Below, in pieces: positions 1 to 64,000 of a stretch of DNA of 64,000 nucleotides. The notes beneath the pieces were generated by a model that was not told the DNA's origin, ran no database searches, and saw nothing but the letters and a program-made list of their open reading frames with translations. Origin of the DNA: a virus; IMG/VR virus record IMGVR_UViG_3300032246_002701, positions 1 to 64,000 of that record; one strand, 5' to 3'. A program made the position numbers and the translations under genes. Each line of letters opens with the position of its first letter. Position 1 is the stretch's first letter.

Positions 1-10
1 AAACAATCGA

Positions 11-727
11 GTGAGGAAAAATGTCCTGGTCAGTACTGAACAGGGGCTGATGATTATCAACAGATTTGATTGTGATCGTAACCAAGTTGGGCACGGGCAA
101 TGGTTATTAGATCACGGAGTTGTAAGCACAGGTGAAGCACAGACAGCCTACGATTGTTTAAAAGATCGAACTAATCCGGTAATCTTTGATGTCGGGGCTA
201 ATATAGGCACATTTACTACCTGGATGGCTAGACTGTTTCCAAACGGTAAGATATACTGTTTCGAACCACAGCGTCTGGTATTTCAAATGCTCTGCGGCAA
301 TATGGCTGTGAACAATATTGAAAATTGTTATACTTATAACATAGGACTTGGGGCAGAAAACACCAGAATTAATATTACAGAACCTGACTACTATGCTCCT
401 GAGGATTTTGGCACATTTAGTCTGGTAGAAGATAGATTCCGAAATAAGTCTCGATATTCTTCTTGGGTTGAAATACTAACCTTGGATACATTTGTTGATC
501 TCTACGAAGTTGACCGTGTTGACTATATCAAAATAGATGTAGAGGGTATGGATATAGATGTACTTAGAGGTGCCACTGCCACACTAAAAAAATTCTCCCC
601 CTGCATATTCATTGAACACAGTTGTAATAGTGTGGATAGCATTCTCGACAAAATTGTAGAATATTTAGGAGAAGATAATTATAATTTTAAAGTAATAGGC
701 AACAATGTACTAGCAGTGCCTAGTTAA
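11..727 (+). CDS. FkbM-family SAM methyltransferase
   Basis: The protein has the FkbM methyltransferase pattern: a SAM-binding DVGANIG glycine loop at residues 60-66, CFEP after the second strand, and KIDVEGM near 174-180. Such enzymes O-methylate sugars or other small groups, often on surface glycans. The start shown is GTG; the frame is open back to the window edge, so the true N-terminus may lie upstream. The ATG at 21 is in another frame. A kinase/nucleotidyltransferase fusion follows after 14 bases, probably in the same transcript. The substrate cannot be inferred; the sugar cluster at the other end of the window is a possible partner pathway. Confidence 0.8.
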   Translation: MRKNVLVSTEQGLMIINRFDCDRNQVGHGQWLLDHGVVSTGEAQTAYDCLKDRTNPVIFDVGANIGTFTTWMARLFPNGKIYCFEPQRLVFQMLCGNMAVNNIENCYTYNIGLGAENTRINITEPDYYAPEDFGTFSLVEDRFRNKSRYSSWVEILTLDTFVDLYEVDRVDYIKIDVEGMDIDVLRGATATLKKFSPCIFIEHSCNSVDSILDKIVEYLGEDNYNFKVIGNNVLAVPS

Positions 728-741
728 TAAGGAAAAATACA

Positions 742-1596
742 ATGGCAGTAAAAATATTAATCATGGGTCTTCCGGGTGCAGGCAAAACTTATTTTGCAGA
801 ACGACTCAAACAGTATCTAGAAGATAACTCCAGCCTGGCTACTATGCCCGCAAGTAGAATGGCACAAATGGAATCACCTTTTACAAACTATAAATCTACT
901 GTAGATTGGTTTAACGCCGATGATATACGCAAACGATTTAATGATTGGGACTTTAGCCGCGAAGGCAGAATTCGTCAAAGTTTGCGTATGGCAGAATTTG
1001 CACTCAGGTGTACCGGTGACTATGTGATCTGTGACTTTGTGGCACCATTACCTGAGATGCGACACAACTTTAAAGCAGATTGGGTCATTTGGATTGACAC
1101 TATAGATGCAGGTCGCTACGAAGATACGAATAAGGCATTTATTCCCCCGGATGTGTATGATTTTAGGATCACCGAGCAGAACGCCGAAGTATGGTCAGAA
1201 TTTGTAGGTGAGCACATTCTACATAATCGTCGCAGACCTACCTTTGACCCACGCAAAGAAACTGTACAACTCTTGGGACGCTACCAACCTTGGCATGCTG
1301 GACATAGAGCACTATTTGACCGTGCCATTGCTAAAACTGGGCAAGTTTGCATTATGATTCGCGATTGTCAGGGCTGGAATGACACCAATCCCTTTGATTT
1401 TGAACAGGTTAAAGCGTTTATTCAGCGTGATCTAGATCCTGTATATCAAGGACAATATACTGTAGTTTTAGTGCCTAATATTGTCAATGTGACCTACGGA
1501 AGAGATGTGGGGTACAAAATTGAACAGGAAACGTTCGATGATGCTACTCATGCCATCAGTGCTACCAAAATACGCAAGGATATGGGTTTAGAGTAA
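742..1596 (+). CDS. Bifunctional P-loop kinase / HxGH nucleotidyltransferase
   Basis: Two domains are visible. Residues 1-155 form a P-loop kinase resembling adenylylsulfate kinase, with Walker A GLPGAGKT at 9-16 and FNADDIRKRF near 57-66. Residues 165-284 form a cytidylyl/adenylyltransferase-like domain with the HxGH motif WHAGH at 184-188 and ISATKIR at 272-278. NadR has the same two activities in the opposite order. A role in NAD salvage or in activating a sulfate or sugar precursor is inference. An AAGGAAAAA purine tract lies before the ATG. Confidence 0.75.
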   Translation: MAVKILIMGLPGAGKTYFAERLKQYLEDNSSLATMPASRMAQMESPFTNYKSTVDWFNADDIRKRFNDWDFSREGRIRQSLRMAEFALRCTGDYVICDFVAPLPEMRHNFKADWVIWIDTIDAGRYEDTNKAFIPPDVYDFRITEQNAEVWSEFVGEHILHNRRRPTFDPRKETVQLLGRYQPWHAGHRALFDRAIAKTGQVCIMIRDCQGWNDTNPFDFEQVKAFIQRDLDPVYQGQYTVVLVPNIVNVTYGRDVGYKIEQETFDDATHAISATKIRKDMGLE

Positions 1597-1607
1597 CCTG
1601 TCTCGCC

Positions 1608-1644
1608 CTGCTCTCCCTTAATAAATACATTATTGGGAGAGCAG
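1608..1644 (+). promoter_or_regulatory. Late promoter inside a 10-bp inverted repeat
   Basis: CTGCTCTCCC at 1608-1617 is perfectly complementary to GGGAGAGCAG at 1635-1644. The loop holds AATAAATA (1620-1627), close to the T4-type late motif. The 3' arm contains the GGGAG ribosome-binding site of the gene starting at 1649. Read-through RNA would hide this site; RNA started at the late promoter would lack the 5' arm and expose it. Confidence 0.65.
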
Positions 1645-1648
1645 TGCC

Positions 1649-1984
1649 ATGCGAGCCACTGAAATTATTAGAACTATTCTAGATGTTATTGATCAAGTTG
1701 ATTCTGCTCAATCAGCAGAACCTGAAGTTGTTGCTGTAACCGCTATAGCAGAACCTAGCACCGGTCCACACGGTGACGATGTTAACAGATTTCGTCAAAT
1801 TTTCGATCTACTAAGTGCTCAAACTAATCAAGTTTATGACAATAGCCCTGCAGAAGTAGTAGCAGGCATTGATTCAGTGACCTCACATGCAGGTGGGGGG
1901 TGGAATGGTCCAAAAAACCCTGCTGACATGCGATCGGACAGTGTAAGTCTGTACCCAAACCATACGCATAAGCCAGGAGTCTAA
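1649..1984 (+). CDS. Hypothetical protein with CTS-like N-terminus
   Basis: No family recognised. The 111-residue protein begins MRATEIIRTIL, similar to the N-termini of other genes here (MRAREF at 7122 and 34380), and ends with a His/Pro-rich tail (PNHTHKPGV). It is transcribed with two structural-looking genes and has its own late promoter and a GGGAG site in a hairpin, so a virion or assembly role is likely. The first residues resemble T4 capsid-targeting sequences, which are short N-terminal tags cleaved by the prohead protease; that comparison is inference. Confidence 0.6.
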   Translation: MRATEIIRTILDVIDQVDSAQSAEPEVVAVTAIAEPSTGPHGDDVNRFRQIFDLLSAQTNQVYDNSPAEVVAGIDSVTSHAGGGWNGPKNPADMRSDSVSLYPNHTHKPGV

Positions 1985-1986
1985 GT

Positions 1987-2433
1987 ATGGCTATTCTGGT
2001 TCAAAGTTTTCTCAACAGTGCTACAAAATTATCCATTGCGGCAACTACAGCAACCACAGTGGCTCAATTAAAAAACTTGGTCAATACTGCTGAAGGTGTT
2101 AGCACCGCTGTCATGCAGTTTTATATTGTAGATCCTGTTACCACTACAGCCACGGTGTTGGTCAGTGGCTCTCTGGGATCTTATGGCATCACCACTGCTA
2201 CTACAATTTACAGTAGTAATACTATTTCAACATCTACAAATAAAGTGGATAGGCAATTGGCCAAACTAGAACTGGCACAGTTACGTCGTCAAGCAGGCGG
2301 AAATACCACAACCAATTATTATAGACTATACAATGTCTATGATGAAGATTTGCTAGCAGACAAGTATACCAGCAATACCAGCACTGTGGGAACTACCAGC
2401 ACCTTGGTAACACATAGGCCGTGGACCACATAA
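1987..2433 (+). CDS. Hypothetical structural protein
   Basis: A 148-residue Thr/Ser/Val/Ala-rich protein with alternating beta-prone stretches, typical of small phage structural proteins. It starts 3 bases after the upstream stop, with AGGAG in the end of that gene, and the fibre-like gene begins 3 bases downstream, so the three are coupled. No enzymatic motif or signal peptide is visible. It could be a fibre accessory or baseplate-attachment protein. Confidence 0.55.
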   Translation: MAILVQSFLNSATKLSIAATTATTVAQLKNLVNTAEGVSTAVMQFYIVDPVTTTATVLVSGSLGSYGITTATTIYSSNTISTSTNKVDRQLAKLELAQLRRQAGGNTTTNYYRLYNVYDEDLLADKYTSNTSTVGTTSTLVTHRPWTT

Positions 2434-2436
2434 TAT

Positions 2437-5400
2437 ATGGCACAGGATCGTTACACCAATAATAGTACCGGTTATGAACATCCACAGGAGAGCAATCTCT
2501 TAAACATACATAAGGCAATGACCTACAATGCTGCTGGTGAACCAGTCTTGCGGGTCTTAACATACAGCAGTGGAGGCGGAATGGATCTAACAGCATTGAG
2601 TGTTGTAACAACCTCATCATACCTTGGTGGCAGTTTAGCCTATGACAACACCACTGGCGTGTTTACATTTGCTCCGGCCAACGAGTTAAAAAATCTATCA
2701 GTGGGCAATGATCCCAACGCTGATCCAGCAGATACTAACCTGCAGACTATACTGGGCAGTGTCAATGGTGCTGATATTGTACTAGAACCACTCAACGGCA
2801 GTGTGCGTGTATCTGCTCTTAAAGTAGGTTCTGGTGGAAACATATTAAACACTACCTTAAACATTGAAGCCTATATCACAACATATGAATTGGTCAGTAT
2901 AGTTGACTACAGTACTGGGACCAACGATGCCTTAGTTATTGGTACCTATGGTAATATCAACGGTGTGCTCGCTCCTTGGACTGTGTTTGAACTGGCTTCA
3001 GGCATCAGCGGTATACCTATCAGTGCTATTGAAATCAACGACCGACTAACTGGGGCGGGCATTGTTCCTAGTACAGTTAAAGATCGTGGCGCAGGCGGCC
3101 CCGGCGGTGGTGATACTTCAACTTGGAATACCTATGTCATAGTTAACTTAGATCTAACAGGACTAGGACAAGTACTGCCTTTACCGGGCGCAGTATTTGA
3201 CCTTACTCGCCCCTTGAACAAGGCTAACCTGAATATTCAAAGTTCCCAGGGAACAGACATTTTCCTTGACAGTACTGGACTAGGTGATGTTATTGTCAAC
3301 ACCAACATCCTACCTGTTACTAACAACATCAGTAGTTTAGGTTCTCCCACTAAACGATGGAAATCAATTTATCTTGGACCGGGTACTATCTATGTCTTTG
3401 ACGAAACACTGGGCAAGGATCTTTCTATCGGTGCCCGCGATGGTCTACTCTATGTACAAAACGGTGCTGGATTATCAGTCGGCGAGTTTACATTCATAGA
3501 CAATCAGATTAGGATTGCTAACTCTGCTAGAGATATCATCATTGGTTCAACTGGTGCCACAGCCAGTGTAGTGTTCAATCGTGCTATCAAAGTTAAGAAC
3601 AATCTCGGAGCACTGGCTTTTGAAGTTGACAGAAACGGTATCACTTCAATCTTTACGCCCAGCGGCGCCGACCCCAACAAAGGCACACTGAACATCATTG
3701 GCACAGTCAGTGGACTGACACAGCCTCGTGGCACATTATACGATGGCACACTGTTACACCTAACAGCACAAGACGGAAAGAGCAGTCGCATCAGTTCGGA
3801 TAGTTTTGGCACAGGTGTATATCCTTTGTATGCGGGTCGTGCGGCCCGTGGCACAGTCAGTGCTCCTACAGCAGTACAGTTGAACGATATACTATCAAGA
3901 CTAACAGCCGCAGGCTATGGCACAAGTCGGTATATGACAGGTATCAGCCGTTTTGATGCTGTGGCCTCAGAAAACTTTACTGACACAGCCTCAGGCACTA
4001 AGTTTGTATTTTCTACTACTCCCGTTGGCAACACGGCTACACAAGTATCAGCCACTGTTGACAGCACTGGCATAACCTTTGCTGGAGCAGTAGATGCCGA
4101 TGCTGGTATCACTTTTAGACTTGGTTCAAGGCTAACTTATTTTCCAACACCTGTAGGGCAAACTAACTATTATCTAAAAAGCAACGGTACTACAATGTCG
4201 TGGCAACCATTGCCGGTTACAGAAAATCCGATCATCTACAAAGGTTCCTGGAACGCAGACAGCAATACTCCGGCATTGAGCACTTCAACTCCTGTGGGAT
4301 TAGTATCAGGTTGGGAATTTTCAATCTCTGCCAGTGGCACACAAAACATTGGCAATGGACCACAATACTATGCCGCAGGTGGATTTGTTATATTCAACGG
4401 CACCATATGGGAATACATACCTCCTGTGACTGGGGTTTCCAGCATACAGTTTGACGGTGGATCAGTTCAGACTGGCGTGGTACAGGTTCAAAGTACAGAT
4501 ATTACCAGCACATTGAATACAGGCAGTATTGCCAACGCCAAACTGGCCAACAGTTCAATAACTGTTAACGCAGGTACTGGACTATTGGGCGGCGGCACAG
4601 TGGCATTGGGCAGTAGTATAACATTATCTAACAATGGCGTGGTTGGTGTATCCGCAGGCACAGGCATTGGTGTATCAGGCACGGGCACGGTTACAATATC
4701 CAATACTGGTGTACTGACAGTTACAGGTACTAATCATATTTCAGCCAGCGTGGTCAGCGGCGCTGTCACAGTTACCAGCGATGCTACCATTAACGCTACT
4801 AACAATACTATAGCATTGAGAGACAGTGTTGGCGGATTAGAAGCCAAAGACTTTACAGCCACACAGGATGCCAGCATCAGAAGTGATCACGGCCCATTCA
4901 ACTACGGTACATTAAGTTACAGTGATACAGGCATTATGGCTGATTTTAGTTACTCAGTCAACAGTTATAATCAAGTTGTACTACAGAATAGAAACGCAGG
5001 AGCCGCAGCCAGTACAAACTACATAGTTAGCAACAACCTAGGCACATCTAGTACCTACTATGGTGAGTTTGGCATGAACTCAAGTGGGTTCAGCGGATCA
5101 GGTAGTTTTGCCCTACCTAATGCTGTTTATCTTGCGGCAGTGTCCAGCGATTTAGTCATCGGTACACTGGGCAACAATAGTCTTCGCATAGTAACCAACA
5201 ACAGCGGCACAGATGCTGTCTCAATAAACTCAAGTGGTATTGCTACATTTGCCAATCAAATCGTGGGCAGCATCAGTGGATCAGCCAACAATGTTAGACA
5301 GAATCTAACAGCAGGCACAGGTATATCATTTAGCATGGGCACTACCTACAATGGATCTGCGGCTATAACTATCAGTGCTACCAATACCGCTACAGGCACA

Positions 5401-5928
5401 GTGACCAGAGTCAGTGGCACGGGCACAATCAGTGGACTGACATTAACGGGAAACATTACAACATCAGGTAACCTAACACTAGGCGGAACACTAGACAAGG
5501 CCAGCAGTAGCACATTTGGTATTGCTCAAGTAGACGGCACAACCATCACAGCCAACGCAGGTGTTATCAGTGCTGTACAGACTGGCGTTGATAGTTTTAC
5601 TTCTCTAGTTACCACACAGATTACCACATTGTCTGTTGATATGACTAACGGTCCAACTATGATATTTTGGCAACCCAGTGCCAACGGCAATAGAGCAATT
5701 ACTTTAAGTGACTTTACCGCAGGACGCAGAGTTAAAATCTTTATTACTCCGCATCGTGCCCAAGACATATTCACATTTACCGGCGTCACAGCCAGTCAGT
5801 GTAGTAACGGTGTAAACACCTTTGTGCTGGGCGGAGGTGGTGTAGCACAGTCAAGCATGATGATTGAAGTATTATCAACTACTACTGCTACTAGCGGCGT
5901 ATGGATATTTGGCTTTGGAAGTCAATAA
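2437..5928 (+). CDS. Large tail-fibre-like structural protein
   Basis: The largest protein in the window, 1163 residues, rich in Gly, Ser, Thr and Asn, with many short repeats built on GTG, SG and TLTGN-type units, as in long fibrous phage proteins. Residues around 300-330 carry a SLGSPTKRWKSIYLG motif common in phage fibres, where repeated 'rendered scene' modules lead to a trimeric shaft. The C-terminal part, after SSSTFGIAQVDG near 1030, looks like a compact tip domain. There is no signal peptide or catalytic motif. The DNA is repetitive (GGCACAG, CAGTGG), consistent with fibre-gene evolution by internal duplication. A host-recognition or decoration role is inferred. Confidence 0.75.
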   Translation: MAQDRYTNNSTGYEHPQESNLLNIHKAMTYNAAGEPVLRVLTYSSGGGMDLTALSVVTTSSYLGGSLAYDNTTGVFTFAPANELKNLSVGNDPNADPADTNLQTILGSVNGADIVLEPLNGSVRVSALKVGSGGNILNTTLNIEAYITTYELVSIVDYSTGTNDALVIGTYGNINGVLAPWTVFELASGISGIPISAIEINDRLTGAGIVPSTVKDRGAGGPGGGDTSTWNTYVIVNLDLTGLGQVLPLPGAVFDLTRPLNKANLNIQSSQGTDIFLDSTGLGDVIVNTNILPVTNNISSLGSPTKRWKSIYLGPGTIYVFDETLGKDLSIGARDGLLYVQNGAGLSVGEFTFIDNQIRIANSARDIIIGSTGATASVVFNRAIKVKNNLGALAFEVDRNGITSIFTPSGADPNKGTLNIIGTVSGLTQPRGTLYDGTLLHLTAQDGKSSRISSDSFGTGVYPLYAGRAARGTVSAPTAVQLNDILSRLTAAGYGTSRYMTGISRFDAVASENFTDTASGTKFVFSTTPVGNTATQVSATVDSTGITFAGAVDADAGITFRLGSRLTYFPTPVGQTNYYLKSNGTTMSWQPLPVTENPIIYKGSWNADSNTPALSTSTPVGLVSGWEFSISASGTQNIGNGPQYYAAGGFVIFNGTIWEYIPPVTGVSSIQFDGGSVQTGVVQVQSTDITSTLNTGSIANAKLANSSITVNAGTGLLGGGTVALGSSITLSNNGVVGVSAGTGIGVSGTGTVTISNTGVLTVTGTNHISASVVSGAVTVTSDATINATNNTIALRDSVGGLEAKDFTATQDASIRSDHGPFNYGTLSYSDTGIMADFSYSVNSYNQVVLQNRNAGAAASTNYIVSNNLGTSSTYYGEFGMNSSGFSGSGSFALPNAVYLAAVSSDLVIGTLGNNSLRIVTNNSGTDAVSINSSGIATFANQIVGSISGSANNVRQNLTAGTGISFSMGTTYNGSAAITISATNTATGTVTRVSGTGTISGLTLTGNITTSGNLTLGGTLDKASSSTFGIAQVDGTTITANAGVISAVQTGVDSFTSLVTTQITTLSVDMTNGPTMIFWQPSANGNRAITLSDFTAGRRVKIFITPHRAQDIFTFTGVTASQCSNGVNTFVLGGGGVAQSSMMIEVLSTTTATSGVWIFGFGSQ

Positions 5929-5962
5929 ATAATATCATTGTAAATACACAAAAGGAAAAATT

Positions 5963-6403
5963 ATGAAAGCAGTTCTAGCATTATTAATAGCATTTTTAAT
6001 ACCCGTTGCGGTTTTAGCACAAAAACAACCACCAGGAGTAATGTACGATGTAGTCATTACCAAAGTGGTGGACGGAGACACTGTGGGGTTTGAAGCCCTT
6101 TATCTTCCTGCACCCTTAAAGCCAGAACTGCGTCTAAGAGTATATGGCGTGGACACTCCGGAAAAAGGTTTTAGAGCCAAATGCGACAGTGAAGCACAGA
6201 GAGGTGCCGCTGCCACAGAGTTTACTAAAAAACTAGTTAATCAAAGTCAGCGTCGACAAATTGTGCTCATGGACTGGGACAAGTACGGTGGCCGTGTGCT
6301 AGGTGATCTACTGCTTGATGGTGTGAGCCTTCGTCAACAATTAATCGCCAATGGTTATGCTCGCGAATATTACGGCGAGGCCAAGACCAGCTGGTGTAAC
6401 TAA
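5963..6403 (+). CDS. Secreted thermonuclease-like (SNase) protein
   Basis: After an N-terminal signal peptide (MKAVLALLIAFLIPVAVLAQ) the protein has the staphylococcal-nuclease fold motifs VVDGDTV near 37-43, LRVYGVDTPE near 58-67 and DKYGGRVLGDL near 114-124, which in the family hold the Ca2+ ligands and catalytic Arg/Glu. It is expected to cut DNA or RNA in the periplasm or outside the cell. The RBS is AAGGAA. Possible roles include degrading competing DNA or salvaging nucleotides; the role is inference. Confidence 0.8.
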   Translation: MKAVLALLIAFLIPVAVLAQKQPPGVMYDVVITKVVDGDTVGFEALYLPAPLKPELRLRVYGVDTPEKGFRAKCDSEAQRGAAATEFTKKLVNQSQRRQIVLMDWDKYGGRVLGDLLLDGVSLRQQLIANGYAREYYGEAKTSWCN

Positions 6404-6514
6404 CATACCCTAGGACCGTTTGGGGTTATGTGGCCGGCTGCTGGCCTAACAACAGGACTCGCTACCCTTGTTGTTTCAAGTGAGCACTCATTAATAATCA
6501 TATGGAAAAACAAC

Positions 6515-7078
6515 ATGAGATTTCGTGAAATATTTGAAGGACAAAATACCACACCTTTTACTTGTTTACAAGCAGTAACTGATATTGTCGGTAAAGAAAA
6601 TATTTCGTTAGATAGAAATTCCATTAAACCGAATCAATTTTTAATTACCAGTGTTGATTTGGATGACAAGTATAATCAAATTGATAAAAAAGATGCTAGT
6701 CGAATGTACCCCCATCAACTTGCAGGAAAAAATAAAGCCATTGCTTTTGCTGCTTTTAGCAGGAGAACTGATGCTGATAATGCACCTAGTCCATTTTTTA
6801 AAGATATGCCGGAACTAGACGAGAAACCTTTTTCAGGAACAATAACAGTCCCTGACATCAATAGTAGGGATGCAGCACATATAGCCAGTGCGGTACACGA
6901 AGCGTATCATGCTTGGATTTTTTCTAGATCTAAAGCAGGCAATCTATATGCTAATGAAAAAATGGTAAATCAACTGGCTGAAAAATGGTTAAAGAAGCAC
7001 CTTTCCGGAATTCAATTACATGCTGCATTAGAAGTTATAACACATAGTAGAATAAGTTATGGTCATAATGAAGAATAA
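6515..7078 (+). CDS. HExxH protein with CTS-like N-terminus
   Basis: The chosen ATG gives a 187-residue protein starting MRFREIFEGQN, matching the MRxREF-type starts of neighbouring genes; an upstream in-frame ATG at 6428 would add an unlikely 29-residue leader. Residues 128-132 are HEAYH in a helix-like context (ASAVHEAYHAW), the zinc-metallopeptidase signature. The third zinc ligand cannot be assigned with confidence. With the HELVH protein that follows, this is a pair of putative zincin-type virion proteins. Function unknown. Confidence 0.6.
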   Translation: MRFREIFEGQNTTPFTCLQAVTDIVGKENISLDRNSIKPNQFLITSVDLDDKYNQIDKKDASRMYPHQLAGKNKAIAFAAFSRRTDADNAPSPFFKDMPELDEKPFSGTITVPDINSRDAAHIASAVHEAYHAWIFSRSKAGNLYANEKMVNQLAEKWLKKHLSGIQLHAALEVITHSRISYGHNEE

Positions 7079-7108
7079 TTTTATACTTTATAAACAGTAA
7101 CACCTTGC

Positions 7109-7116
7109 TATAAATA
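7109..7116 (+). promoter_or_regulatory. T4-type late promoter
   Basis: Exact TATAAATA. The start codon at 7122 is only 5 bases downstream, near the expected transcription start, so the mRNA may be nearly leaderless. Confidence 0.65.
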
Positions 7117-7121
7117 CTACC

Positions 7122-7529
7122 ATGCGAGCCAGAGAATTTACAGCCAACAGTGAAACAAAAGAACAGTTTATGGACATGTTCTCTAAATTCTTGCCTCTAG
7201 CAATGCACTACATTGACCTAAAGTCCTTGCCCAAGATGGTTTTTATGACTGATGTTGACAGTCCGGATCAACCTACTTTTGGTATGTACGTTAACAATGA
7301 AAATATACTATATGTAGCCTTGGCCAATAGACATCCGGTAGACATACTGAGAACTGTGGCACATGAACTGGTACACTATAAACAAGATACCGAGCATCAA
7401 TTAAATATTGATAGTGGGAAAACAGGTAGCCCTGAAGAAAATCAAGCACATCAAGTTGCAGGCATTGTGATGCGTCATTTTAACAAAAGATACCCCGAAT
7501 TTCTTAAAAGTAAACCCATAATCGCATAA
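7122..7529 (+). CDS. HELVH metallopeptidase-like virion protein
   Basis: A 135-residue protein starting MRAREFTANSE, with the zinc-binding motif HELVH at 81-85 within RTVAHELVHYKQD, typical of minimal zincin (SprT-like or ImmA-like) domains. The N-terminal 6-10 residues resemble T4 capsid-targeting tags. It sits directly behind an exact late promoter with no clear Shine-Dalgarno, and a strong terminator follows, so it forms its own late unit. Proteolytic activity is predicted from the motif only. It may be packaged in the capsid and injected, or process virion proteins. Confidence 0.65.
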   Translation: MRAREFTANSETKEQFMDMFSKFLPLAMHYIDLKSLPKMVFMTDVDSPDQPTFGMYVNNENILYVALANRHPVDILRTVAHELVHYKQDTEHQLNIDSGKTGSPEENQAHQVAGIVMRHFNKRYPEFLKSKPIIA

Positions 7530-7533
7530 AGAA

Positions 7534-7557
7534 AAAGCCCTAGTTTCCTAGGGCTTT
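7534..7557 (+). terminator. Rho-independent terminator
   Basis: A 10-bp perfect stem (AAAGCCCTAG / CTAGGGCTTT) with a TTTC loop and a T-rich tail ends the 7122 gene. It faces the minus-strand gene at 7613 and may work in both directions. Confidence 0.85.
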
Positions 7558-7612
7558 ATTATTTCAGGTTTTGTAAAAGGCCAAGCCTCGAATTTGTTAT
7601 TATATAGTTATA

Positions 7613-7879
7613 TTATTTAGTTTTGTTAACAAAGTTGTACATTTTTTCTGCAGTCTCGAGAACTTTATCTAAACCGGGCACTTGTGGCATTTCAACGGTG
7701 CTAACCAGTTGACCAGTTTTTTCATCACGCTTACTGGTCAATTCCCAGCCCTGCCACTTATATTGAAATTCATTGTAGACTAGTCCGTGTGCCATGCCTA
7801 GAATGTCTGATCGAATTTCATAACCTGTCTTATTAAATTTAACTTCGGGCATCTTTGGAATCATATTATCGTTTGACAT
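7613..7879 (-). CDS. Conserved-type small phage protein, unknown function
   Basis: An 88-residue protein starting MSNDNMIPKM. This start is preferred over an upstream ATG because AAGGAG lies at the right distance on the minus strand. Its middle (EFQYKWQGWELTSKRDEKTG) is rich in aromatic and charged residues, and the C-terminus is helical and Lys-rich. No signal or membrane segment. It is transcribed against the flanking late genes and so is probably expressed at another time. No function can be assigned. Confidence 0.6.
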   Translation of the reverse strand: MSNDNMIPKMPEVKFNKTGYEIRSDILGMAHGLVYNEFQYKWQGWELTSKRDEKTGQLVSTVEMPQVPGLDKVLETAEKMYNFVNKTK

Positions 7880-8002
7880 AGTATTCTCCTTATGTGTGTA
7901 TGTCTGTGTAATGCAGTACAATTACTGCCTACATATTTAGTATATGTGTTTTAGCACTATATAACAACTGGTCTGAAAGAATTTGTCTAGACAAATATGT
8001 CC

Positions 8003-8098
8003 TTAGTGCCAGTGCTTGCTATAGATACTAGATTTATATTCGTAGATAGATTCTGCACAAGTTATAAGAAAATCCCATGCCTGTTTGATCACATCCAT
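8003..8098 (-). CDS. Microprotein (31 residues)
   Basis: A short minus-strand frame begins with ATG at 8098, preceded by GGGAG at good spacing, and overlaps the end of the 60-residue gene next to it. The product starts MDVIKQAWDF and is amphipathic. The ribosome-binding site and the overlap support translation; its short length keeps confidence low. No function can be suggested. Confidence 0.45.
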   Translation of the reverse strand: MDVIKQAWDFLITCAESIYEYKSSIYSKHWH

Positions 8099-8271
8099 GA
8101 GTTTCTCCCGATCACTTCTCTATTATAAATTCTAATCCACAGGTCGGCTTCTGCAGCATTCCCAGGATTCTTAGATAGAAGATATTTTTCGAGATCGCTT
8201 TGATATCTGTGATCAGCATGGTCTAATAACTGATTTATTTTTTCGATTAGTTTAGAAAAATAGTTCAACAT
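8089..8271 (-). CDS. Small helical protein, DUF3563-like
   Basis: A 60-residue helical protein (MLNYFSKLIEKINQLLDHAD at the start) whose C-terminal half (YLLSK..., AEADLWIRIYNRE) resembles the short DUF3563 family of proteobacteria. The resemblance is from memory of the motif and is not certain. AAGGGA lies 8 bases before the ATG. It is followed in overlap by a 31-residue microprotein, forming a tiny minus-strand operon between late plus-strand units. Confidence 0.5.
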   Translation of the reverse strand: MLNYFSKLIEKINQLLDHADHRYQSDLEKYLLSKNPGNAAEADLWIRIYNREVIGRNSWM

Positions 8272-8379
8272 TGTGTGTCCCTTGTAAGTGTAGTGAGCTC
8301 GTGACTCAATGAATATTTATGCTGCGTCGCACAAAGTTGTAGAATTTAAGAATAAAATTATAGTTTCCAAATTTCTTTT

Positions 8380-8411
8380 AGGATATAAATATTAAAAAAG
8401 GAATATATCTT
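8380..8411 (+). promoter_or_regulatory. Late promoter in an inverted repeat over a TTG start
   Basis: TATAAATA at 8384-8391 lies in AGGATATA (8380-8387), which can pair with TATATCTT (8404-8411; 8 bp, one G-U). The 3' arm contains the TTG start. The AAGGAA ribosome-binding site lies in the loop. Confidence 0.5.
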
Positions 8412-8709
8412 GAAACGGACCACTAAAAGTTTACTTGAAGAATTAAATTCAATTTCTTTCAAGAAAAATAGTGAAAACATTGTTGAAAGTAGGGCCACAC
8501 ACGTTATCAACAGTGCTATTAATCTGTTAGGCATAATTAAGGAAAGTTTTCCACCAGAACAGGCTTATGAACTAGAAAGAAGATTTATAAATTCAATAAA
8601 GGCAAGCGATCCCAGTAAATTTACTAGAGGTATTCGTAAATTACGGGACAGCAAGGAAACCGCTCGAGGACTAAAGATCATAGAAGGCAATCTAAAAGAT
8701 GATGATTGA
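8410..8709 (+). CDS. Hypothetical helical protein with TTG start
   Basis: A 99-residue, mostly helical, charged protein starting (M)KRTTKSLLEELNSI. TTG is chosen because AAGGAA lies at the right distance and no in-frame ATG is available. It precedes a strongly expressed structural-type gene and has its own late promoter, suggesting a virion or prohead-core role comparable to small T4 core proteins. That role is inference; no motif is diagnostic. Confidence 0.6.
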   Translation: MKRTTKSLLEELNSISFKKNSENIVESRATHVINSAINLLGIIKESFPPEQAYELERRFINSIKASDPSKFTRGIRKLRDSKETARGLKIIEGNLKDDD

Positions 8710-8789
8710 GCAAAAAATTTTTCAAAAAGACTAAATAATTGCACTACAGTTTCAGGGTTGAAACTTAACAAGATCAAGGAGATTTTAAA

Positions 8790-9230
8790 ATGGCCAAATT
8801 AATTAAAAAGAATGAAACAGTCGTAGCACCAGCCTTTAAGAACGGTGTTTCACTGCAGTTTTTTCAACTATCGTTCCCTTCAGACATTTCAGCTAAACTA
8901 GATACAGACACTGTGTCATATACTGACTCAGCCACAGTTTCTTCACGTAGCCCAGTTGCAGCCGCTCTAGACGCAGTTGCTCAAAGAGCTTCGATTGAGG
9001 TCATTGGTAATGTTCAGAATCTAACATATGGTACAGGACAAGACCTACGCTTTGCTGTTGCTGCACTAGGCGGTGACTTCCCAACTGATACATATGACGG
9101 TGTAAACAGCGTCACAATGGCTAGTCGCTTACAGACACTAGTCCGTAATGCTAGTACTGGCACCAGCGGTTGGATCCTATATCAAGGAGTTAACCTAGCT
9201 CTTAGCACTGTAACATCAATTACAATCTAA
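8790..9230 (+). CDS. Probable virion structural protein
   Basis: A 146-residue beta-rich protein (MAKLIKKNETVVAPAFKN) rich in Ser/Thr/Val/Ala, without signal peptide or catalytic motifs. It has a strong ribosome-binding site (CAAGGAGA), a late-type promoter region upstream and a strong terminator directly behind, as expected for an abundant structural protein such as a head decoration or tail protein. Its exact location in the particle is unknown. Confidence 0.6.
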   Translation: MAKLIKKNETVVAPAFKNGVSLQFFQLSFPSDISAKLDTDTVSYTDSATVSSRSPVAAALDAVAQRASIEVIGNVQNLTYGTGQDLRFAVAALGGDFPTDTYDGVNSVTMASRLQTLVRNASTGTSGWILYQGVNLALSTVTSITI

Positions 9231-9247
9231 TTTTAAAATTAGATATG

Positions 9248-9275
9248 AAAGGCATCTTTTTAGATGCCTTTTTTT
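9248..9275 (+). terminator. Rho-independent terminator
   Basis: A 9-bp stem (AAAGGCATC / GATGCCTTT) followed by a run of T. It ends the structural gene at 8790. Confidence 0.9.
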
Positions 9276-9279
9276 ATGG

Positions 9280-9287
9280 CATAAATA
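9280..9287 (+). promoter_or_regulatory. Late-type promoter
   Basis: CATAAATA, one base from TATAAATA, lies directly after a terminator and 18 bases before the next start codon. Confidence 0.5.
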
Positions 9288-9305
9288 TCGTTAAATAGGT
9301 ATATT

Positions 9306-9731
9306 ATGCAGATAATTGAAATTCAAACCTTAGTAGATATTACAAATACCAAAATAACAAGACCTCGAATTGATCTACAATTTGAACACGATCAGTATAG
9401 AAATTTTATAACTTTAAAGCAGTGTGTGGAAATTAGATCTATCATCACATATGACACAGATCCTATAATGGAGGTTAAAGACCTCAAAGATCTAGGATTT
9501 GGTTCAAAGTTTAAAGGTAAACAGGCTGTGTGGAGATTTAGGTTCAGTCCAGATCGATCTGGTGTTTATAGTGACAACATTGATGAAATAGGCTGTTTGA
9601 TCAATGACCTACACGAAGTTCCAATCATTAAAAACTTAAAGGAAACTATAAATATAGAAAAGTCCATTTTCGATCTTAAAAATGAAACCACTAAAAACAC
9701 AATCATTAAGGCACTCAAAGGCGCAATCTAG
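9306..9731 (+). CDS. Hypothetical phage protein
   Basis: A 141-residue soluble protein with a mixed alpha/beta pattern (MQIIEIQTLVDITNT start; FGSKFKGKQAVWRFRF in the middle). No recognised family and no signal peptide. It opens a run of small genes (9306-11055) between a terminator and the large internal-protein gene, all on the same strand, so an assembly-related role is possible but unproven. Confidence 0.55.
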   Translation: MQIIEIQTLVDITNTKITRPRIDLQFEHDQYRNFITLKQCVEIRSIITYDTDPIMEVKDLKDLGFGSKFKGKQAVWRFRFSPDRSGVYSDNIDEIGCLINDLHEVPIIKNLKETINIEKSIFDLKNETTKNTIIKALKGAI

Positions 9732-9778
9732 GCAAATTAAATTTTTTATAGGTACGCAAACACTTTCGGAGAGCCTTG

Positions 9779-10015
9779 ATGTCTATTCCTACCGATATTG
9801 AAAAAGAAAATTTAGAAGCACACGTCGAACTTTGTTCTCAAAGGTATGATGCTCTTGAGAAGCGGTTGACCAGTGTGGAAGAAAAAATAGTGACACTACA
9901 AACTACTATAGAAAAAAGTCATTTATCAACTATAAAGGTATTGATAGGCACTGCGGGCACTGTGATAGCCAGTGTACTTGGTGTTGTGATAGTGTTGCTT
10001 ACTAAAGGCGGTTAA
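9779..10015 (+). CDS. Small coiled-coil protein with C-terminal membrane segment
   Basis: 78 residues: an N-terminal coiled coil (RYDALEKRLTSVEEKI) followed by one hydrophobic helix (residues about 52-74) and a short basic end. This layout is shared by XhlA-like holin partners and by tail-membrane adaptors. CGGAGAG precedes the ATG; a TTG one codon upstream is less likely. A lysis role is possible but no endolysin is adjacent. Confidence 0.6.
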   Translation: MSIPTDIEKENLEAHVELCSQRYDALEKRLTSVEEKIVTLQTTIEKSHLSTIKVLIGTAGTVIASVLGVVIVLLTKGG

Positions 10016-10018
10016 AAT

Positions 10019-10390
10019 ATGAAAATTTCGGAATTAGTATCAGAACAAACTATAGGCACTACTGGTTCGACTACAGGAACTCCCGGACAAGTAGGCCAAG
10101 TAAGTCAAACTGCTCCAACAACTTCTGCAACTGCAACACCTACAACCGACCCCAATGTACAAAAATTAGCAGCAATGCTAACACAAAATAAAATTATTGA
10201 TAATGAAAATCAGGTAAATGATTTTATGGCTGCTAAAACAGCTACTGATACCGGAAAGCCCTTAACACCTCAACAACAGGCGGTCATGGCAAGATTAGGA
10301 CCTGCAGTTCTTAAAAATAAAACACTAGATCAGAATTTAGATCTTTTGCTAAAAACAATGTCTGCACAAAAACCTGGTTCTTCTGTTTAA
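10019..10390 (+). CDS. Hypothetical protein with Thr/Pro/Ala-rich linker
   Basis: 123 residues: an N-terminal MKISELVSEQ helix resembling the capsid-targeting-like starts in this window, a low-complexity Thr/Gly/Pro/Ala segment (about 12-55), then a helical domain. No known domain. It begins 3 bases after the preceding stop, so it is probably translated with it. A small internal head protein is one possibility. Confidence 0.5.
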   Translation: MKISELVSEQTIGTTGSTTGTPGQVGQVSQTAPTTSATATPTTDPNVQKLAAMLTQNKIIDNENQVNDFMAAKTATDTGKPLTPQQQAVMARLGPAVLKNKTLDQNLDLLLKTMSAQKPGSSV

Positions 10391-10391
10391 A

Positions 10392-10601
10392 ATGAAAATA
10401 GTACAATTATTATCTGGCATTAAAATTCCTCTCACCAATGAGGAAAAGAAATTTGTTCGCCAACATAAGAATCATATCTTTCTTAAAAATTTAGATGAGC
10501 ATAATCAATGGATCGCTCAGAACCTAGTTCGAAAAGGTGTTTATTCAATAAGTAATGATAATCAAACATTAATTAAGAATTTGAATGAAACCCCTACCTG
10601 A
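10392..10601 (+). CDS. Small hypothetical protein
   Basis: A 69-residue protein (MKIVQLLSGIKIPLTNEEKK) with no known domain. It starts one base after the previous stop and its end overlaps the next gene, indicating coupled translation. Function unknown. Confidence 0.5.
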   Translation: MKIVQLLSGIKIPLTNEEKKFVRQHKNHIFLKNLDEHNQWIAQNLVRKGVYSISNDNQTLIKNLNETPT

Positions 10602-11055
10602 TGATCTTTATCAAAAAATAGAAATATTAAATCAAACTGTTGTATCTAAACTTCGACAACAGGGCATAATTCTACCTGTAAAAACAAATAGCAGCAGAAT
10701 TAGAATTGGTAAATATTTTATTGAAAAAAATAAAAATGGATTTTTTGAAATACTATCACATCGTGGTGAATCGATGGTATCAAATATTAATTTACCACAA
10801 ACTGCTGCACTAGTAGCCAACAATCTAGCGTTAGGCAAGTGGTTAGATCGAGATCTAATCGCAGTAGATCAAAAATATGGACACGCATCCTTTGATGAAT
10901 TAGTTCATCAAAAGTCGGCAGAACGCAATATTAAACTGCAGAACTATGATAAGGCCGAAATAATGATGATTAAATCTTCAATTGCTCGGCATAAAAAAGA
11001 AAACTACAAAAGATCCATTTCTGCTAGTTTTGAAAAACTGCTAGCGTTTAGATAA
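10585..11055 (+). CDS. Hypothetical phage protein
   Basis: A 156-residue Lys/Asn-rich protein (MKPLPDDLYQKIEILNQ) with predicted alpha/beta structure and a basic helical C-terminus (IARHKKENYKRS). It overlaps the preceding gene by 17 bases. No recognised motif. Its position just before the gene for a Lys/Ala-rich internal protein hints at head assembly. Confidence 0.5.
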   Translation: MKPLPDDLYQKIEILNQTVVSKLRQQGIILPVKTNSSRIRIGKYFIEKNKNGFFEILSHRGESMVSNINLPQTAALVANNLALGKWLDRDLIAVDQKYGHASFDELVHQKSAERNIKLQNYDKAEIMMIKSSIARHKKENYKRSISASFEKLLAFR

Positions 11056-11085
11056 ATAAAATTAATCGAATCTTTTGGAAAATTT

Positions 11086-12642
11086 ATGAAAACCACTGAT
11101 TTTAGAAAAACAGTCACCAGTTCTCTAGTTAAAGAGAATCTTAATAAAATGTTTGGCCTAAACGTCAATCTGGAAAATTATTCCAGGGAGCAATTGGAAG
11201 ATTTTCGCAACAAACTGCGTACCCGGTTGTTTCAACAAGAAGGGTCTGCAGGTATTAACGATCTGTTAACTAACGAAACATATCAAAAAGACAAAGCAAT
11301 GTTAGAGTTGCTCAACACAAGGATTAAAGAAATGCTAGGCGAAGATATCAAAAAATTACGCGACAAAATGATCGAACTCAGCGAAGGCAAAAAAGGCGTT
11401 CGTGATGTTAAACATACCAAGAAGGCCAAAGGAACTGATCGGACCGGCGATGGTAAGAGCAATTTTGACGATGTGCAAGTCGCTCGAATGACTGCTGGCG
11501 GTGTCCCAAAGAAAACAGCCATTGCAAAGGCTACATCTGATAAATTCACCGAGGCAGCTAAGGGCAAATGCTGCTGCAAAGACAAAGGCAAAGATAAATG
11601 CCCAGTACATGGCAAGATGGATGAAGCCATGATTGACAAAGTAGCACAAAGACAAGCAAAAAAAATTGCACAGCGTACAGCCAAACATGAACCAGGACAC
11701 ACCGGTGGTGTAAAAGGTAAATGGCCTGGATCTGATAAAAAGGCCGAAAACCCCGGTGGGAATGATGCTCCCAAGGGCGGCAAGGCTCCTACAGGTGATA
11801 TCTTTGGCCGTACTACAGGTGAGGTGCCAACAGGCAACAACGGCACACAGTATCGAGATGGACAAAAGACTAAAGAAGACGTAGAAGAGGCTGCTGAACG
11901 CAAAGCCAAAGTCAAACCTAGTGCAGGTATGACCGCTCAAGAAAAATCTGCTGCGGTTAAGCAGGCCAAATCCGGCAAAGACATGGGAAAACCTGGTAAA
12001 GGGTTTAAAAAGATTGAGAAAGCAGCAGGCGGCGGCAAAAAAGGAAAAAAAATTGCCGGTGCAGCATTCTGGAAAGGTCAAGCCAAAAAAGAAAGCGTTG
12101 AAATATTCAAACGCAATGTTCGTATAGTCAATGAAAGTTTAGCATATCTAATTCAAGAAGACGAAGAAGGCAAAGCCAAAGCCATTACCGCTGCAGGTGA
12201 TATCGTTAATGATTATACCTCATGGATGCAGCGTGTGGGACAGTATCAAACCAAGAGCATGATCGAACTAGCTGATTCAATTCGTGCAGATTTTGGTGTT
12301 ACTGAAGCAGAAACATTTAAGCAATCAGTTGGGCCAGCACTAGCCGCTACATTAGAAACACTGACTGCACAGCGTGAAGCAATCAGCAATGCTGTTGCGG
12401 TACTAGCAGGCGAACAGATGCCAGCAGGCGAGCCTATGGGTGCTGAGCCACCTGCAGCCCCAGCAGAACCAGGTATGGATATGGCTGCACCAGACGAAAT
12501 GAATCCTGCTCCTGCAGGAGATGAGTTTGCTGCTAGCGATGCTGCTGCCGGTGCAGGTACACCGGGACGTGAAATGCGTGAAAGCCGCTTTGCTCGTAAA
12601 CTAGCAGAATCACACAGCATTATGAGTAAATTGGCTCGATGA
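11086..12642 (+). CDS. Lys/Ala-rich putative internal virion protein
   Basis: 518 residues in three parts: an N-terminal helical region starting MKTTDFRKTVTSSLVKEN; a long Lys/Gly-rich low-complexity middle (about 95-335) holding a small Cys/His cluster (KGKCCCKDKGKDKCPVHG near 160-180) that could bind zinc; and a helical C-terminal domain with an Ala/Pro/Met linker (about 445-490). The highly basic body suits binding of packaged DNA. The N-terminus resembles the T4 internal-protein targeting tag (MKTYQEF type). A scaffold or internal head protein is the most likely reading. Long minus-strand frames under it are composition artefacts. Confidence 0.6.
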   Translation: MKTTDFRKTVTSSLVKENLNKMFGLNVNLENYSREQLEDFRNKLRTRLFQQEGSAGINDLLTNETYQKDKAMLELLNTRIKEMLGEDIKKLRDKMIELSEGKKGVRDVKHTKKAKGTDRTGDGKSNFDDVQVARMTAGGVPKKTAIAKATSDKFTEAAKGKCCCKDKGKDKCPVHGKMDEAMIDKVAQRQAKKIAQRTAKHEPGHTGGVKGKWPGSDKKAENPGGNDAPKGGKAPTGDIFGRTTGEVPTGNNGTQYRDGQKTKEDVEEAAERKAKVKPSAGMTAQEKSAAVKQAKSGKDMGKPGKGFKKIEKAAGGGKKGKKIAGAAFWKGQAKKESVEIFKRNVRIVNESLAYLIQEDEEGKAKAITAAGDIVNDYTSWMQRVGQYQTKSMIELADSIRADFGVTEAETFKQSVGPALAATLETLTAQREAISNAVAVLAGEQMPAGEPMGAEPPAAPAEPGMDMAAPDEMNPAPAGDEFAASDAAAGAGTPGREMRESRFARKLAESHSIMSKLAR

Positions 12643-12980
12643 GATTGTTTGAAGTTGATGATTCTGCCAGAGAGGTTCTGGCAGTTTTTCAAGGACAGGC
12701 TAACAGAGCAGGGAAAAGTTCAACATTGCCTTTTGCCACTGTGATGAATTTGTTGAAATCTTTTGATCTAGGTATTAGTACACCTAACGGACTAATTGCA
12801 CTTAAAAATGCAATAGATCCTGCTGGAGATGTAATCGATGAGATACAAGACGATGGCACTGTAATATTAAAAACCAAAGCAGATAATCCCAATAAAGATC
12901 AAGCAGCAAAACAACCCGCAGGTCCTAGTGTAGAAAAGATGGCCTCTAGCAACGCTAAAACTTTATCTCCAAAAATTTGA
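12639..12980 (+). CDS. Hypothetical protein coupled to the internal protein
   Basis: 113 residues, starting in an ATGA overlap with the stop of the internal-protein gene. The first ~85 residues look like a compact alpha/beta domain (FATVMNLLKSFDLGIST); the tail is disordered and Lys/Pro/Ala-rich. Translational coupling suggests a partner of the upstream protein. Function unknown. Confidence 0.55.
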   Translation: MRLFEVDDSAREVLAVFQGQANRAGKSSTLPFATVMNLLKSFDLGISTPNGLIALKNAIDPAGDVIDEIQDDGTVILKTKADNPNKDQAAKQPAGPSVEKMASSNAKTLSPKI

Positions 12981-13004
12981 TTTAATAATTATAAATGCTA
13001 TAAT
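12977..13004 (+). promoter_or_regulatory. Putative sigma70 promoter
   Basis: TTGATT, 16-base spacer, TATAAT. The ATG at 13012 lies about where transcription would begin, so the RNA would be leaderless. Confidence 0.4.
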
Positions 13005-13011
13005 TAATAGC

Positions 13012-13740
13012 ATGAATAATAACTATAATCCACCTCCTTTTGTTGAGAGATTCCAATATAAGAATTGTGAGCAGATCAACGATCCCGTAACACGTAAACG
13101 AGTTTATCAGACCCCTGACGGAGAAACATTACCCAGTGTAACTACTATTCTTAGTTCTACTAAGGATATGACTCACTTGAATGAGTGGCGTAAACGTATA
13201 GGTGAAGATAAAGCAAATCAAATCACTAAAGAAGCGGCCGGGGTCGGGACAGGACTTCATGCTAACTTAGAGCGTTTTCTAATTGGTGAACAACGACAGC
13301 CCGGAAACAATCCTGTTCACATCAAAGCAAATGCAATGGCCGACGTTATTATCAAAAATGGATTAAAAGATGTTGAAGAAGTGTGGGCAATGGAACAGAG
13401 TCTGTACTATAAAGGACTATACAGCGGAACTACAGATTTGATATGCGTCTACAAAGGTAATCCGTGCATAGCAGATTATAAACAAACTAATCGTCCAAAA
13501 AAAGCAGAATGGGTTGAAGATTATTATCTACAACTTATGGCGTATATTATGGCACATAATAATACATATGGAACTGATATGCGTGAAGGGCACATCTTTA
13601 TGGTCAGTAGAGGTGATGATCCCATGAAGCCCGGTGGGGAAATATACCAGCAATTTGATCTGTTACCGCAAGACTTTGACAAGTACCAAGATCAATGGTT
13701 GACTAGAGTGGAGCAATATTATAAGAGCCTGAACGGATAA
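13012..13740 (+). CDS. RecB-like PD-(D/E)XK exonuclease
   Basis: The 242-residue protein shows the RecB-family nuclease motifs: GTGLHANLERF near 80-90 (the HxxxE motif I), GTTDLI near 142-147 (motif II Asp) and IADYKQTNR near 156-164 (D-x-x-K core). Phage enzymes of this type degrade DNA ends for recombination or host DNA breakdown. It has no visible Shine-Dalgarno and may be read from a promoter just upstream. It lies between structural genes, as nuclease genes often do in these phages. Confidence 0.8.
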   Translation: MNNNYNPPPFVERFQYKNCEQINDPVTRKRVYQTPDGETLPSVTTILSSTKDMTHLNEWRKRIGEDKANQITKEAAGVGTGLHANLERFLIGEQRQPGNNPVHIKANAMADVIIKNGLKDVEEVWAMEQSLYYKGLYSGTTDLICVYKGNPCIADYKQTNRPKKAEWVEDYYLQLMAYIMAHNNTYGTDMREGHIFMVSRGDDPMKPGGEIYQQFDLLPQDFDKYQDQWLTRVEQYYKSLNG

Positions 13741-13763
13741 ATATCCCATATAAGGGGATATTT
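13736..13763 (+). promoter_or_regulatory. Late promoter with 9-bp hairpin over the RBS
   Basis: GATAAATA at 13736-13743 overlaps the 5' arm AAATATCCC (13739-13747), which pairs perfectly with GGGATATTT (13755-13763). The 3' arm holds the GGGG ribosome-binding site of the tailspike gene. Late-initiated RNA would begin near the loop and leave the site free. Confidence 0.65.
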
Positions 13764-13766
13764 GGT

Positions 13767-15422
13767 ATGGCAATTATAGAAGTCGCCAGAATACAGGTAC
13801 GTCGTGGGCAAGAAAAACAAACTGGAGTTCCAACGCTAGCAGGCGGCGAATTTGCTTGGGCTGCTGACACTGAAAAACTATACATCGGTCTGCGTAGAGA
13901 AGATGGCGGCAGCCGTGATGCTAACGTAGAAGTTCTTACAGAACAGCATCTTAGAAATCTATTTGAATTCACAGTTAACACAGTTACTTCTTATGTGTAC
14001 AGATACGGCAGTGATATTACAGCCGAAGTTAGTACAGAATACGAAAGAAATTTACTAGACAAATTAGACGACCAAGTCAGTGTTAAAGATTTTGGCATTG
14101 AGGGCAACGGAGTTGACGATGTCACTGCTCTATTAAGAATGACTGTGGATAGGTTGTTTTTGACCACTAGCACCTATCAACCCTATCCTGGAGTTTCGGC
14201 GGCTAAAGTATTGTATTTCCCTACAGGTGTATACAATATTTCTGACACTATTTTTATACCAAAAAACACCATTATTAAAGGTGAAGGAATTGGTAATACT
14301 ATTATTAATCTAACCACTACAGGTACACACGTATTTGAAACTGTAGATTCTAGTAGTATAGGCAGCAGTCTAGGCGGAGATAGTGGGTATGTTCGTTTCC
14401 CCTCTATTAATAGCGGAGATACACAACCGGATAATATAGTTATAGAAGGAATGACTCTGCAGCACAGCACTTCGAGTACTGTAACAGGTGCACTGAGTCT
14501 AATTAAAATAGCAGCAAGTAGCAATTCTATAATTCGTCGAATTCAGTTTAAAGGAACTCGAGTTGCCGGGGATGCTGTTGACACTGATTATACTGGAATC
14601 GAATTATTAGGCTATGAAGCACTTACTAGTGAAAATGTAAAAATTGAAGACTGCGAATTCTCTGGGTTAACCCACGGAGTAAAATCTAATTATGATATTT
14701 TAAATCCAATTATTAATGGATCTGTGTTCAAAGATTTATATCGTGGGGTAACTTTTAACGATCCTATAGATGGACTGGCCACAATCGGGCCTAGATTTGC
14801 CCGTATTATGAACAGTCGATTTGAAAATATCGAAGCAGAAGCAATCTATGTTGGAGAAAATTCTACCAACACGTCGACTAATCATGTTAGTATGCATAAT
14901 CAGTTTGTTAATGTGGGTAATTATAACAGTGCCTGGGGAGAACAAAGCACCACAGGTACCGCGGTAATTACTTTCGAAACTAACAATAACAGCAGTGTTA
15001 ACGATTACTTTGATAGAGCAGAATTTCAATTACGAAACGCCGGTAGTAGTTATACATTTAATCCTTTAATTTCAGGAAGTTCAGCCATTGACAGTTCCTA
15101 TGGTGCAGTAGTTACTGTTGCACCTACCAGTTCTGCATGTATTTTACGAATTCCTATAACAGAAAGCATACAATGTTTGACAATCAAATATACACTAACA
15201 GACGATGCATCTATAAATCGAACAGGTATATTAAGAGTTAACATAGGTTCTGGGGCAAATCCTGCAGTGAGTATCACAGATGATTATGATTATACCACAA
15301 GTGATGGAAATGTAGATTGGATCTCAACAGTAGATTCGACATACAAGTGGGTAGAAATAATCTCGAACAATGCCGGTGGAACTACCGTTACTTTAGAATA
15401 TCAATCCAACCTATTGCTCTGA
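13767..15422 (+). CDS. Tailspike with right-handed beta-helix (pectate-lyase fold)
   Basis: 551 residues. The first ~60 form an attachment domain of the phage-tail type (RIQVRRGQEKQTGVPTLAGGEF and EKLYIGLRREDGG). After VSVKDFGIEGNGVDD near 110-124 a right-handed beta-helix begins, recognisable by LYFPTGVYNISDTIFIPKNT and IKGEGIGNT. The last ~120 residues look like a separate beta-sandwich cap. Such spikes bind or cut host surface polysaccharide. Catalytic residues cannot be picked out. It is regulated by its own late promoter and hairpin. Confidence 0.85.
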   Translation: MAIIEVARIQVRRGQEKQTGVPTLAGGEFAWAADTEKLYIGLRREDGGSRDANVEVLTEQHLRNLFEFTVNTVTSYVYRYGSDITAEVSTEYERNLLDKLDDQVSVKDFGIEGNGVDDVTALLRMTVDRLFLTTSTYQPYPGVSAAKVLYFPTGVYNISDTIFIPKNTIIKGEGIGNTIINLTTTGTHVFETVDSSSIGSSLGGDSGYVRFPSINSGDTQPDNIVIEGMTLQHSTSSTVTGALSLIKIAASSNSIIRRIQFKGTRVAGDAVDTDYTGIELLGYEALTSENVKIEDCEFSGLTHGVKSNYDILNPIINGSVFKDLYRGVTFNDPIDGLATIGPRFARIMNSRFENIEAEAIYVGENSTNTSTNHVSMHNQFVNVGNYNSAWGEQSTTGTAVITFETNNNSSVNDYFDRAEFQLRNAGSSYTFNPLISGSSAIDSSYGAVVTVAPTSSACILRIPITESIQCLTIKYTLTDDASINRTGILRVNIGSGANPAVSITDDYDYTTSDGNVDWISTVDSTYKWVEIISNNAGGTTVTLEYQSNLLL

Positions 15423-15427
15423 TACTA

Positions 15428-15862
15428 ATGTTTACTTTGCCCGTCGAACAACGACTATCTTCGTGGATCGCGCATAGACAGCATCTCGATCAATCCCCAA
15501 CTCCCTTACAGGACGTCTGGGATTTTTGGCATACTGCGCCTTTTATACCTCACAATAGAAATGTAGATCCCTACCATCAGCGATCGTGGCCTACACCTTG
15601 GGAAATTATAGAACACAATAAGTATGACGATTTTACTAAAGCACTAATGATCGGGTGGACTTTGAAATTAACCACACACTTTCATGATTCCAAAATTGAG
15701 ATAAAAACATTAGTAGACTCTAGTCAATCTAGACAGTATAATTTAATATTTGTTGATGATCGATGGGTTATAAACTATAATGATAATGGTCCTGTACAGT
15801 CTTGTGATTTGTTACCCACACTAAGACTTGAAAACCTAATTGAATTAGAACCCCCAAGGTAA
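15428..15862 (+). CDS. Hypothetical phage protein, Trp/His-rich
   Basis: 144 residues from the ATG at 15428, six bases after the tailspike stop. An alternative reading from inside the tailspike gene is less likely. The N-terminal half is rich in Trp, His and Pro (VWDFWHTAPFIPHN), the C-terminal half looks like beta strands. No known domain. Its coupling to the tailspike suggests a fibre- or baseplate-associated role, which is inference. Confidence 0.55.
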   Translation: MFTLPVEQRLSSWIAHRQHLDQSPTPLQDVWDFWHTAPFIPHNRNVDPYHQRSWPTPWEIIEHNKYDDFTKALMIGWTLKLTTHFHDSKIEIKTLVDSSQSRQYNLIFVDDRWVINYNDNGPVQSCDLLPTLRLENLIELEPPR

Positions 15863-15895
15863 ATATCATCCTATAACGTTAAAAAGGCCGTACAT

Positions 15896-17410
15896 ATGAT
15901 CACAGTGATCAAGAGAAACGGGGATCGTGTTCCCTTAGACATCAATAAAATTCAACGCCAAGTTGCTCATTCTTGTAAGGGTATCGACAGTGTTAGTCCT
16001 AGCATGATTGAGATCAAGGCTCAGATTGAGTTGCATGACGGCATGAGCACAAAAACCATTGACGAGTTATTACTCAAAGCCATGGTTGATTTAGTTGATG
16101 AATCGGAAAATTCTGAGATCAATAATGTAAATTATCAATATGTAGCAGGTCGTCAAAAGGTCAGTATGCTACGCAAAGAAGTATATGGCAGTTATACTCC
16201 TCCTGCTATCTATGACATTGTAAAGAAAAATGTAGATTTAGGTATGTATACTCCTGAACTACTAGAATGGTATACTCAAGATGAGTGGAATATTATTAAT
16301 CTGTTTATTGATCACGACAAAGACGAAAATTACACATACGCCGCTGTGGCCCAATTGGCAGAAAAATATCTAGTACAGAACCGTGCCACAGGGCAGATTT
16401 ATGAAACCCCCCAAGTGCGTTATGCCGTAGCCGCAGCCACAGCATTTCACAATGAGCCCAAAGAAACAAGATTAAAACTAGTCAAAGAATACTACGAGTG
16501 TGCTAGCGATGGACACTTTACATTGGCCACACCTGTACTGGCCGGACTAGGAACTACTACCAAACAGTTTAGTTCTTGCGTTCTTATTTCTAGTGACGAT
16601 ACGTTGGACAGTATATTCGCAGCAGGCGAAATGATGGCCAAATACGCCTCAAAACGAGCCGGAATTGGCCTGGAAATTGGTCGAATTCGCCCCTTAGGAG
16701 CCCCGATTCGCAATGGAGAAATCAAACACACGGGTCTAGTACCTTTCTTGAAGAAATGGTTTGCAGATCTACGCAGTTGCAGTCAAGGCGGTATTAGGAA
16801 TGCCAGTTGCACAGTTACCTTTCCTGTATGGCATTATCAGTTTGAAGATCTTATTGTGCTTAAAAACAATCAAGGCACAGAGGAGACTCGTGTTCGGCAG
16901 ATGGATTACAGTGTGGTAGTCAATGCTCTGTTTTGGCGTCGTTACAAAAACGGCGAAAACATTACACTGTTTGATCCGCATGATGTGCCTGATCTATACG
17001 AAGCATACTATCGAAATACTGCAGAGTTTGAAAAACTATACCTGCAATACGAACAAGATAAGACAAAGAAAAAGAAAGTTGTATCAGCAAGTGAAATATT
17101 TAAAAATGGTATTCTTAAAGAACGTACTGATACTGGGCGAATTTATCTAGTTAACATCGACAATGTGATCAATCAAGGACCATTTGACACCACAGTGGAC
17201 CCGATATATCAATCGAATTTGTGTGCCGAGATACTTTTACCAACTTACCCTTTTCAAAGTTTAACTGATGAAGGAGAATTTAAACTAACCCTTGACAATG
17301 GGGAAGAAATTACCTTGTTAGGAGAACATATGGTTTTATTAAAAGACGGTACTCGTAAAAAAGTTCGTGAATTAACAGAGGATGACGATATTGATAATTT
17401 ATTAATATAA
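15896..17410 (+). CDS. nrdA: Ribonucleotide reductase alpha, N-terminal fragment
   Basis: This 504-residue fragment carries the ATP-cone (about 1-90), the NrdA N-terminal domain and half of the catalytic barrel. SSCVLISS near 227 holds the first redox cysteine (C225 in E. coli), and SNLCAEI near 442 holds the thiyl cysteine plus the catalytic Asn and Glu (N437, C439, E441). Homology to normal NrdA stops at TDEGE near 461. The remaining ~42 residues (TLDNGEEITLLGEHMVLL onward) are foreign and resemble a Hint/intein block-B segment without the other intein blocks. The rest of NrdA is encoded 800 bases downstream, beyond a homing endonuclease. Two chains could assemble into an active enzyme, as reported for a similar split in Aeromonas phage Aeh1. 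Confidence 0.9.
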   Translation: MITVIKRNGDRVPLDINKIQRQVAHSCKGIDSVSPSMIEIKAQIELHDGMSTKTIDELLLKAMVDLVDESENSEINNVNYQYVAGRQKVSMLRKEVYGSYTPPAIYDIVKKNVDLGMYTPELLEWYTQDEWNIINLFIDHDKDENYTYAAVAQLAEKYLVQNRATGQIYETPQVRYAVAAATAFHNEPKETRLKLVKEYYECASDGHFTLATPVLAGLGTTTKQFSSCVLISSDDTLDSIFAAGEMMAKYASKRAGIGLEIGRIRPLGAPIRNGEIKHTGLVPFLKKWFADLRSCSQGGIRNASCTVTFPVWHYQFEDLIVLKNNQGTEETRVRQMDYSVVVNALFWRRYKNGENITLFDPHDVPDLYEAYYRNTAEFEKLYLQYEQDKTKKKKVVSASEIFKNGILKERTDTGRIYLVNIDNVINQGPFDTTVDPIYQSNLCAEILLPTYPFQSLTDEGEFKLTLDNGEEITLLGEHMVLLKDGTRKKVRELTEDDDIDNLLI

Positions 17411-17421
17411 TTGGTGGGCAA

Positions 17422-17458
17422 TAGTATTTCTAACTAAATACATTAAGGAGAAATACTA
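17422..17458 (+). promoter_or_regulatory. Late promoter inside a hairpin covering the endonuclease RBS
   Basis: TAGTATTTCT (17422-17431) pairs perfectly with AGAAATACTA (17449-17458). The loop holds ACTAAATA (17433-17440), close to the late consensus, and the AAGGAG ribosome-binding site (17445-17450) runs into the 3' arm. This matches the late-only translation control known for the T4 intron endonuclease I-TevI. Confidence 0.65.
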
Positions 17459-17459
17459 A

Positions 17460-18221
17460 ATGAAAAATTATAAAATTTATTGCCATACTATTAATAATAA
17501 AAAATACATAGGTTATACAGAAAAAGATATTGAAGAAAGATTAAATGAACATATTAAGGATAGTAAGAAAGGATCCGAAACTCATTTTCACAGAGCCATT
17601 AGAAAATACGGAAGCGATTGTATAATAACTGAAAAAATAGATGAATCGTTAACAGAAGAAGAAGCCAAATTAAAAGAAATTTATTATATAAATTATTTTG
17701 ACGCTTATAAAAATGGATATAATATGACGCCCGGAGGTTCAGGAGGAAATACAAAATCCAAATATTCAAAATCTCAAATGGAAAACTGGAGTTCGAATAG
17801 AAAAAGATTAAGTTCCGGAATGAATAATGGAAACGCAAAACCAAATATTAAAAAAGAGGACATTATTACAGAATTATATAATTTTGTTAGAGATGAAAAT
17901 AGAATAGGAAGCAATATACTTAGAAAAGAAATTGATCAATTATTAAAAGAAAAATTGAACATAAGTAGTACAATGTTAAAAAATCGAGGAATTAAAAACC
18001 ATTCAGAACTAATTCGATTAGTTAATGAAAAATTAGGAACTGAAGATAGCATTGAATATGATCCATATTATCGAAGCCCTTCACAAAGACTATATGCTTC
18101 GAGATCATCATCGACGTGGGCGTGGGTTACTGATGGTTTACAAAATAAAAGAATCAAAGAAGAAGACATAATAATTTTTTTACAAAAAAACAAAGGTTAT
18201 AAGCAGGGAAGAAAACTATGA
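17460..18221 (+). CDS. GIY-YIG homing endonuclease
   Basis: 253 residues. The GIY-YIG nuclease domain occupies about 1-95: KIYCH and KYIGYT carry the two conserved Tyr strands, the Arg lies in EERLNEH and the metal-binding Glu in LKEIYYINYF. Residues 100-253 form a Lys/Asn-rich DNA-binding region with a helical repeat and a C-terminal RLYASRSSSTWAWVTDG motif. The gene interrupts nrdA between codons for the active-site cysteines. Its stop overlaps the start of the nrdA C-terminal fragment (ATGA). Its base composition is more AT-rich than its flanks, consistent with acquisition as a mobile gene. Confidence 0.9.
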   Translation: MKNYKIYCHTINNKKYIGYTEKDIEERLNEHIKDSKKGSETHFHRAIRKYGSDCIITEKIDESLTEEEAKLKEIYYINYFDAYKNGYNMTPGGSGGNTKSKYSKSQMENWSSNRKRLSSGMNNGNAKPNIKKEDIITELYNFVRDENRIGSNILRKEIDQLLKEKLNISSTMLKNRGIKNHSELIRLVNEKLGTEDSIEYDPYYRSPSQRLYASRSSSTWAWVTDGLQNKRIKEEDIIIFLQKNKGYKQGRKL

Positions 18222-19204
18222 AAATAATTAAAAAAGAATGTACCAGAAGAGAAGGTCGTGTGGCCTTATGTACCTTAGGGTCGATCAATTGGGGTGCATT
18301 CCGTAACCCGCAGGATATGAGAAAAGCCTGTCGTGTATTAGTACGCAGTTTGAGCAATCTACTCAACTATCAAGATTTCTTATCAGTACAAAGTCGACTG
18401 GCCAATCAAGATTTTGAACCACTAGGTGTAGGTATCACCAACTTAGCCTATTGGCACGCTCGACGTAACTTCAAGTACGGTGAAGAGAATAGTCTTGCTG
18501 AAGTCAAACGCTGGATGGAACATCAGGCCCACTACTTAATTGAATCCAGTGTTGAACTGGCTCAAGAACGTGGTGCCTGTGCTCGCAGTGAGCATACCTA
18601 TTATGGTCGTGGAGTATTTCCTTGGGAGCGTAGAAATCCTAATGTTAACGAACTAACAGATTTCACACCTAGTCTAGATTGGGAGCCACTTCGTGAGCGT
18701 ATGAAACAATATGGAATTCGTAATGCTACACTAATGGCAGTGGCTCCTGTGGAGTCGAGCAGTGTGGTACTAAACAGCACCAACGGCATTGAAATGCCCA
18801 TGGAGTTAATTTCGGTTAAGGAAAGCAAGGCAGGATCGTTTGTTCAAGTGGTCCCAGAATATCGTCGACTGAAAAATCGTTATCAACTGATGTGGGATCA
18901 AACTGATTGTGTGGGTTATTTGAAAACTGCTGCGGTTTTGGCCGCATACATTGATCAAAGCCTAAGCACCAACACTTTCTATTCGCCAAAACATTTTAAA
19001 GATGGCAAAGTTCCCGGAACCTTGATTGCTAAGAATTTAATGTTAGCCTATAGATGGGGAATTAAAACTATATATTATTCACTAATAGATAAAGTAGGTT
19101 CTAAAAATGTGTTAAACACACAGACTTCTAATCAGTCAGAGTTGCAACCAGTTACAGTATATGCTGAGTCAGATGATGAGGATTGTTTGGCCTGTAAGTT
19201 ATAA
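18218..19204 (+). CDS. nrdA: Ribonucleotide reductase alpha, C-terminal fragment
   Basis: 328 residues. After a short foreign leader (MKIIKKECTRREG) NrdA homology resumes at RVALCTLGSINWG, where Cys18 is the second redox cysteine (C462 in E. coli). WGIKTIYYSLID near 283-294 carries the Tyr pair of the radical path (Y730/Y731), and the C-terminal DCLACKL provides the shuttle cysteines. With the 15896 fragment all catalytic residues are present, so the two parts probably form one working subunit. Translation is coupled to the endonuclease by an ATGA overlap. A class II aldolase gene follows 16 bases later. Confidence 0.9.
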   Translation: MKIIKKECTRREGRVALCTLGSINWGAFRNPQDMRKACRVLVRSLSNLLNYQDFLSVQSRLANQDFEPLGVGITNLAYWHARRNFKYGEENSLAEVKRWMEHQAHYLIESSVELAQERGACARSEHTYYGRGVFPWERRNPNVNELTDFTPSLDWEPLRERMKQYGIRNATLMAVAPVESSSVVLNSTNGIEMPMELISVKESKAGSFVQVVPEYRRLKNRYQLMWDQTDCVGYLKTAAVLAAYIDQSLSTNTFYSPKHFKDGKVPGTLIAKNLMLAYRWGIKTIYYSLIDKVGSKNVLNTQTSNQSELQPVTVYAESDDEDCLACKL

Positions 19205-19220
19205 AGGATAAAAATTTTAA

Positions 19221-19856
19221 ATGTTAGAAACTATATCTGAATTATTTCAGGAGGCTTATCGCCGCAATTGGATTACTGCTCGTGATGGTAATGCCAGTAT
19301 ACGATGGAAGGACCGTGATCATTTTTTTATCACACCTTCGGGTGTGCGTAAGAAAACCTTACAACCTGATCAGTTCAAGAAGATTGGTATCATGTACCAA
19401 CCTGTGGAGCGTTGGAACTGGACAGAGTTAGATTATACTGATATTAGCAAGAATCTACGACCCAGTGGAGAGATTCCTTTACATTTTGGATTACAAAAGC
19501 GCATGGGTCAACATAGCGGTGATGTGCGTGTGGTAGTACATGTGCATCCAACCTACTGTATTGCGGCCATGCATGCCGGTATTGACCTAAGTAAGATCAG
19601 CGATGCGTTCCCAGAACTAAATCGTTATACTCGGGTAGCACCCAACGTGGGCGACGTAGCTCCCATCAGTCAAGAGCTTGCTGACGAGTGTCATAAGAAT
19701 TTAAAGTTAGATCGAGATGGTAATATTGCTTATGACATTGTAGGTATTAAAGGACATGGAGTAGTTGCTATTGATACAAGTCCATGGCGGGCGTTTGAAC
19801 ATATCGAGAGGTGCGAACATATAGCCAAGATCATTTTAGCCAGCGGGAAATACTAA
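19221..19856 (+). CDS. Class II aldolase/adducin-family protein
   Basis: 211 residues with the family signature: RDGNASIR near 20-27 and FITPSGVRKK near 36-45 (phosphate-binding loop), SGEIPLHFGLQ near 83-93 with the catalytic Glu, VVHVHPTYC near 106-114 with two zinc His, and IERCEHIAK near 196-204 with the third His. Members include fuculose-phosphate aldolase, ribulose-phosphate epimerase and methylthioribulose-phosphate dehydratase (MtnB). The substrate here cannot be told. It lies inside the nucleotide-reductase block between nrdA and nrdB, unusual for this family. Confidence 0.8.
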   Translation: MLETISELFQEAYRRNWITARDGNASIRWKDRDHFFITPSGVRKKTLQPDQFKKIGIMYQPVERWNWTELDYTDISKNLRPSGEIPLHFGLQKRMGQHSGDVRVVVHVHPTYCIAAMHAGIDLSKISDAFPELNRYTRVAPNVGDVAPISQELADECHKNLKLDRDGNIAYDIVGIKGHGVVAIDTSPWRAFEHIERCEHIAKIILASGKY

Positions 19857-19864
19857 TTTTACAT

Positions 19865-19908
19865 TTATGCTTTAAAGGATAAATACTTTATCGCAATGAA
19901 GGCATAAT
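19865..19908 (+). promoter_or_regulatory. Late promoter in hairpin before the HNH endonuclease
   Basis: TTATGC (19865-19870) pairs with GCATAA (19902-19907), with an inner stem TAAAG (19873-19877) / CTTTA (19886-19890). GATAAATA (19878-19885) forms the central loop. The 3' arm ends one base before the ATG. Same logic as the GIY-YIG gene, weaker stem. Confidence 0.45.
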
Positions 19909-20601
19909 ATGAGAAACAGAGAATATATAAAAATTTATAAACAACATTATGGAGAGATACCTAGAGACTCACAAGGAAGATCCTACGACATACATCATAT
20001 TGACGGGAATTACACCAACAACGATATATCCAATCTAGTAGCATTGAGCATAGAAGAACATTTTAATTTACACAAAAAACAAGAGGATTGGGGTGCAGCT
20101 TGGTCTGTTGCAAAAAGATTGAAAGTTAGCCAGCAGGAAAAAAGTGAAATTTCTAGAAATTCAAATTTAGCTCGTGCCAAAGCTGGAACTCACTGGAGTC
20201 AAGTAACTAGCAAGAACGGAACTCACCCATTTCAAAATTTAGAATTTCAAAGAAAAATGATGGATAAATGTTTATCTAATGGAACACACTCTGCTCATCA
20301 GACTTGGACCTGTGAAAAATGTAATAAAACCGGTAAACATATGGTCAATTACAGTAGATATCATGGTGATAATTGTGGAGTAGTTAGTGTGTCGCAAGGT
20401 AGAGTTTGGGTGAATAACGGATTAGTCAGTAAGATGATTAACAAGAATGAGTTGGAACAGTTAAAAACAGAGGGTTGGGTAGCAGGGAGAGGATCAGCAG
20501 AATTGACACCCAGACGTGCAAATGCTAATGGAGCCACAGGCCGGGCTGATCCGTATGTTAGAAAAACAAACAGACCGTATAACAGAAAAGAGAAAAAATA
20601 A
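19909..20601 (+). CDS. HNH homing endonuclease
   Basis: 230 residues. The HNH core is YDIHHIDGNYTNNDISNL near 28-45 followed by EEHFNLH; the His pair and Asn are visible. A basic middle region and a CEKCNKTGKH Cys pair near 133-142 may bind DNA or zinc, and the C-terminus is Arg/Lys-rich. The gene is free-standing, placed between the aldolase and nrdB, and its stop overlaps the nrdB start (TAATG). In T4-like phages such genes spread by cutting nearby conserved genes, so nrdB or the intergenic site is the probable target. Confidence 0.85.
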   Translation: MRNREYIKIYKQHYGEIPRDSQGRSYDIHHIDGNYTNNDISNLVALSIEEHFNLHKKQEDWGAAWSVAKRLKVSQQEKSEISRNSNLARAKAGTHWSQVTSKNGTHPFQNLEFQRKMMDKCLSNGTHSAHQTWTCEKCNKTGKHMVNYSRYHGDNCGVVSVSQGRVWVNNGLVSKMINKNELEQLKTEGWVAGRGSAELTPRRANANGATGRADPYVRKTNRPYNRKEKK

Positions 20602-21701
20602 TGAGCAAAGCACAGTATGACATCAGCAAGCAGACTAATTATCTTAAAAGAAAAATGTTTCTAGATCCAGAGGGTCCGGTAACTGTACAAAGATTTGAAG
20701 AAGTTAAATATCCTAAGATTCAAAAGTTCGAAGAGTTAGCCCGTGGCTTCTTTTGGGTTCCAGAAGAGATCAGTCTCACCAAAGACAAGATGGATCACAA
20801 AGAAGCCACTGAAGCAATTAAACATATCTTTACCAGTAATCTACTACGTCAGACTGCATTAGACAGCATTCAAGGCCGCGCACCTAGCCAAGTTTTTAGT
20901 CCAGTGATTTCAATCCCTGAGTTAGAAGCACTGGTCTGCAATTGGAACTTTTTTGAGACAAACATTCACTCAAAGAGTTACAGTCACATTATTAGGAATG
21001 TTTATGGTGTGCCCAAAGAAGAGTTCAACAAAATTCACGACACGGCTGAAATTGTTAATATGGCTGCTAATATTGGTCGCTACTATGAAGATCTTCATAC
21101 TCTCAACTGCCGTAAAGAGTTGGGTCAAGAAGTTGATGAATTTCTTCACAAGCGAGCCATATGGATGGCCCTACATGCATCCTACGCTCTCGAGGCCCTA
21201 CGGTTCATGGTATCATTTGCCACTAGTCTGGCTATGGTAGAAAACAAGATCTATATTGGTAATGGAAATATTATCAGTCTTATTCTACAAGATGAATTAC
21301 TGCACACAGAGTGGACAGCCTGGCTAATCAATAATGTGGTCAAGGATGACAGTGATTTTGCTAAATTACAAGAACAGTGTGCAGACGAAGTTTATAAACT
21401 ATACATGGAAGTGATTCAAGAAGAAAAAGGTTGGGCAGATTACTTGTTTAAAAAGGGAGTGGTCATTGGATTAAATTCCACAATATTAAAAGACTTTGTG
21501 GACTATACCGCATTTACTCGTCTTAAAGATATTGGAATTAAATATCTGGAAGATCATCCTAAAACTAGCCCTATACCTTGGTTTAACAAACATGTTAATA
21601 TTAATAAAAAACAAACTGCTCTACAGGAAAACGAAAGTACCAATTATGTTATTGGGGTAATGAGTGATGCTGTAGATTATGATCAATTACCAGATTTATG
21701 A
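20601..21701 (+). CDS. nrdB: Ribonucleotide reductase beta subunit
   Basis: 366 residues, class I diiron radical subunit. Ligand motifs: PEEISLTKDK near 51-60, WNFFETNIHSKSYSHI near 114-129 with Glu, His and the radical Tyr, EIVNMAANIGRYYEDLH near 150-166, and QDELLHTEW near 229-237 with the last Glu-His pair. The first Glu-His spacing reads E-T-N-I-H, one residue longer than E. coli ETIH; I do not know whether this is usual in phage NrdB. It supplies the tyrosyl radical to the split NrdA. Translation is coupled to the HNH gene upstream. Confidence 0.93.
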   Translation: MSKAQYDISKQTNYLKRKMFLDPEGPVTVQRFEEVKYPKIQKFEELARGFFWVPEEISLTKDKMDHKEATEAIKHIFTSNLLRQTALDSIQGRAPSQVFSPVISIPELEALVCNWNFFETNIHSKSYSHIIRNVYGVPKEEFNKIHDTAEIVNMAANIGRYYEDLHTLNCRKELGQEVDEFLHKRAIWMALHASYALEALRFMVSFATSLAMVENKIYIGNGNIISLILQDELLHTEWTAWLINNVVKDDSDFAKLQEQCADEVYKLYMEVIQEEKGWADYLFKKGVVIGLNSTILKDFVDYTAFTRLKDIGIKYLEDHPKTSPIPWFNKHVNINKKQTALQENESTNYVIGVMSDAVDYDQLPDL

Positions 21702-21711
21702 GAGAACAAAT

Positions 21712-21882
21712 ATGGCAAAAATACAAGAAGAAATTATTATAATTAAATTAAGCAAATTACAAAAAACTAGTGTAGCCAATTCAGAAAGATTAATTGGTAA
21801 TGACTTTGCCACTAACCTTGAAGATATTGTTCAAGAATTAGTAGGCGATGGTGTTGTAGTTGAAGTTGAAACAGGAGAATAA
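21712..21882 (+). CDS. Small hypothetical protein after nrdB
   Basis: 56 residues starting MAKIQEEIII, chosen because an upstream in-frame ATG lies inside nrdB while this ATG has GAGAGAA before it. It is a beta-alpha-beta-like acidic protein. The gene ends 3 bases before glutaredoxin, so it belongs to the nucleotide-reductase operon. No family recognised. Confidence 0.55.
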   Translation: MAKIQEEIIIIKLSKLQKTSVANSERLIGNDFATNLEDIVQELVGDGVVVEVETGE

Positions 21883-21885
21883 ATT

Positions 21886-22131
21886 ATGACCAAAGCGGTA
21901 ATTTGGAGTAAGTATCATTGTCCTTTTTGTGATCAGGCCAAATCCCTGCTAAAACAAAAAGGCATAGAGTTTGAAGAACGTAAAATCGGAGATGGTTATA
22001 CTCGAGAACAATTGCTTGAATCTGTGCCCACAGCGAGAACTGTTCCACAAATTTTTATTGACGATCAATTGATCGGTGGTTTTACAGAATTAAAAAAGTT
22101 TTTTGAGGAACAGGTAGATAATGCCTCTTGA
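21886..22131 (+). CDS. Glutaredoxin
   Basis: 81 residues with the glutaredoxin active site CPFC at 12-15, the cis-Pro motif TVPQIFID near 52-59 and GG near 65-66. It would reduce the C-terminal cysteines of NrdA, like T4 NrdC. Its place just behind nrdA/nrdB supports this. AGGAG ends before the ATG. Confidence 0.9.
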   Translation: MTKAVIWSKYHCPFCDQAKSLLKQKGIEFEERKIGDGYTREQLLESVPTARTVPQIFIDDQLIGGFTELKKFFEEQVDNAS

Positions 22132-22282
22132 TCCACGAGATCAAAAAATTTCAAATCTGGAACAGCAGGTTAAAAAACTGTTGGATCAGATTAATCGAAT
22201 GAATCGACAAATTAGTTTTCTTGAAAGAGAAAATGCTCGAAGAAAACAAGATGTTAATCAATTAGCAAATAGAAAAGGATAA
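22121..22282 (+). CDS. Small coiled-coil protein (53 residues)
   Basis: A frame overlapping the end of glutaredoxin by 11 bases encodes MPLDPRDQKI followed by heptad-like Leu/Ile spacing (LEQQVKKLLDQI, ISFLEREN), a predicted two-heptad coiled coil. GAGGAA lies upstream and the next gene starts 2 bases after its stop. SlyX-like proteins have similar architecture, but identity is not claimed. Confidence 0.55.
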   Translation: MPLDPRDQKISNLEQQVKKLLDQINRMNRQISFLERENARRKQDVNQLANRKG

Positions 22283-22284
22283 AA

Positions 22285-22572
22285 ATGCTATTATCAAAAC
22301 CTATGAAAGCCGGAGAACCGGTTAGTATCAAACTGATCAGTGGTGAAGAAATTATCGCTAGACTAGAAGAAGAAACTGCGGATGCAGTAAAAATATATAA
22401 GCCCTTAATGGTTACTGTGGGAGCACAGGGTCTGGGCATGATGCCATTTATTTTTTTAAATGGATCGGATATTATTACTATTAAAATGCAACATATCATT
22501 GCTATGGGAGTTGCTAAAAAAGATGCAGCAGATCAATATGTTCAAGGTACCACTGGGATTGCACTCGCGTAA
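22285..22572 (+). CDS. Sm-like small protein
   Basis: 95 residues. Residues 10-45 (EPVSIKLISGEEIIARLEEE followed by a hydrophobic strand) look like the Sm1 strand pattern of an Sm/Lsm-like barrel, then IITIKMQHIIAMGVA near 62-76 resembles an Sm2 strand. Comparable proteins are common in large marine phages with unknown roles; RNA binding is possible but unproven. AAAAGGA before the ATG. Confidence 0.5.
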   Translation: MLLSKPMKAGEPVSIKLISGEEIIARLEEETADAVKIYKPLMVTVGAQGLGMMPFIFLNGSDIITIKMQHIIAMGVAKKDAADQYVQGTTGIALA

Positions 22573-22604
22573 ATATATCTACGTAATTTAAAAGGAGATC
22601 ATTT

Positions 22605-23435
22605 ATGCCATTTATTCGCCGACCGGTAGGAAGAAAGTTCGACACTTTACCCGGGGTGCAGGAACTTTACAAAAGTACCAATGTATTTGTAAACAATGTA
22701 CCAGTTGCACTATGGGACATACCAAATGGCACCGGCGGATCTTTTGACGGCGTAGATATTCCCAGTAATCCGTATACTGTTGAATATGCAGGAAATGTTA
22801 TTAACGAAGTTGGATCATTTGCCCCCCACGATGACCCGGATAGTACTGTGGTTAACTATGGAATTCCAGATAATACATCTCCGATAATTGAGGGTGCAAC
22901 AACTGATAATACCACTGCTACTAAACTTACTCCAATAGTCTCCCCCACTGTTTGTGGATCTTTTGCAACTGATCCGATCGATTACAACCAACAGTTAACA
23001 ACTAATTATACTATAGGTAGTCTTTCGACTAGAGCCTTTTTCAAACATAATATTGTTGCACAACACGGACTCACAGTTGCGGATATCATATGTAATCTTA
23101 AAGCAGTTGCGGAAATTCAATTGGAACCAATTCGAAAGAAATATCCTGGATTTCAGATCAATAGCGGATTTAGAAAAGGTGACAGCACGAGTCAACACGA
23201 GCGTGGGCAGGCCGTAGATATGCAATGGCTCGGACAGTCTGCAGCGGACTCTTTACTGATTGCTTATTGGATTAGAGATAATTTACCATTTGATCAAATG
23301 ATTTATGAACATGGAAACAATCGAGGAGTTTGGATACATGTCAGTTTCGATAGAAATAAAAAGAAACAAAAAGGTGAACTATTGACCATGCTCAGCGGCA
23401 GATATACATCGGGTTTAACTAATTTTTATGGCTAA
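22605..23435 (+). CDS. PAAR-like tip fused to M15 peptidase
   Basis: 276 residues. The first ~60 (KSTNVFVNNVPVALWD) resemble the strand pattern of PAAR-like spike tips; a Thr/Asn/Asp-rich linker follows; residues 150-265 form an M15 peptidase: SGFRKGDS near 187, SQHERGQAVDMQW with His198 and Asp205, and VWIHVSF with His245 as zinc ligands. This suggests a baseplate spike that carries a peptidoglycan-cutting D,D/L,D-peptidase for entry, rather than a lysis enzyme. A strong AAAGGAGA site and a late-type promoter (GTAAATAT, 22573-22580) precede it; AAAT...ATCT and AGATCATTT around the RBS can pair imperfectly. Confidence 0.7.
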   Translation: MPFIRRPVGRKFDTLPGVQELYKSTNVFVNNVPVALWDIPNGTGGSFDGVDIPSNPYTVEYAGNVINEVGSFAPHDDPDSTVVNYGIPDNTSPIIEGATTDNTTATKLTPIVSPTVCGSFATDPIDYNQQLTTNYTIGSLSTRAFFKHNIVAQHGLTVADIICNLKAVAEIQLEPIRKKYPGFQINSGFRKGDSTSQHERGQAVDMQWLGQSAADSLLIAYWIRDNLPFDQMIYEHGNNRGVWIHVSFDRNKKKQKGELLTMLSGRYTSGLTNFYG

Positions 23436-23440
23436 AAAGA

Positions 23441-23513
23441 ATTTGTGAGAGCATGTGCATGGCACTGAGTATGGTGAGAGACCGGGAGGTAGAGGGGGCC
23501 AAAACTCACAAAT
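23441..23513 (+). repeat. G-rich segment bounded by a 9-bp inverted repeat
   Basis: ATTTGTGAG (23441-23449) and CTCACAAAT (23505-23513) are perfect complements. Between them lies a purine/G-rich stretch (GAGACCGGGAGGTAGAGGGGG) unlike the AT-rich surroundings. It sits between the M15 gene and a sigma70-type promoter. It may be a structured RNA, an origin-like site or a processing signal. Confidence 0.45.
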
Positions 23514-23539
23514 CCCCTCAAATTTTGGTAAAATATCGA

Positions 23540-23568
23540 TTGACACAGCCCAAATTTCTGTGTATAAT
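23540..23568 (+). promoter_or_regulatory. Consensus sigma70 (early) promoter
   Basis: TTGACA, 17-base spacer, TATAAT: a perfect consensus promoter for host RNA polymerase. It would drive the 48-residue gene, the DUF2452 gene and probably the tmRNA locus. Confidence 0.85.
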
Positions 23569-23613
23569 ATACATATAGGCTAATAAATTAACTTACTTTA
23601 AAAGGCTAATGCT

Positions 23614-23760
23614 ATGTACCAGTTTCGAGTTTGGGTTCGTCTTAACCAGTATCAAACTGCTGATATTGTGATTAATGCCAACAATGATTGGGAAGCCAAA
23701 CTACTCGCAGAAGGCATGTACGGTCAAGGTAATGTGCTTAATTATACTCGAATTAATTAA
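23614..23760 (+). CDS. Small phage protein (48 residues)
   Basis: The first gene behind a perfect sigma70 promoter encodes MYQFRVWVRLNQYQTADIV and ends in a TAATG overlap with the DUF2452 gene. AAAAGG lies upstream of the ATG. A beta-rich start and a helical middle (DWEAKLLAEGMYG). Early expression and coupling support it as a real gene. Function unknown. Confidence 0.6.
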   Translation: MYQFRVWVRLNQYQTADIVINANNDWEAKLLAEGMYGQGNVLNYTRIN

Positions 23761-24260
23761 TGAGTGAAGAAGAGGCTGACAGGTCAAATTTAGCCAAAGG
23801 CCAAAATAGTTTCGATATTGCACCAGGGGGATCTTTGGTGCAATTTTTTAACAGAAACTCCACCCCTTATCCTGTTGAAGTAGGCGGCCCAAAGTTTGAC
23901 CTGGTCCCTGTGACCAAACAGAAAGATGTCATGCTCAATGTGGCCAGATTACATGCCCGCCAAGAGTATGATCGAATTATGCAATTGGTTTCAGTGCTGC
24001 AAGAACAGGCCGCTCAAATTAAACGTCGGTTAGATGTAACAGATCAAGTTTACGCAGCGGAATATCAGTTTCAAGTTCATCACGGTAGTTGTTATTGGTT
24101 GGCCGTTGACACCAGACGGGAAAAGACTATACTATGTCATATGGGTCCTACAGAGTGGAGTACAGGTGCACCTGATCACTACGAGTATTTGGCCCGCGTT
24201 AAGTTTTTGGGAGACCATACTTGGATTGAAGTGGACCATGATGGCAACCCAATATGGTGA
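23760..24260 (+). CDS. DUF2452 family protein
   Basis: 166 residues. From about 55 onward (LHARQEYDRIMQLVSVLQ, then FQVHHGSCYWL and GPTEWSTGAPDHYEYLARV) the sequence follows the DUF2452 pattern, a family also present in eukaryotes (human C1orf50) whose function is unknown. The central helix is followed by a beta region with conserved His, Tyr and Trp. The gene is transcribed from the sigma70 promoter at 23540, so early. Its stop codon overlaps the first base pairs of the tmRNA-like element behind it. Confidence 0.75.
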   Translation: MSEEEADRSNLAKGQNSFDIAPGGSLVQFFNRNSTPYPVEVGGPKFDLVPVTKQKDVMLNVARLHARQEYDRIMQLVSVLQEQAAQIKRRLDVTDQVYAAEYQFQVHHGSCYWLAVDTRREKTILCHMGPTEWSTGAPDHYEYLARVKFLGDHTWIEVDHDGNPIW

Positions 24261-24410
24261 ATAAATAAAAGTATTCGTTGAAGGTAGAAGTATAAGGGCA
24301 AGACGCGGCTCTCGGATGCCGCCATCTTCACCAGAAGCACATACGCCGATAGCAGGCGACTAAGGCAGCTATGCGAAATCTTAGTTTTATGTGTGCTTCT
24401 GATGGAGATG
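24257..24410 (+). ncRNA. Degenerate permuted tmRNA, acceptor copy 1
   Basis: 24257-24333 aligns along its whole length with the acceptor piece of the intact tmRNA at 24694. It has a T-arm-like hairpin (GCGGC 24305-24309 / GCCGC 24318-24322), but its loop has 8 bases and lacks TTCGANT. The 3' acceptor strand CATCTTC (24323-24329) plus ACCA pairs with GGAGATG at 24404-24410. The intervening sequence forms a 10-bp stem (24334-24343 / 24390-24399). No tag-coding domain follows; a small gene does. Probably a decayed duplicate, though compensatory pairing is retained. Confidence 0.6.
24358..24398 (+). repeat. 41-base direct repeat, copy 1
   Basis: Identical over 41 bases to 24650-24690. It forms its own hairpin (ACTAAG / CTTAGT) and ends in TGTGCTT, which pairs with AAGCACA behind each CCA end. 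In copy 1 it is the 3' part of the intervening sequence. Confidence 0.9.
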
Positions 24411-24434
24411 CCAACTCCACCATAAGGAGATTTT

Positions 24435-24581
24435 ATGAAGAAAACATTTTTATGTGAACTTGAAAAAGATGACAAAGTTTGTAAAGCCATTGTAAGAGCC
24501 AATGATATGGAAGAAGCAGTTAGAAATTTATCACTAAATTGGCGAGTAATTAGCATAAAAGAACATCAAATCTCTTTATGA
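24435..24581 (+). CDS. Small protein inside the tmRNA locus (48 residues)
   Basis: ATG preceded by a strong AAGGAGA site encodes MKKTFLCELEKDDKVCK and a helical C-terminal half ending in HQISL. It lies where the coding piece of the first tmRNA copy would be expected, so it may have replaced it. No similarity recognised. A truncated 5' tmRNA fragment begins 8 bases after its stop. Confidence 0.55.
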   Translation: MKKTFLCELEKDDKVCKAIVRANDMEEAVRNLSLNWRVISIKEHQISL

Positions 24582-24588
24582 TGAGCCT

Positions 24589-24650
24589 GACCAGGTTTCG
24601 ACGTGGTGATCAGTATGAACCTGGAGAATCGGCAAAGCAGAAGCCGTTAG
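24589..24650 (+). pseudogene. tmRNA 5'-domain fragment
   Basis: 62 bases identical at 60 positions to the intact tmRNA 5' domain (24845-24906), including GGTTTCGACG. The 5' acceptor strand is missing and the tag reading frame is absent; the fragment runs straight into copy 2 of the 41-base repeat. It keeps a perfect CCAGGTT / AACCTGG pairing that is imperfect in the intact copy. Confidence 0.75.
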
Positions 24651-24690
24651 ACTAAGGCAGCTATGCGAAATCTTAGTTTTATGTGTGCTT
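24650..24690 (+). repeat. 41-base direct repeat, copy 2
   Basis: Same 41 bases as 24358-24398. Here it joins the tmRNA 5'-domain fragment to the functional acceptor piece, and its TGTGCTT end pairs with AAGCACA (24772-24778) behind the CCA. Confidence 0.9.
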
Positions 24691-24693
24691 TTG

Positions 24694-25026
24694 GTGAATT
24701 AGTAGAAGAATTCGGTGAAGGGAACAGAAAAGCATTGCGGACGCGGGTTCGATTCCCGCCTCCTCCACCAAAAGCACATTCTTTGAGGTCTTGGTCGTTA
24801 CCAGCGTAGCAAAAACGGCGACAGAGTGTGTTTTTGGAGGGGGAGACCTGGTTTCGACGTGGTGATCAGTATGAACTTGGAGAATCGGCAAAGCAGAAGC
24901 CGTTAGGGTTGGGATTACCCGGCCGTAGAAGCAAATCAAGTAAATGCAAACGATGCATATTTCGGAGAAACACGCCTAGCGGCCTGATCTCTGCGGGGTT
25001 TGATCAACCTTGTTACCAAATAGATC
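24694..25026 (+). ncRNA. ssrA: Circularly permuted (two-piece) tmRNA
   Basis: The gene order is acceptor piece, intervening sequence, coding piece. Acceptor: T-arm GCGGG-TTCGATT-CCCGC (24743-24759), 3' strand CTCCTCC, discriminator A and encoded CCA (24768-24770). The 5' strand GGAGGGG (24836-24842) pairs with it over 7 bp, one G-U. The intervening 24771-24835 forms an extended stem. GGTTTCGACG follows the acceptor. CATTGC in the acceptor piece can pair with GTGGTG in the coding piece, as helix P2. The tag frame 24946-24987 reads ANDAYFGETRLAA then stop, and TGATCT / AGATCA closes a P5-like stem behind it. A pseudoknot-like CGGC...GCCG stem precedes the tag. It would rescue stalled ribosomes and mark proteins for Clp degradation. 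Confidence 0.9.
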
Positions 25027-25054
25027 AGAAAGGCTCTTTGGGGCCTTTCTTTTT
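25027..25054 (+). terminator. Rho-independent terminator of tmRNA
   Basis: An 8-bp stem (AGAAAGGC / GCCTTTCT) and a T run directly behind the tmRNA coding piece. Confidence 0.9.
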
Positions 25055-25132
25055 GATTAATATTTGAATATCTAATTGTAACAAATAAGTTTACAAAATT
25101 TAATAAATAAATGTTTAAAGGAGGGCAAGTTT

Positions 25133-25291
25133 ATGAAACAGTCTAAGTTGGTTTCTAAGTTGTATAAGGCTTGCATCGACCATGATACAGAAACAATTGC
25201 TGAACTTCGTAAAAAAGAGTTCGCCAAGATACTGAAACGTAAGGCCGAGGGAAAAGCATTTACACCTCGATGGACCGTGGTTAAAATTTAA
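25133..25291 (+). CDS. Small basic protein (52 residues)
   Basis: A strong AAAGGAGGG site precedes ATG; the product [18 protein letters not shown]... is Lys-rich and helical, with a C-terminal TPRWTVVKI. It is monocistronic: a 14-bp terminator follows. Such short, very well translated basic proteins are frequent in these phages and may bind nucleic acid or host proteins. Function unknown. Confidence 0.65.
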
Positions 25292-25294
25292 TAC

Positions 25295-25328
25295 ATAGAT
25301 GGGGCTATTTTGATAGCCCCATCTATTT
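25295..25328 (+). terminator. Strong rho-independent terminator
   Basis: A 14-bp perfect stem (ATAGATGGGGCTAT / ATAGCCCCATCTAT) with a TTTG loop. Confidence 0.9.
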
Positions 25329-25329
25329 G

Positions 25330-25377
25330 TAATTGTATTGTAATGCTATATCGTAAAAGTCGCGATAAATACAATTA
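25330..25377 (+). promoter_or_regulatory. Late promoter with inverted repeat over the start codon
   Basis: TAATTGTATT (25330-25339) pairs with AATACAATTA (25368-25377). GATAAATA (25364-25371) overlaps the 3' arm, and the A of the ATG start lies in it. Read-through RNA would bury the start; late RNA would be almost leaderless. Confidence 0.55.
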
Positions 25378-26177
25378 TGAAAGAAACAAAAAAGTATCGA
25401 ACAATATCAATTTCAGATGTTCATCTAGGTACCAAGGATTGTAAAGCAGAGCAGCTGGTTTCCTTTCTGAAAAATAATGATTGCGAAACACTATACCTAG
25501 TCGGTGATATTATTGATGCTTGGAAAATTCAACAGAACAGACTAAAGTGGAAACAGAGCCATACAGACGTAATTCGTTGCATACTGAAACAGGCCAAACA
25601 AGGCACCAGAGTAGTGTATGTAGCAGGCAATCACGACGAGTTTCTACGTCCAATGATTCCCTATAATGTTACTTTTGGCAGAATAGAAATCTGCAACCAG
25701 ACTACTCATTATTCAGCGGATGGAAAACAATATCTAGTTGTTCATGGCGATCTCTTTGATGGAATCACGCGATTGGCTCCTTGGATCAGTTTTCTTGGAG
25801 ATCGAGCCTACGATTTTATTTTAGGTGTAAATAGCAGATTTAATTGGATGCGACATCGTTTAGGATTTGGTTACTGGAGCCTGAGTAAATTTCTAAAACG
25901 TCGAGTTAAAAAAGCAGTAGATTTTATGTTTCAATTTGAAAAGACCATTAGTGATTACGCAAAAAAACGCAAGTTTGATGGTGTGATTTGCGGCCATATA
26001 CATCATGCAGAAATTAAAGAGATCAATGGTATAATTTATATGAATGATGGAGATTGGGTAGAAAGTTGTACAGCCTTGGTCGAACATTGGGATGGACAGT
26101 GGGAAATTATAACATGGACCGAGGAGCAAGACAATGTGGTTACTAATACTGTTAGCAGTCAACATCAACAATCATAA
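25377..26177 (+). CDS. PlcP-like calcineurin-type phosphoesterase
   Basis: 266 residues with metallophosphatase motifs: SDVHLG at 13-18, VGDIIDAW near 42-49, GNHDEF near 85-90, VVHGD near 122 and CGHIHHAEI near 204-212. The overall pattern, including QSHTDVIRCILKQA, GYWSLSKFLKRRVKKA and MNDGDWVESCTALVEH, matches the UDP-diacylglucosamine-diphosphatase-like group containing PlcP. PlcP removes phosphate head groups from phospholipids during phosphate starvation, leaving diacylglycerol. The gene directly downstream is an Agt-like glycosyltransferase, the usual PlcP partner. LpxH-type lipid A activity is the alternative. No signal peptide. Confidence 0.8.
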   Translation: MKETKKYRTISISDVHLGTKDCKAEQLVSFLKNNDCETLYLVGDIIDAWKIQQNRLKWKQSHTDVIRCILKQAKQGTRVVYVAGNHDEFLRPMIPYNVTFGRIEICNQTTHYSADGKQYLVVHGDLFDGITRLAPWISFLGDRAYDFILGVNSRFNWMRHRLGFGYWSLSKFLKRRVKKAVDFMFQFEKTISDYAKKRKFDGVICGHIHHAEIKEINGIIYMNDGDWVESCTALVEHWDGQWEIITWTEEQDNVVTNTVSSQHQQS

Positions 26178-26310
26178 CGACATTCCGGGAAGAATTGAAA
26201 TGACCTTTCAGGATCAACAGACCTGTGTTCAGGCTTTGAATTCGATGACATTTCAGTTAAAATTTGATAGTTTTAAGGTAGTAGGTAAATGCGAACGAAA
26301 ACAATCTTAA
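26134..26310 (+). CDS. Small protein overlapping both neighbours (58 residues)
   Basis: A frame starting with ATG behind GAGGAG overlaps the end of the phosphoesterase and the start of the glycosyltransferase. The product begins with a hydrophobic stretch (MWLLILLAVNINN) and continues as a beta-like domain (MTFQDQQTCVQALNSM). The ribosome-binding site and the bridging position support it. It may help couple translation of the pair. Confidence 0.5.
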   Translation: MWLLILLAVNINNHNDIPGRIEMTFQDQQTCVQALNSMTFQLKFDSFKVVGKCERKQS

Positions 26311-27305
26311 TTATCACAGATAATCTTCCGGATCAAATAAATGGTGTTAATACGACCTACAAAAATCTTGAACCGCATGCGATTCGCGATGGTTATACTG
26401 TACATACTATTCATCCCGGGTGGTTCAGCTATGTTGATTGCCCTAAATATAACGAAGTCAAACTTGCCTGGCCGCGGCATATGGGGGAGAAGATCGAGGA
26501 GATTGCTCCGGATTATATACATATCGCAACCGAAGGTCCTCTTGGTCTGTGGGCTCGAGCATATCTTTCATTGGCTGATATTCCTCATAATACCGCTTAT
26601 CACACTCGTTTTCCCGAAGGGTTAAAGAAATTGTTTGGCTTTCCTGAGAGCCTAACCTGGTTGTTTGTTCGATGGTTTCATAAGCATAGCGGCAAGGTGC
26701 TTACTACCACAGACTCAATGGTAGCAGAATTACGTGCTCACGGATTCAGTGGCGAAGTCATTTCTTGGACGCGCGGCGTGGATCGAGAAATATTTTATCC
26801 AAACTTTGACAAAGAATCTAGTGCAGATACAAAATATCCTGTACTAGTCTGTGTTAGTCGTGTGAGCAAAGAAAAGAACCTAGAAGATTTTTTTGAATTA
26901 GATTATCCGGGCGCAAAGAAAATTATGGTAGGCGATGGACCTATGCGAAAAATCTACGAAAAGAAATATCCCGATGTTGAATTTGTGGGATTTAAAACAG
27001 GATCGGATCTGGCAAACTATTATAGATCAGCAGATGTGTTTGTATTTCCCAGCCGATGGGAAACATTTGGTATAGTGATGATTGAATCTATGGCCTGCGG
27101 CACGCCTGTGGCGGCTTATCCTTGTCAAGGGCCCGAAGATGTTGTAGATGAAGGTATTACAGGCTGTATGAACGAAGATTTAAAACAAGCAGTCAAAGAT
27201 TCCCTAATGTTAGATCGTAGAAAGGTTTGGCAAGGTAGTAATCGATGGAGTTGGGAACAGGCATGGCGTATCTTCCGAGACAATTTACTTGATAAAAACA
27301 TTTAG
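26289..27305 (+). CDS. Agt-like GT4 glycosyltransferase
   Basis: 338-residue GT-B enzyme. Motifs: ITDNLPDQINGVNTT at 9-23 (donor-side glycine loop), IHIATEGPLGLWAR near 78-91, TAYHTRFPEG near 105-114, VSRVSKEKN near 196-204 and FVFPSRWETFGIVMIESMAC near 248-267 with the E-x7-E pattern. This set is typical of the family holding SqdX and Agt, which put sugar on diacylglycerol to make phosphorus-free glycolipids. With the PlcP-like gene upstream it forms the known lipid-remodelling pair. The lipid specificity is inferred from context. Confidence 0.8.
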   Translation: MRTKTILIITDNLPDQINGVNTTYKNLEPHAIRDGYTVHTIHPGWFSYVDCPKYNEVKLAWPRHMGEKIEEIAPDYIHIATEGPLGLWARAYLSLADIPHNTAYHTRFPEGLKKLFGFPESLTWLFVRWFHKHSGKVLTTTDSMVAELRAHGFSGEVISWTRGVDREIFYPNFDKESSADTKYPVLVCVSRVSKEKNLEDFFELDYPGAKKIMVGDGPMRKIYEKKYPDVEFVGFKTGSDLANYYRSADVFVFPSRWETFGIVMIESMACGTPVAAYPCQGPEDVVDEGITGCMNEDLKQAVKDSLMLDRRKVWQGSNRWSWEQAWRIFRDNLLDKNI

Positions 27306-27317
27306 ATTTTTAAAACG

Positions 27318-27386
27318 ACCACAAAGATAGAGTGGTGCTGGATGCTCGTAACCAGTATGAAAGGCTCTTCGGAGCCTTTCTTTTTT
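27318..27386 (+). terminator. Three stem-loops ending in a UUCG terminator
   Basis: ACCAC/GTGGT (27318-27336) and GCTGG/CCAGT (27337-27356) are followed by GAAAGGCTC-TTCG-GAGCCTTTC (27359-27380) and six T. The last is a strong terminator. The two small upstream hairpins make it possible that a stable short RNA is released. Confidence 0.8.
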
Positions 27387-27501
27387 GTCATAAATTTATT
27401 AAATTATCATTGAATATTGTTTATTGAACGTGATAATAAAAGAGTTTTATTTTATCTTAAAATGTTATATAATTAAACTTTATAACTTTCGGAGTCTACT
27501 T

Positions 27502-27891
27502 GTGAGTATGCATCTTCACCACCCTAGTCTTTCTCTAAACGGTAAGTATCGTGGCAAGAAAAAGTTTCGAAATGCTGATGAAGCTCGAAAAGCCAGAGAA
27601 CTCGAAGAAGAATGGAAATTTCTTCAAAAGAAATGGGGCATCGGGCAAGATAGTAAAAAGAAAAAACCTGCTGCTATACCCTACGATACTCAACCAAATG
27701 TTTATCGTAGAGAAACTGGGCCCCGTCCTCCTAGCCTAGATTCCGGTGTTAAAGGTGCCGTCACAGTCAAACAGACACCTCACTATACCGGAGAAAATCT
27801 AGTCGGCATCGCCGTTATGCATAAGAGTTGCCTACAGCCTATTTTTAACCAACAGCAGGCAATTGATTCGGCTACCATGCGTCGAGGTTAA
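27502..27891 (+). CDS. Conserved-type basic phage protein
   Basis: 129 residues from GTG at 27502, seven bases after GGAG; ATG at 27508 is the alternative. The N-terminal half is charged and helical (RNADEARKARELEEEWKFLQKK), a Lys/Pro linker follows, and the C-terminal part (GENLVGIAVMHKSCLQPIF) is short and hydrophobic. It starts a run leading to ClpX. No known function. Confidence 0.6.
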   Translation: MSMHLHHPSLSLNGKYRGKKKFRNADEARKARELEEEWKFLQKKWGIGQDSKKKKPAAIPYDTQPNVYRRETGPRPPSLDSGVKGAVTVKQTPHYTGENLVGIAVMHKSCLQPIFNQQQAIDSATMRRG

Positions 27892-27894
27892 TTT

Positions 27895-29058
27895 ATGAAA
27901 ACTACTTTTAATGAAAAATTTATAGCATATCTTGCGCTTATCAGCGGGCTGTCGATTTCGGCAGTAGCAATTTATTATTCAGTTTCCGGACTTACTGCTA
28001 TATTTGCCGCTGCTGCAATTCCGGTAATTATTATGGGAGTAGTGCTAGAAGTAGGTAAACTAGTGGCTACGGCTTGGCTCAAGCAGAATTGGAAAATAGC
28101 ACCGCTAGTATTTAAAATTTCTCTTTTATCCTCAATTGCTATTCTAATGGCTATTACTTCAATGGGAATTTTTGGATTCCTTAGCAAAGCACACATAGAT
28201 CAAGGGGTTCCTAGTTCTGATGTGGCTGCAAAAATCTCATTGTTCGACGAGCAAATTAGAGTCGAACGTGATAATATTGAAGCAGCCCGAGACACCCTTA
28301 AACAATATGATTTGGGCGTGGACCAACTGATGTCTAGGACCTCAGATGCCAAAGGAGCAGAACGAGCAGTGAATCTTAGAAGGAGTCAACAAAAAGATCG
28401 AGCCAAGTTATTGTTAGACATTTCCGAATCTCAAAAGAAAATTTCAGAAATTAATGCCGAGCGAGCACCGCTGGCAGCACAATTACGGCAGGTTGAAGCA
28501 GAAGTAGGACCTATTAAATATATCGCTGCATTCTTTTATGGTTCAACTAACCCAGAAATTCTTGAAAAAGCGGTAACTTGGGTAATTATTATTTTGATTA
28601 TGGTTTTTGATCCATTGGCTGTTATTCTGTTATTAGCAGCACAGACCAGTTTTCAAAATTTTCGAACTCGAGAAGACTTGCTATCATTTAATCCCGTTGT
28701 GCCTATTAATTCACAAACAAATCATCAATCAGAACCACAACAATCTGCAGTAATAGATGAATATAAAGAAATATTTCGAACAGATCCTCAAATACAAGAA
28801 ATTGCACCTCAACCGGATATATCATTAGAACAGGATCAACCTACATTGGATCCCATGATTGATCAAATTTCTCTTGAAGAACAGCAAAATACTAATACGG
28901 CAGCAAATACTATTACTCAAGAAGAGTATACTAAGGTTAGTGAAGAACGAAGACAAGATGTTGAAATCAATCGATGGATAAATTTAGTAAGATCTGGAAA
29001 AGTTAAAATGACTGATATTCCTAAGAATGTTTTACTAGAAGTAAAGGCCAGAATTTAA
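27895..29058 (+). CDS. Membrane protein with central coiled coil
   Basis: 387 residues: three hydrophobic segments near 10-30, 35-55 and 73-95, a long coiled coil (about 115-205, with EQIRVERDNIEAARDTLKQY), a further membrane pair near 225-255, and an acidic Gln/Glu-rich cytoplasmic tail ending in a small helical motif. The third base of the stop is shared with the next ATG. It is unlike holins in size. It may anchor a host-takeover or membrane-stress function; none can be named. Confidence 0.6.
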   Translation: MKTTFNEKFIAYLALISGLSISAVAIYYSVSGLTAIFAAAAIPVIIMGVVLEVGKLVATAWLKQNWKIAPLVFKISLLSSIAILMAITSMGIFGFLSKAHIDQGVPSSDVAAKISLFDEQIRVERDNIEAARDTLKQYDLGVDQLMSRTSDAKGAERAVNLRRSQQKDRAKLLLDISESQKKISEINAERAPLAAQLRQVEAEVGPIKYIAAFFYGSTNPEILEKAVTWVIIILIMVFDPLAVILLLAAQTSFQNFRTREDLLSFNPVVPINSQTNHQSEPQQSAVIDEYKEIFRTDPQIQEIAPQPDISLEQDQPTLDPMIDQISLEEQQNTNTAANTITQEEYTKVSEERRQDVEINRWINLVRSGKVKMTDIPKNVLLEVKARI

Positions 29059-29453
29059 TGGAGGGAAAAATTACATTAATCACACCACCGGATATTTTTG
29101 AGAATGATTCGCACAGTATTCTTTTCATACATCTTTCTGATCAAGACCAAATAGCAGTTAGTGAATGGTTATCTAGATCTTCAATCAAGGAAAATATCAA
29201 TGTCTATTTCTACGATCAAGAAATAGAATTAACTTGGTTGTTTCATGCAATTGCTCGCTGTGATTACACATTTATTGATACCGACAATACGACAGAAACA
29301 ACCGATGCATTGAGCGGATATATTCTTGGTAAAAAAAATACATTCTATAAAACTGTTAGTGAAAATAAATCCGCAGTTTATCATTATATAAACCAAAATC
29401 GGATAACTAATATTGAATTATTTTTAGAAAAGGCATTTGATGTCAAGGACTGA
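29058..29453 (+). CDS. Hypothetical protein upstream of clpX
   Basis: A 131-residue soluble alpha/beta protein (MEGKITLITPPDIFENDS). The strand/helix alternation (SILFIHLSDQDQ, INVYFYDQE, CDYTFIDTDN) resembles nucleoside-deoxyribosyltransferase or Toll-like small alpha/beta folds, without diagnostic catalytic residues. It overlaps both neighbours, so translation with clpX is coupled. Confidence 0.55.
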   Translation: MEGKITLITPPDIFENDSHSILFIHLSDQDQIAVSEWLSRSSIKENINVYFYDQEIELTWLFHAIARCDYTFIDTDNTTETTDALSGYILGKKNTFYKTVSENKSAVYHYINQNRITNIELFLEKAFDVKD

Positions 29454-30678
29454 TATTAAACATATCTGCAATTTTTGTAGTAAAAGCAAAGAAGATGTAG
29501 AAAAACTGATTGTAGGAGAACATGTAGCAATCTGCAATGATTGTGTTGATCTTTGTGTTAGCATTCTTAAAGATGAAAAAATCAAAAACTTTCCTAGTGA
29601 TAAGAAATTACTTAATCCGGTATTGATTAAAGATTATCTAGATGAGTATGTAGTCGGGCAAGACGAAGCAAAAATCGCGCTCAGTGTGGCAGTAAGTCAA
29701 CACTACAAACGTATTAACAATCCTAGCAAAGATATTGAATTAGAAAAAACCAATGTGCTCATGCTAGGGCCTACTGGGTGTGGTAAAACTATGATGGCCC
29801 GCAAAATTGCAGACTATCTGAAACTACCGTTTGCTATTTGCGATGCTACTGGAATTACAGAAGCAGGATATGTCGGTGATGATGTGGAAAGTATATTAGT
29901 TCGATTAATCAACGAAGCGGACGGTGATATTGAAAAAGCCAGTAGGGGAATTGTGTACATCGACGAAATTGATAAAATTGCCCGCAAAGGTGAAAATGTC
30001 AGTCTTACCCGAGATGTTAGCGGAGAAGGAGTTCAACAAGGGCTTCTTAAAATGATCGAAGGAACTATAATGCGAGTTCCTATTTCTGGTAAGAGGAAGC
30101 ATCCTACTTCTGATATGCAAGAGATCGATACCCGAGGGATATTGTTTATTTGCGGTGGTGCATTTGTGGGCATAGATAAAATTGTTCAGCAGAGAAAAAA
30201 TGCCCGTTCTATAGGGTTTGGTGCTAATATAACATCTGATATTGATTCCTCGTCATTTTATCAAGAAGTAACTACTAAAGATCTTATCAAGTTTGGTCTC
30301 ATTCCGGAATTTATAGGAAGATTCGGGCTATGCATTAATGTTGAGGAACTATCAGTAGGTCAATTGGTTCAGGTTCTTAAAGATACAAAAAATAGTCTAA
30401 TTAGACAGTATAAATATCTTTTTGAATTAGACGGTATTGAATTAATTTTTGATCAAGAATCTTTAGAATCAATTGCTATTAAATCTAAAGAATTAAAAAC
30501 AAATGCTCGTGGTCTAAAAAACATTATTGAAAAAACCCTGCTTCCCTATCAATTCGATGCGGTTAATCTAGTTGAACGGGGGTTGAGAACAATTCGGATA
30601 AGTAAAGGTACCATCGAAGGCCACACTGCTGAGATGATTTTTGATAAGAAGAAAAATGAACAACAACAAATCAAATAA
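29440..30678 (+). CDS. clpX: ClpX, AAA+ unfoldase of the Clp protease
   Basis: 412 residues, full-length ClpX. N-terminal zinc domain with Cys10, Cys13, Cys32, Cys35; Walker A GPTGCGKT at 110-117; pore loop GYVG at 143-146; Walker B VYIDEIDK at 172-179; RKH loop at 219-221; ClpP-docking IGF loop at 258-260; sensor/arginine-finger region PEFIGR near 285. With the IGF loop intact it should bind ClpP. No clpP is seen here, so it would use host ClpP or a phage ClpP outside the window. ssrA tags ending in LAA, like the one encoded by the tmRNA at 24694, are classic ClpX substrates. ATG preferred over the TTG one codon upstream. Confidence 0.95.
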   Translation: MSRTDIKHICNFCSKSKEDVEKLIVGEHVAICNDCVDLCVSILKDEKIKNFPSDKKLLNPVLIKDYLDEYVVGQDEAKIALSVAVSQHYKRINNPSKDIELEKTNVLMLGPTGCGKTMMARKIADYLKLPFAICDATGITEAGYVGDDVESILVRLINEADGDIEKASRGIVYIDEIDKIARKGENVSLTRDVSGEGVQQGLLKMIEGTIMRVPISGKRKHPTSDMQEIDTRGILFICGGAFVGIDKIVQQRKNARSIGFGANITSDIDSSSFYQEVTTKDLIKFGLIPEFIGRFGLCINVEELSVGQLVQVLKDTKNSLIRQYKYLFELDGIELIFDQESLESIAIKSKELKTNARGLKNIIEKTLLPYQFDAVNLVERGLRTIRISKGTIEGHTAEMIFDKKKNEQQQIK

Positions 30679-30901
30679 GGTCACACTTTTAGGCAATAAA
30701 GTAATTGTCGGTGATATGCCCATTAACACAGCCTTAAGAAAATTTAAACAGAAAGTAGATGATTCTGGAATTTTAGAAACTCTTCGAGAAAAGATGTTTT
30801 ATGAAAAACCCACTTCTGTAAGAAAGCGTAAAAAGGGTGCAGCCCGTGCCCGTTGGTTAAAAAAACTACGCGATCAAGAATTGCCCAAAAAAATGTACTA
30901 A
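30656..30901 (+). CDS. rpsU: Ribosomal protein bS21
   Basis: 81 residues with the bS21 pattern: INTALRKFKQKVDDSGIL near 27-44, MFYEKPTSVRKRKKGAA near 51-67 and RARWLKKLRDQ. It overlaps the end of clpX by 23 bases. Phage bS21 is known in several large phages and is thought to enter host ribosomes and bias initiation toward phage mRNAs. The N-terminus is ~20 residues longer than bacterial bS21. In this phage many mRNAs appear leaderless or hairpin-controlled, which makes a role in start selection attractive. Confidence 0.9.
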   Translation: MNNNKSNKVTLLGNKVIVGDMPINTALRKFKQKVDDSGILETLREKMFYEKPTSVRKRKKGAARARWLKKLRDQELPKKMY

Positions 30902-30908
30902 TTTTTAG

Positions 30909-30937
30909 TTGACTAATTTTTAATTCAGATGTATAAT
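30909..30937 (+). promoter_or_regulatory. Near-consensus sigma70 promoter
   Basis: TTGACT, 17-base spacer, TATAAT. It drives the exonuclease gene at 30988, likely early. Confidence 0.8.
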
Positions 30938-30987
30938 ATCTGAATGACAAATAAAGAAAAACTAAACAAAAAGCCGGAGTATAATGC

Positions 30988-31518
30988 ATGCCGCGTCATT
31001 GTATGATAGATTTAGAGACTATGGCGGTTAGTCCCAATGCTGTAGTTCTCAGTCTTGGTGCAGTACACTTTGATCCTTATAGCAACGGATACAGTAAATC
31101 TCTCTATTTTAAAATTGATCTCGATGACCAAGATAAATTAGGTAGAGAAATTGATCCAAATACATTAGATTGGTGGGCTAGGCAAGATATTGAAATTATG
31201 GAAGAAGCATTCAGCCAAGAAGGTAGAATTTCACTGGTAGATGCTCTAGATCAATTTCACAAATTTGCATGGGGCTGCGATGCGTTTTGGAGCCACGGTG
31301 CTACGTTTGATATTGTAATTCTAGAAAACATCTATCGACAACTTAATAAATCACTGCCATGGAATTATTGGCAGATTCGTGATACGCGCACTCTTTTTGA
31401 TATTGGATTTTCTCCCGATATGCCTAAAGAGAATAAACATGATGCGTTGCAGGATGCTATTCGACAGTCAGTGGGTGTTCAAAATGTGTATGCAAAACTT
31501 AATTTGCATACACAGTAA
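30988..31518 (+). CDS. DEDD-type 3'-5' exonuclease (DexA-like)
   Basis: 176 residues: MIDLETM at 6-12 (Asp-x-Glu), FWSHGATFDIVIL near 94-106 (second Asp) and KHDALQDAI near 151-159 (His and last Asp), the DEDDh set of the DnaQ superfamily. It resembles T4 DexA and related phage exonucleases that degrade host DNA. It has its own sigma70 promoter and CCGGAG site, fitting early expression. RNase T-like activity is the alternative. Confidence 0.85.
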   Translation: MPRHCMIDLETMAVSPNAVVLSLGAVHFDPYSNGYSKSLYFKIDLDDQDKLGREIDPNTLDWWARQDIEIMEEAFSQEGRISLVDALDQFHKFAWGCDAFWSHGATFDIVILENIYRQLNKSLPWNYWQIRDTRTLFDIGFSPDMPKENKHDALQDAIRQSVGVQNVYAKLNLHTQ

Positions 31519-31938
31519 TCATTTGAACCAACCGATTTTTTCTCCTGAATCCGTTCTTCGTTGCCATTCATCTAAACTTCCAGGAAATCTCCAAGCCCAA
31601 AGCGAAACCAAAAACATTACGATTCCTGTGCCTGCAACTGCTTTCCAGTTGTAGGTAGTAAACCAGATGATTAATAATGAACAGTCCATTGTTAAAAACA
31701 TAGCCCATTTTCCAACAGTAGGAAATACTCTCTTTTCTCCCCAGTTGCGTAAAAATGGTCCGAAAAGTTTATGATTCATGATCCAATTATGCATACGCTC
31801 GCTGCTACGACTAAAACAGAATGCTGCAATCACAATGGGAGTACTCCAGGGTATCCCTGGAGTAATAACTCCTATATAGGCAATACCTAAAAATATTATC
31901 CCCAATGTGAACCATATCGCTTTCTTAATTTTATTCAT
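31519..31938 (-). CDS. DUF454 (YbaN-like) inner-membrane protein
   Basis: 139 residues with three to four hydrophobic helices (about 5-30, 72-100, 100-115). The segment GVITPGIPWSTPIVIAAFCF followed by RSSERMHNWIMNHKLFGPFL is the DUF454 signature, known from YbaN. ATG at 31938 is chosen behind AAGGAT; a TTG two codons upstream is possible. It is convergent with the exonuclease, sharing its end. The cellular role of YbaN is unknown; in a phage it probably alters the inner membrane. Confidence 0.75.
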   Translation of the reverse strand: MNKIKKAIWFTLGIIFLGIAYIGVITPGIPWSTPIVIAAFCFSRSSERMHNWIMNHKLFGPFLRNWGEKRVFPTVGKWAMFLTMDCSLLIIWFTTYNWKAVAGTGIVMFLVSLWAWRFPGSLDEWQRRTDSGEKIGWFK

Positions 31939-32008
31939 GATCAAACATCCTTTTAAATATTTATTCGTTTGATTTTTTAGGCAAATTTTGTTAAAGTTAA
32001 ACTGAGGT

Positions 32009-32308
32009 ATGAAAAAACTAGAAAATGAAAGTTACGAGTCCTGGGCAAAACGTGTTCGAATGTATGAGCACGGTTATGCTATGCAGCGTATTGCTCAAGG
32101 AGAAAACACAGATAAGGTACTCGAAGATATGGCCAATCGGCTATTAGAAAAACTACTGCATCCGTTATACGGAGAAATAAAAGAAGCAACTGCTCAAAAT
32201 TATGATGCGGAGCAGAGCAAAAAAGAATACACAGAAAAATATTTAAATCTGAGAGGGAATCCAGTTGCTGATCAAATTGACGGTGAAATATTTGACAAAC
32301 CTGAATAA
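32009..32308 (+). CDS. Hypothetical helical protein
   Basis: A 99-residue, strongly helical, acidic protein (MKKLENESYESWAKRVRMYE) with a MANRLLEKLLHPLY helix and a disordered tail. GAGG before the ATG. It precedes the hsp20 unit and has no recognised motif. Confidence 0.55.
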   Translation: MKKLENESYESWAKRVRMYEHGYAMQRIAQGENTDKVLEDMANRLLEKLLHPLYGEIKEATAQNYDAEQSKKEYTEKYLNLRGNPVADQIDGEIFDKPE

Positions 32309-32314
32309 ATTTTG

Positions 32315-32322
32315 TATAAATA
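32315..32322 (+). promoter_or_regulatory. T4-type late promoter of hsp20
   Basis: Exact TATAAATA, giving a leader of about 70 bases before the hsp20 start. Confidence 0.7.
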
Positions 32323-32325
32323 TAT

Positions 32326-32394
32326 TTGTAGGACGCCGATAGGGTTCTACAATGGGCACGGTGCCCGAAATGATTCTTGCTTATTAAAGGAGAA
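32326..32394 (+). promoter_or_regulatory. ROSE-like RNA thermometer candidate
   Basis: Three consecutive hairpins: TTGTAGGAC/GTTCTACAA (32326-32352, 9 bp), GGGC/GCCC (32354-32366), and TTCTTGCTT/AAGGAGAA (32374-32394). The last hides the AAGGAG ribosome-binding site with a single bulged G in TTGCT, the hallmark of ROSE thermometers in small heat-shock genes. Heat would melt the weak A-U/G-U stem. Confidence 0.6.
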
Positions 32395-32399
32395 AAACA

Positions 32400-32822
32400 A
32401 TGAATCAACTTGCACGTTTTGACACAACTTCATTAAACAAAGCACTTATTGGTTTTGATCGTATTTTCAACGATTTTGAAAATCGCTTTCAGCACTCAAC
32501 AACCAATTATCCTCCCTACAATGTTATCAAACACGACGAAAATACTTTCGAAATCGAAGTAGCCGTTGCTGGTTTTGATCGAGAGGATATTACTGTTCAA
32601 GTGGATCAAGATCAATTGATCATTAAAGGGAAAAAACCCAAAGAGGAAGATACCACGCAGTATCTGCATCGAGGTCTTGCTACTCGAGATTTTGAGCGTT
32701 CCTTTACTCTCGCTGAACACATTGTGGTAGGCGACGGCGAAATGATCAATGGTATTCTAAGAGTTAAACTGACTCGTGAGGTTCCGGAATCTCTAAAACC
32801 TCGTTTGATCACTATCAAGTGA
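32400..32822 (+). CDS. Small heat-shock protein Hsp20
   Basis: 140 residues with an alpha-crystallin domain: YNVIKHDENTFEIEVAVAGF near 39-58, QLIIKGKKP near 70-78, HRGLATRDFERSFTLAEH near 88-105 and NGILRVKLTREVPE near 116-129. The N-terminus (RFDTTSLNKALIGFDRIFNDF) is of the IbpA type. It prevents aggregation of unfolded proteins and is often carried by cyanophages. Here it is a single-gene unit with a late promoter, structured leader and terminator. Confidence 0.93.
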   Translation: MNQLARFDTTSLNKALIGFDRIFNDFENRFQHSTTNYPPYNVIKHDENTFEIEVAVAGFDREDITVQVDQDQLIIKGKKPKEEDTTQYLHRGLATRDFERSFTLAEHIVVGDGEMINGILRVKLTREVPESLKPRLITIK

Positions 32823-32835
32823 GTTAAATAACTCA

Positions 32836-32858
32836 GGGGGGAAAATACCCCCCCTTTT
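32836..32858 (+). terminator. GC-rich terminator after hsp20
   Basis: Six G (32836-32841) face a run of seven C (32848-32854) across an AAAATA loop, followed by TTTT. Confidence 0.85.
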
Positions 32859-32869
32859 AAAAATAAATT

Positions 32870-33175
32870 ATGACTATTGCTCCTACTCTAGAAAAACAAA
32901 ATAACACAACAGATAAATTTAAAGATCCAGGAAAGTATAAAGTTATACTCTGTAACGACGATGTTACACCCGTAGATTTTGTAATTTCTCTTTTGATATC
33001 TATTTTTAGACATACAGAAACTTCTGCTGTAGACTTAACCTTAAAAGTTCATAACACAGGGAGTGCCGTAGCAGGGATATACTCTTATGAAATTGCAGAA
33101 CAAAAAAGATCAGACGCGCTAAGTTTGGCTCGTAATCAAGGTTGGCCTTTGATAATTAAAATAGAATCAGAATGA
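32870..33175 (+). CDS. clpS: ClpS, N-degron adaptor of Clp proteases
   Basis: 101 residues. The ClpS core is clear: YKVILCNDDVTPVDFVISLL with the Asn-Asp-Asp at 29-31 that binds the alpha-amino group, LTLKVHNTGSAVAGIYSYEIAE with the conserved His61, and WPLIIKIESE at the end. ClpS hands N-end-rule substrates to ClpA or ClpC and blocks other substrates from ClpA. No clpA lies here, so it would act on the host protease. Carried by a phage together with ClpX and a tmRNA, it suggests deliberate steering of host proteolysis. No Shine-Dalgarno is visible; the leader is short and A/T-rich. Confidence 0.85.
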   Translation: MTIAPTLEKQNNTTDKFKDPGKYKVILCNDDVTPVDFVISLLISIFRHTETSAVDLTLKVHNTGSAVAGIYSYEIAEQKRSDALSLARNQGWPLIIKIESE

Positions 33176-33183
33176 GGTAAGAA

Positions 33184-33738
33184 ATGAGCCTAAAAGAACT
33201 GACCGCTGAAAAACACAAATTAGCAGAGACCACTCCATTCATGAAGGCAGTGTTTGCAAGAACACTGCCCTTTGAACTATGGATAGATTGGACTTATCAA
33301 AAGGCCTTGTTCTACCATGTACTAGAAGGTATTGCAGGATCAAGGTTATTACTAACCGATCTTCCAGATATTCGTCGAGGTTATAAACTACAGCAAGACT
33401 ATCAACAAATGCTCAATGGTGCACCGTTTACACATCTACATAAAAAGTCTGTATTGGACTATCACAGTTATTTGCTGTCATTGACCGAAACTAAAGATGT
33501 TATGGCTCACTTGTATACTTGGCACATGGGTGATTTGTATGGCGGGCAAATGATCAAGAAAATTGTTAACGCTCCGCACAGTAGTTTAGATTTCGCCGAT
33601 CCTCTTACGCTTATGACCAATATGCGAGCCAAGTTGGATGACAGCATGGGAGCAGAAGCAAACAGAGCCTTTGATTGGGCTATACGCATGATGAGGGAAT
33701 ATGACAGCAGTTTGGAACAAGATACAGCAGTTGGCTGA
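33184..33738 (+). CDS. ho1: Heme oxygenase
   Basis: 184 residues, HO-1 fold: the proximal His is His11 in TAEKHKLAE, and the distal helix is WHMGDLYGGQMIKK near 118-131 with the flexible Gly pair. It opens heme to biliverdin IXalpha, iron and CO using ferredoxin. GAGG before ATG. A bilin reductase overlaps its end by 38 bases, so biliverdin would be passed straight on. Cyanophages carry similar ho1 genes. Confidence 0.92.
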   Translation: MSLKELTAEKHKLAETTPFMKAVFARTLPFELWIDWTYQKALFYHVLEGIAGSRLLLTDLPDIRRGYKLQQDYQQMLNGAPFTHLHKKSVLDYHSYLLSLTETKDVMAHLYTWHMGDLYGGQMIKKIVNAPHSSLDFADPLTLMTNMRAKLDDSMGAEANRAFDWAIRMMREYDSSLEQDTAVG

Positions 33739-34369
33739 ACAGATAGAACTAAAGTTCGAGCAATCCGGCGAACAGTACTCAAGTACAGAACATAACTATA
33801 ACTGGTATAACAGTTTATACTCAAGCCCTCGATACCGCAGGGCTCATGTAGAGATTGTAGATAACAGGCAAACACACAAAATCTACATTCTGCACTCCAC
33901 TGTATTTGCACATTTCAATGATCCTAGCCCAATTTGGGGCTTTGATGCGGTATGTGGCCCAAATAAAATCACAGGTGCGTTTCATGATTTTAGTGCTGCA
34001 GGAGACCCCGATCACCCTATGATCAAGTGGTTTGCTGCCGAGTCTGCTCAGTTAGAATGGAACAAACCCAGAGAATTACCTGTTTGGGCTCGGCAAATAT
34101 TCACTCCGCACATGATCGCTGCAGGCAATGTAAATGATGGTGCTGAATTAGATGCATTGTGCGACATGGCACTACGCAGCCTAGACTACTACTTGACCAA
34201 CGTAGGTAATACGCAGACCGCAGGTGCGGATTATCATATGGCACAAAACCGGTATTGTTATTATCAAAAACAGAATCCACATGTGATAAAAAGCATGGTT
34301 GCAATGGGCGTAGAAGAACCAACTATGAATCAGTTTGTCAACGAAATCTTATTCCCCGAAGTGGTATAA
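33701..34369 (+). CDS. Ferredoxin-dependent bilin reductase (PcyX/PebS-like)
   Basis: 222 residues. Family pattern: WYNSLYSSPRYRRAHVEIVD near 35-54, PIWGFDAVCGPNKITGAFHDFS near 77-98 with the catalytic Asp, and a C-terminal FVNEILFPE. These enzymes reduce biliverdin by two or four electrons to phytobilins. Cyanophage PebS makes phycoerythrobilin; PcyX is a related phage enzyme linked to non-cyanobacterial hosts. Which one applies cannot be decided by eye. It starts inside ho1, behind GAGGG, and ends 10 bases before the next gene. Confidence 0.85.
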   Translation: MTAVWNKIQQLAEQIELKFEQSGEQYSSTEHNYNWYNSLYSSPRYRRAHVEIVDNRQTHKIYILHSTVFAHFNDPSPIWGFDAVCGPNKITGAFHDFSAAGDPDHPMIKWFAAESAQLEWNKPRELPVWARQIFTPHMIAAGNVNDGAELDALCDMALRSLDYYLTNVGNTQTAGADYHMAQNRYCYYQKQNPHVIKSMVAMGVEEPTMNQFVNEILFPEVV

Positions 34370-34372
34370 ATA
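34365..34372 (+). promoter_or_regulatory. T4-type late promoter
   Basis: Exact TATAAATA, overlapping the end of the bilin reductase gene. The ATG at 34380 lies 7 bases downstream, near the expected transcription start, with no room for a ribosome-binding site. Confidence 0.65.
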
Positions 34373-34379
34373 TTCTATT

Positions 34380-35912
34380 ATGAGAGCACGAGAATTCTTA
34401 TTAGAGAAACACCTTTCAAAAAGAGATTTTTATGTTAAATCTCGATTGGAAGATCTAATTAATAGACTAGAAAACAACCTACCTTTTATCGATGAAAAAA
34501 CCAAGAGACCATTTAATTTTGGGGTGCCAGACAGCACTCCGGGAAACGAGATCTCTAATTTAATCGACGAATTAAAATCTCTTCTAAATTTATATACTGT
34601 ATCCAAAAAGGGTAAAGAGGAAATTGAAGCAAGCCAGTTAGAAAAATTATTACCAGACACCCTACTAGGAAAAAAATGGTCCGAAATACACAAAGATTCT
34701 GGATTTGGTAGAAAAACTACAATAGGATCTGTGGTTGAAGGATTAGTAGCAATAGCCATATATACCAAATTTATTAATAGACAAGTAAAAAGTATCGACA
34801 CCTCCGACGTCCTAGACACAATAGAAGAGCTTAAACAAGCAACACCGGTCGAAAATAAAGGAAGAAAATCTATAAGTATTTCGATTTCTCAACCTAATGT
34901 GGCAGACTTAGTTGGAGAATCTGCTGACAGTTTTGAGCTAACACTAGAACTAACACAGCTGACACTAGACAAAATATTAAACATGAATCCTGGTGATGCA
35001 GAATGGGGTCGATTGTCTAGTGCAATTAATTATGTTAACACAGAATCTGATGTGAGAAAATATAACAAGTTCTTTTCAACTAATGGCGTAAGAGACCCGA
35101 TTGATATTCGAGTAAAAGGTCTACAAGGGGCTAAAACAGATGTAGAAGTAACACGGAACGGCAAACCACTTAGGCATCTTAGTATGAGTGTTAAGGCTGG
35201 TAGTTCTAGGTATGATCAGGCCAGTGGATCTACTGAAGAAGGTAATATTAAGTTTTTTGATATTCTAGGATTAACTGCCGAAGAAGCCGAAGCAGGGATG
35301 AAAGAAGTTGATTTCTTAAAAGTTATACCTAAAGATTATTCACCAAAGGATCGAGCTTCTCTTGTAAATAGAAATTTTTACAGTGTTAAAAAATTATATT
35401 CGTATGCTGCTAATTTATTATCGACAAAATTAAGAGGAGACAACGACGCCTTAGAAACAATTTTTATTCAGAAGTTGTTTTCTAAATTAATAAATTCTAT
35501 AACTGGAAAAACAAAAATAATATATGTTGATTTTGATACAACGGGTACATATAATAAATTAAAGCCCGAACTAATTAAAAATCTTTCAGCACACATAAAT
35601 CTAGATGTAACAGGAAACGACAGCGGGAATATTTCTTTTTACGATAGAGATTCCGGTAGAACTTTATTTCATGCCAGAGTTACAAAACAACAGACTGGCA
35701 GAATTATTCATGTATTTGAATTAGACAGTCTGCTAGATATGGTCAGAGAAGTTCAACAAAAAATAAACAAAGCTCCAGAAAAACCTGAGGAAAAAGAAGT
35801 TCCGCCAATCTCTCCGCAACAACCAGTACAGCAACTATCCCCCGGAGTTCAAAATCAGCAGGCCGCCTTAAATGTCAGTCAACAGCCCATGGGGCCTGAA
35901 CCAAAACAATAA
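34380..35912 (+). CDS. Large CTS-tagged protein with nuclease-like core
   Basis: 510 residues starting MRAREFLLEKHLSK, the clearest match to the shared CTS-like N-terminus. ATG at 34380 is preferred to one 45 bases upstream because of that match and the late promoter. Residues ~120-260 contain GSVVEGLVAIAIY, then DPIDIRVKG, KTDVEVT and LSMSVKAG, a spacing compatible with a PD-(D/E)XK nuclease (Glu...Asp...Ser-x-Lys). The tail after 470 is Pro/Gln-rich and disordered. It could be a nuclease packed into the head and injected with the DNA. The nuclease call is tentative. Confidence 0.55.
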   Translation: MRAREFLLEKHLSKRDFYVKSRLEDLINRLENNLPFIDEKTKRPFNFGVPDSTPGNEISNLIDELKSLLNLYTVSKKGKEEIEASQLEKLLPDTLLGKKWSEIHKDSGFGRKTTIGSVVEGLVAIAIYTKFINRQVKSIDTSDVLDTIEELKQATPVENKGRKSISISISQPNVADLVGESADSFELTLELTQLTLDKILNMNPGDAEWGRLSSAINYVNTESDVRKYNKFFSTNGVRDPIDIRVKGLQGAKTDVEVTRNGKPLRHLSMSVKAGSSRYDQASGSTEEGNIKFFDILGLTAEEAEAGMKEVDFLKVIPKDYSPKDRASLVNRNFYSVKKLYSYAANLLSTKLRGDNDALETIFIQKLFSKLINSITGKTKIIYVDFDTTGTYNKLKPELIKNLSAHINLDVTGNDSGNISFYDRDSGRTLFHARVTKQQTGRIIHVFELDSLLDMVREVQQKINKAPEKPEEKEVPPISPQQPVQQLSPGVQNQQAALNVSQQPMGPEPKQ

Positions 35913-35940
35913 ATACTGTTATAAAAACTTTCTATTTTTG

Positions 35941-35970
35941 TTGACCTATCGACAAACAATGCTATATAAT
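35941..35970 (+). promoter_or_regulatory. Sigma70-type promoter of the porin gene
   Basis: TTGACC, 18-base spacer, TATAAT. The porin would thus be made early, unlike virion genes. Confidence 0.75.
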
Positions 35971-36023
35971 ATAGCGTGACTGAGAAATTATTCTCGGATA
36001 TCTAAATATAAAAAGGAAATTAA

Positions 36024-36737
36024 ATGAAAAAACTATTTTTTACACTTTTAATGATGGCAGGTGTATCTTCTGCTCAGGCTCAATTTACCGCTAATGCCGG
36101 TCTAACAACAGATTATCGATTCCGTGGTGTTAGTCAAACACAGAATGGACTAGCGATTCAGGGCGGAGTTGATTATGCTCATTCGAGCGGACTCTATGTC
36201 GGTAACTGGAATAGTTCAGTCAGCAGCGAACTTTATAACCGCGGGGCTGGAATTGAAAGCGATCTTTATGCAGGTTTCAAAAAAGAAGTTACAAAAGGTG
36301 TTACTGTTGATGTCGGCACAATGAATTATCTGTATTCCAAAGCATCTAATCCTGGTGGGCCGTCTTTTAATACCAACGAACTGTATGCAGGAGTTTCTTT
36401 TGGTCCAGTAACCGGTAAAATCAGTTACGCACTCGGTGATTACTTTGGCATTGCCAATAGTAAAGGTACAATGTACTATCAAGGTGATGTAAACTATCCC
36501 TTAACGAACAAAATCGTAGGGAACTTTCATATCGGTCGCACTGATATTAAAAACAACGGCAGTCTTAATTACACCGACATCAAGATCGGTGCTACTTATG
36601 ATTTAAATAGTTGGATGATTGGAGGACATTTTTATACCAATCAAAACAAGGGATCTAGTTTTGATGGATTTAATACTGTTTCCGGCGAGAAACTGTATAA
36701 AAATACATTTGTAGTCTCTGTCGCTAAGTCTTTTTGA
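36024..36737 (+). CDS. TorF-like outer-membrane porin
   Basis: 237 residues. A signal peptide (MKKLFFTLLMMAGVSSAQA) is followed by FTANAGLTTDYRFRGVSQT, the opening motif of the TorF/gcw_chp outer-membrane family, and alternating beta strands ending in FVVSVAKSF with a C-terminal Phe typical of BAM substrates. It would insert into the host outer membrane as a small barrel. It has a sigma70 promoter, AAAGGAA site and terminator of its own. Roles could be nutrient uptake for the infected cell or receptor masking; both are inference. Confidence 0.85.
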   Translation: MKKLFFTLLMMAGVSSAQAQFTANAGLTTDYRFRGVSQTQNGLAIQGGVDYAHSSGLYVGNWNSSVSSELYNRGAGIESDLYAGFKKEVTKGVTVDVGTMNYLYSKASNPGGPSFNTNELYAGVSFGPVTGKISYALGDYFGIANSKGTMYYQGDVNYPLTNKIVGNFHIGRTDIKNNGSLNYTDIKIGATYDLNSWMIGGHFYTNQNKGSSFDGFNTVSGEKLYKNTFVVSVAKSF

Positions 36738-36748
36738 TTTTTAAAAGA

Positions 36749-36774
36749 TTAAAAGGCCCATATGGGCCTTTTAA
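36749..36774 (+). terminator. Hairpin terminator after porin
   Basis: TTAAAAGGCCCA / TGGGCCTTTTAA inverted repeat with a minimal loop; T-rich 3' side. Confidence 0.75.
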
Positions 36775-36820
36775 GAAATTCGTATAACATCAATCATCAA
36801 TATCTTTAGATATATAATTC

Positions 36821-37672
36821 ATGAATCATTATTTAGATCATAATCGTCTAATTAAAATATCTAAATCGTATTCGACATACAAAAAAATCAAAGTAACCCC
36901 GTTAACTCCTGTGATCGGAGCAGAAATAGATAACATCGATCTGTCAATGAATATAAGCGATGAGCAATTTAATGAAATTACTCAAGCAATCACTGATCAT
37001 CTGGTAATTTTCTTTCGAGATCAGCATCTAAATATAGATCAGCATAGAGAATTTTCTAGACGATTTGGAGAATTATATGTTCATCCCTTTTACAAAATGA
37101 AAGACCATCGAGATATTTTCCCGATTAAACCAAATGAGAATAAACTAACTGTCCCAGGGAGGATTTGGCATAGTGATGTTTCTGCTTCTGCACAGCCTCC
37201 GTCGATCTCATTGCTTCTAATGTATGAATCACCCGAACTCGGAGGTGATACAGTTTTTTCTAGTACATATGCAGCATGGGAGACTTTATCTGAACCAATT
37301 CAAAAAATGCTTATTGGGTTAAGGGCATTGCATTCAACTCAAGGTGCTCACGAACCAGATAAAGATCAACCAGATTTTTCTTTTTCTCATCCCGTTGTTA
37401 GGACTCATCCTATAACAAAAAAGAAATCTCTTTTTGTTAATAGACTTTTTACTACGTATATTGAAGGTTTGTCCCCTCCAGAAAGTGATGCAATTCTACA
37501 AATGTTATATCGACATATCGAACTTGATGATTTTAAGTGTAGATTTTCATGGAAGCCGGGGTCTTTGGCGATTTGGGACAATAGATGTACTCAACATTAT
37601 GCTATTTGGGATTATTATCCAAACAATCGATACGGGCATCGATTTACTGTATCTGGTGAAGTCCCAAATTGA
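36821..37672 (+). CDS. TauD/TfdA-family Fe(II)/2-oxoglutarate dioxygenase
   Basis: 283 residues. Family motifs: VIGAEIDNIDLS near 31-42, HLVIFFRDQHL near 59-69, the iron ligands WHSDVS near 114-119 (His-x-Asp) and TQHYAIWDY near 255-263 (second His), and the 2-oxoglutarate Arg in GHRFTVSG. Members hydroxylate taurine, sulfonates, herbicides or amino-acid-like substrates. The substrate is unknown. No clear Shine-Dalgarno. It stands alone between the porin and the rubrerythrin unit. Confidence 0.85.
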   Translation: MNHYLDHNRLIKISKSYSTYKKIKVTPLTPVIGAEIDNIDLSMNISDEQFNEITQAITDHLVIFFRDQHLNIDQHREFSRRFGELYVHPFYKMKDHRDIFPIKPNENKLTVPGRIWHSDVSASAQPPSISLLLMYESPELGGDTVFSSTYAAWETLSEPIQKMLIGLRALHSTQGAHEPDKDQPDFSFSHPVVRTHPITKKKSLFVNRLFTTYIEGLSPPESDAILQMLYRHIELDDFKCRFSWKPGSLAIWDNRCTQHYAIWDYYPNNRYGHRFTVSGEVPN

Positions 37673-37721
37673 TTTTATCATGCCTAAATAAAAAAACAGA
37701 ACACACACATAAGGAGAGAAA

Positions 37722-38171
37722 ATGTCTGTTACAATTAAAAATCTTGAAAGTGCACTGGCCGGTGAAAGCCAGGCACATGTCAAATATCGTTATTTTGCCC
37801 GTATTGCTCGAGCAGAAGGATTTGAAGAAGTTGCTAAACATTTTGAGCATACCGCCGATCAAGAACTGCTACATGCATGGGGACATCTAGAACTGCTAGT
37901 TGGCAAGCCTTCAACTAAAGAATGCCTGCAAATGGCTATTGATGGCGAGACTTACGAGTTCACAGAAATGTATCCGCAGTTCCAGGCCATTGCCGAAACC
38001 GAAGGACTGCATCATGCCGCACAAATTGCCAAGGAACAAATTCAAGAAAGCCAAGAACATGCTGCTCAGTTCATGGACGTTTTGAACAAAGCAGAAAAGC
38101 GTTTTTCAGCACTCAAGAGAGTTGAAGAGCGTCATGCTAATGCATATAAACAAGTACTAGGAGGGCTATGA
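37722..38171 (+). CDS. Rubrerythrin-type diiron protein
   Basis: 149 residues: a four-helix ferritin-like domain with the diiron ligands in LAGESQAHVKYRYFA near 10-24, FEHTADQELLHAWGH near 42-56, GETYEFTEMY near 76-85 and EQIQESQEHAAQF near 107-119. It would reduce hydrogen peroxide. The usual C-terminal rubredoxin domain is absent and is encoded as a separate overlapping gene. AAGGAG before the ATG. Confidence 0.9.
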   Translation: MSVTIKNLESALAGESQAHVKYRYFARIARAEGFEEVAKHFEHTADQELLHAWGHLELLVGKPSTKECLQMAIDGETYEFTEMYPQFQAIAETEGLHHAAQIAKEQIQESQEHAAQFMDVLNKAEKRFSALKRVEERHANAYKQVLGGL

Positions 38172-38305
38172 TGAAACCGGAATATGTATGTGTTATTTGC
38201 GATCATGTCCACGATGAAGAGACTGAAGGTAAATGGGAAGATCTACCCGATGACTTCATGTGCCCAGAATGCGGCGGAATGAAGATAGATTACGAACAAC
38301 GATAA
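38168..38305 (+). CDS. Rubredoxin (45 residues)
   Basis: Starts in an ATGA overlap with the rubrerythrin stop (ATG at 38168, or 38171 in the same frame). CVIC at 8-11 and CPEC at 32-35 provide the four iron ligands, with LPDDFMCPECG being the classic second rubredoxin loop. It would pass electrons to the adjacent rubrerythrin, in effect a rubrerythrin split into its two domains. Confidence 0.85.
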   Translation: MMKPEYVCVICDHVHDEETEGKWEDLPDDFMCPECGGMKIDYEQR

Positions 38306-38306
38306 T

Positions 38307-38314
38307 TATAAATA
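38307..38314 (+). promoter_or_regulatory. T4-type late promoter
   Basis: Exact TATAAATA, 60 bases before the lipoprotein start. Confidence 0.55.
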
Positions 38315-38373
38315 GATTTGCATCAATTGTTAAAATTTTGTTAAATAATTAATATTAAAAGGAGATCTCAATC

Positions 38374-38502
38374 ATGAAAAAATTAATTCTAGTATTAGCA
38401 TCATTAGTTACCGCGTTTGCAATCACAGCTTGTGGCAAGTCCAGCGATGATTTTTGCAGCAAGCCTGAAAACAAAAGCACAGGTTCTTGCATCGGAGGTT
38501 AA
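38374..38502 (+). CDS. Small lipoprotein (42 residues)
   Basis: A strong AAGGAG site precedes MKKLILVLASLVTAFAITAC: a signal peptide with a lipobox ending at Cys20. The mature part is only 23 residues, with two further Cys (DFCSK, GSCIGG). It stands alone between a late promoter and a strong terminator. Phage lipoproteins of this size often block superinfection at the outer membrane; here that is inference. Confidence 0.75.
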   Translation: MKKLILVLASLVTAFAITACGKSSDDFCSKPENKSTGSCIGG

Positions 38503-38512
38503 TTAATAGTAT

Positions 38513-38538
38513 AAAAAAGCCCCTTTTGGGGCTTTTTT
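38513..38538 (+). terminator. Rho-independent terminator
   Basis: AAAAAAGCCCC-TTTT-GGGGCTTTTTT, ending the lipoprotein unit. Confidence 0.92.
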
Positions 38539-38540
38539 TA

Positions 38541-38548
38541 TATAAATA
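38541..38548 (+). promoter_or_regulatory. T4-type late promoter
   Basis: Exact TATAAATA directly behind the terminator, 21 bases before the next start codon. Confidence 0.65.
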
Positions 38549-38569
38549 CCAATGTAATAAACTAAAATA

Positions 38570-38938
38570 ATGGAAATATTAACATTACTGTTGCTACTGC
38601 AGATCAAACATTGTTATGCAGATTTCATGATACAGACATATGCTCAAACTGTGCGTAAGGGCATTTATCGTGATCTAGTGGGAATCAGTCATACAATGGA
38701 TCACATTACTGCTACTTTAGTTGCTTTGTTTCTATTTTCAATTTGGCATCCTGTTGCTCCTTTAACTATATTATGGATAGCATTACTCGAAGGAATTGCT
38801 CACTATCATATTGATTGGATCAAAGTGCGCTATGGCTGTAAGGATAATACCAAACCGGTCTATTGGGCAGAATTTGGTCTAGATCAACTGTCTCATCAAT
38901 TGTGCTATATTTTGATAATTGGTTATCTTTTGGTGTAA
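38570..38938 (+). CDS. DUF3307 membrane protein
   Basis: 122 residues with several hydrophobic helices and the His/Asp pattern of DUF3307: KHCYADFMIQT near 13-23, ISHTMDHITAT near 38-48, AHYHIDWIKVRYG near 77-89 and FGLDQLSHQLCY near 101-112. The family is of unknown function and occurs in bacteria and large phages. The conserved His/Asp in the membrane suggest metal binding or lipid chemistry. No Shine-Dalgarno is evident. Confidence 0.75.
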   Translation: MEILTLLLLLQIKHCYADFMIQTYAQTVRKGIYRDLVGISHTMDHITATLVALFLFSIWHPVAPLTILWIALLEGIAHYHIDWIKVRYGCKDNTKPVYWAEFGLDQLSHQLCYILIIGYLLV

Positions 38939-38955
38939 TCTACTGACTTAACCAG

Positions 38956-39000
38956 TTCGCAGTTCTTCTTAAATATTTAAGGAGAATACATCGGAGCGAA
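38956..39000 (+). promoter_or_regulatory. Late-type motif in nested hairpin before csgF
   Basis: TTCTTCTT (38963-38970) pairs with AAGGAGAA (38979-38986) around the loop AAATATTT, part of a TTAAATAT late-like motif. An outer TTCGC/GCGAA pair (38956-38960 / 38996-39000) encloses the CGGAG ribosome-binding site at 38992. Confidence 0.45.
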
Positions 39001-39002
39001 CA

Positions 39003-39488
39003 ATGATCAAAACTCTAGCAGCAATGGTGGGATTTATTCTTATTTCAAGTTCTGCACCACTACATGCAGAACTTGTCCACCAATTTAAAAGTCCATCTTT
39101 CAATGGCCAGGGCTGGAGCAGCCATGTTCTAACCATTGACAGTATTGAAAAAAACCGTAAAGATGCGATTGAATCTCAGAAAAAATCTGACGAAGCACGG
39201 GCATTATCTGAAGCACAAAACACACCATTGAATAGATTTTTCAATCTTTTTCAAGGGCAAGTATATGCACAACTGGCTAACCAATTAACTGATAGCCTAT
39301 TTCGAAATGATTGTAAAAATGCTCAAGGTACAATTCCAGGTTGTATAGGACCTACTACTGGAACATTTACACTAGACGGAAATACCGTGACCTGGCTCAA
39401 GAATAACAACGAAGTTACATTAACAGTGGTGGATGCAAAAGGCACAATAACCACAATGCGAGTACCTATCGCAAGTTTTGCATTTTAA
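39003..39488 (+). CDS. csgF: CsgF-like curli assembly protein
   Basis: 161 residues. After a signal peptide (about 1-22) comes the CsgF opening ELVHQFKSPSFNGQGWSSH (FxNPSFGG type), a helical middle (LNRFFNLFQGQVYAQLANQL) and a C-terminal beta part with LTVVDAKGTITTMRVP. In bacteria CsgF caps the CsgG pore and couples export to nucleation of amyloid fibres. It opens the curli-like operon, with csgG 9 bases downstream. Confidence 0.85.
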   Translation: MIKTLAAMVGFILISSSAPLHAELVHQFKSPSFNGQGWSSHVLTIDSIEKNRKDAIESQKKSDEARALSEAQNTPLNRFFNLFQGQVYAQLANQLTDSLFRNDCKNAQGTIPGCIGPTTGTFTLDGNTVTWLKNNNEVTLTVVDAKGTITTMRVPIASFAF

Positions 39489-39497
39489 GGACTATAA

Positions 39498-40313
39498 ATG
39501 AAACTATCAAAACTTTTACTAACTTCTTTGATGTCATTTATGTTAATCGGATGTAACACTGTACGACCTTTGCAGGAAATATCAATTACTGATCAGCCTG
39601 TAGTTTCGACAACTATATCTAGAGAATTTTCTCGTGCTCCTAGGCCTGCAGGCCCTCCTATAGCAATTGCGGTTTATGGGTTTAAAGATCTAACAGGACA
39701 GCGTAAGCCGTCCGCTAATCTAAGTTTATTTTCAACGGCCGTCACTCAAGGTGCCGAGTCGTATTTGATTAGAAGTTTACAAGAAGTAGGAAACCGCCAA
39801 TGGTTTACTGTAGTAGAAAGAGTGGGCCTGGATAATCTACTAAAAGAACGGCAGATGATCAAACAGACTAGAGAAATCTATGATGGTGCTAATGCCAAGG
39901 CATTACCCCCGCTTACACTGGCTGGCGTGATATTAGACGGTGGTATCATCGACTATAATACTAATACTCGAACTGGAGGTACTGGGGCTCGATGGTTAGG
40001 TATAGGCCCAAGCACACAGTATACACAAGATCTTGTAGTGATCAGTCTAAGATTAATCAGCGTTCAAACTGGAGAAGTTTTGACCACTGTAACAGTTGAA
40101 AAAAATCTTTTGAGTACAGCAGAAAGTTTAACAGTAATGAAGTTTTTTAATCAGGCAACTCGTGCCTTTGAATTTGACAGCGGCCAAACATACAACGAGC
40201 CGACTACATACGCATTAAGATCTGCTATTGAACAGGCCGTTTTAGAATTGATCAGTAGCGGAGAAAAAACAGGTTTATGGAAAACTATTCAAAATAACAC
40301 TAGGAGTAAGTAA
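39498..40313 (+). CDS. csgG: CsgG-like outer-membrane curli export lipoprotein
   Basis: 271 residues with a lipoprotein signal (lipobox LIGC, Cys19). CsgG motifs: PIAIAVYGFKDLTGQRKPS near 54-72, VVERVGLDNLLKERQMI near 107-123, LTLAGVILDGGIIDYNTNTRTGG near 137-159 with the transmembrane hairpin, and LRLISVQTGEVLTTVTVEK near 186-204. CsgG forms a nine-fold outer-membrane pore for curlin. The stop codon shares a base with the curlin start. Confidence 0.92.
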   Translation: MKLSKLLLTSLMSFMLIGCNTVRPLQEISITDQPVVSTTISREFSRAPRPAGPPIAIAVYGFKDLTGQRKPSANLSLFSTAVTQGAESYLIRSLQEVGNRQWFTVVERVGLDNLLKERQMIKQTREIYDGANAKALPPLTLAGVILDGGIIDYNTNTRTGGTGARWLGIGPSTQYTQDLVVISLRLISVQTGEVLTTVTVEKNLLSTAESLTVMKFFNQATRAFEFDSGQTYNEPTTYALRSAIEQAVLELISSGEKTGLWKTIQNNTRSK

Positions 40314-41101
40314 TGAAAAAAATAGTATTAGCATTAGCATTAGGAATAGCATTTTCAGCAAGTGCACAGACTCAGGTTGCAGCCCCAATTGCTCCTGCTG
40401 TACCTAGTACAGTAACAGTTAGTCCAAATGCTGCAGCAGCACTAGCCAGTCAATCAACAAATCGTGTGTTTATTGATCAAAGCGGTATTAATCCCGATGT
40501 TAATATAACACAGGACGGATCAGGTAATCGAGTGGGCAATATTAACCGCCCTATGTATCTTAGAGGTGCTGATCAAAAGGTAGTCACTATTCAAGAAGGT
40601 ACTAACAATCAAATTGACCTTTCGGTAGTTAATCCAAGTGTAGGCGAGACTGTAGGGGCCACTGTTACTATTCGACAGTTAGGAAATAGTAATTCAGTTG
40701 ACGCTGCTTGCGGGTCGGGTACTGCCAGCGATGGGATCACTAATCTTTCTGGATGTAAAGACGCTAATCTAAATTGGAAATTTGACGGTAATAGCAACAG
40801 TTTACAATTTCGCGGTACAGGTGATTCGCTACGCAGCTCTATCGATGTTGCTGGAAATGGCAATATTTTCATTGTTGACGCATTAGGCAACAACCAAAGT
40901 CAAACTATTACAGTTTTAGGAAACGACAACACTTTTAATCTAAAACAGAACAGCACAGGTGCAAGCGGATCGAGCATTCTTATTGATCAAAATGGAACCG
41001 GTGCTATCTACAATATACAGCAAAGCGGTAATATTGACAATGTGGTCAATATCAAGTCTGTGGCCACAGGTGGATCATTTAATATTTTACAGAAAAACTA
41101 A
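40313..41101 (+). CDS. Curlin-repeat (CsgA/CsgB-like) secreted protein
   Basis: 262 residues. Signal peptide to about 19 (SASA), a Pro/Ala linker, then imperfect curlin repeats of the N-x-x-x-I-x-Q-x-G-x-x-N kind: FIDQSGINPDVNITQDGSGN, VTIQEGTNNQIDL, VTIRQLGNSNSVD, ILIDQNGTGAIYNIQQSGN. Two Cys near 137 and 153 are unusual for curlin. It is the expected cargo of the CsgG pore and could build amyloid fibres on the infected cell. Confidence 0.85.
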   Translation: MKKIVLALALGIAFSASAQTQVAAPIAPAVPSTVTVSPNAAAALASQSTNRVFIDQSGINPDVNITQDGSGNRVGNINRPMYLRGADQKVVTIQEGTNNQIDLSVVNPSVGETVGATVTIRQLGNSNSVDAACGSGTASDGITNLSGCKDANLNWKFDGNSNSLQFRGTGDSLRSSIDVAGNGNIFIVDALGNNQSQTITVLGNDNTFNLKQNSTGASGSSILIDQNGTGAIYNIQQSGNIDNVVNIKSVATGGSFNILQKN

Positions 41102-41110
41102 GGAATATCT

Positions 41111-42172
41111 GTGAAATGGCTTACTATAGTTTTACTATTGATCAGTAACTGGGCTTGGGCCGATATCGGCTCAGTTACTGATCTTTTAGGCACGGCCATA
41201 ATCAAACGAGGTCGAGAAACTATAACACTAGTTAACGGTACAGTAGTAGCACTCAACGATAAAGTAGAAACAAAAAACGGTAAGGTAAAAATAACATTCA
41301 AAGATAATACCACAGTATCTGTAACAGAGAATAGTAGCCTAGTTATTGATGATTTCGTCTATGATCCTAAAAGCAACTCGGGCAAACTGAACCTAAAAGC
41401 AGCCAGCGGCACAGTTCGTTATGTTAGTGGTGCTATCGCACATAACGATCCTAAATCAGTAAACATTAAAACACCTACAGCAGCCATCGCGGTACGAGGC
41501 ACTGATTTTATCATGAGTGTTAACGAAATTGGTTCTAGTATGATCATATTAATGCCTAACTGCGAAGATGATGTAAAATGTGGAACTGGGGAGATTGATG
41601 TAGAGAGCGGATTTAAAATGGTTAATATGAATCAGGCATTCCAGGCGACTATCGTTGAGACTTTAGGAGCGGAACCCAGTCCTCCCATGATAGTTAATCT
41701 TATTAATTCCCCGATAGGAAATAATCTGCAGATAATACCTCCAAAGACTACAGGAGGAGTTAGTATTGTGTCTGCTGCTAGATCTGCTGCTGATAAGACA
41801 GGATATCGAAAAGACCAAGGAAACAAAGATTCTGAAGAGCAAGAAAAATCGGCAGCGGCAAACTCTAACGCACAGCCAAAGCAGGAACAGACCGAGATCA
41901 TAATCGAACCTCCTGCCGGTGAAGAAAAGATTACCGCAATCAGCACAGGTATTCCATATCTATATTCTCTCTGGAAAGATCGATCAGAACAACAACAGAT
42001 CGGCTGGTTATACGAAGTACTAAGTCCTAGTCTCAAAAATTATGTAAATATTGTAGTTCCTGCATCTAATCGAGCAGAAATAATTGTTACACAGAATTCA
42101 GAAACTAACAGTTATTCTTTTGGCCTTGATAAACCCGTAGGCAGAATTGTAGTTAATCAAACATATAGATGA
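41111..42172 (+). CDS. FecR-domain secreted protein
   Basis: 353 residues, GTG start behind AAGGAA. Signal peptide (about 1-17), then a FecR-like domain: GSVTDLLGTAIIKRG, LNDKVETKNGKVKITFKD, VSVTENSSLVIDDF and TPTAAIAVRGTDF (residues about 20-140). A disordered Lys/Glu/Gln region (about 220-265) precedes a C-terminal beta domain. FecR domains of this periplasmic type are common next to curlin genes and CHASE2 cyclases in bacteria. It overlaps the second curlin gene by 4 bases. Confidence 0.8.
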   Translation: MKWLTIVLLLISNWAWADIGSVTDLLGTAIIKRGRETITLVNGTVVALNDKVETKNGKVKITFKDNTTVSVTENSSLVIDDFVYDPKSNSGKLNLKAASGTVRYVSGAIAHNDPKSVNIKTPTAAIAVRGTDFIMSVNEIGSSMIILMPNCEDDVKCGTGEIDVESGFKMVNMNQAFQATIVETLGAEPSPPMIVNLINSPIGNNLQIIPPKTTGGVSIVSAARSAADKTGYRKDQGNKDSEEQEKSAAANSNAQPKQEQTEIIIEPPAGEEKITAISTGIPYLYSLWKDRSEQQQIGWLYEVLSPSLKNYVNIVVPASNRAEIIVTQNSETNSYSFGLDKPVGRIVVNQTYR

Positions 42173-42669
42173 AACATATTTTACTTTTAATTCTTATGTT
42201 TTCACAGATCTGTTTAGCAGCAGACAATTCTGTCTATATAGATCAAAGACCCGGCAGTGCTGATAATTCTATCACTATAGAACAAACAGTTCATAACTCC
42301 GGAAAAAACTCCACCGATATAACTATTACTGGAATAAGCAATAATGGTACAGTAAATCAAACTGCTAATTCCTCTGCTTATCATAATTTTACAGCAGTGA
42401 TTACAGGAAATACAAACACATTCAATATTACTCAAAGTGGAAACGCCGGACATGTTTTAGAGTTAACATTGTCGGGTAATGGTCATTCTGCTACTGTTAC
42501 ACAACAGGGTAATAATAGTCACCAGGCCAATGTAACCTTGATCAATGCCGGCGGTGCATCTAACTTAAATCTCAATCAGCAAAGCAATACTGGACAAAAC
42601 TACAGTCTAATTCAACAGTGTGCTAATTCTGCAGGTTGTTCAGTGTCAGTAACACAGAGCGGTCAATAA
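42169..42669 (+). CDS. Second curlin-repeat secreted protein
   Basis: 166 residues: signal peptide to about 18, then curlin repeats such as NSVYIDQRPGSADNSITIEQ, NTFNITQSGNAGH, HSATVTQQGNNSH and NLNLNQQSNTGQN, ending with VSVTQSGQ. Compared with the 40313 protein it is shorter and the repeats are more regular, so one could be the nucleator and the other the fibre subunit. Its end is 8 bases before the cyclase start. Confidence 0.85.
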   Translation: MKHILLLILMFSQICLAADNSVYIDQRPGSADNSITIEQTVHNSGKNSTDITITGISNNGTVNQTANSSAYHNFTAVITGNTNTFNITQSGNAGHVLELTLSGNGHSATVTQQGNNSHQANVTLINAGGASNLNLNQQSNTGQNYSLIQQCANSAGCSVSVTQSGQ

Positions 42670-42677
42670 ATAACTAT

Positions 42678-44729
42678 ATGAAAAAAGTTTTTCTCAATCC
42701 TTGGATGGCCGCAATAACACTGTTGCTGGTATTGATTATTCGTGTGCTAGATCCCAGTTTTGTTGAATCAGTTAGGCTACGTTATTTTGATCAGTTGGTT
42801 ACTAGTCAGCCTATACAGGATATACCAGTTAATGTAGTAAACATAGATGAACAGACACTAGATCGATTCGGTCAGTTTCCATTTCCTCGAGATATCTATG
42901 CTAAAATTATTCGAACCCTTTATGATCGAGGTGCTGGTCTAGTTGTATTCAATGTGCTAATGCCCGAGCCAGATCGATTTAATAAAGATGCTGAATTAGC
43001 ATTGACAATAGAAAAAAATCCTGTTGTATTGCCTACACTGGGGCATACTAAACAAAAGAACACCAGTCGAGAACACTTTGCCACTGTGGTCGGTCAAGAC
43101 CCTGCAGATAGGATTGTAGAATATCCCGGATTAATTGCCAATGTAGAACGACTGGAGCAGGCTGCGGCTGGGGTAGGCATAGTTAACACCTTTCCCGAGA
43201 TTGACGGAGTAGTTCGCCGAACTCCCCTAATCATAATGAGTCAGGAAAAACTATATCCCAGCCTAGCACTAGAAACTCTACGTGTGGCTGCTGGCGATAA
43301 TGCCTTTCAAGTTAAAATCGGTCATGAAGGTGTAGATGCTGTACGTGTTCCCAAGTTTGGAAAAATTACCACAGATGCGCTGGGAAGAATTTGGATTGAC
43401 TGGAGTCAACAGGCCAAACAGTATAGTCTTGCTCAACTGCCCGAAACCTTCAATGGTGAAATAGTTATTGTGGGTGTTAGTGCAGCAGGATTGGTTAATC
43501 CAATAGCGACTGCTCGTGGAGAAGTGTGGCCGCAGGATGTTCAGGCTGCTGTACTTGGCACAATGTTGTCAGGTACCACAATACAGCGGCCTGAATGGGT
43601 AGAGCAGGGAGAGATCGTGTCCCTGTTAGTTGCTGGATTTTTAGTGATATTTTTAGGGAGATGGACTTATGCATTTATTCCAGTTATTGCTGTTCTTGGG
43701 GCTAGTCATTTTATCGTGCTACATATATACGCCCAGTACCACTACCTCGTCGATATTACGTGGTTTATTTGCGGTACTGGTTTGGTATATGCTCATGCCT
43801 ATACTGTAAAGTTTGTCAGTGAATTTTTACAGAAACAACAGATACGCAAACAGTTTCAAAGTTATCTCAGTCCAGACCTAGTGGCCAAGTTGGTCAAAGA
43901 TCCTAGTTTATTAAAACTGGGCGGCGAAGAAAAAGAACTAAGCATAATGTTCACAGATGTACGCGGGTTTACCAGTATCAGTGAGCACTATGGTAAAGAT
44001 GTACAGGGTCTGACTAAAATTATGAATCGTTATATGACTGCGATGACTCGCAGGATTCTAGAGAATGATGGCACATTGGACAAATACATCGGTGACGCAC
44101 AGATGGCATTTTGGAATGCACCATTGGACGAAACACAACACTGTAAAGATGCAGTTAAAGCAGCATTGGAAATGCTTGTAGATTTAAGGAGTTTTAATGA
44201 AGAAATTAGCAAGGAAGGTATTCCTGCCTTTGGCATGGGCCTTGGCATTAATACTGGGGTTGTTGTGGTTGGTAACATGGGTAGCGAACAAAGGTTTGAC
44301 TATACTTGTCTTGGAGATGCGGTCAATCTTGCTTCCAGACTAGAAGGTCAAAGCAAGAACTACGGTGTAGATATCGTTCTAGGTCCTATTACAGCAGAAC
44401 GATTAGGTGATACATATTTCACAGTACACTTAGATAAAATTGCTGTCAAGGGTAAGAAACAGGGTGTAGACATCTATACGGTATTTTATAATCCCAAAGA
44501 TTCCGATGCTGCCGAATGGCGCCGATGCAAGAAGGTACACAACAATATGTTAAATTGCTATCGAGAAAAAAATTGGGATTTAGCAGCCAGTTTAATCCCT
44601 GGACTAAAAGGTGCGTTTAATGGCGGGTTAGATCACTACTACGACATATGGTTAGAGCGCATTGAAGAGATGCGTGTTAAGGATTTACCCAACGATTGGG
44701 ATGGAACTTATTATGCTACCGGTAAGTAG
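42678..44729 (+). CDS. CHASE2-domain class III adenylate cyclase
   Basis: 683 residues: an N-terminal membrane helix, an extracytoplasmic CHASE2 sensor domain (about 30-310; NVVNIDEQTLDRFGQFPFPR), three membrane helices (about 315-385) and a cytoplasmic cyclase (about 415-600). FTDVRGFT near 424 and YIGDAQMAFW near 470 give the two metal Asp, DKYIGD the adenine-selecting Lys, DYTCLGDAVNLASR near 540-553 the Asp, Asn and Arg. All are present, so cAMP production is predicted. It ends the curli-like operon, as in many bacteria. Confidence 0.9.
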   Translation: MKKVFLNPWMAAITLLLVLIIRVLDPSFVESVRLRYFDQLVTSQPIQDIPVNVVNIDEQTLDRFGQFPFPRDIYAKIIRTLYDRGAGLVVFNVLMPEPDRFNKDAELALTIEKNPVVLPTLGHTKQKNTSREHFATVVGQDPADRIVEYPGLIANVERLEQAAAGVGIVNTFPEIDGVVRRTPLIIMSQEKLYPSLALETLRVAAGDNAFQVKIGHEGVDAVRVPKFGKITTDALGRIWIDWSQQAKQYSLAQLPETFNGEIVIVGVSAAGLVNPIATARGEVWPQDVQAAVLGTMLSGTTIQRPEWVEQGEIVSLLVAGFLVIFLGRWTYAFIPVIAVLGASHFIVLHIYAQYHYLVDITWFICGTGLVYAHAYTVKFVSEFLQKQQIRKQFQSYLSPDLVAKLVKDPSLLKLGGEEKELSIMFTDVRGFTSISEHYGKDVQGLTKIMNRYMTAMTRRILENDGTLDKYIGDAQMAFWNAPLDETQHCKDAVKAALEMLVDLRSFNEEISKEGIPAFGMGLGINTGVVVVGNMGSEQRFDYTCLGDAVNLASRLEGQSKNYGVDIVLGPITAERLGDTYFTVHLDKIAVKGKKQGVDIYTVFYNPKDSDAAEWRRCKKVHNNMLNCYREKNWDLAASLIPGLKGAFNGGLDHYYDIWLERIEEMRVKDLPNDWDGTYYATGK

Positions 44730-45027
44730 AATTTTATTTTTATCTTGTTTGATTGCAATGAGCAATGTTTATGCACAAACAGAGCACAGCATAGAACCTA
44801 AGATTCCCCTTAAAAAACCCGAACCGCCTATCCCTGCTCCGCCGCCTGCAATGATGATTAAGCCTATCCCTGCTCCGCCGCCTGCGGGATCAGCACCACC
44901 TAGTTTAATAAAAAAACCATTTCGTGTGTGTAGTGAGACACAAACTCCAGCAAATGACAATTGTGTCCAATTAGAGCCTACTGCTGCCGGAACCATAAGA
45001 GGGCATACAGATGACGCTGATGAATGA
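44713..45027 (+). CDS. Secreted Pro-rich protein
   Basis: 104 residues; the start lies inside the cyclase gene. Signal peptide (LFLSCLIAMSNVYA), then a repeated KPIPAPPPA unit (twice), a short Cys-containing part (RVCSETQTPANDNCVQ) and an acidic end. An ATG 12 bases upstream in frame is the alternative start. It is the last part of the curli-like operon and may be a periplasmic spacer or amyloid partner. Confidence 0.6.
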   Translation: MLPVSRILFLSCLIAMSNVYAQTEHSIEPKIPLKKPEPPIPAPPPAMMIKPIPAPPPAGSAPPSLIKKPFRVCSETQTPANDNCVQLEPTAAGTIRGHTDDADE

Positions 45028-45166
45028 CATTCTTGAAGAAGTATATGGACCGTGGTTAGACGAATACACTAGAGTAGTTTTACTTTGCTATTTCTGGCCT
45101 TCGTTTCTAATGGGCAACCTAGAGTCTATGCTGCCAAAAGATCTGTCAAAAGCATTTCAAGCATAG
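45011..45166 (+). CDS. Small protein at operon end (51 residues)
   Basis: Begins inside the previous gene (ATG at 45011, or 45020 in frame). Product MTLMNDILEEVYGPWLDEY then a hydrophobic stretch (VVLLCYFWPSFLMG), possibly a membrane helix. It overlaps the end of the convergent minus-strand gene by 10 bases. No good ribosome-binding site; coupling would be needed. Confidence 0.4.
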   Translation: MTLMNDILEEVYGPWLDEYTRVVLLCYFWPSFLMGNLESMLPKDLSKAFQA

Positions 45167-45432
45167 GTTTCTTGTTGAGGAGTATAATTTTCTTGGTGTA
45201 CTAACTCCCCTTCGTCATTGTAAATCTTAACAAGATGAACTTTTTTTGACCGCATTGATGCAAAATTTTTTGCTTCTAAAAAAGACTCAACCCAATATTC
45301 TTCAGTGGTCAAAACCCCATTCTTCCAAACCTGAGTTCTTAGTCTGAACTTTTCTCTATTGTCGCCCTGTTCTTGCTTATGATGCCCTCGATCGTGATCG
45401 TGATCGTTTTTTTTATTTTTATGATCTGACAT
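45157..45432 (-). CDS. His/Asp-rich small protein
   Basis: 91 residues from the ATG behind AAAGGA. The first 25 residues (MSDHKNKKNDHDHDRGHHKQ) are a charged His/Asp/Lys tail that could bind metal; the remainder (RLRTQVWKNGVLTTEEYWVES, KKVHLVKIYNDEGELV) looks like a small beta domain. It starts 4 bases after the upstream glycosyltransferase stop, so it is the end of that minus-strand operon. Confidence 0.55.
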   Translation of the reverse strand: MSDHKNKKNDHDHDRGHHKQEQGDNREKFRLRTQVWKNGVLTTEEYWVESFLEAKNFASMRSKKVHLVKIYNDEGELVHQENYTPQQETYA

Positions 45433-45436
45433 ATTA

Positions 45437-46495
45437 TTAGTCCTTTGTATTAAAGTAGTCAAACCAAACGTCTAATGTTTTATCGGTATAATTTTTTAGG
45501 CTTATTTGGTGTGCCCATATATTTAACCTTGGAAATTTATAAGCCATCATCAGTTTATTTGAAATATTTTTACTGTCAGTTGGATCTGCATTGAATACTG
45601 GTATAGCCCAGGGAATTTCTTTACTGCCTACTAACGGTACACCTTGAGAAATAATATCTGCACCTACTATATTGAATGTTTCACTAAAACTTACTTGTAG
45701 ACCTATATCCATACTGGCACATATCTTAAGGAAATCTTCTCTAGGACACCATTGATGATTTATTAATTCGTGTCCTGAACCGTGTATCTGTTGGAAAAAC
45801 CCTCGAATATTATTAAGAACAGGCTGTCCCTGCATTTCAATACGGCCAGCATTAATGTGAAATCTTAATTTTTTACCGATTCTTTCTGCAAAATCCAATG
45901 CAGCAAATATTTGAACCATGTGATTTTTTAGTGGTCGAACGGCACCGAAACAGCCAATGTCTATAGTATCCTTGTTTCGATTAAATGATTTTTTTACATA
46001 ATCTTGCGGATAAAAATTTGGCAAATAAATCACCTTTTGATTAGTAGTTTTTTTATCCCAATTATTTAAATGCTGCAAATACAGTCTGACTTCTCTTAAA
46101 AATCTCGGAGCATTGCAGGCTAAAACTATATTTTTAAACCTACTATAATCACCTAGCCAATCCATAGCCATACCTTCGCCGGCCATAAATGGTGTTTCGC
46201 TATGCAGTCTTATGATCCATTTTACTTTTGGATGAAGTCTCTGTAGTATTTCAAATTTAGTAGGAACAACCCATAGTGCTTCAATAATTACATGAGTAGG
46301 GCGAAATGCTGTAACTTCTCTGTCAATATCGTTATTATCTTTGACCACAATTAGTTTTGAGTCGATTCCGATATTGTTTAACATATCATTAACAAAACTT
46401 GCTGAATTATAAAGACCTGTACTAAGTCCTATATGAGAATGTACAATGGCACTATAGTCTTCTCTACGCTTAAGAATAAAGAGCACTCTTGACAT
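45437..46495 (-). CDS. GT-B type glycosyltransferase
   Basis: 352 residues from MSRVLFILKRR, behind GGGGAAA. The N-terminal half has the HSHIGLSTGLYNSA acceptor loop; the C-terminal half has IGCFGAVRPLKNH near 190, SMDIGLQVSFSETFNIVGADIISQGVPLVGS near 280-312, the GT4 donor site with the E-x7-type loop. It probably adds a hexose in glycan assembly. It is the first of the surface-sugar genes at this end. Confidence 0.75.
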   Translation of the reverse strand: MSRVLFILKRREDYSAIVHSHIGLSTGLYNSASFVNDMLNNIGIDSKLIVVKDNNDIDREVTAFRPTHVIIEALWVVPTKFEILQRLHPKVKWIIRLHSETPFMAGEGMAMDWLGDYSRFKNIVLACNAPRFLREVRLYLQHLNNWDKKTTNQKVIYLPNFYPQDYVKKSFNRNKDTIDIGCFGAVRPLKNHMVQIFAALDFAERIGKKLRFHINAGRIEMQGQPVLNNIRGFFQQIHGSGHELINHQWCPREDFLKICASMDIGLQVSFSETFNIVGADIISQGVPLVGSKEIPWAIPVFNADPTDSKNISNKLMMAYKFPRLNIWAHQISLKNYTDKTLDVWFDYFNTKD

Positions 46496-46558
46496 ATTAT
46501 TTTCCCCGAGTTGGTTATGCAATCTACTTTATTTAATCTTTTTTATGTTACAATCCAA

Positions 46559-47263
46559 TTACAATTTTATTTTTGCCAGTCCAAGGAATTCAAATATACG
46601 TAGGTATATCCAGCCAATGTCAAATTCCCACCATTTATGGCTAAGTTTAGCACTGGCCGGATCGGCATGATGATTATTGTGTAACTCTTCTCCTCCGATT
46701 ATTATACCCCAGGGAATTATATTAGTAGACCGATCATCGGTATTGGTGTTCCTATATCCCCACCAGTGTCCTAACCCGTTAATTACTCCGGCCGCCCAAA
46801 AAGGAATCCAAATCATTTGAACTGACCAAACTAAAATGCCCCACCATCCAAAAAGAACAAGATCCAAGATCAACATTAAGGCAATGCCTAGGTGTGGATA
46901 TGGGGTATAAACGTTTCTTTCTATCCAATCATCAGGAGTTCCCTTTCCAAAATTCATGATCATCTTGGAGTTTTTTCCTGCTAGATGATAATATCGAACA
47001 CCTTTGAGAAGAATATTCCAAATACCATACACATGAGGGCTATGGGGATCTCCGGAAATGTCAGTATCTTTATGGTGCTTACGATGTATAGCCACCCATT
47101 GTTTAGTGATCATTCCTGTGGTTAACCATAACCATGCTCTCATAAAATGACTCAAAATAGGATGGAATTCAACCCCTCTATGAGCCTGGCTTCTATGGAG
47201 ATAGAGTGTAACTGAGATAATAGTGATGTGTGTCATCACCAGTGTTGATAGAATTGTTAGCAT
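46559..47263 (-). CDS. Membrane fatty-acid desaturase
   Basis: 234 residues with the three His boxes of acyl-CoA/acyl-lipid delta-9 desaturases: HRSQAH near 23-28, HRKHH near 60-64 and HNNHH near 195-199, in a protein with four hydrophobic segments. It introduces a double bond into membrane fatty acids using ferredoxin or a similar donor. Desaturases occur in several cyanophages. With PlcP/Agt it adds to the set of genes that would change host membrane lipids. Confidence 0.88.
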   Translation of the reverse strand: MLTILSTLVMTHITIISVTLYLHRSQAHRGVEFHPILSHFMRAWLWLTTGMITKQWVAIHRKHHKDTDISGDPHSPHVYGIWNILLKGVRYYHLAGKNSKMIMNFGKGTPDDWIERNVYTPYPHLGIALMLILDLVLFGWWGILVWSVQMIWIPFWAAGVINGLGHWWGYRNTNTDDRSTNIIPWGIIIGGEELHNNHHADPASAKLSHKWWEFDIGWIYLRIFEFLGLAKIKL

Positions 47264-47270
47264 CTAGTAT

Positions 47271-47594
47271 TTAACCAGATCCGCCGGCGGCTTCTTTTTC
47301 TTCATCGGTTTTTGGCATACTATTAATCTGTTCATCAGCAATAATACGCTCTTTTTCGATAGTTTTACCTCGAAGTTGTAGAACAGTTTCTACCTTTTGA
47401 TTCAATCTTATCATGTCATTATCTAACATACGAATGCGATCAATAAGAGCAATCAGTGTACTATTAGCCTGGCTAATTACAGGCTTAACTTCTTTGGTTA
47501 CCCACCCCCACACATAATATACAAAATAACCAAGTCCACCTGCAGCAATAATTGGAAAACCATACTTATTAATAAGATCTGCAATGTTTTCCAT
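47271..47594 (-). CDS. Small membrane protein with coiled coil (paralogue 1)
   Basis: 107 residues: one N-terminal membrane helix (FPIIAAGGLGYFVYYVWGWV), a coiled coil (LIALIDRIRMLDNDMIRLNQKV) and a charged tail. The gene next to it encodes a protein of the same plan, so the two are probably duplicates. This plan occurs in holin-like and tail-membrane proteins. Its place beside the desaturase gives no further hint. Confidence 0.6.
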   Translation of the reverse strand: MENIADLINKYGFPIIAAGGLGYFVYYVWGWVTKEVKPVISQANSTLIALIDRIRMLDNDMIRLNQKVETVLQLRGKTIEKERIIADEQINSMPKTDEEKEAAGGSG

Positions 47595-47595
47595 A

Positions 47596-47871
47596 TTAGT
47601 CTTTCCTTTGGTCTATTTGTTCTGCACGACTAATTCGATCATAATCTGGTTGTAGTCCCAGAGCATGACTAACCTTGACATCAATACGTTGAAGTTGATT
47701 GGTCATAGTATCAACCCTTGCATCTAATCCCTTAATAATGCTGCCCATTCCGTTGACACTAGAAGTAACTCCAGCCAATATAAATTTTAGTGTAAGAAAA
47801 ACAAAATATCCTGCGGCCAGTGCTGCTGCAATAGGAAACCCTACTTCGGATACTAATTTTAAAAAATCCAT
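47596..47871 (-). CDS. Small membrane protein with coiled coil (paralogue 2)
   Basis: 91 residues with membrane helix FPIAAALAAGYFVFLTLKFIL and a coiled coil (GLDARVDTMTNQLQRIDVKV). Both this and paralogue 1 have GFPI followed by A/G-rich residues and GYFV at the same place. It is translated first, 1 base before the paralogue. A possible holin/antiholin-like pair. Confidence 0.6.
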   Translation of the reverse strand: MDFLKLVSEVGFPIAAALAAGYFVFLTLKFILAGVTSSVNGMGSIIKGLDARVDTMTNQLQRIDVKVSHALGLQPDYDRISRAEQIDQRKD

Positions 47872-47951
47872 GGTAGTTTCACTCCTGTATGCTACTATTT
47901 ACAGAGGAAATAAATATTTAAAAATACATATATAATGGATAGGATTATAAT

Positions 47952-48575
47952 ATGAAAGTAGGAATAGTATTAACTGGGATATCTTTTTTAAATATCCCCG
48001 AGGCAGTTAATCGAGACTGGAGATTAAACAAAGACAATCTAAATCAAAATTTAATAAATTCGTTTGCTAAATCAAATGATGTAAGTGTATACGTCGCAAC
48101 CTACAATCATTCTTCTTTACCTGAACTATTAGATTTTTATAAACCTAAGAAAAGTTTAATACTACCGTTTGAAGGTGCTCATCAGAGAACTACCTATATC
48201 GAAAGTATGAAACAACTAATCACAGAAGATCTTGACTTTATTGTTAGTACTAGATTTGATATTCATTTTAATTCGAGAGTCGAAGAATGGTATTTTGATT
48301 ACGATAAATTTAACTTTATTTTTAGAGAAATAGAACCCCATTGGACTAACGATCAATTCACCGGGGACGTATTATACGGTTTTCCAAAAAAATATTTGGC
48401 AAGTTTTATAGAATCTATCACGAGAGAGCACCAAACACCGTATAGAGACGGACCAGATCTTCATCCAGTATATAGGCACCTATCAGCATTAATAGGATTG
48501 CCTAATATAAAGTTTTTGTTTGAAGGTACACACAACAGTAATAGAAATCCTTTTTATGATCTTGTAAGATCTTAA
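47952..48575 (+). CDS. Putative glycan-related protein (GT-A-like)
   Basis: 207 residues, AT-rich gene. The alternation VGIVLTGISFL, VSVYVATYNH, LDFIVSTRFDIHFN and the D-x-H in TRFDIHF resemble GT-A type transferases whose DxD binds the metal-nucleotide. The family is not recognised with certainty. It is isolated between minus-strand genes. A sugar-modification role is suggested by the neighbours only. Confidence 0.5.
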   Translation: MKVGIVLTGISFLNIPEAVNRDWRLNKDNLNQNLINSFAKSNDVSVYVATYNHSSLPELLDFYKPKKSLILPFEGAHQRTTYIESMKQLITEDLDFIVSTRFDIHFNSRVEEWYFDYDKFNFIFREIEPHWTNDQFTGDVLYGFPKKYLASFIESITREHQTPYRDGPDLHPVYRHLSALIGLPNIKFLFEGTHNSNRNPFYDLVRS

Positions 48576-48579
48576 TTTG

Positions 48580-49203
48580 TTAAATTTCTACTTCTAAAAT
48601 TTTATTAAAAATTTTATCCCAAGTAACATCCCATGTGCCTTCTACTGCACAAAGATGTGCTCCGCTATTTAAGACCCCTTGTCGACCTATAGAACTATCC
48701 TCTATAATTATAGTATTTGAAGGGATTGATTTTTGCGAAATCATGCATTTCCAATATACTTCCGGATATGGCTTAGGATATACTACGTCCTGACTAGTAT
48801 ACCAACTGTCAACATATTCAATAATTCCGATATGTAACATCGCCAATCTTGCAGACTGACGAATGCTATTTGTAGCAACTGAAATATTATAATTTAAATT
48901 TTTTAATCTCTGACAAATATCAATTAACTTATCGTCTCTAGGCAACTGCTTAATATATTCGAGAGTTAACTTCTGTTTGTTTTTCCAAACTGTTTCAAAT
49001 TGATCCCTCGGTAGCCCTTTATTTTTTTCTAATAATTCTAATTTCTTATCAGTATTAAGTTCTCGATAAATTTTAAAATTTTCCTCTTCACTTATAACGA
49101 ATCTAGGATCTAAATTTTCTAATGCCGAGTTTAATGCACGATAGTGTAAAAGGTCACTGTTGATTAATACACCGTCTAGATCAAAAATAATAAGTTTGTT
49201 CAT
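48580..49203 (-). CDS. HAD-superfamily phosphatase
   Basis: 207 residues: FDLDGVLINSD near 7-17 (nucleophile Asp and acid/base Asp), SVATNS near 112-117 (motif II), PKPYPEVYW with Lys near 148, and IIEDSSIGRQG near 166-176 (motif III). This is the beta-phosphoglucomutase/phosphatase branch with a helical cap. In a sugar cluster it likely dephosphorylates a sugar or cyclitol phosphate. It ends the minus-strand run from 54406. Confidence 0.85.
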   Translation of the reverse strand: MNKLIIFDLDGVLINSDLLHYRALNSALENLDPRFVISEEENFKIYRELNTDKKLELLEKNKGLPRDQFETVWKNKQKLTLEYIKQLPRDDKLIDICQRLKNLNYNISVATNSIRQSARLAMLHIGIIEYVDSWYTSQDVVYPKPYPEVYWKCMISQKSIPSNTIIIEDSSIGRQGVLNSGAHLCAVEGTWDVTWDKIFNKILEVEI

Positions 49204-49206
49204 AGA

Positions 49207-50163
49207 TTACCAAACAAAGTTCTTTTTATAATATTCTACAATTTTTTCCAATTCATTATCAAAGTCGGCTTTTGTTTTCCAACCTAGTTTTTGTAATTTG
49301 ATATCATCAATGGAGTATCGAACATCTTGTCCGTGTCTAGCCGAGTCAATTACATACTCTTGTACATTAGTATCACCGTTGAACAACTTAAGAATTTTTT
49401 TAACCACATCAATATTTTGTAATTCAAAATTTCCGGAAATATTAAAAATCTCATTAACAACTCCACTGTTAATAATTGTTATAATAGCCTCGGCAGTGTC
49501 GTCGGCATGCAGCCATGTTCTGATCGGCAAGCCCTTATCATGAAGATCGATCTTTCTTCCGATACTTAGATATTTGATCGATTTAGGTATAAGTTTTTCA
49601 ACATACTGGCCTATACCATAATTGTTAGTAGGTCTCACAATAATATAAGGAATCTTGAAAGTCCTTGCCCAGGCTAATATCAGCATGTCTGCTGCTGCTT
49701 TGGTGGCACTATATGGATTACTAGGTTTAAGAAGATCGCTTTCTGAATGACTTCCTTCCGCTATATCGCCATATACTTCATCTGTTGAAAAATGCAGCAG
49801 CGTGGGCATTTTGAAATGACTTTTTTCTTTGATTAATTTCAACAGATGGTGAACTCCGTTTACATTACTTTTCAAAAAAACATCACTAGAAACAATACTA
49901 TTGTCTACGTGAGTTTCAGCAGCAGTATTAATTACATAATCACAATCATATAATCTATCAAGATCATTGATATCTGATTTAATAAATTTAAAATTAGAAT
50001 TGGAGTTAAATTCATCTAGAAAATTTTCATTACTAGCATATGTAAATTTATCTACTCCTATTACATACCATCCTTTTTCTAAACACTTACGGGTAACGTG
50101 AACTCCAATAAAACCCAGACATCCGGTTACATATACAATTTTTTTCAATTCATTTATCCCCAT
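49207..50163 (-). CDS. NAD-dependent NDP-sugar 4,6-dehydratase/epimerase
   Basis: 318-residue extended SDR: VTGCLGFIG near 12-20 (NAD loop), FSTDEVYGD near 121-129 and YSATKAAAD near 148-156 with the catalytic Tyr/Lys, IVRPTNNYGIGQ near 172-183. The Asp-Glu pair after Ser-Thr is the hallmark of 4,6-dehydratases (RmlB, CDP-glucose 4,6-dehydratase). This would make the 4-keto-6-deoxy sugar needed by the RfbH-like enzyme. The start overlaps the preceding gene by 14 bases. Confidence 0.85.
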   Translation of the reverse strand: MGINELKKIVYVTGCLGFIGVHVTRKCLEKGWYVIGVDKFTYASNENFLDEFNSNSNFKFIKSDINDLDRLYDCDYVINTAAETHVDNSIVSSDVFLKSNVNGVHHLLKLIKEKSHFKMPTLLHFSTDEVYGDIAEGSHSESDLLKPSNPYSATKAAADMLILAWARTFKIPYIIVRPTNNYGIGQYVEKLIPKSIKYLSIGRKIDLHDKGLPIRTWLHADDTAEAIITIINSGVVNEIFNISGNFELQNIDVVKKILKLFNGDTNVQEYVIDSARHGQDVRYSIDDIKLQKLGWKTKADFDNELEKIVEYYKKNFVW

Positions 50164-51835
50164 CTATTAATTTTCCAATAATCCCAATACTAGTAGTCAT
50201 GGGTTCTATATAATTTATTGTTTCAACTGGCGAAGTCTCGAACCCGTGCTTTGATAAAAGATTTGTTAATCCAGTTTCTGTAAAAAGATTTATGTGCTCA
50301 TAAAAATTATATTCACCATCAAAATGTTTAGAAAATTCTTTAGGAACTTCTACATAAAGATACCCGTCGGGTTTTAAAAACTTTTTAATATTCTGCATCG
50401 AATTGTTAATGTCACTAACATGTTCTAATACATGAGTGCAAATAACCAAATCAACTTTTTGATCTTTGATCGGTTCAACATCTATTTCTCTTTCTCTTTC
50501 TTCAACTTCGTAGACATACTTTTTGCAATTTTGAAATGCATTTGGAATCATTAGTCCCGTATCTCCACCAAAATCTAATACACTGGTGATTGATTTAATA
50601 TCAAGATATCGGCCGATAATCTGTTCTCGATTGTTACGACATTGGTTGACATTTTCTTCTCCATGATACCATTGAGAAAAATTTATAATTCCAGGACCTT
50701 CGGATTGAGCACGACTTTCAAGATATTCTCCATCCATATAATCCTTATAGTAATCTGCTTCAGATTTTAAACTAAATCGATAACTAAATCCAGCATAATC
50801 ACAATCTCGACAATGATTAATAAATCCTTGTGGTTTTGGAGTATGAGGATTTAATCTGAGGAAACGATTTAGTGTCCATCGATCCATTGTTGCTCTGTGT
50901 TTGTTGAGATTTTTGCTGCCACATACTGAACAGGAATCAATATTAGTTATTAATTCTTTGTATATAAATTTTTGATATTTTTCTAAATTTTCTAGAATAT
51001 AGGAAGGATGAGTTTCAGAAGTAGGATCAACAATCTTATGTGGATAATCTCTAAACATTCTTTCAAGTGCTTCGTACACAGTCATATGATCGTATTTTAG
51101 ATTATCTCCAAAATATCTATCTCGGGAGTGTGCCCAGCTCTTTTGTTTAGTAAGTACCTTTTCTCCATCTGTGTCATCGAGGAATGTAAAATGCCACCCT
51201 CCGTTTTTAATAAACGGATGCGTTGCCATATTTTGATCTCTTAATGTAGTAGGGAGAACTTTTTTAAAATTACCAAACTCTGTAACTATGCCTGCTACAT
51301 GCTCGGACCAATGTTTATGTAAAATATTGAATTTATAAACAAATAAATTGCAATGGAATGAGATTACCGGTCGAAGGCCATTTTTATTATATGACTTGTC
51401 CGCAAATATAGTTAGTGCCTCTTCAAAGGCAGATTTTTTAATTATCTCATCAAGGCATGAAATATAAACGATATCGTCATCCTTGGCTCCATCATCAAGC
51501 ATTACTTTATAAAGATAGTTAGCCTGGAAATGATCTCTTATCCAATCATCTGTTTCCATGTAAGGTCCTCGATCCTTGACACATTCATAATCAAGAAGAA
51601 GTTCTCCGTACTTGTCTATTTCATCTTGAAAATTATCAAATTTAACATAGATCAATTTTTCAGAGTATGGTTTGAATCTTTCATGATCAAAATTAAAGGG
51701 TTTCGGATCCCCAGTGTGTGTCTCACCTGCTTCGATGACAATAAACTTATCAACAAAATTCCAGTGCTGGTTTAATCTGATTTCGAACAGATCATTTTCA
51801 TTTAAAAACATACAGCAATCATAAACCATAATCAT
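50150..51835 (-). CDS. GT17-like transferase fused to SAM methyltransferase
   Basis: 561 residues. Residues 1-300 resemble the GT17 family (MVYDCCMFLNENDLFEIRL, KFIVIEAGETHTGDPKP, and SCLDEIIKKSAFEEAL with a DE metal site). Then a CxxC-x(n)-CRDC zinc-like knuckle (near 309-365) and a class I methyltransferase (SVLDFGGDTGLMIP near 428-441, VDLVICTHVLEHVSD near 464-478). The zinc knuckle plus methyltransferase is the C-methyltransferase style of deoxysugar enzymes. The fusion suggests transfer and methylation of one sugar. The overlap with the next gene upstream is 17 bases. Confidence 0.75.
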   Translation of the reverse strand: MIMVYDCCMFLNENDLFEIRLNQHWNFVDKFIVIEAGETHTGDPKPFNFDHERFKPYSEKLIYVKFDNFQDEIDKYGELLLDYECVKDRGPYMETDDWIRDHFQANYLYKVMLDDGAKDDDIVYISCLDEIIKKSAFEEALTIFADKSYNKNGLRPVISFHCNLFVYKFNILHKHWSEHVAGIVTEFGNFKKVLPTTLRDQNMATHPFIKNGGWHFTFLDDTDGEKVLTKQKSWAHSRDRYFGDNLKYDHMTVYEALERMFRDYPHKIVDPTSETHPSYILENLEKYQKFIYKELITNIDSCSVCGSKNLNKHRATMDRWTLNRFLRLNPHTPKPQGFINHCRDCDYAGFSYRFSLKSEADYYKDYMDGEYLESRAQSEGPGIINFSQWYHGEENVNQCRNNREQIIGRYLDIKSITSVLDFGGDTGLMIPNAFQNCKKYVYEVEEREREIDVEPIKDQKVDLVICTHVLEHVSDINNSMQNIKKFLKPDGYLYVEVPKEFSKHFDGEYNFYEHINLFTETGLTNLLSKHGFETSPVETINYIEPMTTSIGIIGKLIDGDK

Positions 51836-52634
51836 CTCTTTTCTTAAAATATTTTTTAAAACTTTCTTCCAATCCTAGCAAATTAATCCCTAACGATTTT
51901 AAATTATCAGGATTTCCGTTGTAATTTTTTGAACTCTCTGAGAGTATAAAAATTCTTTTGTTAATATTATTTGTATTACAAAAAAGTCGAGCTGCATCGC
52001 TTATCTTGTATTTTTCTTCATAAGAACAATTACAATCTTTTATTTTCCAATCATTTTCTATGCAGTTCTCAACGACTGTTGATAAATCTTGTATGCTAAA
52101 ATAATCAAAGTATCTATCATTATCTATTTTTAGTTCTTGAGTAGATGAAATAATTCTAGGAAATAGTCTTGTTGATTGCTCTCCGAGGCCGAAACAATTA
52201 AAAATACGCAGAGTATAAAAATTATTTTTTTTATAGCATAGTCTGCTTTTTATGTTTTGACCAAATCCATAACTATCTTTGGGTAGTCTATCAAAAATTA
52301 AATCTTCGGATGCGTTATTAATGTCAGTCTCTCTATCAAATTCTGCACCGGATCCTGTATTAATGAACTTACCAAAATAATCGGAATTATCGTAAAAGTT
52401 CATAAAGATCCCTAAATTATTTCTAACATCATGTAACGAATTATTATCAGTCATCACCGCTGCACAATTTAATATAACATCAAATTTATGAACTTTTAAA
52501 AAATCTTTAACTTTATAGGGATCGAGCAAGTCTAATACATCACGAGTAATCGGAGTAATTTGATACTTAGAATCAAAATATTGAGAAAGAGAAGATCCGA
52601 CAAAACCTCGTGATCCTAATACAGCTACTTTCAT
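51819..52634 (-). CDS. RmlD-like SDR, NDP-sugar reductase/epimerase
   Basis: 271 residues: VLGSRGFVGSSL near 5-16 (NAD(P) loop), ILNCAAVMTDN near 55-65, and YGFGQNIKSRLC near 122-133 with the Tyr; the Lys lies in KSRLC. It resembles dTDP-4-keto-sugar reductases and epimerases, with a degenerate core. It directly follows the TPP enzyme (overlap 4 bases), so it could reduce the keto group of its branched product. Confidence 0.75.
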   Translation of the reverse strand: MKVAVLGSRGFVGSSLSQYFDSKYQITPITRDVLDLLDPYKVKDFLKVHKFDVILNCAAVMTDNNSLHDVRNNLGIFMNFYDNSDYFGKFINTGSGAEFDRETDINNASEDLIFDRLPKDSYGFGQNIKSRLCYKKNNFYTLRIFNCFGLGEQSTRLFPRIISSTQELKIDNDRYFDYFSIQDLSTVVENCIENDWKIKDCNCSYEEKYKISDAARLFCNTNNINKRIFILSESSKNYNGNPDNLKSLGINLLGLEESFKKYFKKRDDYGL

Positions 52635-54406
52635 ATCTTAACAATCATTTCTCTATCTAGTTCATCCTGGCTTAAGAACGGACTCATATCATGCAAACCT
52701 CCTTGCTTCCCGTTAGGTTTCATTGCTTGAGCAGGTTGAACATCCAATGTGTCTTGACTCATAAACTCAACAATTACAGAAGTATTAGAATGAATTAGGT
52801 TACCCATTTGAGAGTCTAATTCGTTATTGCTAGAAATCTTAATATAAGGGATTTCGAATGCGGCCGCTACCTTAGAAATGTCTGCAAAATAAATTCCTGT
52901 GCCGGCACTAACTCCCCATTGCCTTCCACTAAACATTCTATTTTGGGTTTGTTTAATACTCATGTATCCGTCGTTGTTAATTACAAAAATTTTAACAGGA
53001 ATATTGTGCTGCTTGATAACTGCAAGTTCTTGCATATTGGTATAAAAACTACCCTCGCCAATGACCAGTACAATGTTTAGATCTGGATCAGCGAAATGAA
53101 CCCCTACACTTGCCGGAATAGCATACCCCATATCTCCCTGGGCGGCCTGGGCCATGTACCTAGTATTCTTTTTAAATTTGCCGTTGGTAGAAAGAATATA
53201 GCACGGTTGTCCGGCATCGACGATAAAACAATCTTTTTCAGACATATTACGATTAATGCTTTCGACTATTTCATAAAGGTTTAATCCTCCCTCATCAGAT
53301 CGATGAATGCTGGGATTATAAATGGGCCAAATATTTTTCCAATGTAATGCTTTTTCTGACCATTCCTTAATATCATATTCAGATCGATTTTCTAATGCTG
53401 TCTTGAGAAACTCACTGACATCACAATTAATTGCCTGATCTACCTTAAAGATATCTTTTTTCAATTCACTAGGATCAATGTCTATCATGATCTTGGTACT
53501 TGCAGGACTAAAAGTTGTTGCGTCATATCCAATATGAGTAACATTCATAGAACAACCAAGGATGACTAAACAATCAGAATTCTGCATGGCAAAATTTGCA
53601 GATCGATTACCTTTAATTCCCATCATGCCAATATTTTGAGGATGTTCGTATTCGATATTATCTCGAGTTAAAAAGTTTGTGACAAATGGAATTTTATAGA
53701 ACTCTACAAATTCTCTAAATTCTTTACGACAATCAGCAATCGTAATTCCGTTGCCGGCAACAATAACAGGACGTTTAGAACTAAAGATCGTTTTCAGAGC
53801 AGACAGTATTTCATCTTTATGATCAATTAATTTAGTTTCTTCAACTAAAAATTCTCTATATCCTTCCGGAATTTGTGCGGCCTGTAAATTACCCGGAACA
53901 TCAAACCAAACAGGACCAGGTCGACCACTAGTAGCAATATGAATTGCTTTTTCTAATTCATAAGGAACATCTTCAGCACGTTCAATCATAACGGCATATT
54001 TTGTCATGCCCGATACAGCACCGACATTGTCAAAATCTTGAATTCCATATTTTCTTAAATTAAGTCTACGTTCTTTATTGATCAATTTGGCCATGTTAAA
54101 TGTCTGTGTATTTCCACTAAGAAACAATACAGGAACACTTTCTTGGTAGGCATTAAGACAACTGGTCATTACATTAGTAACTCCGCAGCCTGCAGTGACA
54201 TTGCACACTCCTAGCATTCTATTGGTTCGAGCTGACCCAGTTGCAGCATGACCGGCACCTTGCTCATGATGAAAAGCAACGAACTCTATATCAGGATGAC
54301 TAATGAAACCATCGTTAAGTCCTGCAGTACTTCCCCCTACTAATCCGTAAACTTTTTTTATGCCTAATTGATTTAATCTATTAGCGATATAATCACAAAC
54401 TCTCAC
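52631..54406 (-). CDS. TPP-dependent acetolactate-synthase-like enzyme (YerE-like)
   Basis: 591 residues in the three-domain TPP plan: N-terminal domain with YGLVGGSTAG near 19-28 and catalytic Glu in FHHEQGAGHAATG near 44-56; central domain near 200-330; C-terminal TPP-binding motif GEGSFYTNMQEL...NNDGYMS near 440-470. The lysine and FAD features of true acetolactate synthase are not obvious. In sugar clusters, such proteins (YerE) add a two-carbon unit from pyruvate to C-4 of CDP-3,6-dideoxy-4-keto-hexose. An RfbH/E1-like enzyme lies in the same cluster, supporting this reading. GTG start behind AGAGGG. Confidence 0.8.
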   Translation of the reverse strand: MRVCDYIANRLNQLGIKKVYGLVGGSTAGLNDGFISHPDIEFVAFHHEQGAGHAATGSARTNRMLGVCNVTAGCGVTNVMTSCLNAYQESVPVLFLSGNTQTFNMAKLINKERRLNLRKYGIQDFDNVGAVSGMTKYAVMIERAEDVPYELEKAIHIATSGRPGPVWFDVPGNLQAAQIPEGYREFLVEETKLIDHKDEILSALKTIFSSKRPVIVAGNGITIADCRKEFREFVEFYKIPFVTNFLTRDNIEYEHPQNIGMMGIKGNRSANFAMQNSDCLVILGCSMNVTHIGYDATTFSPASTKIMIDIDPSELKKDIFKVDQAINCDVSEFLKTALENRSEYDIKEWSEKALHWKNIWPIYNPSIHRSDEGGLNLYEIVESINRNMSEKDCFIVDAGQPCYILSTNGKFKKNTRYMAQAAQGDMGYAIPASVGVHFADPDLNIVLVIGEGSFYTNMQELAVIKQHNIPVKIFVINNDGYMSIKQTQNRMFSGRQWGVSAGTGIYFADISKVAAAFEIPYIKISSNNELDSQMGNLIHSNTSVIVEFMSQDTLDVQPAQAMKPNGKQGGLHDMSPFLSQDELDREMIVKI

Positions 54407-54509
54407 AAATACCCTCTTATAGTTATAGTCTTATTATACAGGAATGACTTTTGAATTACAAATATTTATGTGCTATTATAATGACAGTAAATAATTCAAA
54501 GGACCTCTC

Positions 54510-55214
54510 ATGGAAAAACGAGTTTTAATAACAGGAGCAACTAGGGGAATCGGCGAATCGATTGCTCGAAAATTTAAAGAAGAAAATTGGTTCGTCATAG
54601 GCACAGGTATGCATCCTCGAGATAAGCCCAGTTACCTTGATGAGTATTTTTTCTGCGATCTTAACGATAGAAACCACCTAGAACTACTAATCAGCAGAAT
54701 CAAAGATCTAGAAATTGACACGTTGGTAAACAATGCTGGAATTAATATCATTAATAACTTTTTAGAAATAAATCCTGAAGATTTTGAAAAGGTGCATTCT
54801 GTAAATGTTTTTGCTCCGTTTCGATTAAGCCAGGCACTACTTCCCCACATGGTAAAAGCACAGTGGGGACGCATCGTTAACATTAGTTCAGTCTGGGGAA
54901 AAATTAGCAAACAAGGGCGTGCCAGTTATTCTACAAGTAAATTTGGTATCGACGGATTGACAGTGTCAATGGCAAACGAGTTTGCTAGTCAAGGTATTTT
55001 GTGTAATTGTGTAGCGCCTGGATTTATTGATACAGAAATGACATGGACTAATTTAGGAACTGCAGGAGTTGAGAAAATGTTAGAAAATGTTCCAATTAAA
55101 AGATTGGCAAAAGTTGACGAGGTTGCTAATTTAGTTTATATGCTAGGTAGTGATAAAAACACTTATATTTCAGGACAGAACATTGCTATAGATGGAGGGT
55201 TTACTCGTGCATAA
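54510..55214 (+). CDS. Short-chain dehydrogenase/reductase
   Basis: 234-residue classical SDR: TGATRGIGESIA at 8-19, LVNNAGIN near 72-79, the catalytic Ser in VNISSVWG, and YSTSKFGID near 143-151 with Tyr/Lys; C-terminal APGFIDTEM and GQNIAIDGGF. FabG-like fold; keto-sugar or cyclitol reductase in this setting. The next gene, a cyclase, starts inside its end, so the two probably act in one pathway. AAAGGA before ATG. Confidence 0.88.
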   Translation: MEKRVLITGATRGIGESIARKFKEENWFVIGTGMHPRDKPSYLDEYFFCDLNDRNHLELLISRIKDLEIDTLVNNAGINIINNFLEINPEDFEKVHSVNVFAPFRLSQALLPHMVKAQWGRIVNISSVWGKISKQGRASYSTSKFGIDGLTVSMANEFASQGILCNCVAPGFIDTEMTWTNLGTAGVEKMLENVPIKRLAKVDEVANLVYMLGSDKNTYISGQNIAIDGGFTRA

Positions 55215-56250
55215 TTTTAGCATTCAATCTTATTCCGGACCGTATCAGGTAGAGTTTAATAATTCTTTGATAAACAACAAAGAATTGACTAACTTAGGAA
55301 GTCATTTCATTATTGATCGAAATATTTTTTCATATCTTGGAGGAAACTTCTTACAACAAATAGAAAAAAAGAATTTCGTTCTAATTGATGCAACAGAAGA
55401 AACAAAAAGTTATAGAGGAATTGAACCGGTTTTAAGTCAACTTTTAGAGCAGCAATTAAAAAAAGATAGTGTACTAGTAGCAATCGGCGGAGGAATTACA
55501 CAGGATATTACTTGTTTTATTGCAAATACCTTTATGAGAGGCATAAAATGGGTGTTTGTACCTACTACACTGCTATCACAGGCAGATAGTTGTATCGGAT
55601 CTAAAAGTAGTATCAATTTTGGCAAAACTAAAAATATACTTGGATCATTTACTCCTCCCCAGAAAGTCATTATATCAGATCAATTCTTAACTACCCTCGA
55701 AGAAAAGGATATTAAGAGCGGTATTGGGGAAATTATCAAATTATATCTAGTTAACGGACAACTAGTAACCAGCGACGAAATTAGAAATGATTTAACCAAA
55801 CATTTATATGCTACTTTACAAATCAAAAAGAAATACATTGAGCAAGATGAATTCGATGTTGGTGTTCGAAATATTTTGAATTACGGGCATTGCTTCGGCC
55901 ATGCAATTGAAAGTTCTACAGATTTTGGAATTCCCCACGGTATTGCTGTTACTATGGGAATGGACATTGCAAATAAATTTTCACAGAACGAAGGCCTGAT
56001 AACAGAAAAAGAATACCTAATGATGCACACGGTTCTTTTTAGTAACTATACAGGCTATAACACTGTGCCTGTAAAAATAGATCCTATTTTCACAGCATTA
56101 TCAAAAGATAAAAAGAATACAGGCAGTAAGATTAATCTTATTCTGCCTGTAAATGGAACTCTAGAAAAACGTGGATTTGAAAATAATAGTGTGCTAGTAA
56201 AATCGATTACTAACACACTGCGTCAACTGCCTATCAATTTTGTTGATTGA
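55207..56250 (+). CDS. Dehydroquinate-synthase-like sugar-phosphate cyclase
   Basis: 347 residues from GTG at 55207 (GGAGGG six bases upstream; an ATG at 55192 is less likely). Motifs: [13 protein letters not shown] near 97-109 (NAD site), [26 protein letters not shown] near 117-143, [11 protein letters not shown] near 173-183 and [12 protein letters not shown] near 222-233, HGIAV near 242, giving the zinc ligands. This is the AroB superfamily, which includes 2-epi-5-epi-valiolone synthase and similar cyclases that make carbocyclic sugars. Since it lies in a sugar cluster and no other shikimate gene is seen, a cyclitol product is more likely than dehydroquinate. Confidence 0.82.
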
Positions 56251-57040
56251 GTTTATTCCATCGAGTCTCGAGCATATCAATACGCTTATCATCTTCTGTA
56301 AAGATAGAACCGTAGTAATCACGCTTGTTCTTAAGCCAAAGCAGTTCAAATTGGACTGCTTTTAACAATGCCTTTTCTACAGTGGGCAAATTAATAGCAC
56401 TACCGTCAAAAATCACTTTACGTGTTTCATAACGGCTAAGATGTACTGATTGTACTTCTCGAACTGCATGAATAGCATCAATCGAAATTCCCCCGCCCAT
56501 TACTAACTCTAGTCCTGCTTCTTTGCATGCGGTTGCAGTTTCGACCACCATTTGTGTTACATCTTGATTATTGATGTCTTCTCGACCGTTCCGACCCATA
56601 CTCATAACAAAATCAACTCGGCCGAATACCAATCCATCAAGTCCGCCGGGCATCGTGGCTTTTTCGATCATTCCCTTGAGATTATCAAAGCCAGTAATAG
56701 TTTCGAGATTGGTCAAGAATTTTGTTTCTTTTCTTTCTTCTTCTGAATAAATTTTATTTTTGGCATCGATGAATTTCCATAATGCATACGGGGTTTCAAC
56801 CATTGGTGCAATAATGTAATCAACGCCAATTTGTTTAACTTCCATAAGGTCACGCATTGCTTCGCAACCGCCGATTTTAACTGCTAATTTTAAATCTGCT
56901 TTTCGAGCAATTTCAACCAACCGCAAAAGTTCGTCGGTTCGCGTACCTTCTGCTTCGAACTCGGCCTTTACTGCATCGATTCCAAATTCTTGCTTGCCCT
57001 GTTTAAGGATATCAAGCATCTGTCTTTCTTTTAAGTTCAT
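56234..57040 (-). CDS. HpcH/HpaI-type aldolase family protein
   Basis: 268 residues: [14 protein letters not shown] near 29-42, [14 protein letters not shown] near 53-66, [15 protein letters not shown] near 76-90, TNLETITG near 108 with Glu and [14 protein letters not shown] near 137-150 carrying the metal Asp. These are the features of class II metal-dependent HpcH/HpaI aldolases (C-C bond formation with pyruvate). The gene starts behind AGGAG and overlaps the convergent cyclase. A role in building a carboxylated or branched sugar is possible. Confidence 0.75.
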
Positions 57041-57054
57041 AAGTTCTCCTTTGT

Positions 57055-58371
57055 TTATATGAACAAACTCATAAATCCATCTACTTTTTCTCCAATATAA
57101 CTAATTTGTTCCGGAGTAATTACCGGACTAGTTCCATGGAAATAGGTGTTAGTCATTACCTGAGTGGCTACGGGAAAATTATTCTTAGCATCCTGCGGAT
57201 TCATAATATGACTATATGCAGGTTGCAGCATAATATTACCAGCAAAATAAGGCCTAGTCTGAATTAAGTTTTCTTCTAGATAGTCTACAATTTCACTGCG
57301 AGTAAATGGTGCATCTTTTCTAATAGTTAGCGGAAAAGCAAACCAACTAGGATCACTCTTGGCCTGCGCTCGTGGCAGGTGAAAAAACTCTTCATACTTG
57401 CTGTAGATATCAAATAACAACTGATAGTTTCTACGACGCAGAGCATGAATGGCGGGCAGTTTTTCTAGTTGATGTAAGCCCATAGCACTTTGAATTTCGA
57501 TGGGTTTAAGGTTAAACCCGATCTCATCATAGACATACTTGTGATCAAATATTTCTCCGGGCATGGTGGGAATCCATTCCTGGAATCGTTTGCCGCAGGT
57601 TCCGCATTTAAGTTTATTGGCTTCGGGTCCCACGCAATAACAACCTCGACCCCATTCTCTAAAACTACGAAGAATGATTTCTTGTTCGTAAGTATTACAG
57701 GCTACGAACCCCCCTTCTCCCATAGTCATATGATGTGCAGGGTAGAAACTGCAAGAAGCCATTTCTCCGAAACTGCCCAGCGGTTTCCCATCATAGGTAC
57801 TACCTAGCGCATCACAGCAATCCTCGAGCAGAACAATGTTGTACTTGTTAACCAACTCCATAACCTGATCCATATTAGGCGGATTACCTAGAACATGGGC
57901 AAATGTCATAACTCGAATATCATGCTCTTTGATTAGATCCTCTGCTTTGGTAAGATCTAGATTAAGTGTATCTAATTCAATATCCAAGAACACCGGTTCA
58001 AAGCCCAATTGAAGAGTAGGATTCAGTGTAGTAGGAAATCCTGCAATAGGCATCAATACTTTAGTTCCTTTCGGAAAATGATGTCCTCGCTTACTGGTTA
58101 AACTAGCCAGCATGAGTAGATTACTAGAACTACCTGAATTAGTTAAGATGCCATTTTCCTTACCGAATTGTTTAGGAAAGGCTCTTTCGAATTTAAGGCT
58201 CTTATCTCCCATAACTAGCCATCCGCCTAGCAGGCTTTCGGCAGCAGATACAAATTCATCGGAATTAAAATACGGGCCGGCATAGTTTACAAAGTCTTTT
58301 CCAGCCACCCAGGTTTTAGACGATTGCTTTTCTTCAATATATTGTTTAATTTGATCTAATATTTCTTTCAC
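57055..58371 (-). CDS. RfbH/E1-like NDP-4-keto-6-deoxyhexose 3-dehydrase
   Basis: 438-residue DegT/DnrJ/EryC1-fold enzyme. In [14 protein letters not shown] near 220-233 the PLP lysine is replaced by His, the hallmark of E1/RfbH 3-dehydrases. [10 protein letters not shown] followed by CGTCGKRF near 251-275 gives the four Cys for the [2Fe-2S] cluster, also E1-specific. It removes the C-3 hydroxyl of CDP-4-keto-6-deoxyglucose in making 3,6-dideoxy sugars. The partner reductase (E3) is not seen in this window. GTG start; 3 bases downstream of the GT34 gene. Confidence 0.88.
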
Positions 58372-58374
58372 GAT

Positions 58375-59088
58375 TTATTCCATAATATGTGGTAAAAATG
58401 CATTATACAATTGTATTCGAACATCTATAGATGTAGCAGGCCAATGTATTAACCAATCGCCCGGATGCCAGTTCCCATCTACCCCAAGTGTATCTCTTTG
58501 ATCGGTGTAATTATATAATTTATAATAAAAACTATTCATGAACCTCTGAGGCATCACTTTAACTACAGATTGATATTTTTCACAAACCTGTAATAGCGGA
58601 GATTTAACCCAATCCGGTGATGCTGTTACAGGAAGACCTAGAGACAGTGCAATAGCACGTTGTTCAGTATCCCAATGTTTTAAGCACTCTTGTTCTATAG
58701 ATAGTACATCATCTAAAAATTCTAGAGCCTCCGGACTGTTTCTTATCAAAATGCTATCAGCATTAATGCCATTAACATCAACACAAATTATAACATGATA
58801 ATTGTTATCTATGCGATCTTCAATTCGAACTGCAAAGTTAGTAATCATGGTATCGGTGCCAGTCCACCATATCCAATCATACTCCGGATGTTTGGCTAAT
58901 ACTTCTTTGGCTATATACAATTTTTCAAACCCGGTCATTAGACCATTGGCTTGCTTACTGGTCCAATTGTTTGTTTTTGCATGAGTTGCATATCCATGTC
59001 TTGCTGCATACTTCAATTTGTTTTGATTCCAGGTGAGATCTGCTAATCTCTGGTAACCTTCATCATGATGAGTTATTAGTGCGTACAT
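58375..59088 (-). CDS. GT34-like glycosyltransferase
   Basis: 237 residues similar to the galactosyl transferase GMA12/MNN10 family: MYALITHHDEGYQRLA at the start, EYDWIWWTGTDTMITNF near 67-83 with a DxD-like TDT metal motif, and GDWLIHWPA near 215-223. It likely adds a hexose to the surface glycan. TAATG overlap with the upstream bifunctional transferase gene. Confidence 0.8.
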   Translation of the reverse strand: MYALITHHDEGYQRLADLTWNQNKLKYAARHGYATHAKTNNWTSKQANGLMTGFEKLYIAKEVLAKHPEYDWIWWTGTDTMITNFAVRIEDRIDNNYHVIICVDVNGINADSILIRNSPEALEFLDDVLSIEQECLKHWDTEQRAIALSLGLPVTASPDWVKSPLLQVCEKYQSVVKVMPQRFMNSFYYKLYNYTDQRDTLGVDGNWHPGDWLIHWPATSIDVRIQLYNAFLPHIME

Positions 59089-60758
59089 TAGAAATAAAAT
59101 CCATTAATTCTAGGAAACCATGTATCCCCGTACCCGCCGTGCGGAGTTTTTGTATATTCATAATCAGATCTTATCTCACACCAATAGGTTTTACCAAGAC
59201 CGATTGCTATACTTAATGCCGAACTTTGATTTCCGATAAATTGTTCACACCCTTGAATAATTCTTGCCAGTTCGAGAAGATCTTCTGTCTTGTGATAAGC
59301 AACTTTTATTTTAAAAGATTCTTCAAACTCAGAATGTTCTTTTTCAGTACCGACAAACAATCCATAATCTGCAAGACCATTCTTAATAAAGTCATTCCAT
59401 CCTGTACCAGAAGCACCATATAGATGACGTTCAGTTCGATTGATTATAATCGACTTGCCTGGAATTCTAATAGGGTCCACTGGAGTTAACCAAGGCTCAA
59501 ACAATAGCTTTTTTCTAAGTTCCGGTTCGTGGATGTTCATACCTTGAGTAAGAGCATAACATTCAGTTTGATTACCTTGCCACCCATTGATCATATGAAA
59601 TTTGTAATGATCACTGAAATCATAATCCAAATGTTCGTCCTTCCATAATGATACATTGTCGAAATAATCTTGTGCCTTTAGCAGAGGTTCGATCATATCA
59701 TAATCTTGTTGGGTATATCTTCCTTTGGCAGGACCTGCATCCTTCCAACCTAGAACATTCTGTGCAAAATCGTCGAGTGCATTTAATTTAACATATAAAT
59801 TACCTCCCCCTAAAATTTTCATTAGACAAAGGCTGTATATTGTGTCCCCAAATGTACCTATTGTGTAAAAGTTTGATTTCTTCATTTTTTTCCGATTATT
59901 AAGCGTATATTTTAAAATACTCGGATCAGGTTTGCAAGAGATATCTTGCCCATGATCAGCACTACGAACAACTTTTCCTAAATCTTTTTCATAATGATAC
60001 ACCCCAGGTCTTCTGTACCCGTTTCTTATTTTTTCCCACAAAGGATCAAAATGTCTTTCTATAGCATCCCAATCAGGATTTCCAGGATATGGCGGTTTAA
60101 ATTTAGCAAATCTAGTTATACATTTTGGATTAGAAACAATTTTGTATCCTGCTTGATCGATTTTTTGACCAAGCCAACCTGGTACAACTCTAGAACTCCA
60201 TTCGATATCGTCTTCTTGCCCGAACAGTAGATTTTCGTTCATCGGTTGTTCTATCATGACTGATCTACGTGCCACCCAAAAAGATCCTTGTATAGCCATA
60301 TAGGGAATAAAACAATCAATATCCCAGGGTATAACCATAGCAAATGGGAGTTCTGGATATCCCGGTATCGGTCCGGCGCGCCATCCATTGCACCGTTGTC
60401 CACCTTGTTCAGGTAGAGAAAATGTCTGCTGTACACAAATATCCCAATCGGTTCCAAATTTTTCGAACTCATAATACCAATCCGGGTCAAATATATAATA
60501 GTCATGCATTATTACAACAATTTCATATTGGCTAGCTTGTACTCCTAAATTCTTTTTTCTAGTTAACCAAGGAGAAGGCTTTTGTGTTTCATCAAATGGA
60601 ATATGGATTGTGTTTTTTCGGTTGATCGTTGTTGTTAATCCGCCTACAATGATAATTTCATACTGTGGTATATTTGTTTGTTCGATGCTGTCTACCACTC
60701 GTAATAGGTTAGTGTCATCAGTACCTGACGTGGAAATTATAAAAGAAATGCCTGTCAT
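59088..60758 (-). CDS. Bifunctional GT2 / GT9-like glycosyltransferase
   Basis: 556 residues. The N-terminal ~250 are a GT2 (GT-A) domain: ISFIISTSGTDDTNLLRVV near 3-21, YEIVVIMHDYYIF near 79-91, and LLFGQEDDIEWSSR near 178-191 (ED acid/base region). From about 300, IGTFGDTIYSLCLMK and the end FIGNQSSALSIAIGLGK near 511-527 resemble the GT9 (ADP-heptose-type) fold. The fusion of two transferases suggests successive sugar additions. ATG preferred over a TTG one codon earlier. Confidence 0.75.
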   Translation of the reverse strand: MTGISFIISTSGTDDTNLLRVVDSIEQTNIPQYEIIIVGGLTTTINRKNTIHIPFDETQKPSPWLTRKKNLGVQASQYEIVVIMHDYYIFDPDWYYEFEKFGTDWDICVQQTFSLPEQGGQRCNGWRAGPIPGYPELPFAMVIPWDIDCFIPYMAIQGSFWVARRSVMIEQPMNENLLFGQEDDIEWSSRVVPGWLGQKIDQAGYKIVSNPKCITRFAKFKPPYPGNPDWDAIERHFDPLWEKIRNGYRRPGVYHYEKDLGKVVRSADHGQDISCKPDPSILKYTLNNRKKMKKSNFYTIGTFGDTIYSLCLMKILGGGNLYVKLNALDDFAQNVLGWKDAGPAKGRYTQQDYDMIEPLLKAQDYFDNVSLWKDEHLDYDFSDHYKFHMINGWQGNQTECYALTQGMNIHEPELRKKLLFEPWLTPVDPIRIPGKSIIINRTERHLYGASGTGWNDFIKNGLADYGLFVGTEKEHSEFEESFKIKVAYHKTEDLLELARIIQGCEQFIGNQSSALSIAIGLGKTYWCEIRSDYEYTKTPHGGYGDTWFPRINGFYF

Positions 60759-60767
60759 CAATTGTCC

Positions 60768-60807
60768 CTATAAATAATAATATTAGTATTTAATTCTTAA
60801 TTTATAG
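60768..60807 (+). promoter_or_regulatory. Late promoter overlapping an 8-bp inverted repeat
   Basis: CTATAAAT (60768-60775) pairs perfectly with ATTTATAG (60800-60807), which lies just before the ATG at 60811. TATAAATA at 60769-60776 lies in the 5' arm. Confidence 0.55.
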
Positions 60808-60810
60808 CAC

Positions 60811-61929
60811 ATGGAAATAATTCAACGTAACCAATGTTTAATCACCGGCAAAAGAGATATAGAACATATCTACACATTTAACCATTTTCCAATTTACATG
60901 GGTTGCACAGATAACCTAGACCCTAGTTCAGATTTGTTTGCTGATATGAAATGGGGATTTTCTCAAAGCTCAGGTAACGTACAACTAATGGAATTAATAA
61001 AACCAGATGTCTTGTATAGCCAACATCATAATTCCGGAACCATCGGTGAAATATGGCGACAACATCATAGAAAGTTTTACGAATTTATTAGTAAGCACGG
61101 GTGTTCAAGTGCTTTAGAAATTGGTGGTGCTACCGGTTCATTAGCCAATTTATTTTTAGAAAATCAAAAAAATATTAGCTGGACTGTTATAGAACCTTCT
61201 TTAAAATTATCAATCAAAGATCCAAGAATTACCTGCATACAGGGATTTTTTGAAGATTATAATTTTAACTCTACATTCGACGCCGTAGTACATTCGCATC
61301 TTTTTGAGCATGTATATGATCCTATTAAATTCCTACTAAAAGTAAGAAGTTTATTAAAAACAGGAGACAGTCAGTTTATCGCATTACCAAACATGCAGCA
61401 TTGGCTAGCAGAAGGATATAACAGCACGCTGACTTTTGAGCATACATATTATGTAGACGAAAAAGTATTAGAAGCATTGTTAGCAAATGCAGGATTCGTT
61501 ATAGCAGATAAAGTTGTGGAACCACATTCCATATTTGTTAGATGTATCAAAGTGGACGAGACAACTTTATCTGCTGCTCCTAGACTTGATTATGTTAAAG
61601 ATGAATTTATAAAATATACAAATAGAATGAAACAAGATGTTGCTACCATCAACACCAATATTAAAAATAATAATATTTTTTTGTTTGGAGCACACGTATT
61701 CTCTCAAACATTGTTAAATCTCGGCATTAATGAAACTCAAGTTTTAAGTATCCTAGATAACGATCCTAAAAAACAAAACAAGAGATTGTATGGTACAAAC
61801 CTTATTGTAAAATCTCCTAACTGTCTAGAAGGTCTACCCAGTCCGATTATTGTGGTTAGGTCAGGCATTTACACAGACGAAATTAAACAGGGAATCCTGA
61901 AAATTAATCCTACTGCAATTTTTTATTAA
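60811..61929 (+). CDS. Deoxysugar C-methyltransferase-like protein
   Basis: 372 residues. A short N-terminal substrate domain (CLITGKRDIEHIYTF), a SAM domain with ALEIGGATGSLAN near 105-117 and VVHSHLFEHVYDP near 166-178, then a C-terminal domain IFLFGAHVFSQTLLNLGI near 289-306 with ILDNDPKKQNKRLYG near 313-327. The last is the C-methyltransferase C-terminal fold of NovU/TylCIII-like enzymes. It may branch or methylate an NDP-sugar. TAATG overlap with the nucleotidyltransferase. Confidence 0.8.
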   Translation: MEIIQRNQCLITGKRDIEHIYTFNHFPIYMGCTDNLDPSSDLFADMKWGFSQSSGNVQLMELIKPDVLYSQHHNSGTIGEIWRQHHRKFYEFISKHGCSSALEIGGATGSLANLFLENQKNISWTVIEPSLKLSIKDPRITCIQGFFEDYNFNSTFDAVVHSHLFEHVYDPIKFLLKVRSLLKTGDSQFIALPNMQHWLAEGYNSTLTFEHTYYVDEKVLEALLANAGFVIADKVVEPHSIFVRCIKVDETTLSAAPRLDYVKDEFIKYTNRMKQDVATINTNIKNNNIFLFGAHVFSQTLLNLGINETQVLSILDNDPKKQNKRLYGTNLIVKSPNCLEGLPSPIIVVRSGIYTDEIKQGILKINPTAIFY

Positions 61930-62651
61930 TGACTAAAATAAACATAATTATTCCAATGGCTGGGAAAGGCAGCAGATTTCCTAAAGACCAATATTTGCCT
62001 AAACCATTAATTGATGTCAACGGCAAACCTATGATTGTGCGAGCAATAGAAAGTCTCGATATAAAAGATGCACAATGGCATTTTATTATTCGCAAAGATA
62101 ATTTTACTGATGCTGTTAAAGATATTATATCTAAAGTTGTTGTTAATCCTAGATTTAGCGAAGTTGAAAAAACAACCGAAGGGCCTGCTTGTTCTGCGTT
62201 ATTGTTTAAAAAAGATATCAATAACGATCAAGAATTAGTCATTGCTAATTGTGATCAAATTATGGAATGGAACAGTAACTTGTTTTTTCATAATGTTCGA
62301 TTATACGACGGTGCGGTAGTAACTTATTATAGTGATACCGATAAAAATAGTTACGTAAAATTAGATCGAAAAGGTAATGCTGTACGATTTGCAGAAAAAG
62401 AAGTTATTAGTAACATTAGCCTTAATGGTGTACATTATTGGAAACAAGGCCGATATTTTGTCGACAGTGCAGAAAAAATGATCGCCGCTGATGATAGAGC
62501 TCTAAACGGCGAGTTCTACATTGCACCAACATATAATTATATGATCCATTCAGGTAAGGTAGTAGGAATACACCACATTCCTAATGAACAACATCACGCT
62601 GTCGGTGTTCCTATAGATTTAGAAAGATTTTTAAAATATGAAAACACATAA
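61929..62651 (+). CDS. Sugar-1-phosphate nucleotidyltransferase
   Basis: 240 residues: IIPMAGKGSRF at 7-17 (nucleotide loop), KPLIDVNGKPM near 25-35, VIANCDQIMEW near 98-108 with the metal Asp, and a short C-terminal domain. It would activate a sugar phosphate as an NDP-sugar, the entry step of this cluster. Which nucleotide it uses cannot be read from the sequence. It overlaps both neighbours. Confidence 0.85.
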   Translation: MTKINIIIPMAGKGSRFPKDQYLPKPLIDVNGKPMIVRAIESLDIKDAQWHFIIRKDNFTDAVKDIISKVVVNPRFSEVEKTTEGPACSALLFKKDINNDQELVIANCDQIMEWNSNLFFHNVRLYDGAVVTYYSDTDKNSYVKLDRKGNAVRFAEKEVISNISLNGVHYWKQGRYFVDSAEKMIAADDRALNGEFYIAPTYNYMIHSGKVVGIHHIPNEQHHAVGVPIDLERFLKYENT

Positions 62652-62961
62652 TTTAAATGAGTTTTGGCGAGGTTGGTTTATCGGGAACTTTGAACCATCA
62701 TTGTTGAAAACAGACCAATTTGAAGTCGGATTGTTAGCGCACCATAAGGGAGAAGCATGGCCTAAGCATTATCATGCTAGGCACACTGAATATAATCTTC
62801 TTGTTAAAGGTCAAATGAATATTTGCGGACAAATAATTAATTCTGGTGAGATTTTTGTTTTAGAACCAAATGAAATTGCTGATCCCGTATTCTTAGAAGA
62901 TTGTCTTGTTCTCTGCATCAAACAGCCTAGTGTACCAGGAGATAAACATGAAGTTCTTTAG
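62638..62961 (+). CDS. Cupin-domain protein
   Basis: 107 residues: WPKHYHARHTEYNLLVKGQM near 42-61 matches cupin motif 1 (three His and a Glu), and GEIFVLEPNEIADP near 71-84 motif 2. Small cupins in sugar clusters act as epimerases, isomerases or dioxygenases. It overlaps the RuBisCO-like gene by 14 bases, so the two may act together. Confidence 0.75.
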   Translation: MKTHNLNEFWRGWFIGNFEPSLLKTDQFEVGLLAHHKGEAWPKHYHARHTEYNLLVKGQMNICGQIINSGEIFVLEPNEIADPVFLEDCLVLCIKQPSVPGDKHEVL

Positions 62962-64000
62962 AAATAGGGACGAGATTAACAGCAACAAATATTACATTGC
63001 TACCTATAAAATGGCAAGTTCGGAAAATCTTCGAGAAGCCGCATGGAACTTGGCCATTGGACAAAGTGTAGGAAACCCTAGTGTTCGCAACGAATGGGAG
63101 ACCGACGAGTTATTCGAAAATCATAGTTGCCTTGTGGTTGGAGACGAAGATTTCTTAAAGCATCAAACAGAAGGTATTGTAGAAATTGCTTTTCCTGTGG
63201 TTAACACAGATTGGGAAACTGATGGTATCAGTCATCTGCTCTGCCAATTAATGGGCGGACACGTCGACATTGATATTATAACCAAATGCCGATTAGTTAA
63301 ATTAGAACTACCCGAGTCAGTGACTAAACATTTCTTAGGTCCGAAATTTGGTCTATCAGGGTTTAGAGCATTAACAGGACAATACGGCAAACCATTATTT
63401 GGCAGTATTGTAAAACCTAAGATTGGTATTACCCCAGAAGTATTGTTAGAAATGGTTAAGCAGATGGTTGACGGCGGAGTTGACTTCATCAAGGAAGATG
63501 AGATCATGGTCAATCCTGCTTGTGCTCCATTGGAACGCAGAGTAGACATAATTTCTAACTACCTGGCCAAACAAAGTCGTAAGATTGTATTCTGTCATAC
63601 CATTAATTGCGATCCGCATGTGTTAGTAGATCGTGTTAAACGTGTTCATGAACTAGGAGGTACAGGTGTTCACATTAACGTATTCAGCGGATTTGGATCT
63701 TATAACAGTATCCGTAAACTAGATCTACCATTGTATCTACATTATCAGAGCAGTGGCGCAAAGGTTACTACAGATAAGAATCACAGATTTAGTATTGCTT
63801 GGCCGGTAATGTGCCAATTGGCTACAATGATGGGAGCTGATACAATTCAAACAGGCATGGTCGGCGGTTACAGCAATGACGACCCGGAGGAAATCAAACA
63901 GTGTATTGACATACTTACGGCTGGAAATACGGTTCCTGCTCTTAGCTGCGGAATGCATCCCGGATTAGTTGATCGTGTTACCGAAATTGCCGGTATTGAT
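62948..64000 (+). CDS. RuBisCO-like protein (form IV), 3' end outside window
   Basis: 351 residues are visible and the frame is open at the window end. RuBisCO motifs: GSIVKPKIGI with the two catalytic Lys (156 and 158), GGVDFIKEDE with the carbamylated Lys182 and metal ligands Asp184/Glu185, LYLHYQ with His265, and SCGMH near 333. The phosphate-binding Arg after that His is Tyr266, and the loop-6 Lys region reads TGMVGGYS, so true carboxylase activity is unlikely. RuBisCO-like proteins act as enolases, isomerases or decarboxylases on sugar phosphates. Its place in a sugar cluster next to a cupin supports such a role. It starts inside the cupin gene. Confidence 0.88.
   Translation, partial: MKFFRNRDEINSNKYYIATYKMASSENLREAAWNLAIGQSVGNPSVRNEWETDELFENHSCLVVGDEDFLKHQTEGIVEIAFPVVNTDWETDGISHLLCQLMGGHVDIDIITKCRLVKLELPESVTKHFLGPKFGLSGFRALTGQYGKPLFGSIVKPKIGITPEVLLEMVKQMVDGGVDFIKEDEIMVNPACAPLERRVDIISNYLAKQSRKIVFCHTINCDPHVLVDRVKRVHELGGTGVHINVFSGFGSYNSIRKLDLPLYLHYQSSGAKVTTDKNHRFSIAWPVMCQLATMMGADTIQTGMVGGYSNDDPEEIKQCIDILTAGNTVPALSCGMHPGLVDRVTEIAGID

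Follow-up and report, generated by a model that had tools for sequence, protein, structure and literature searches.

Curli-type secretion genes joined to FecR and CHASE2 cyclase genes in a conserved phage module with a possible signalling role

Gene content and phage setting of the locus

The analysed window is a stretch of 64,000 nucleotides (positions 1 to 64,000) of a 65,511-base IMG/VR virus record, IMGVR_UViG_3300032246_002701. Six genes on its + strand (39003–44729) encode CsgF, CsgG, a curlin-repeat protein, a FecR-domain protein, a second curlin-repeat protein and a CHASE2 class III cyclase, in that order. The conserved module reaches past the cyclase to a pair of genes on the opposite strand (47271–47871; the B–A pair). 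The features of the locus are as follows.

38541–38548, + strand: TATAAATA, candidate T4-type late-promoter element upstream of a DUF3307 gene and the operon
39003–39488, + strand: csgF, 161 aa (Pfam PF10614, 9.6e-11, above the cut-off)
39498–40313, + strand: csgG, outer-membrane curli pore, 271 aa (Pfam PF03783, 1.6e-52)
40313–41101, + strand: curlin-repeat protein 1, 262 aa, with an N-terminal signal-like segment (PDB profile; AlphaFold2 model)
41111–42172, + strand: FecR-domain protein, 353 aa, GTG start (Pfam FecR, 1.5e-12)
42032–42169, + strand: curlin-like repeat at the FecR C-terminus (invariant Q350; motif count; profile comparison)
42169–42669, + strand: curlin-repeat protein 2, 166 aa (Pfam Curlin_rpt, E 0.019, below the cut-off)
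42678–44729, + strand: CHASE2 class III nucleotide cyclase, 683 aa from ATG (Pfam CHASE2, 6e-42; Guanylate_cyc, 2.9e-20)
44701–45027, + strand: proline-rich predicted secreted protein, phage-specific
47271–47594, − strand: type A small membrane/coiled-coil protein, 107 aa (PHROG 18771, 1.5e-32; weak match to holin phrog_4898, 1.4e-4)
47596–47871, − strand: type B small membrane/coiled-coil protein, 91 aa (PHROG 18771, 2.1e-29)

All seven + strand open reading frames of the original prediction were recovered where it had placed them, and its gene identities and phage setting were borne out by Pfam, by the comparison of a curlin profile with the PDB and by the origin of the window in a virus record. 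The proline-rich reading frame, which probably starts at 44701, does exist; its proposed membership of the operon was abandoned because no homologue was found in 83 related loci. Three minus-strand genes (45157–47263), one of them desaturase-like by sequence reading, separate the cyclase gene from the B–A pair. An endolysin-like gene is located at 22605–23435, and a betaproteobacterial-type tmRNA gives a slight hint at the host.

A bacterial copy of the operon had been named beforehand as a sign that the window is host DNA or prophage cargo. Such copies do exist (L084 and L343, described below). They are rare, however, and without the B–A pair, and the window belongs to a virus record. Host DNA or prophage cargo was ruled out because the window comes from a virus record, carries phage-type genes, has relatives with T4-type capsid genes and has genes in common with gp23-encoding contigs that bear the module. 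The T4-type major capsid protein gp23 scored over the cut-off in eight of 14 other module-bearing records and was not found in the window's 65 kb fragment; absences in virus records are not firm, since the records may be fragments. The module was also present on contigs of 236–344 kb, several of which encode gp23. As far as the literature searched shows, the occurrence of the module together with T4-type capsid genes on contigs as long as 344 kb is new.

Conservation of the module in phages

IMG/VR was searched separately with the cyclase, CsgG and the type B protein, and the resulting three samples have some contigs in common. CsgG retrieved 27 loci with flanks of 9 kb or more on both sides; all 27 contained csgF, curlin and fecR genes, and 26 contained the cyclase gene. 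The cyclase was likewise present in 31 of 32 well-flanked loci retrieved with the type B protein. Two apparent cases of a cyclase without curli genes (L007 and L010) were dropped, as csgG was found farther along the same contigs.

A partial curli system in phages was reported in 2020 (PMC7029224), a lysis-related pore was suggested in 2022 (PMC9004378), and CsgF, CsgG, CsgA/B, FecR and adenylate cyclase were described in podovirus and myovirus pelagiphages in the same year, with a functional system suggested (PMC9599517). The type VIII secretion system of the latter pelagiphages resembles that of the window, with CsgF, CsgG, CsgA/B, FecR, a second CsgA/B and adenylate cyclase, and without CsgE. 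The search for the same gene order in phages and bacteria returned the cultured Pelagibacter phage HTVC008M and Methylophilales phage Melnitz, in which the order csgF–csgG–curlin–fecR–curlin–cyclase is identical to that of the window, together with dozens of IMG/VR contigs sharing it and two Caulobacterales loci with csgF–csgG–curlin–FecR–cyclase. Thus, the gene arrangement of the window is not new but known from marine phages, and the expectation that phages would rarely combine cargo, sensor and cyclase did not hold. In INPHARED, the cyclase was matched over most of its length only in the HTVC008M and Melnitz lineages, to whose cyclases that of the window is approximately 39–40% identical.

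The B–A pair proved to be a constant partner of the module, which is new as far as the literature searched shows. Types A and B are paralogous; each has a single hydrophobic segment at the N-terminus, and inspection of the sequence points to a likely coiled coil. Related proteins were encoded in 66 loci retrieved with the cyclase, the window counted, and the gene order was B then A in 186 of 187 pairs. The pair lies directly before csgF in 79 loci, with a median overlap of 31 bases, and past the cyclase in convergent orientation in 74. HTVC008M and Melnitz have the former arrangement, just upstream of csgF, whereas in the window the pair is on the opposite strand beyond the cyclase. The only carriers of the pair among 50,697 phage records were the same six from HTVC008M and Melnitz, and no match was obtained in 385 alphaproteobacterial genomes in a search run without a positive control. 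In PMC9599517, csgF is preceded by one or two histidine kinases, whereas the loci studied here have small membrane/coiled-coil genes at this position, and a kinase identity was dropped as the pair gave no Pfam kinase match. The pair may correspond to those “histidine kinases” or to two hypothetical proteins of PMC7029224. The search against Pfam gave no holin match either; holin phrog_4898 was weakly matched by 14 of 31 members of the pair (best 6.2e-5), a marginal similarity that spans only 20 residues in the window protein.

Curli pore and cargo

Of the components of curli (type VIII) secretion, the locus encodes CsgG, CsgF and curlin-repeat cargo, and the CsgE gate was not found. Both curlin-repeat proteins scored under the Pfam cut-off (E 0.085 for protein 1 and 0.019 for protein 2). 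A profile built from protein 1 and its relatives matched only two chains in the PDB, 8c50 (1.1e-17) and 8enq (3.7e-6); the curlin identity holds because both of these sole matches are curlins. In its AlphaFold2 model (mean pLDDT 78), protein 1 consists of short, repeated beta strands arranged like a ladder, and a fold search with this protein returned nothing below E 0.001. In agreement with the original prediction, CsgE was detected in none of 17 records, including the window's own and 14 other module-bearing virus records. CsgE has been described as not essential (PMC7029224).

The FecR protein and the CHASE2 cyclase

FecR anti-sigma regulators combine a signalling domain with an anti-sigma part at the N-terminus and act with a partner sigma factor. 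The FecR protein of the window has a signal-peptide-like N-terminus, and the operon contains no sigma factor gene. It bears a FecR signalling domain, as found both by Pfam and by the similarity of the modelled domain to the cell-surface signalling domain of PupR (6ovk; Foldseek 4.4e-5); a FecR profile gave no match to PDB sequences. Its C-terminus is a curlin-like repeat by sequence, a feature that we did not find described in the literature. All 23 aligned sequences, one of them bacterial, share a glutamine close to the end (Q350), which is absent from the C-terminus of the bacterial FecR protein of L343. A strict strand-Q-turn-strand-Q motif, which was chosen after the alignment had been seen, occurred in 55 of 89 non-redundant FecR tails against a shuffled mean of 0.73. 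In profile comparison, the FecR tail matched curlin C-termini with an E value of 6.5e-5, against 0.3–0.96 for the tails of CsgG, CsgF and the cyclase. Single sequences were weak, with E < 0.01 in only four of 136 full-length proteins, and the tail is short, with only moderate model confidence.

The cyclase reading frame as listed begins at TTG 42636; ATG 42678 is the likely start because relatives begin there. Class III adenylate cyclases need two metal-binding aspartates, a substrate-binding lysine with threonine or aspartate, an asparagine and an arginine. The complete catalytic set claimed for the window's cyclase was confirmed as D441, K483, D487, T557, N564 and R568 (numbered from TTG 42636), which marks it as a putative class III adenylate cyclase, and we take the Lys/Thr pair to point to ATP as the substrate. 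D441, K483, D487 and R568 are invariant in 18 aligned cyclases, and the catalytic asparagine is serine in Melnitz.

A late-promoter element upstream of the module

The module tends to lie behind TATAAATA, which we take to be a T4-type late-promoter element; this location also appears to be new with respect to the literature searched. In 38 of 152 dereplicated loci, the element lay on the strand of the module and no more than 300 bases upstream of it, compared with four on the opposite strand and approximately five in shuffles. The shorter ATAAATA gave corresponding counts of 74, 9 and 16. Across the entire window the element is no more frequent than chance would give (nine found vs. 8.6 expected), although all nine copies are on the + strand. 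A scan for sigma-70 promoters yielded fewer sites than shuffled sequences.

Bacterial counterparts

The best 80 genome matches to the cyclase were almost all alphaproteobacterial by title. A FecR-type protein was encoded in 43 of these 80 loci, usually directly before the cyclase; it was often large, and the large examples scanned contained cadherin, RTX or VWA domains. In most of these FecR–cyclase loci no curli gene was found nearby and FecR is large, unlike in the phage module. In bacteria, FecR and CHASE2 proteins recur as neighbours that form a signalling pair (PMC9239204, PMC5192318), in which the FecR gene lies just before a CHASE2 cyclase, as in the loci examined here, or before a CHASE2 kinase (PMC5192318). 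The signal to which the CHASE2 cyclases of Sinorhizobium respond is perceived via the outer-membrane protein NsrA (PMC13001267).

Two bacterial loci, both in Caulobacterales (L084 and L343), carry csgF, csgG, curlin, FecR and cyclase genes and thus have the gene content of the phage module minus the B–A pair. The L084 operon has chromosomal neighbours (TonB-receptor-like and peptidase-like genes, as read from the sequence), and that of L343 sits on a 705 kb contig. Neither FecR nor cyclase was found near CsgF in 19 other Caulobacterales loci (L325–L342 and L344) or in five class-level loci (L164–L168). Such operons are rare, and their existence is new as far as we could establish from the literature; it runs contrary to a statement in PMC9599517 and makes them a plausible source of the phage module. 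The L084 cyclase clusters with the phage cyclases with a support of 100, on a long branch, and the tree does not settle the direction of transfer.

Proposed mechanism and alternatives

Taken as a whole, we consider it somewhat probable that the phage carries a curli (type VIII) secretion module coupled with a FecR–CHASE2–cyclase signalling unit, which would convert late export into cAMP. Late in infection, CsgG and CsgF would form an ungated outer-membrane pore exporting both curlin-repeat proteins. The periplasmic FecR protein, which itself ends in a curlin-like repeat, would inform the CHASE2 domain, likewise in the periplasm, of the export or assembly of curlin, and the cyclase would then make cAMP. 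The latter would probably act on a host target, as no cAMP-binding domain was detected in 15 virus records. The phage-specific membrane coiled-coil proteins B and A would complete the module. We infer late expression, export, contact between FecR and CHASE2, cAMP output and a benefit to the phage. The family matches, catalytic residues, conserved gene order, FecR tail and signalling fold, the upstream TATAAATA, the bacterial FecR–CHASE2 neighbours, the NsrA example and the lack of a cAMP-binding domain in the 15 virus records are consistent with this reading; the missing CsgE, the weakness of the tail, the lack of a curlin fold match and the serine of the Melnitz cyclase count against it, as does the observation that clumping was not seen in Melnitz-infected cells (PMC9004378). 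A more specific version, in which FecR is the export sensor, its tail pairing with curlin in the periplasm or at CsgG and its FecR domain acting on CHASE2 to give late cAMP while the B–A pair provides a link to the inner membrane or lysis, is tentative and rather doubtful.

The late-promoter element would also suit a lysis or release device, in which CsgG–CsgF is a repurposed outer-membrane pore, the B–A pair acts like a holin and the cyclase sets the timing; a lysis-related pore was put forward for the CsgGF of Melnitz (PMC9004378). The weak holin match of the pair, DD-carboxypeptidase-like genes near the cyclase in nine loci and, in single loci, a cell-wall hydrolase or GTA-type holin adjoining the cyclase point in the same direction. 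Such a device does not account for the retention of curlin proteins or for the curlin-like end of FecR, however, the holin similarity is marginal, and the endolysin-like gene of the window is far from the B–A pair; we regard it as unlikely.

Curli on the infected cell may instead block superinfection or keep sibling cells near as new hosts, with signalling secondary (PMC7029224, PMC9599517); the gene set for cargo and pore is complete. Yet the lack of visible clumping with Melnitz speaks against this change of the cell surface, which alone does not explain the conserved cyclase and B–A pair, and we judge it decidedly improbable. The missing CsgE would fit an ungated CsgG that admits nutrients or cofactors during infection, as the same two reports proposed; retention of the cargo and the FecR tail, together with a late-promoter element that would be odd for feeding, make such an uptake pore very improbable.

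Phage-encoded curli have been puzzling since 2020, with uptake, sibling capture, superinfection defence and a lysis pore as rival ideas. The present survey narrows this puzzle to a conserved unit of up to eight genes, two of them for uncharacterised membrane proteins, and narrows it further through the tendency towards a late-type promoter element and the curlin-like tail of FecR. If the sensor idea is true, a phage would be monitoring its own amyloid secretion and signalling with cAMP.

Genes and candidate promoter elements surrounding the curli module

All nine matches to TATAAATA, the T4-type late-promoter element, were located on the + strand of the window, and their total number was in line with chance expectation. 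Beyond the operon, the following genes were annotated in the window:

22605-23435, endolysin-like gene (phrog_894, 4.4e-14)
29437-33175, genes encoding a ClpX-like AAA protein that carries a zinc finger, together with a chaperone (Hsp20) and an adaptor (ClpS)
49207-58371, genes encoding a protein with a 3-dehydroquinate synthase domain, proteins resembling nucleotide-sugar epimerases, and an aminotransferase

The endolysin-like gene lay approximately 16 kb upstream of csgF. Many other loci likewise had relatives of Hsp20 and ClpS in the vicinity of the module. The combination of 3-dehydroquinate synthase domain, epimerase-like and aminotransferase genes suggested that 49207-58371 is a surface-sugar cluster.

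At approximately 20 loci, a small conserved ORF was situated near, or overlapped, the end of the cyclase gene (e.g., 12052-12228 in L005, a locus related to the window), and it often terminated in a motif resembling SLNGIKxxNLCKPY.

The gene for the large subunit of ribonucleotide reductase was split into two ORFs of 504 and 328 aa (15896-19204), between which a GIY-YIG endonuclease ORF was found (17460-18221).

Possible indication of the host

The window also carried a permuted tmRNA gene (24677-25078), whose encoded tag is ANDAYFGETRLAA. This gene is of the betaproteobacterial type and provides only a hint as to the host of the phage.
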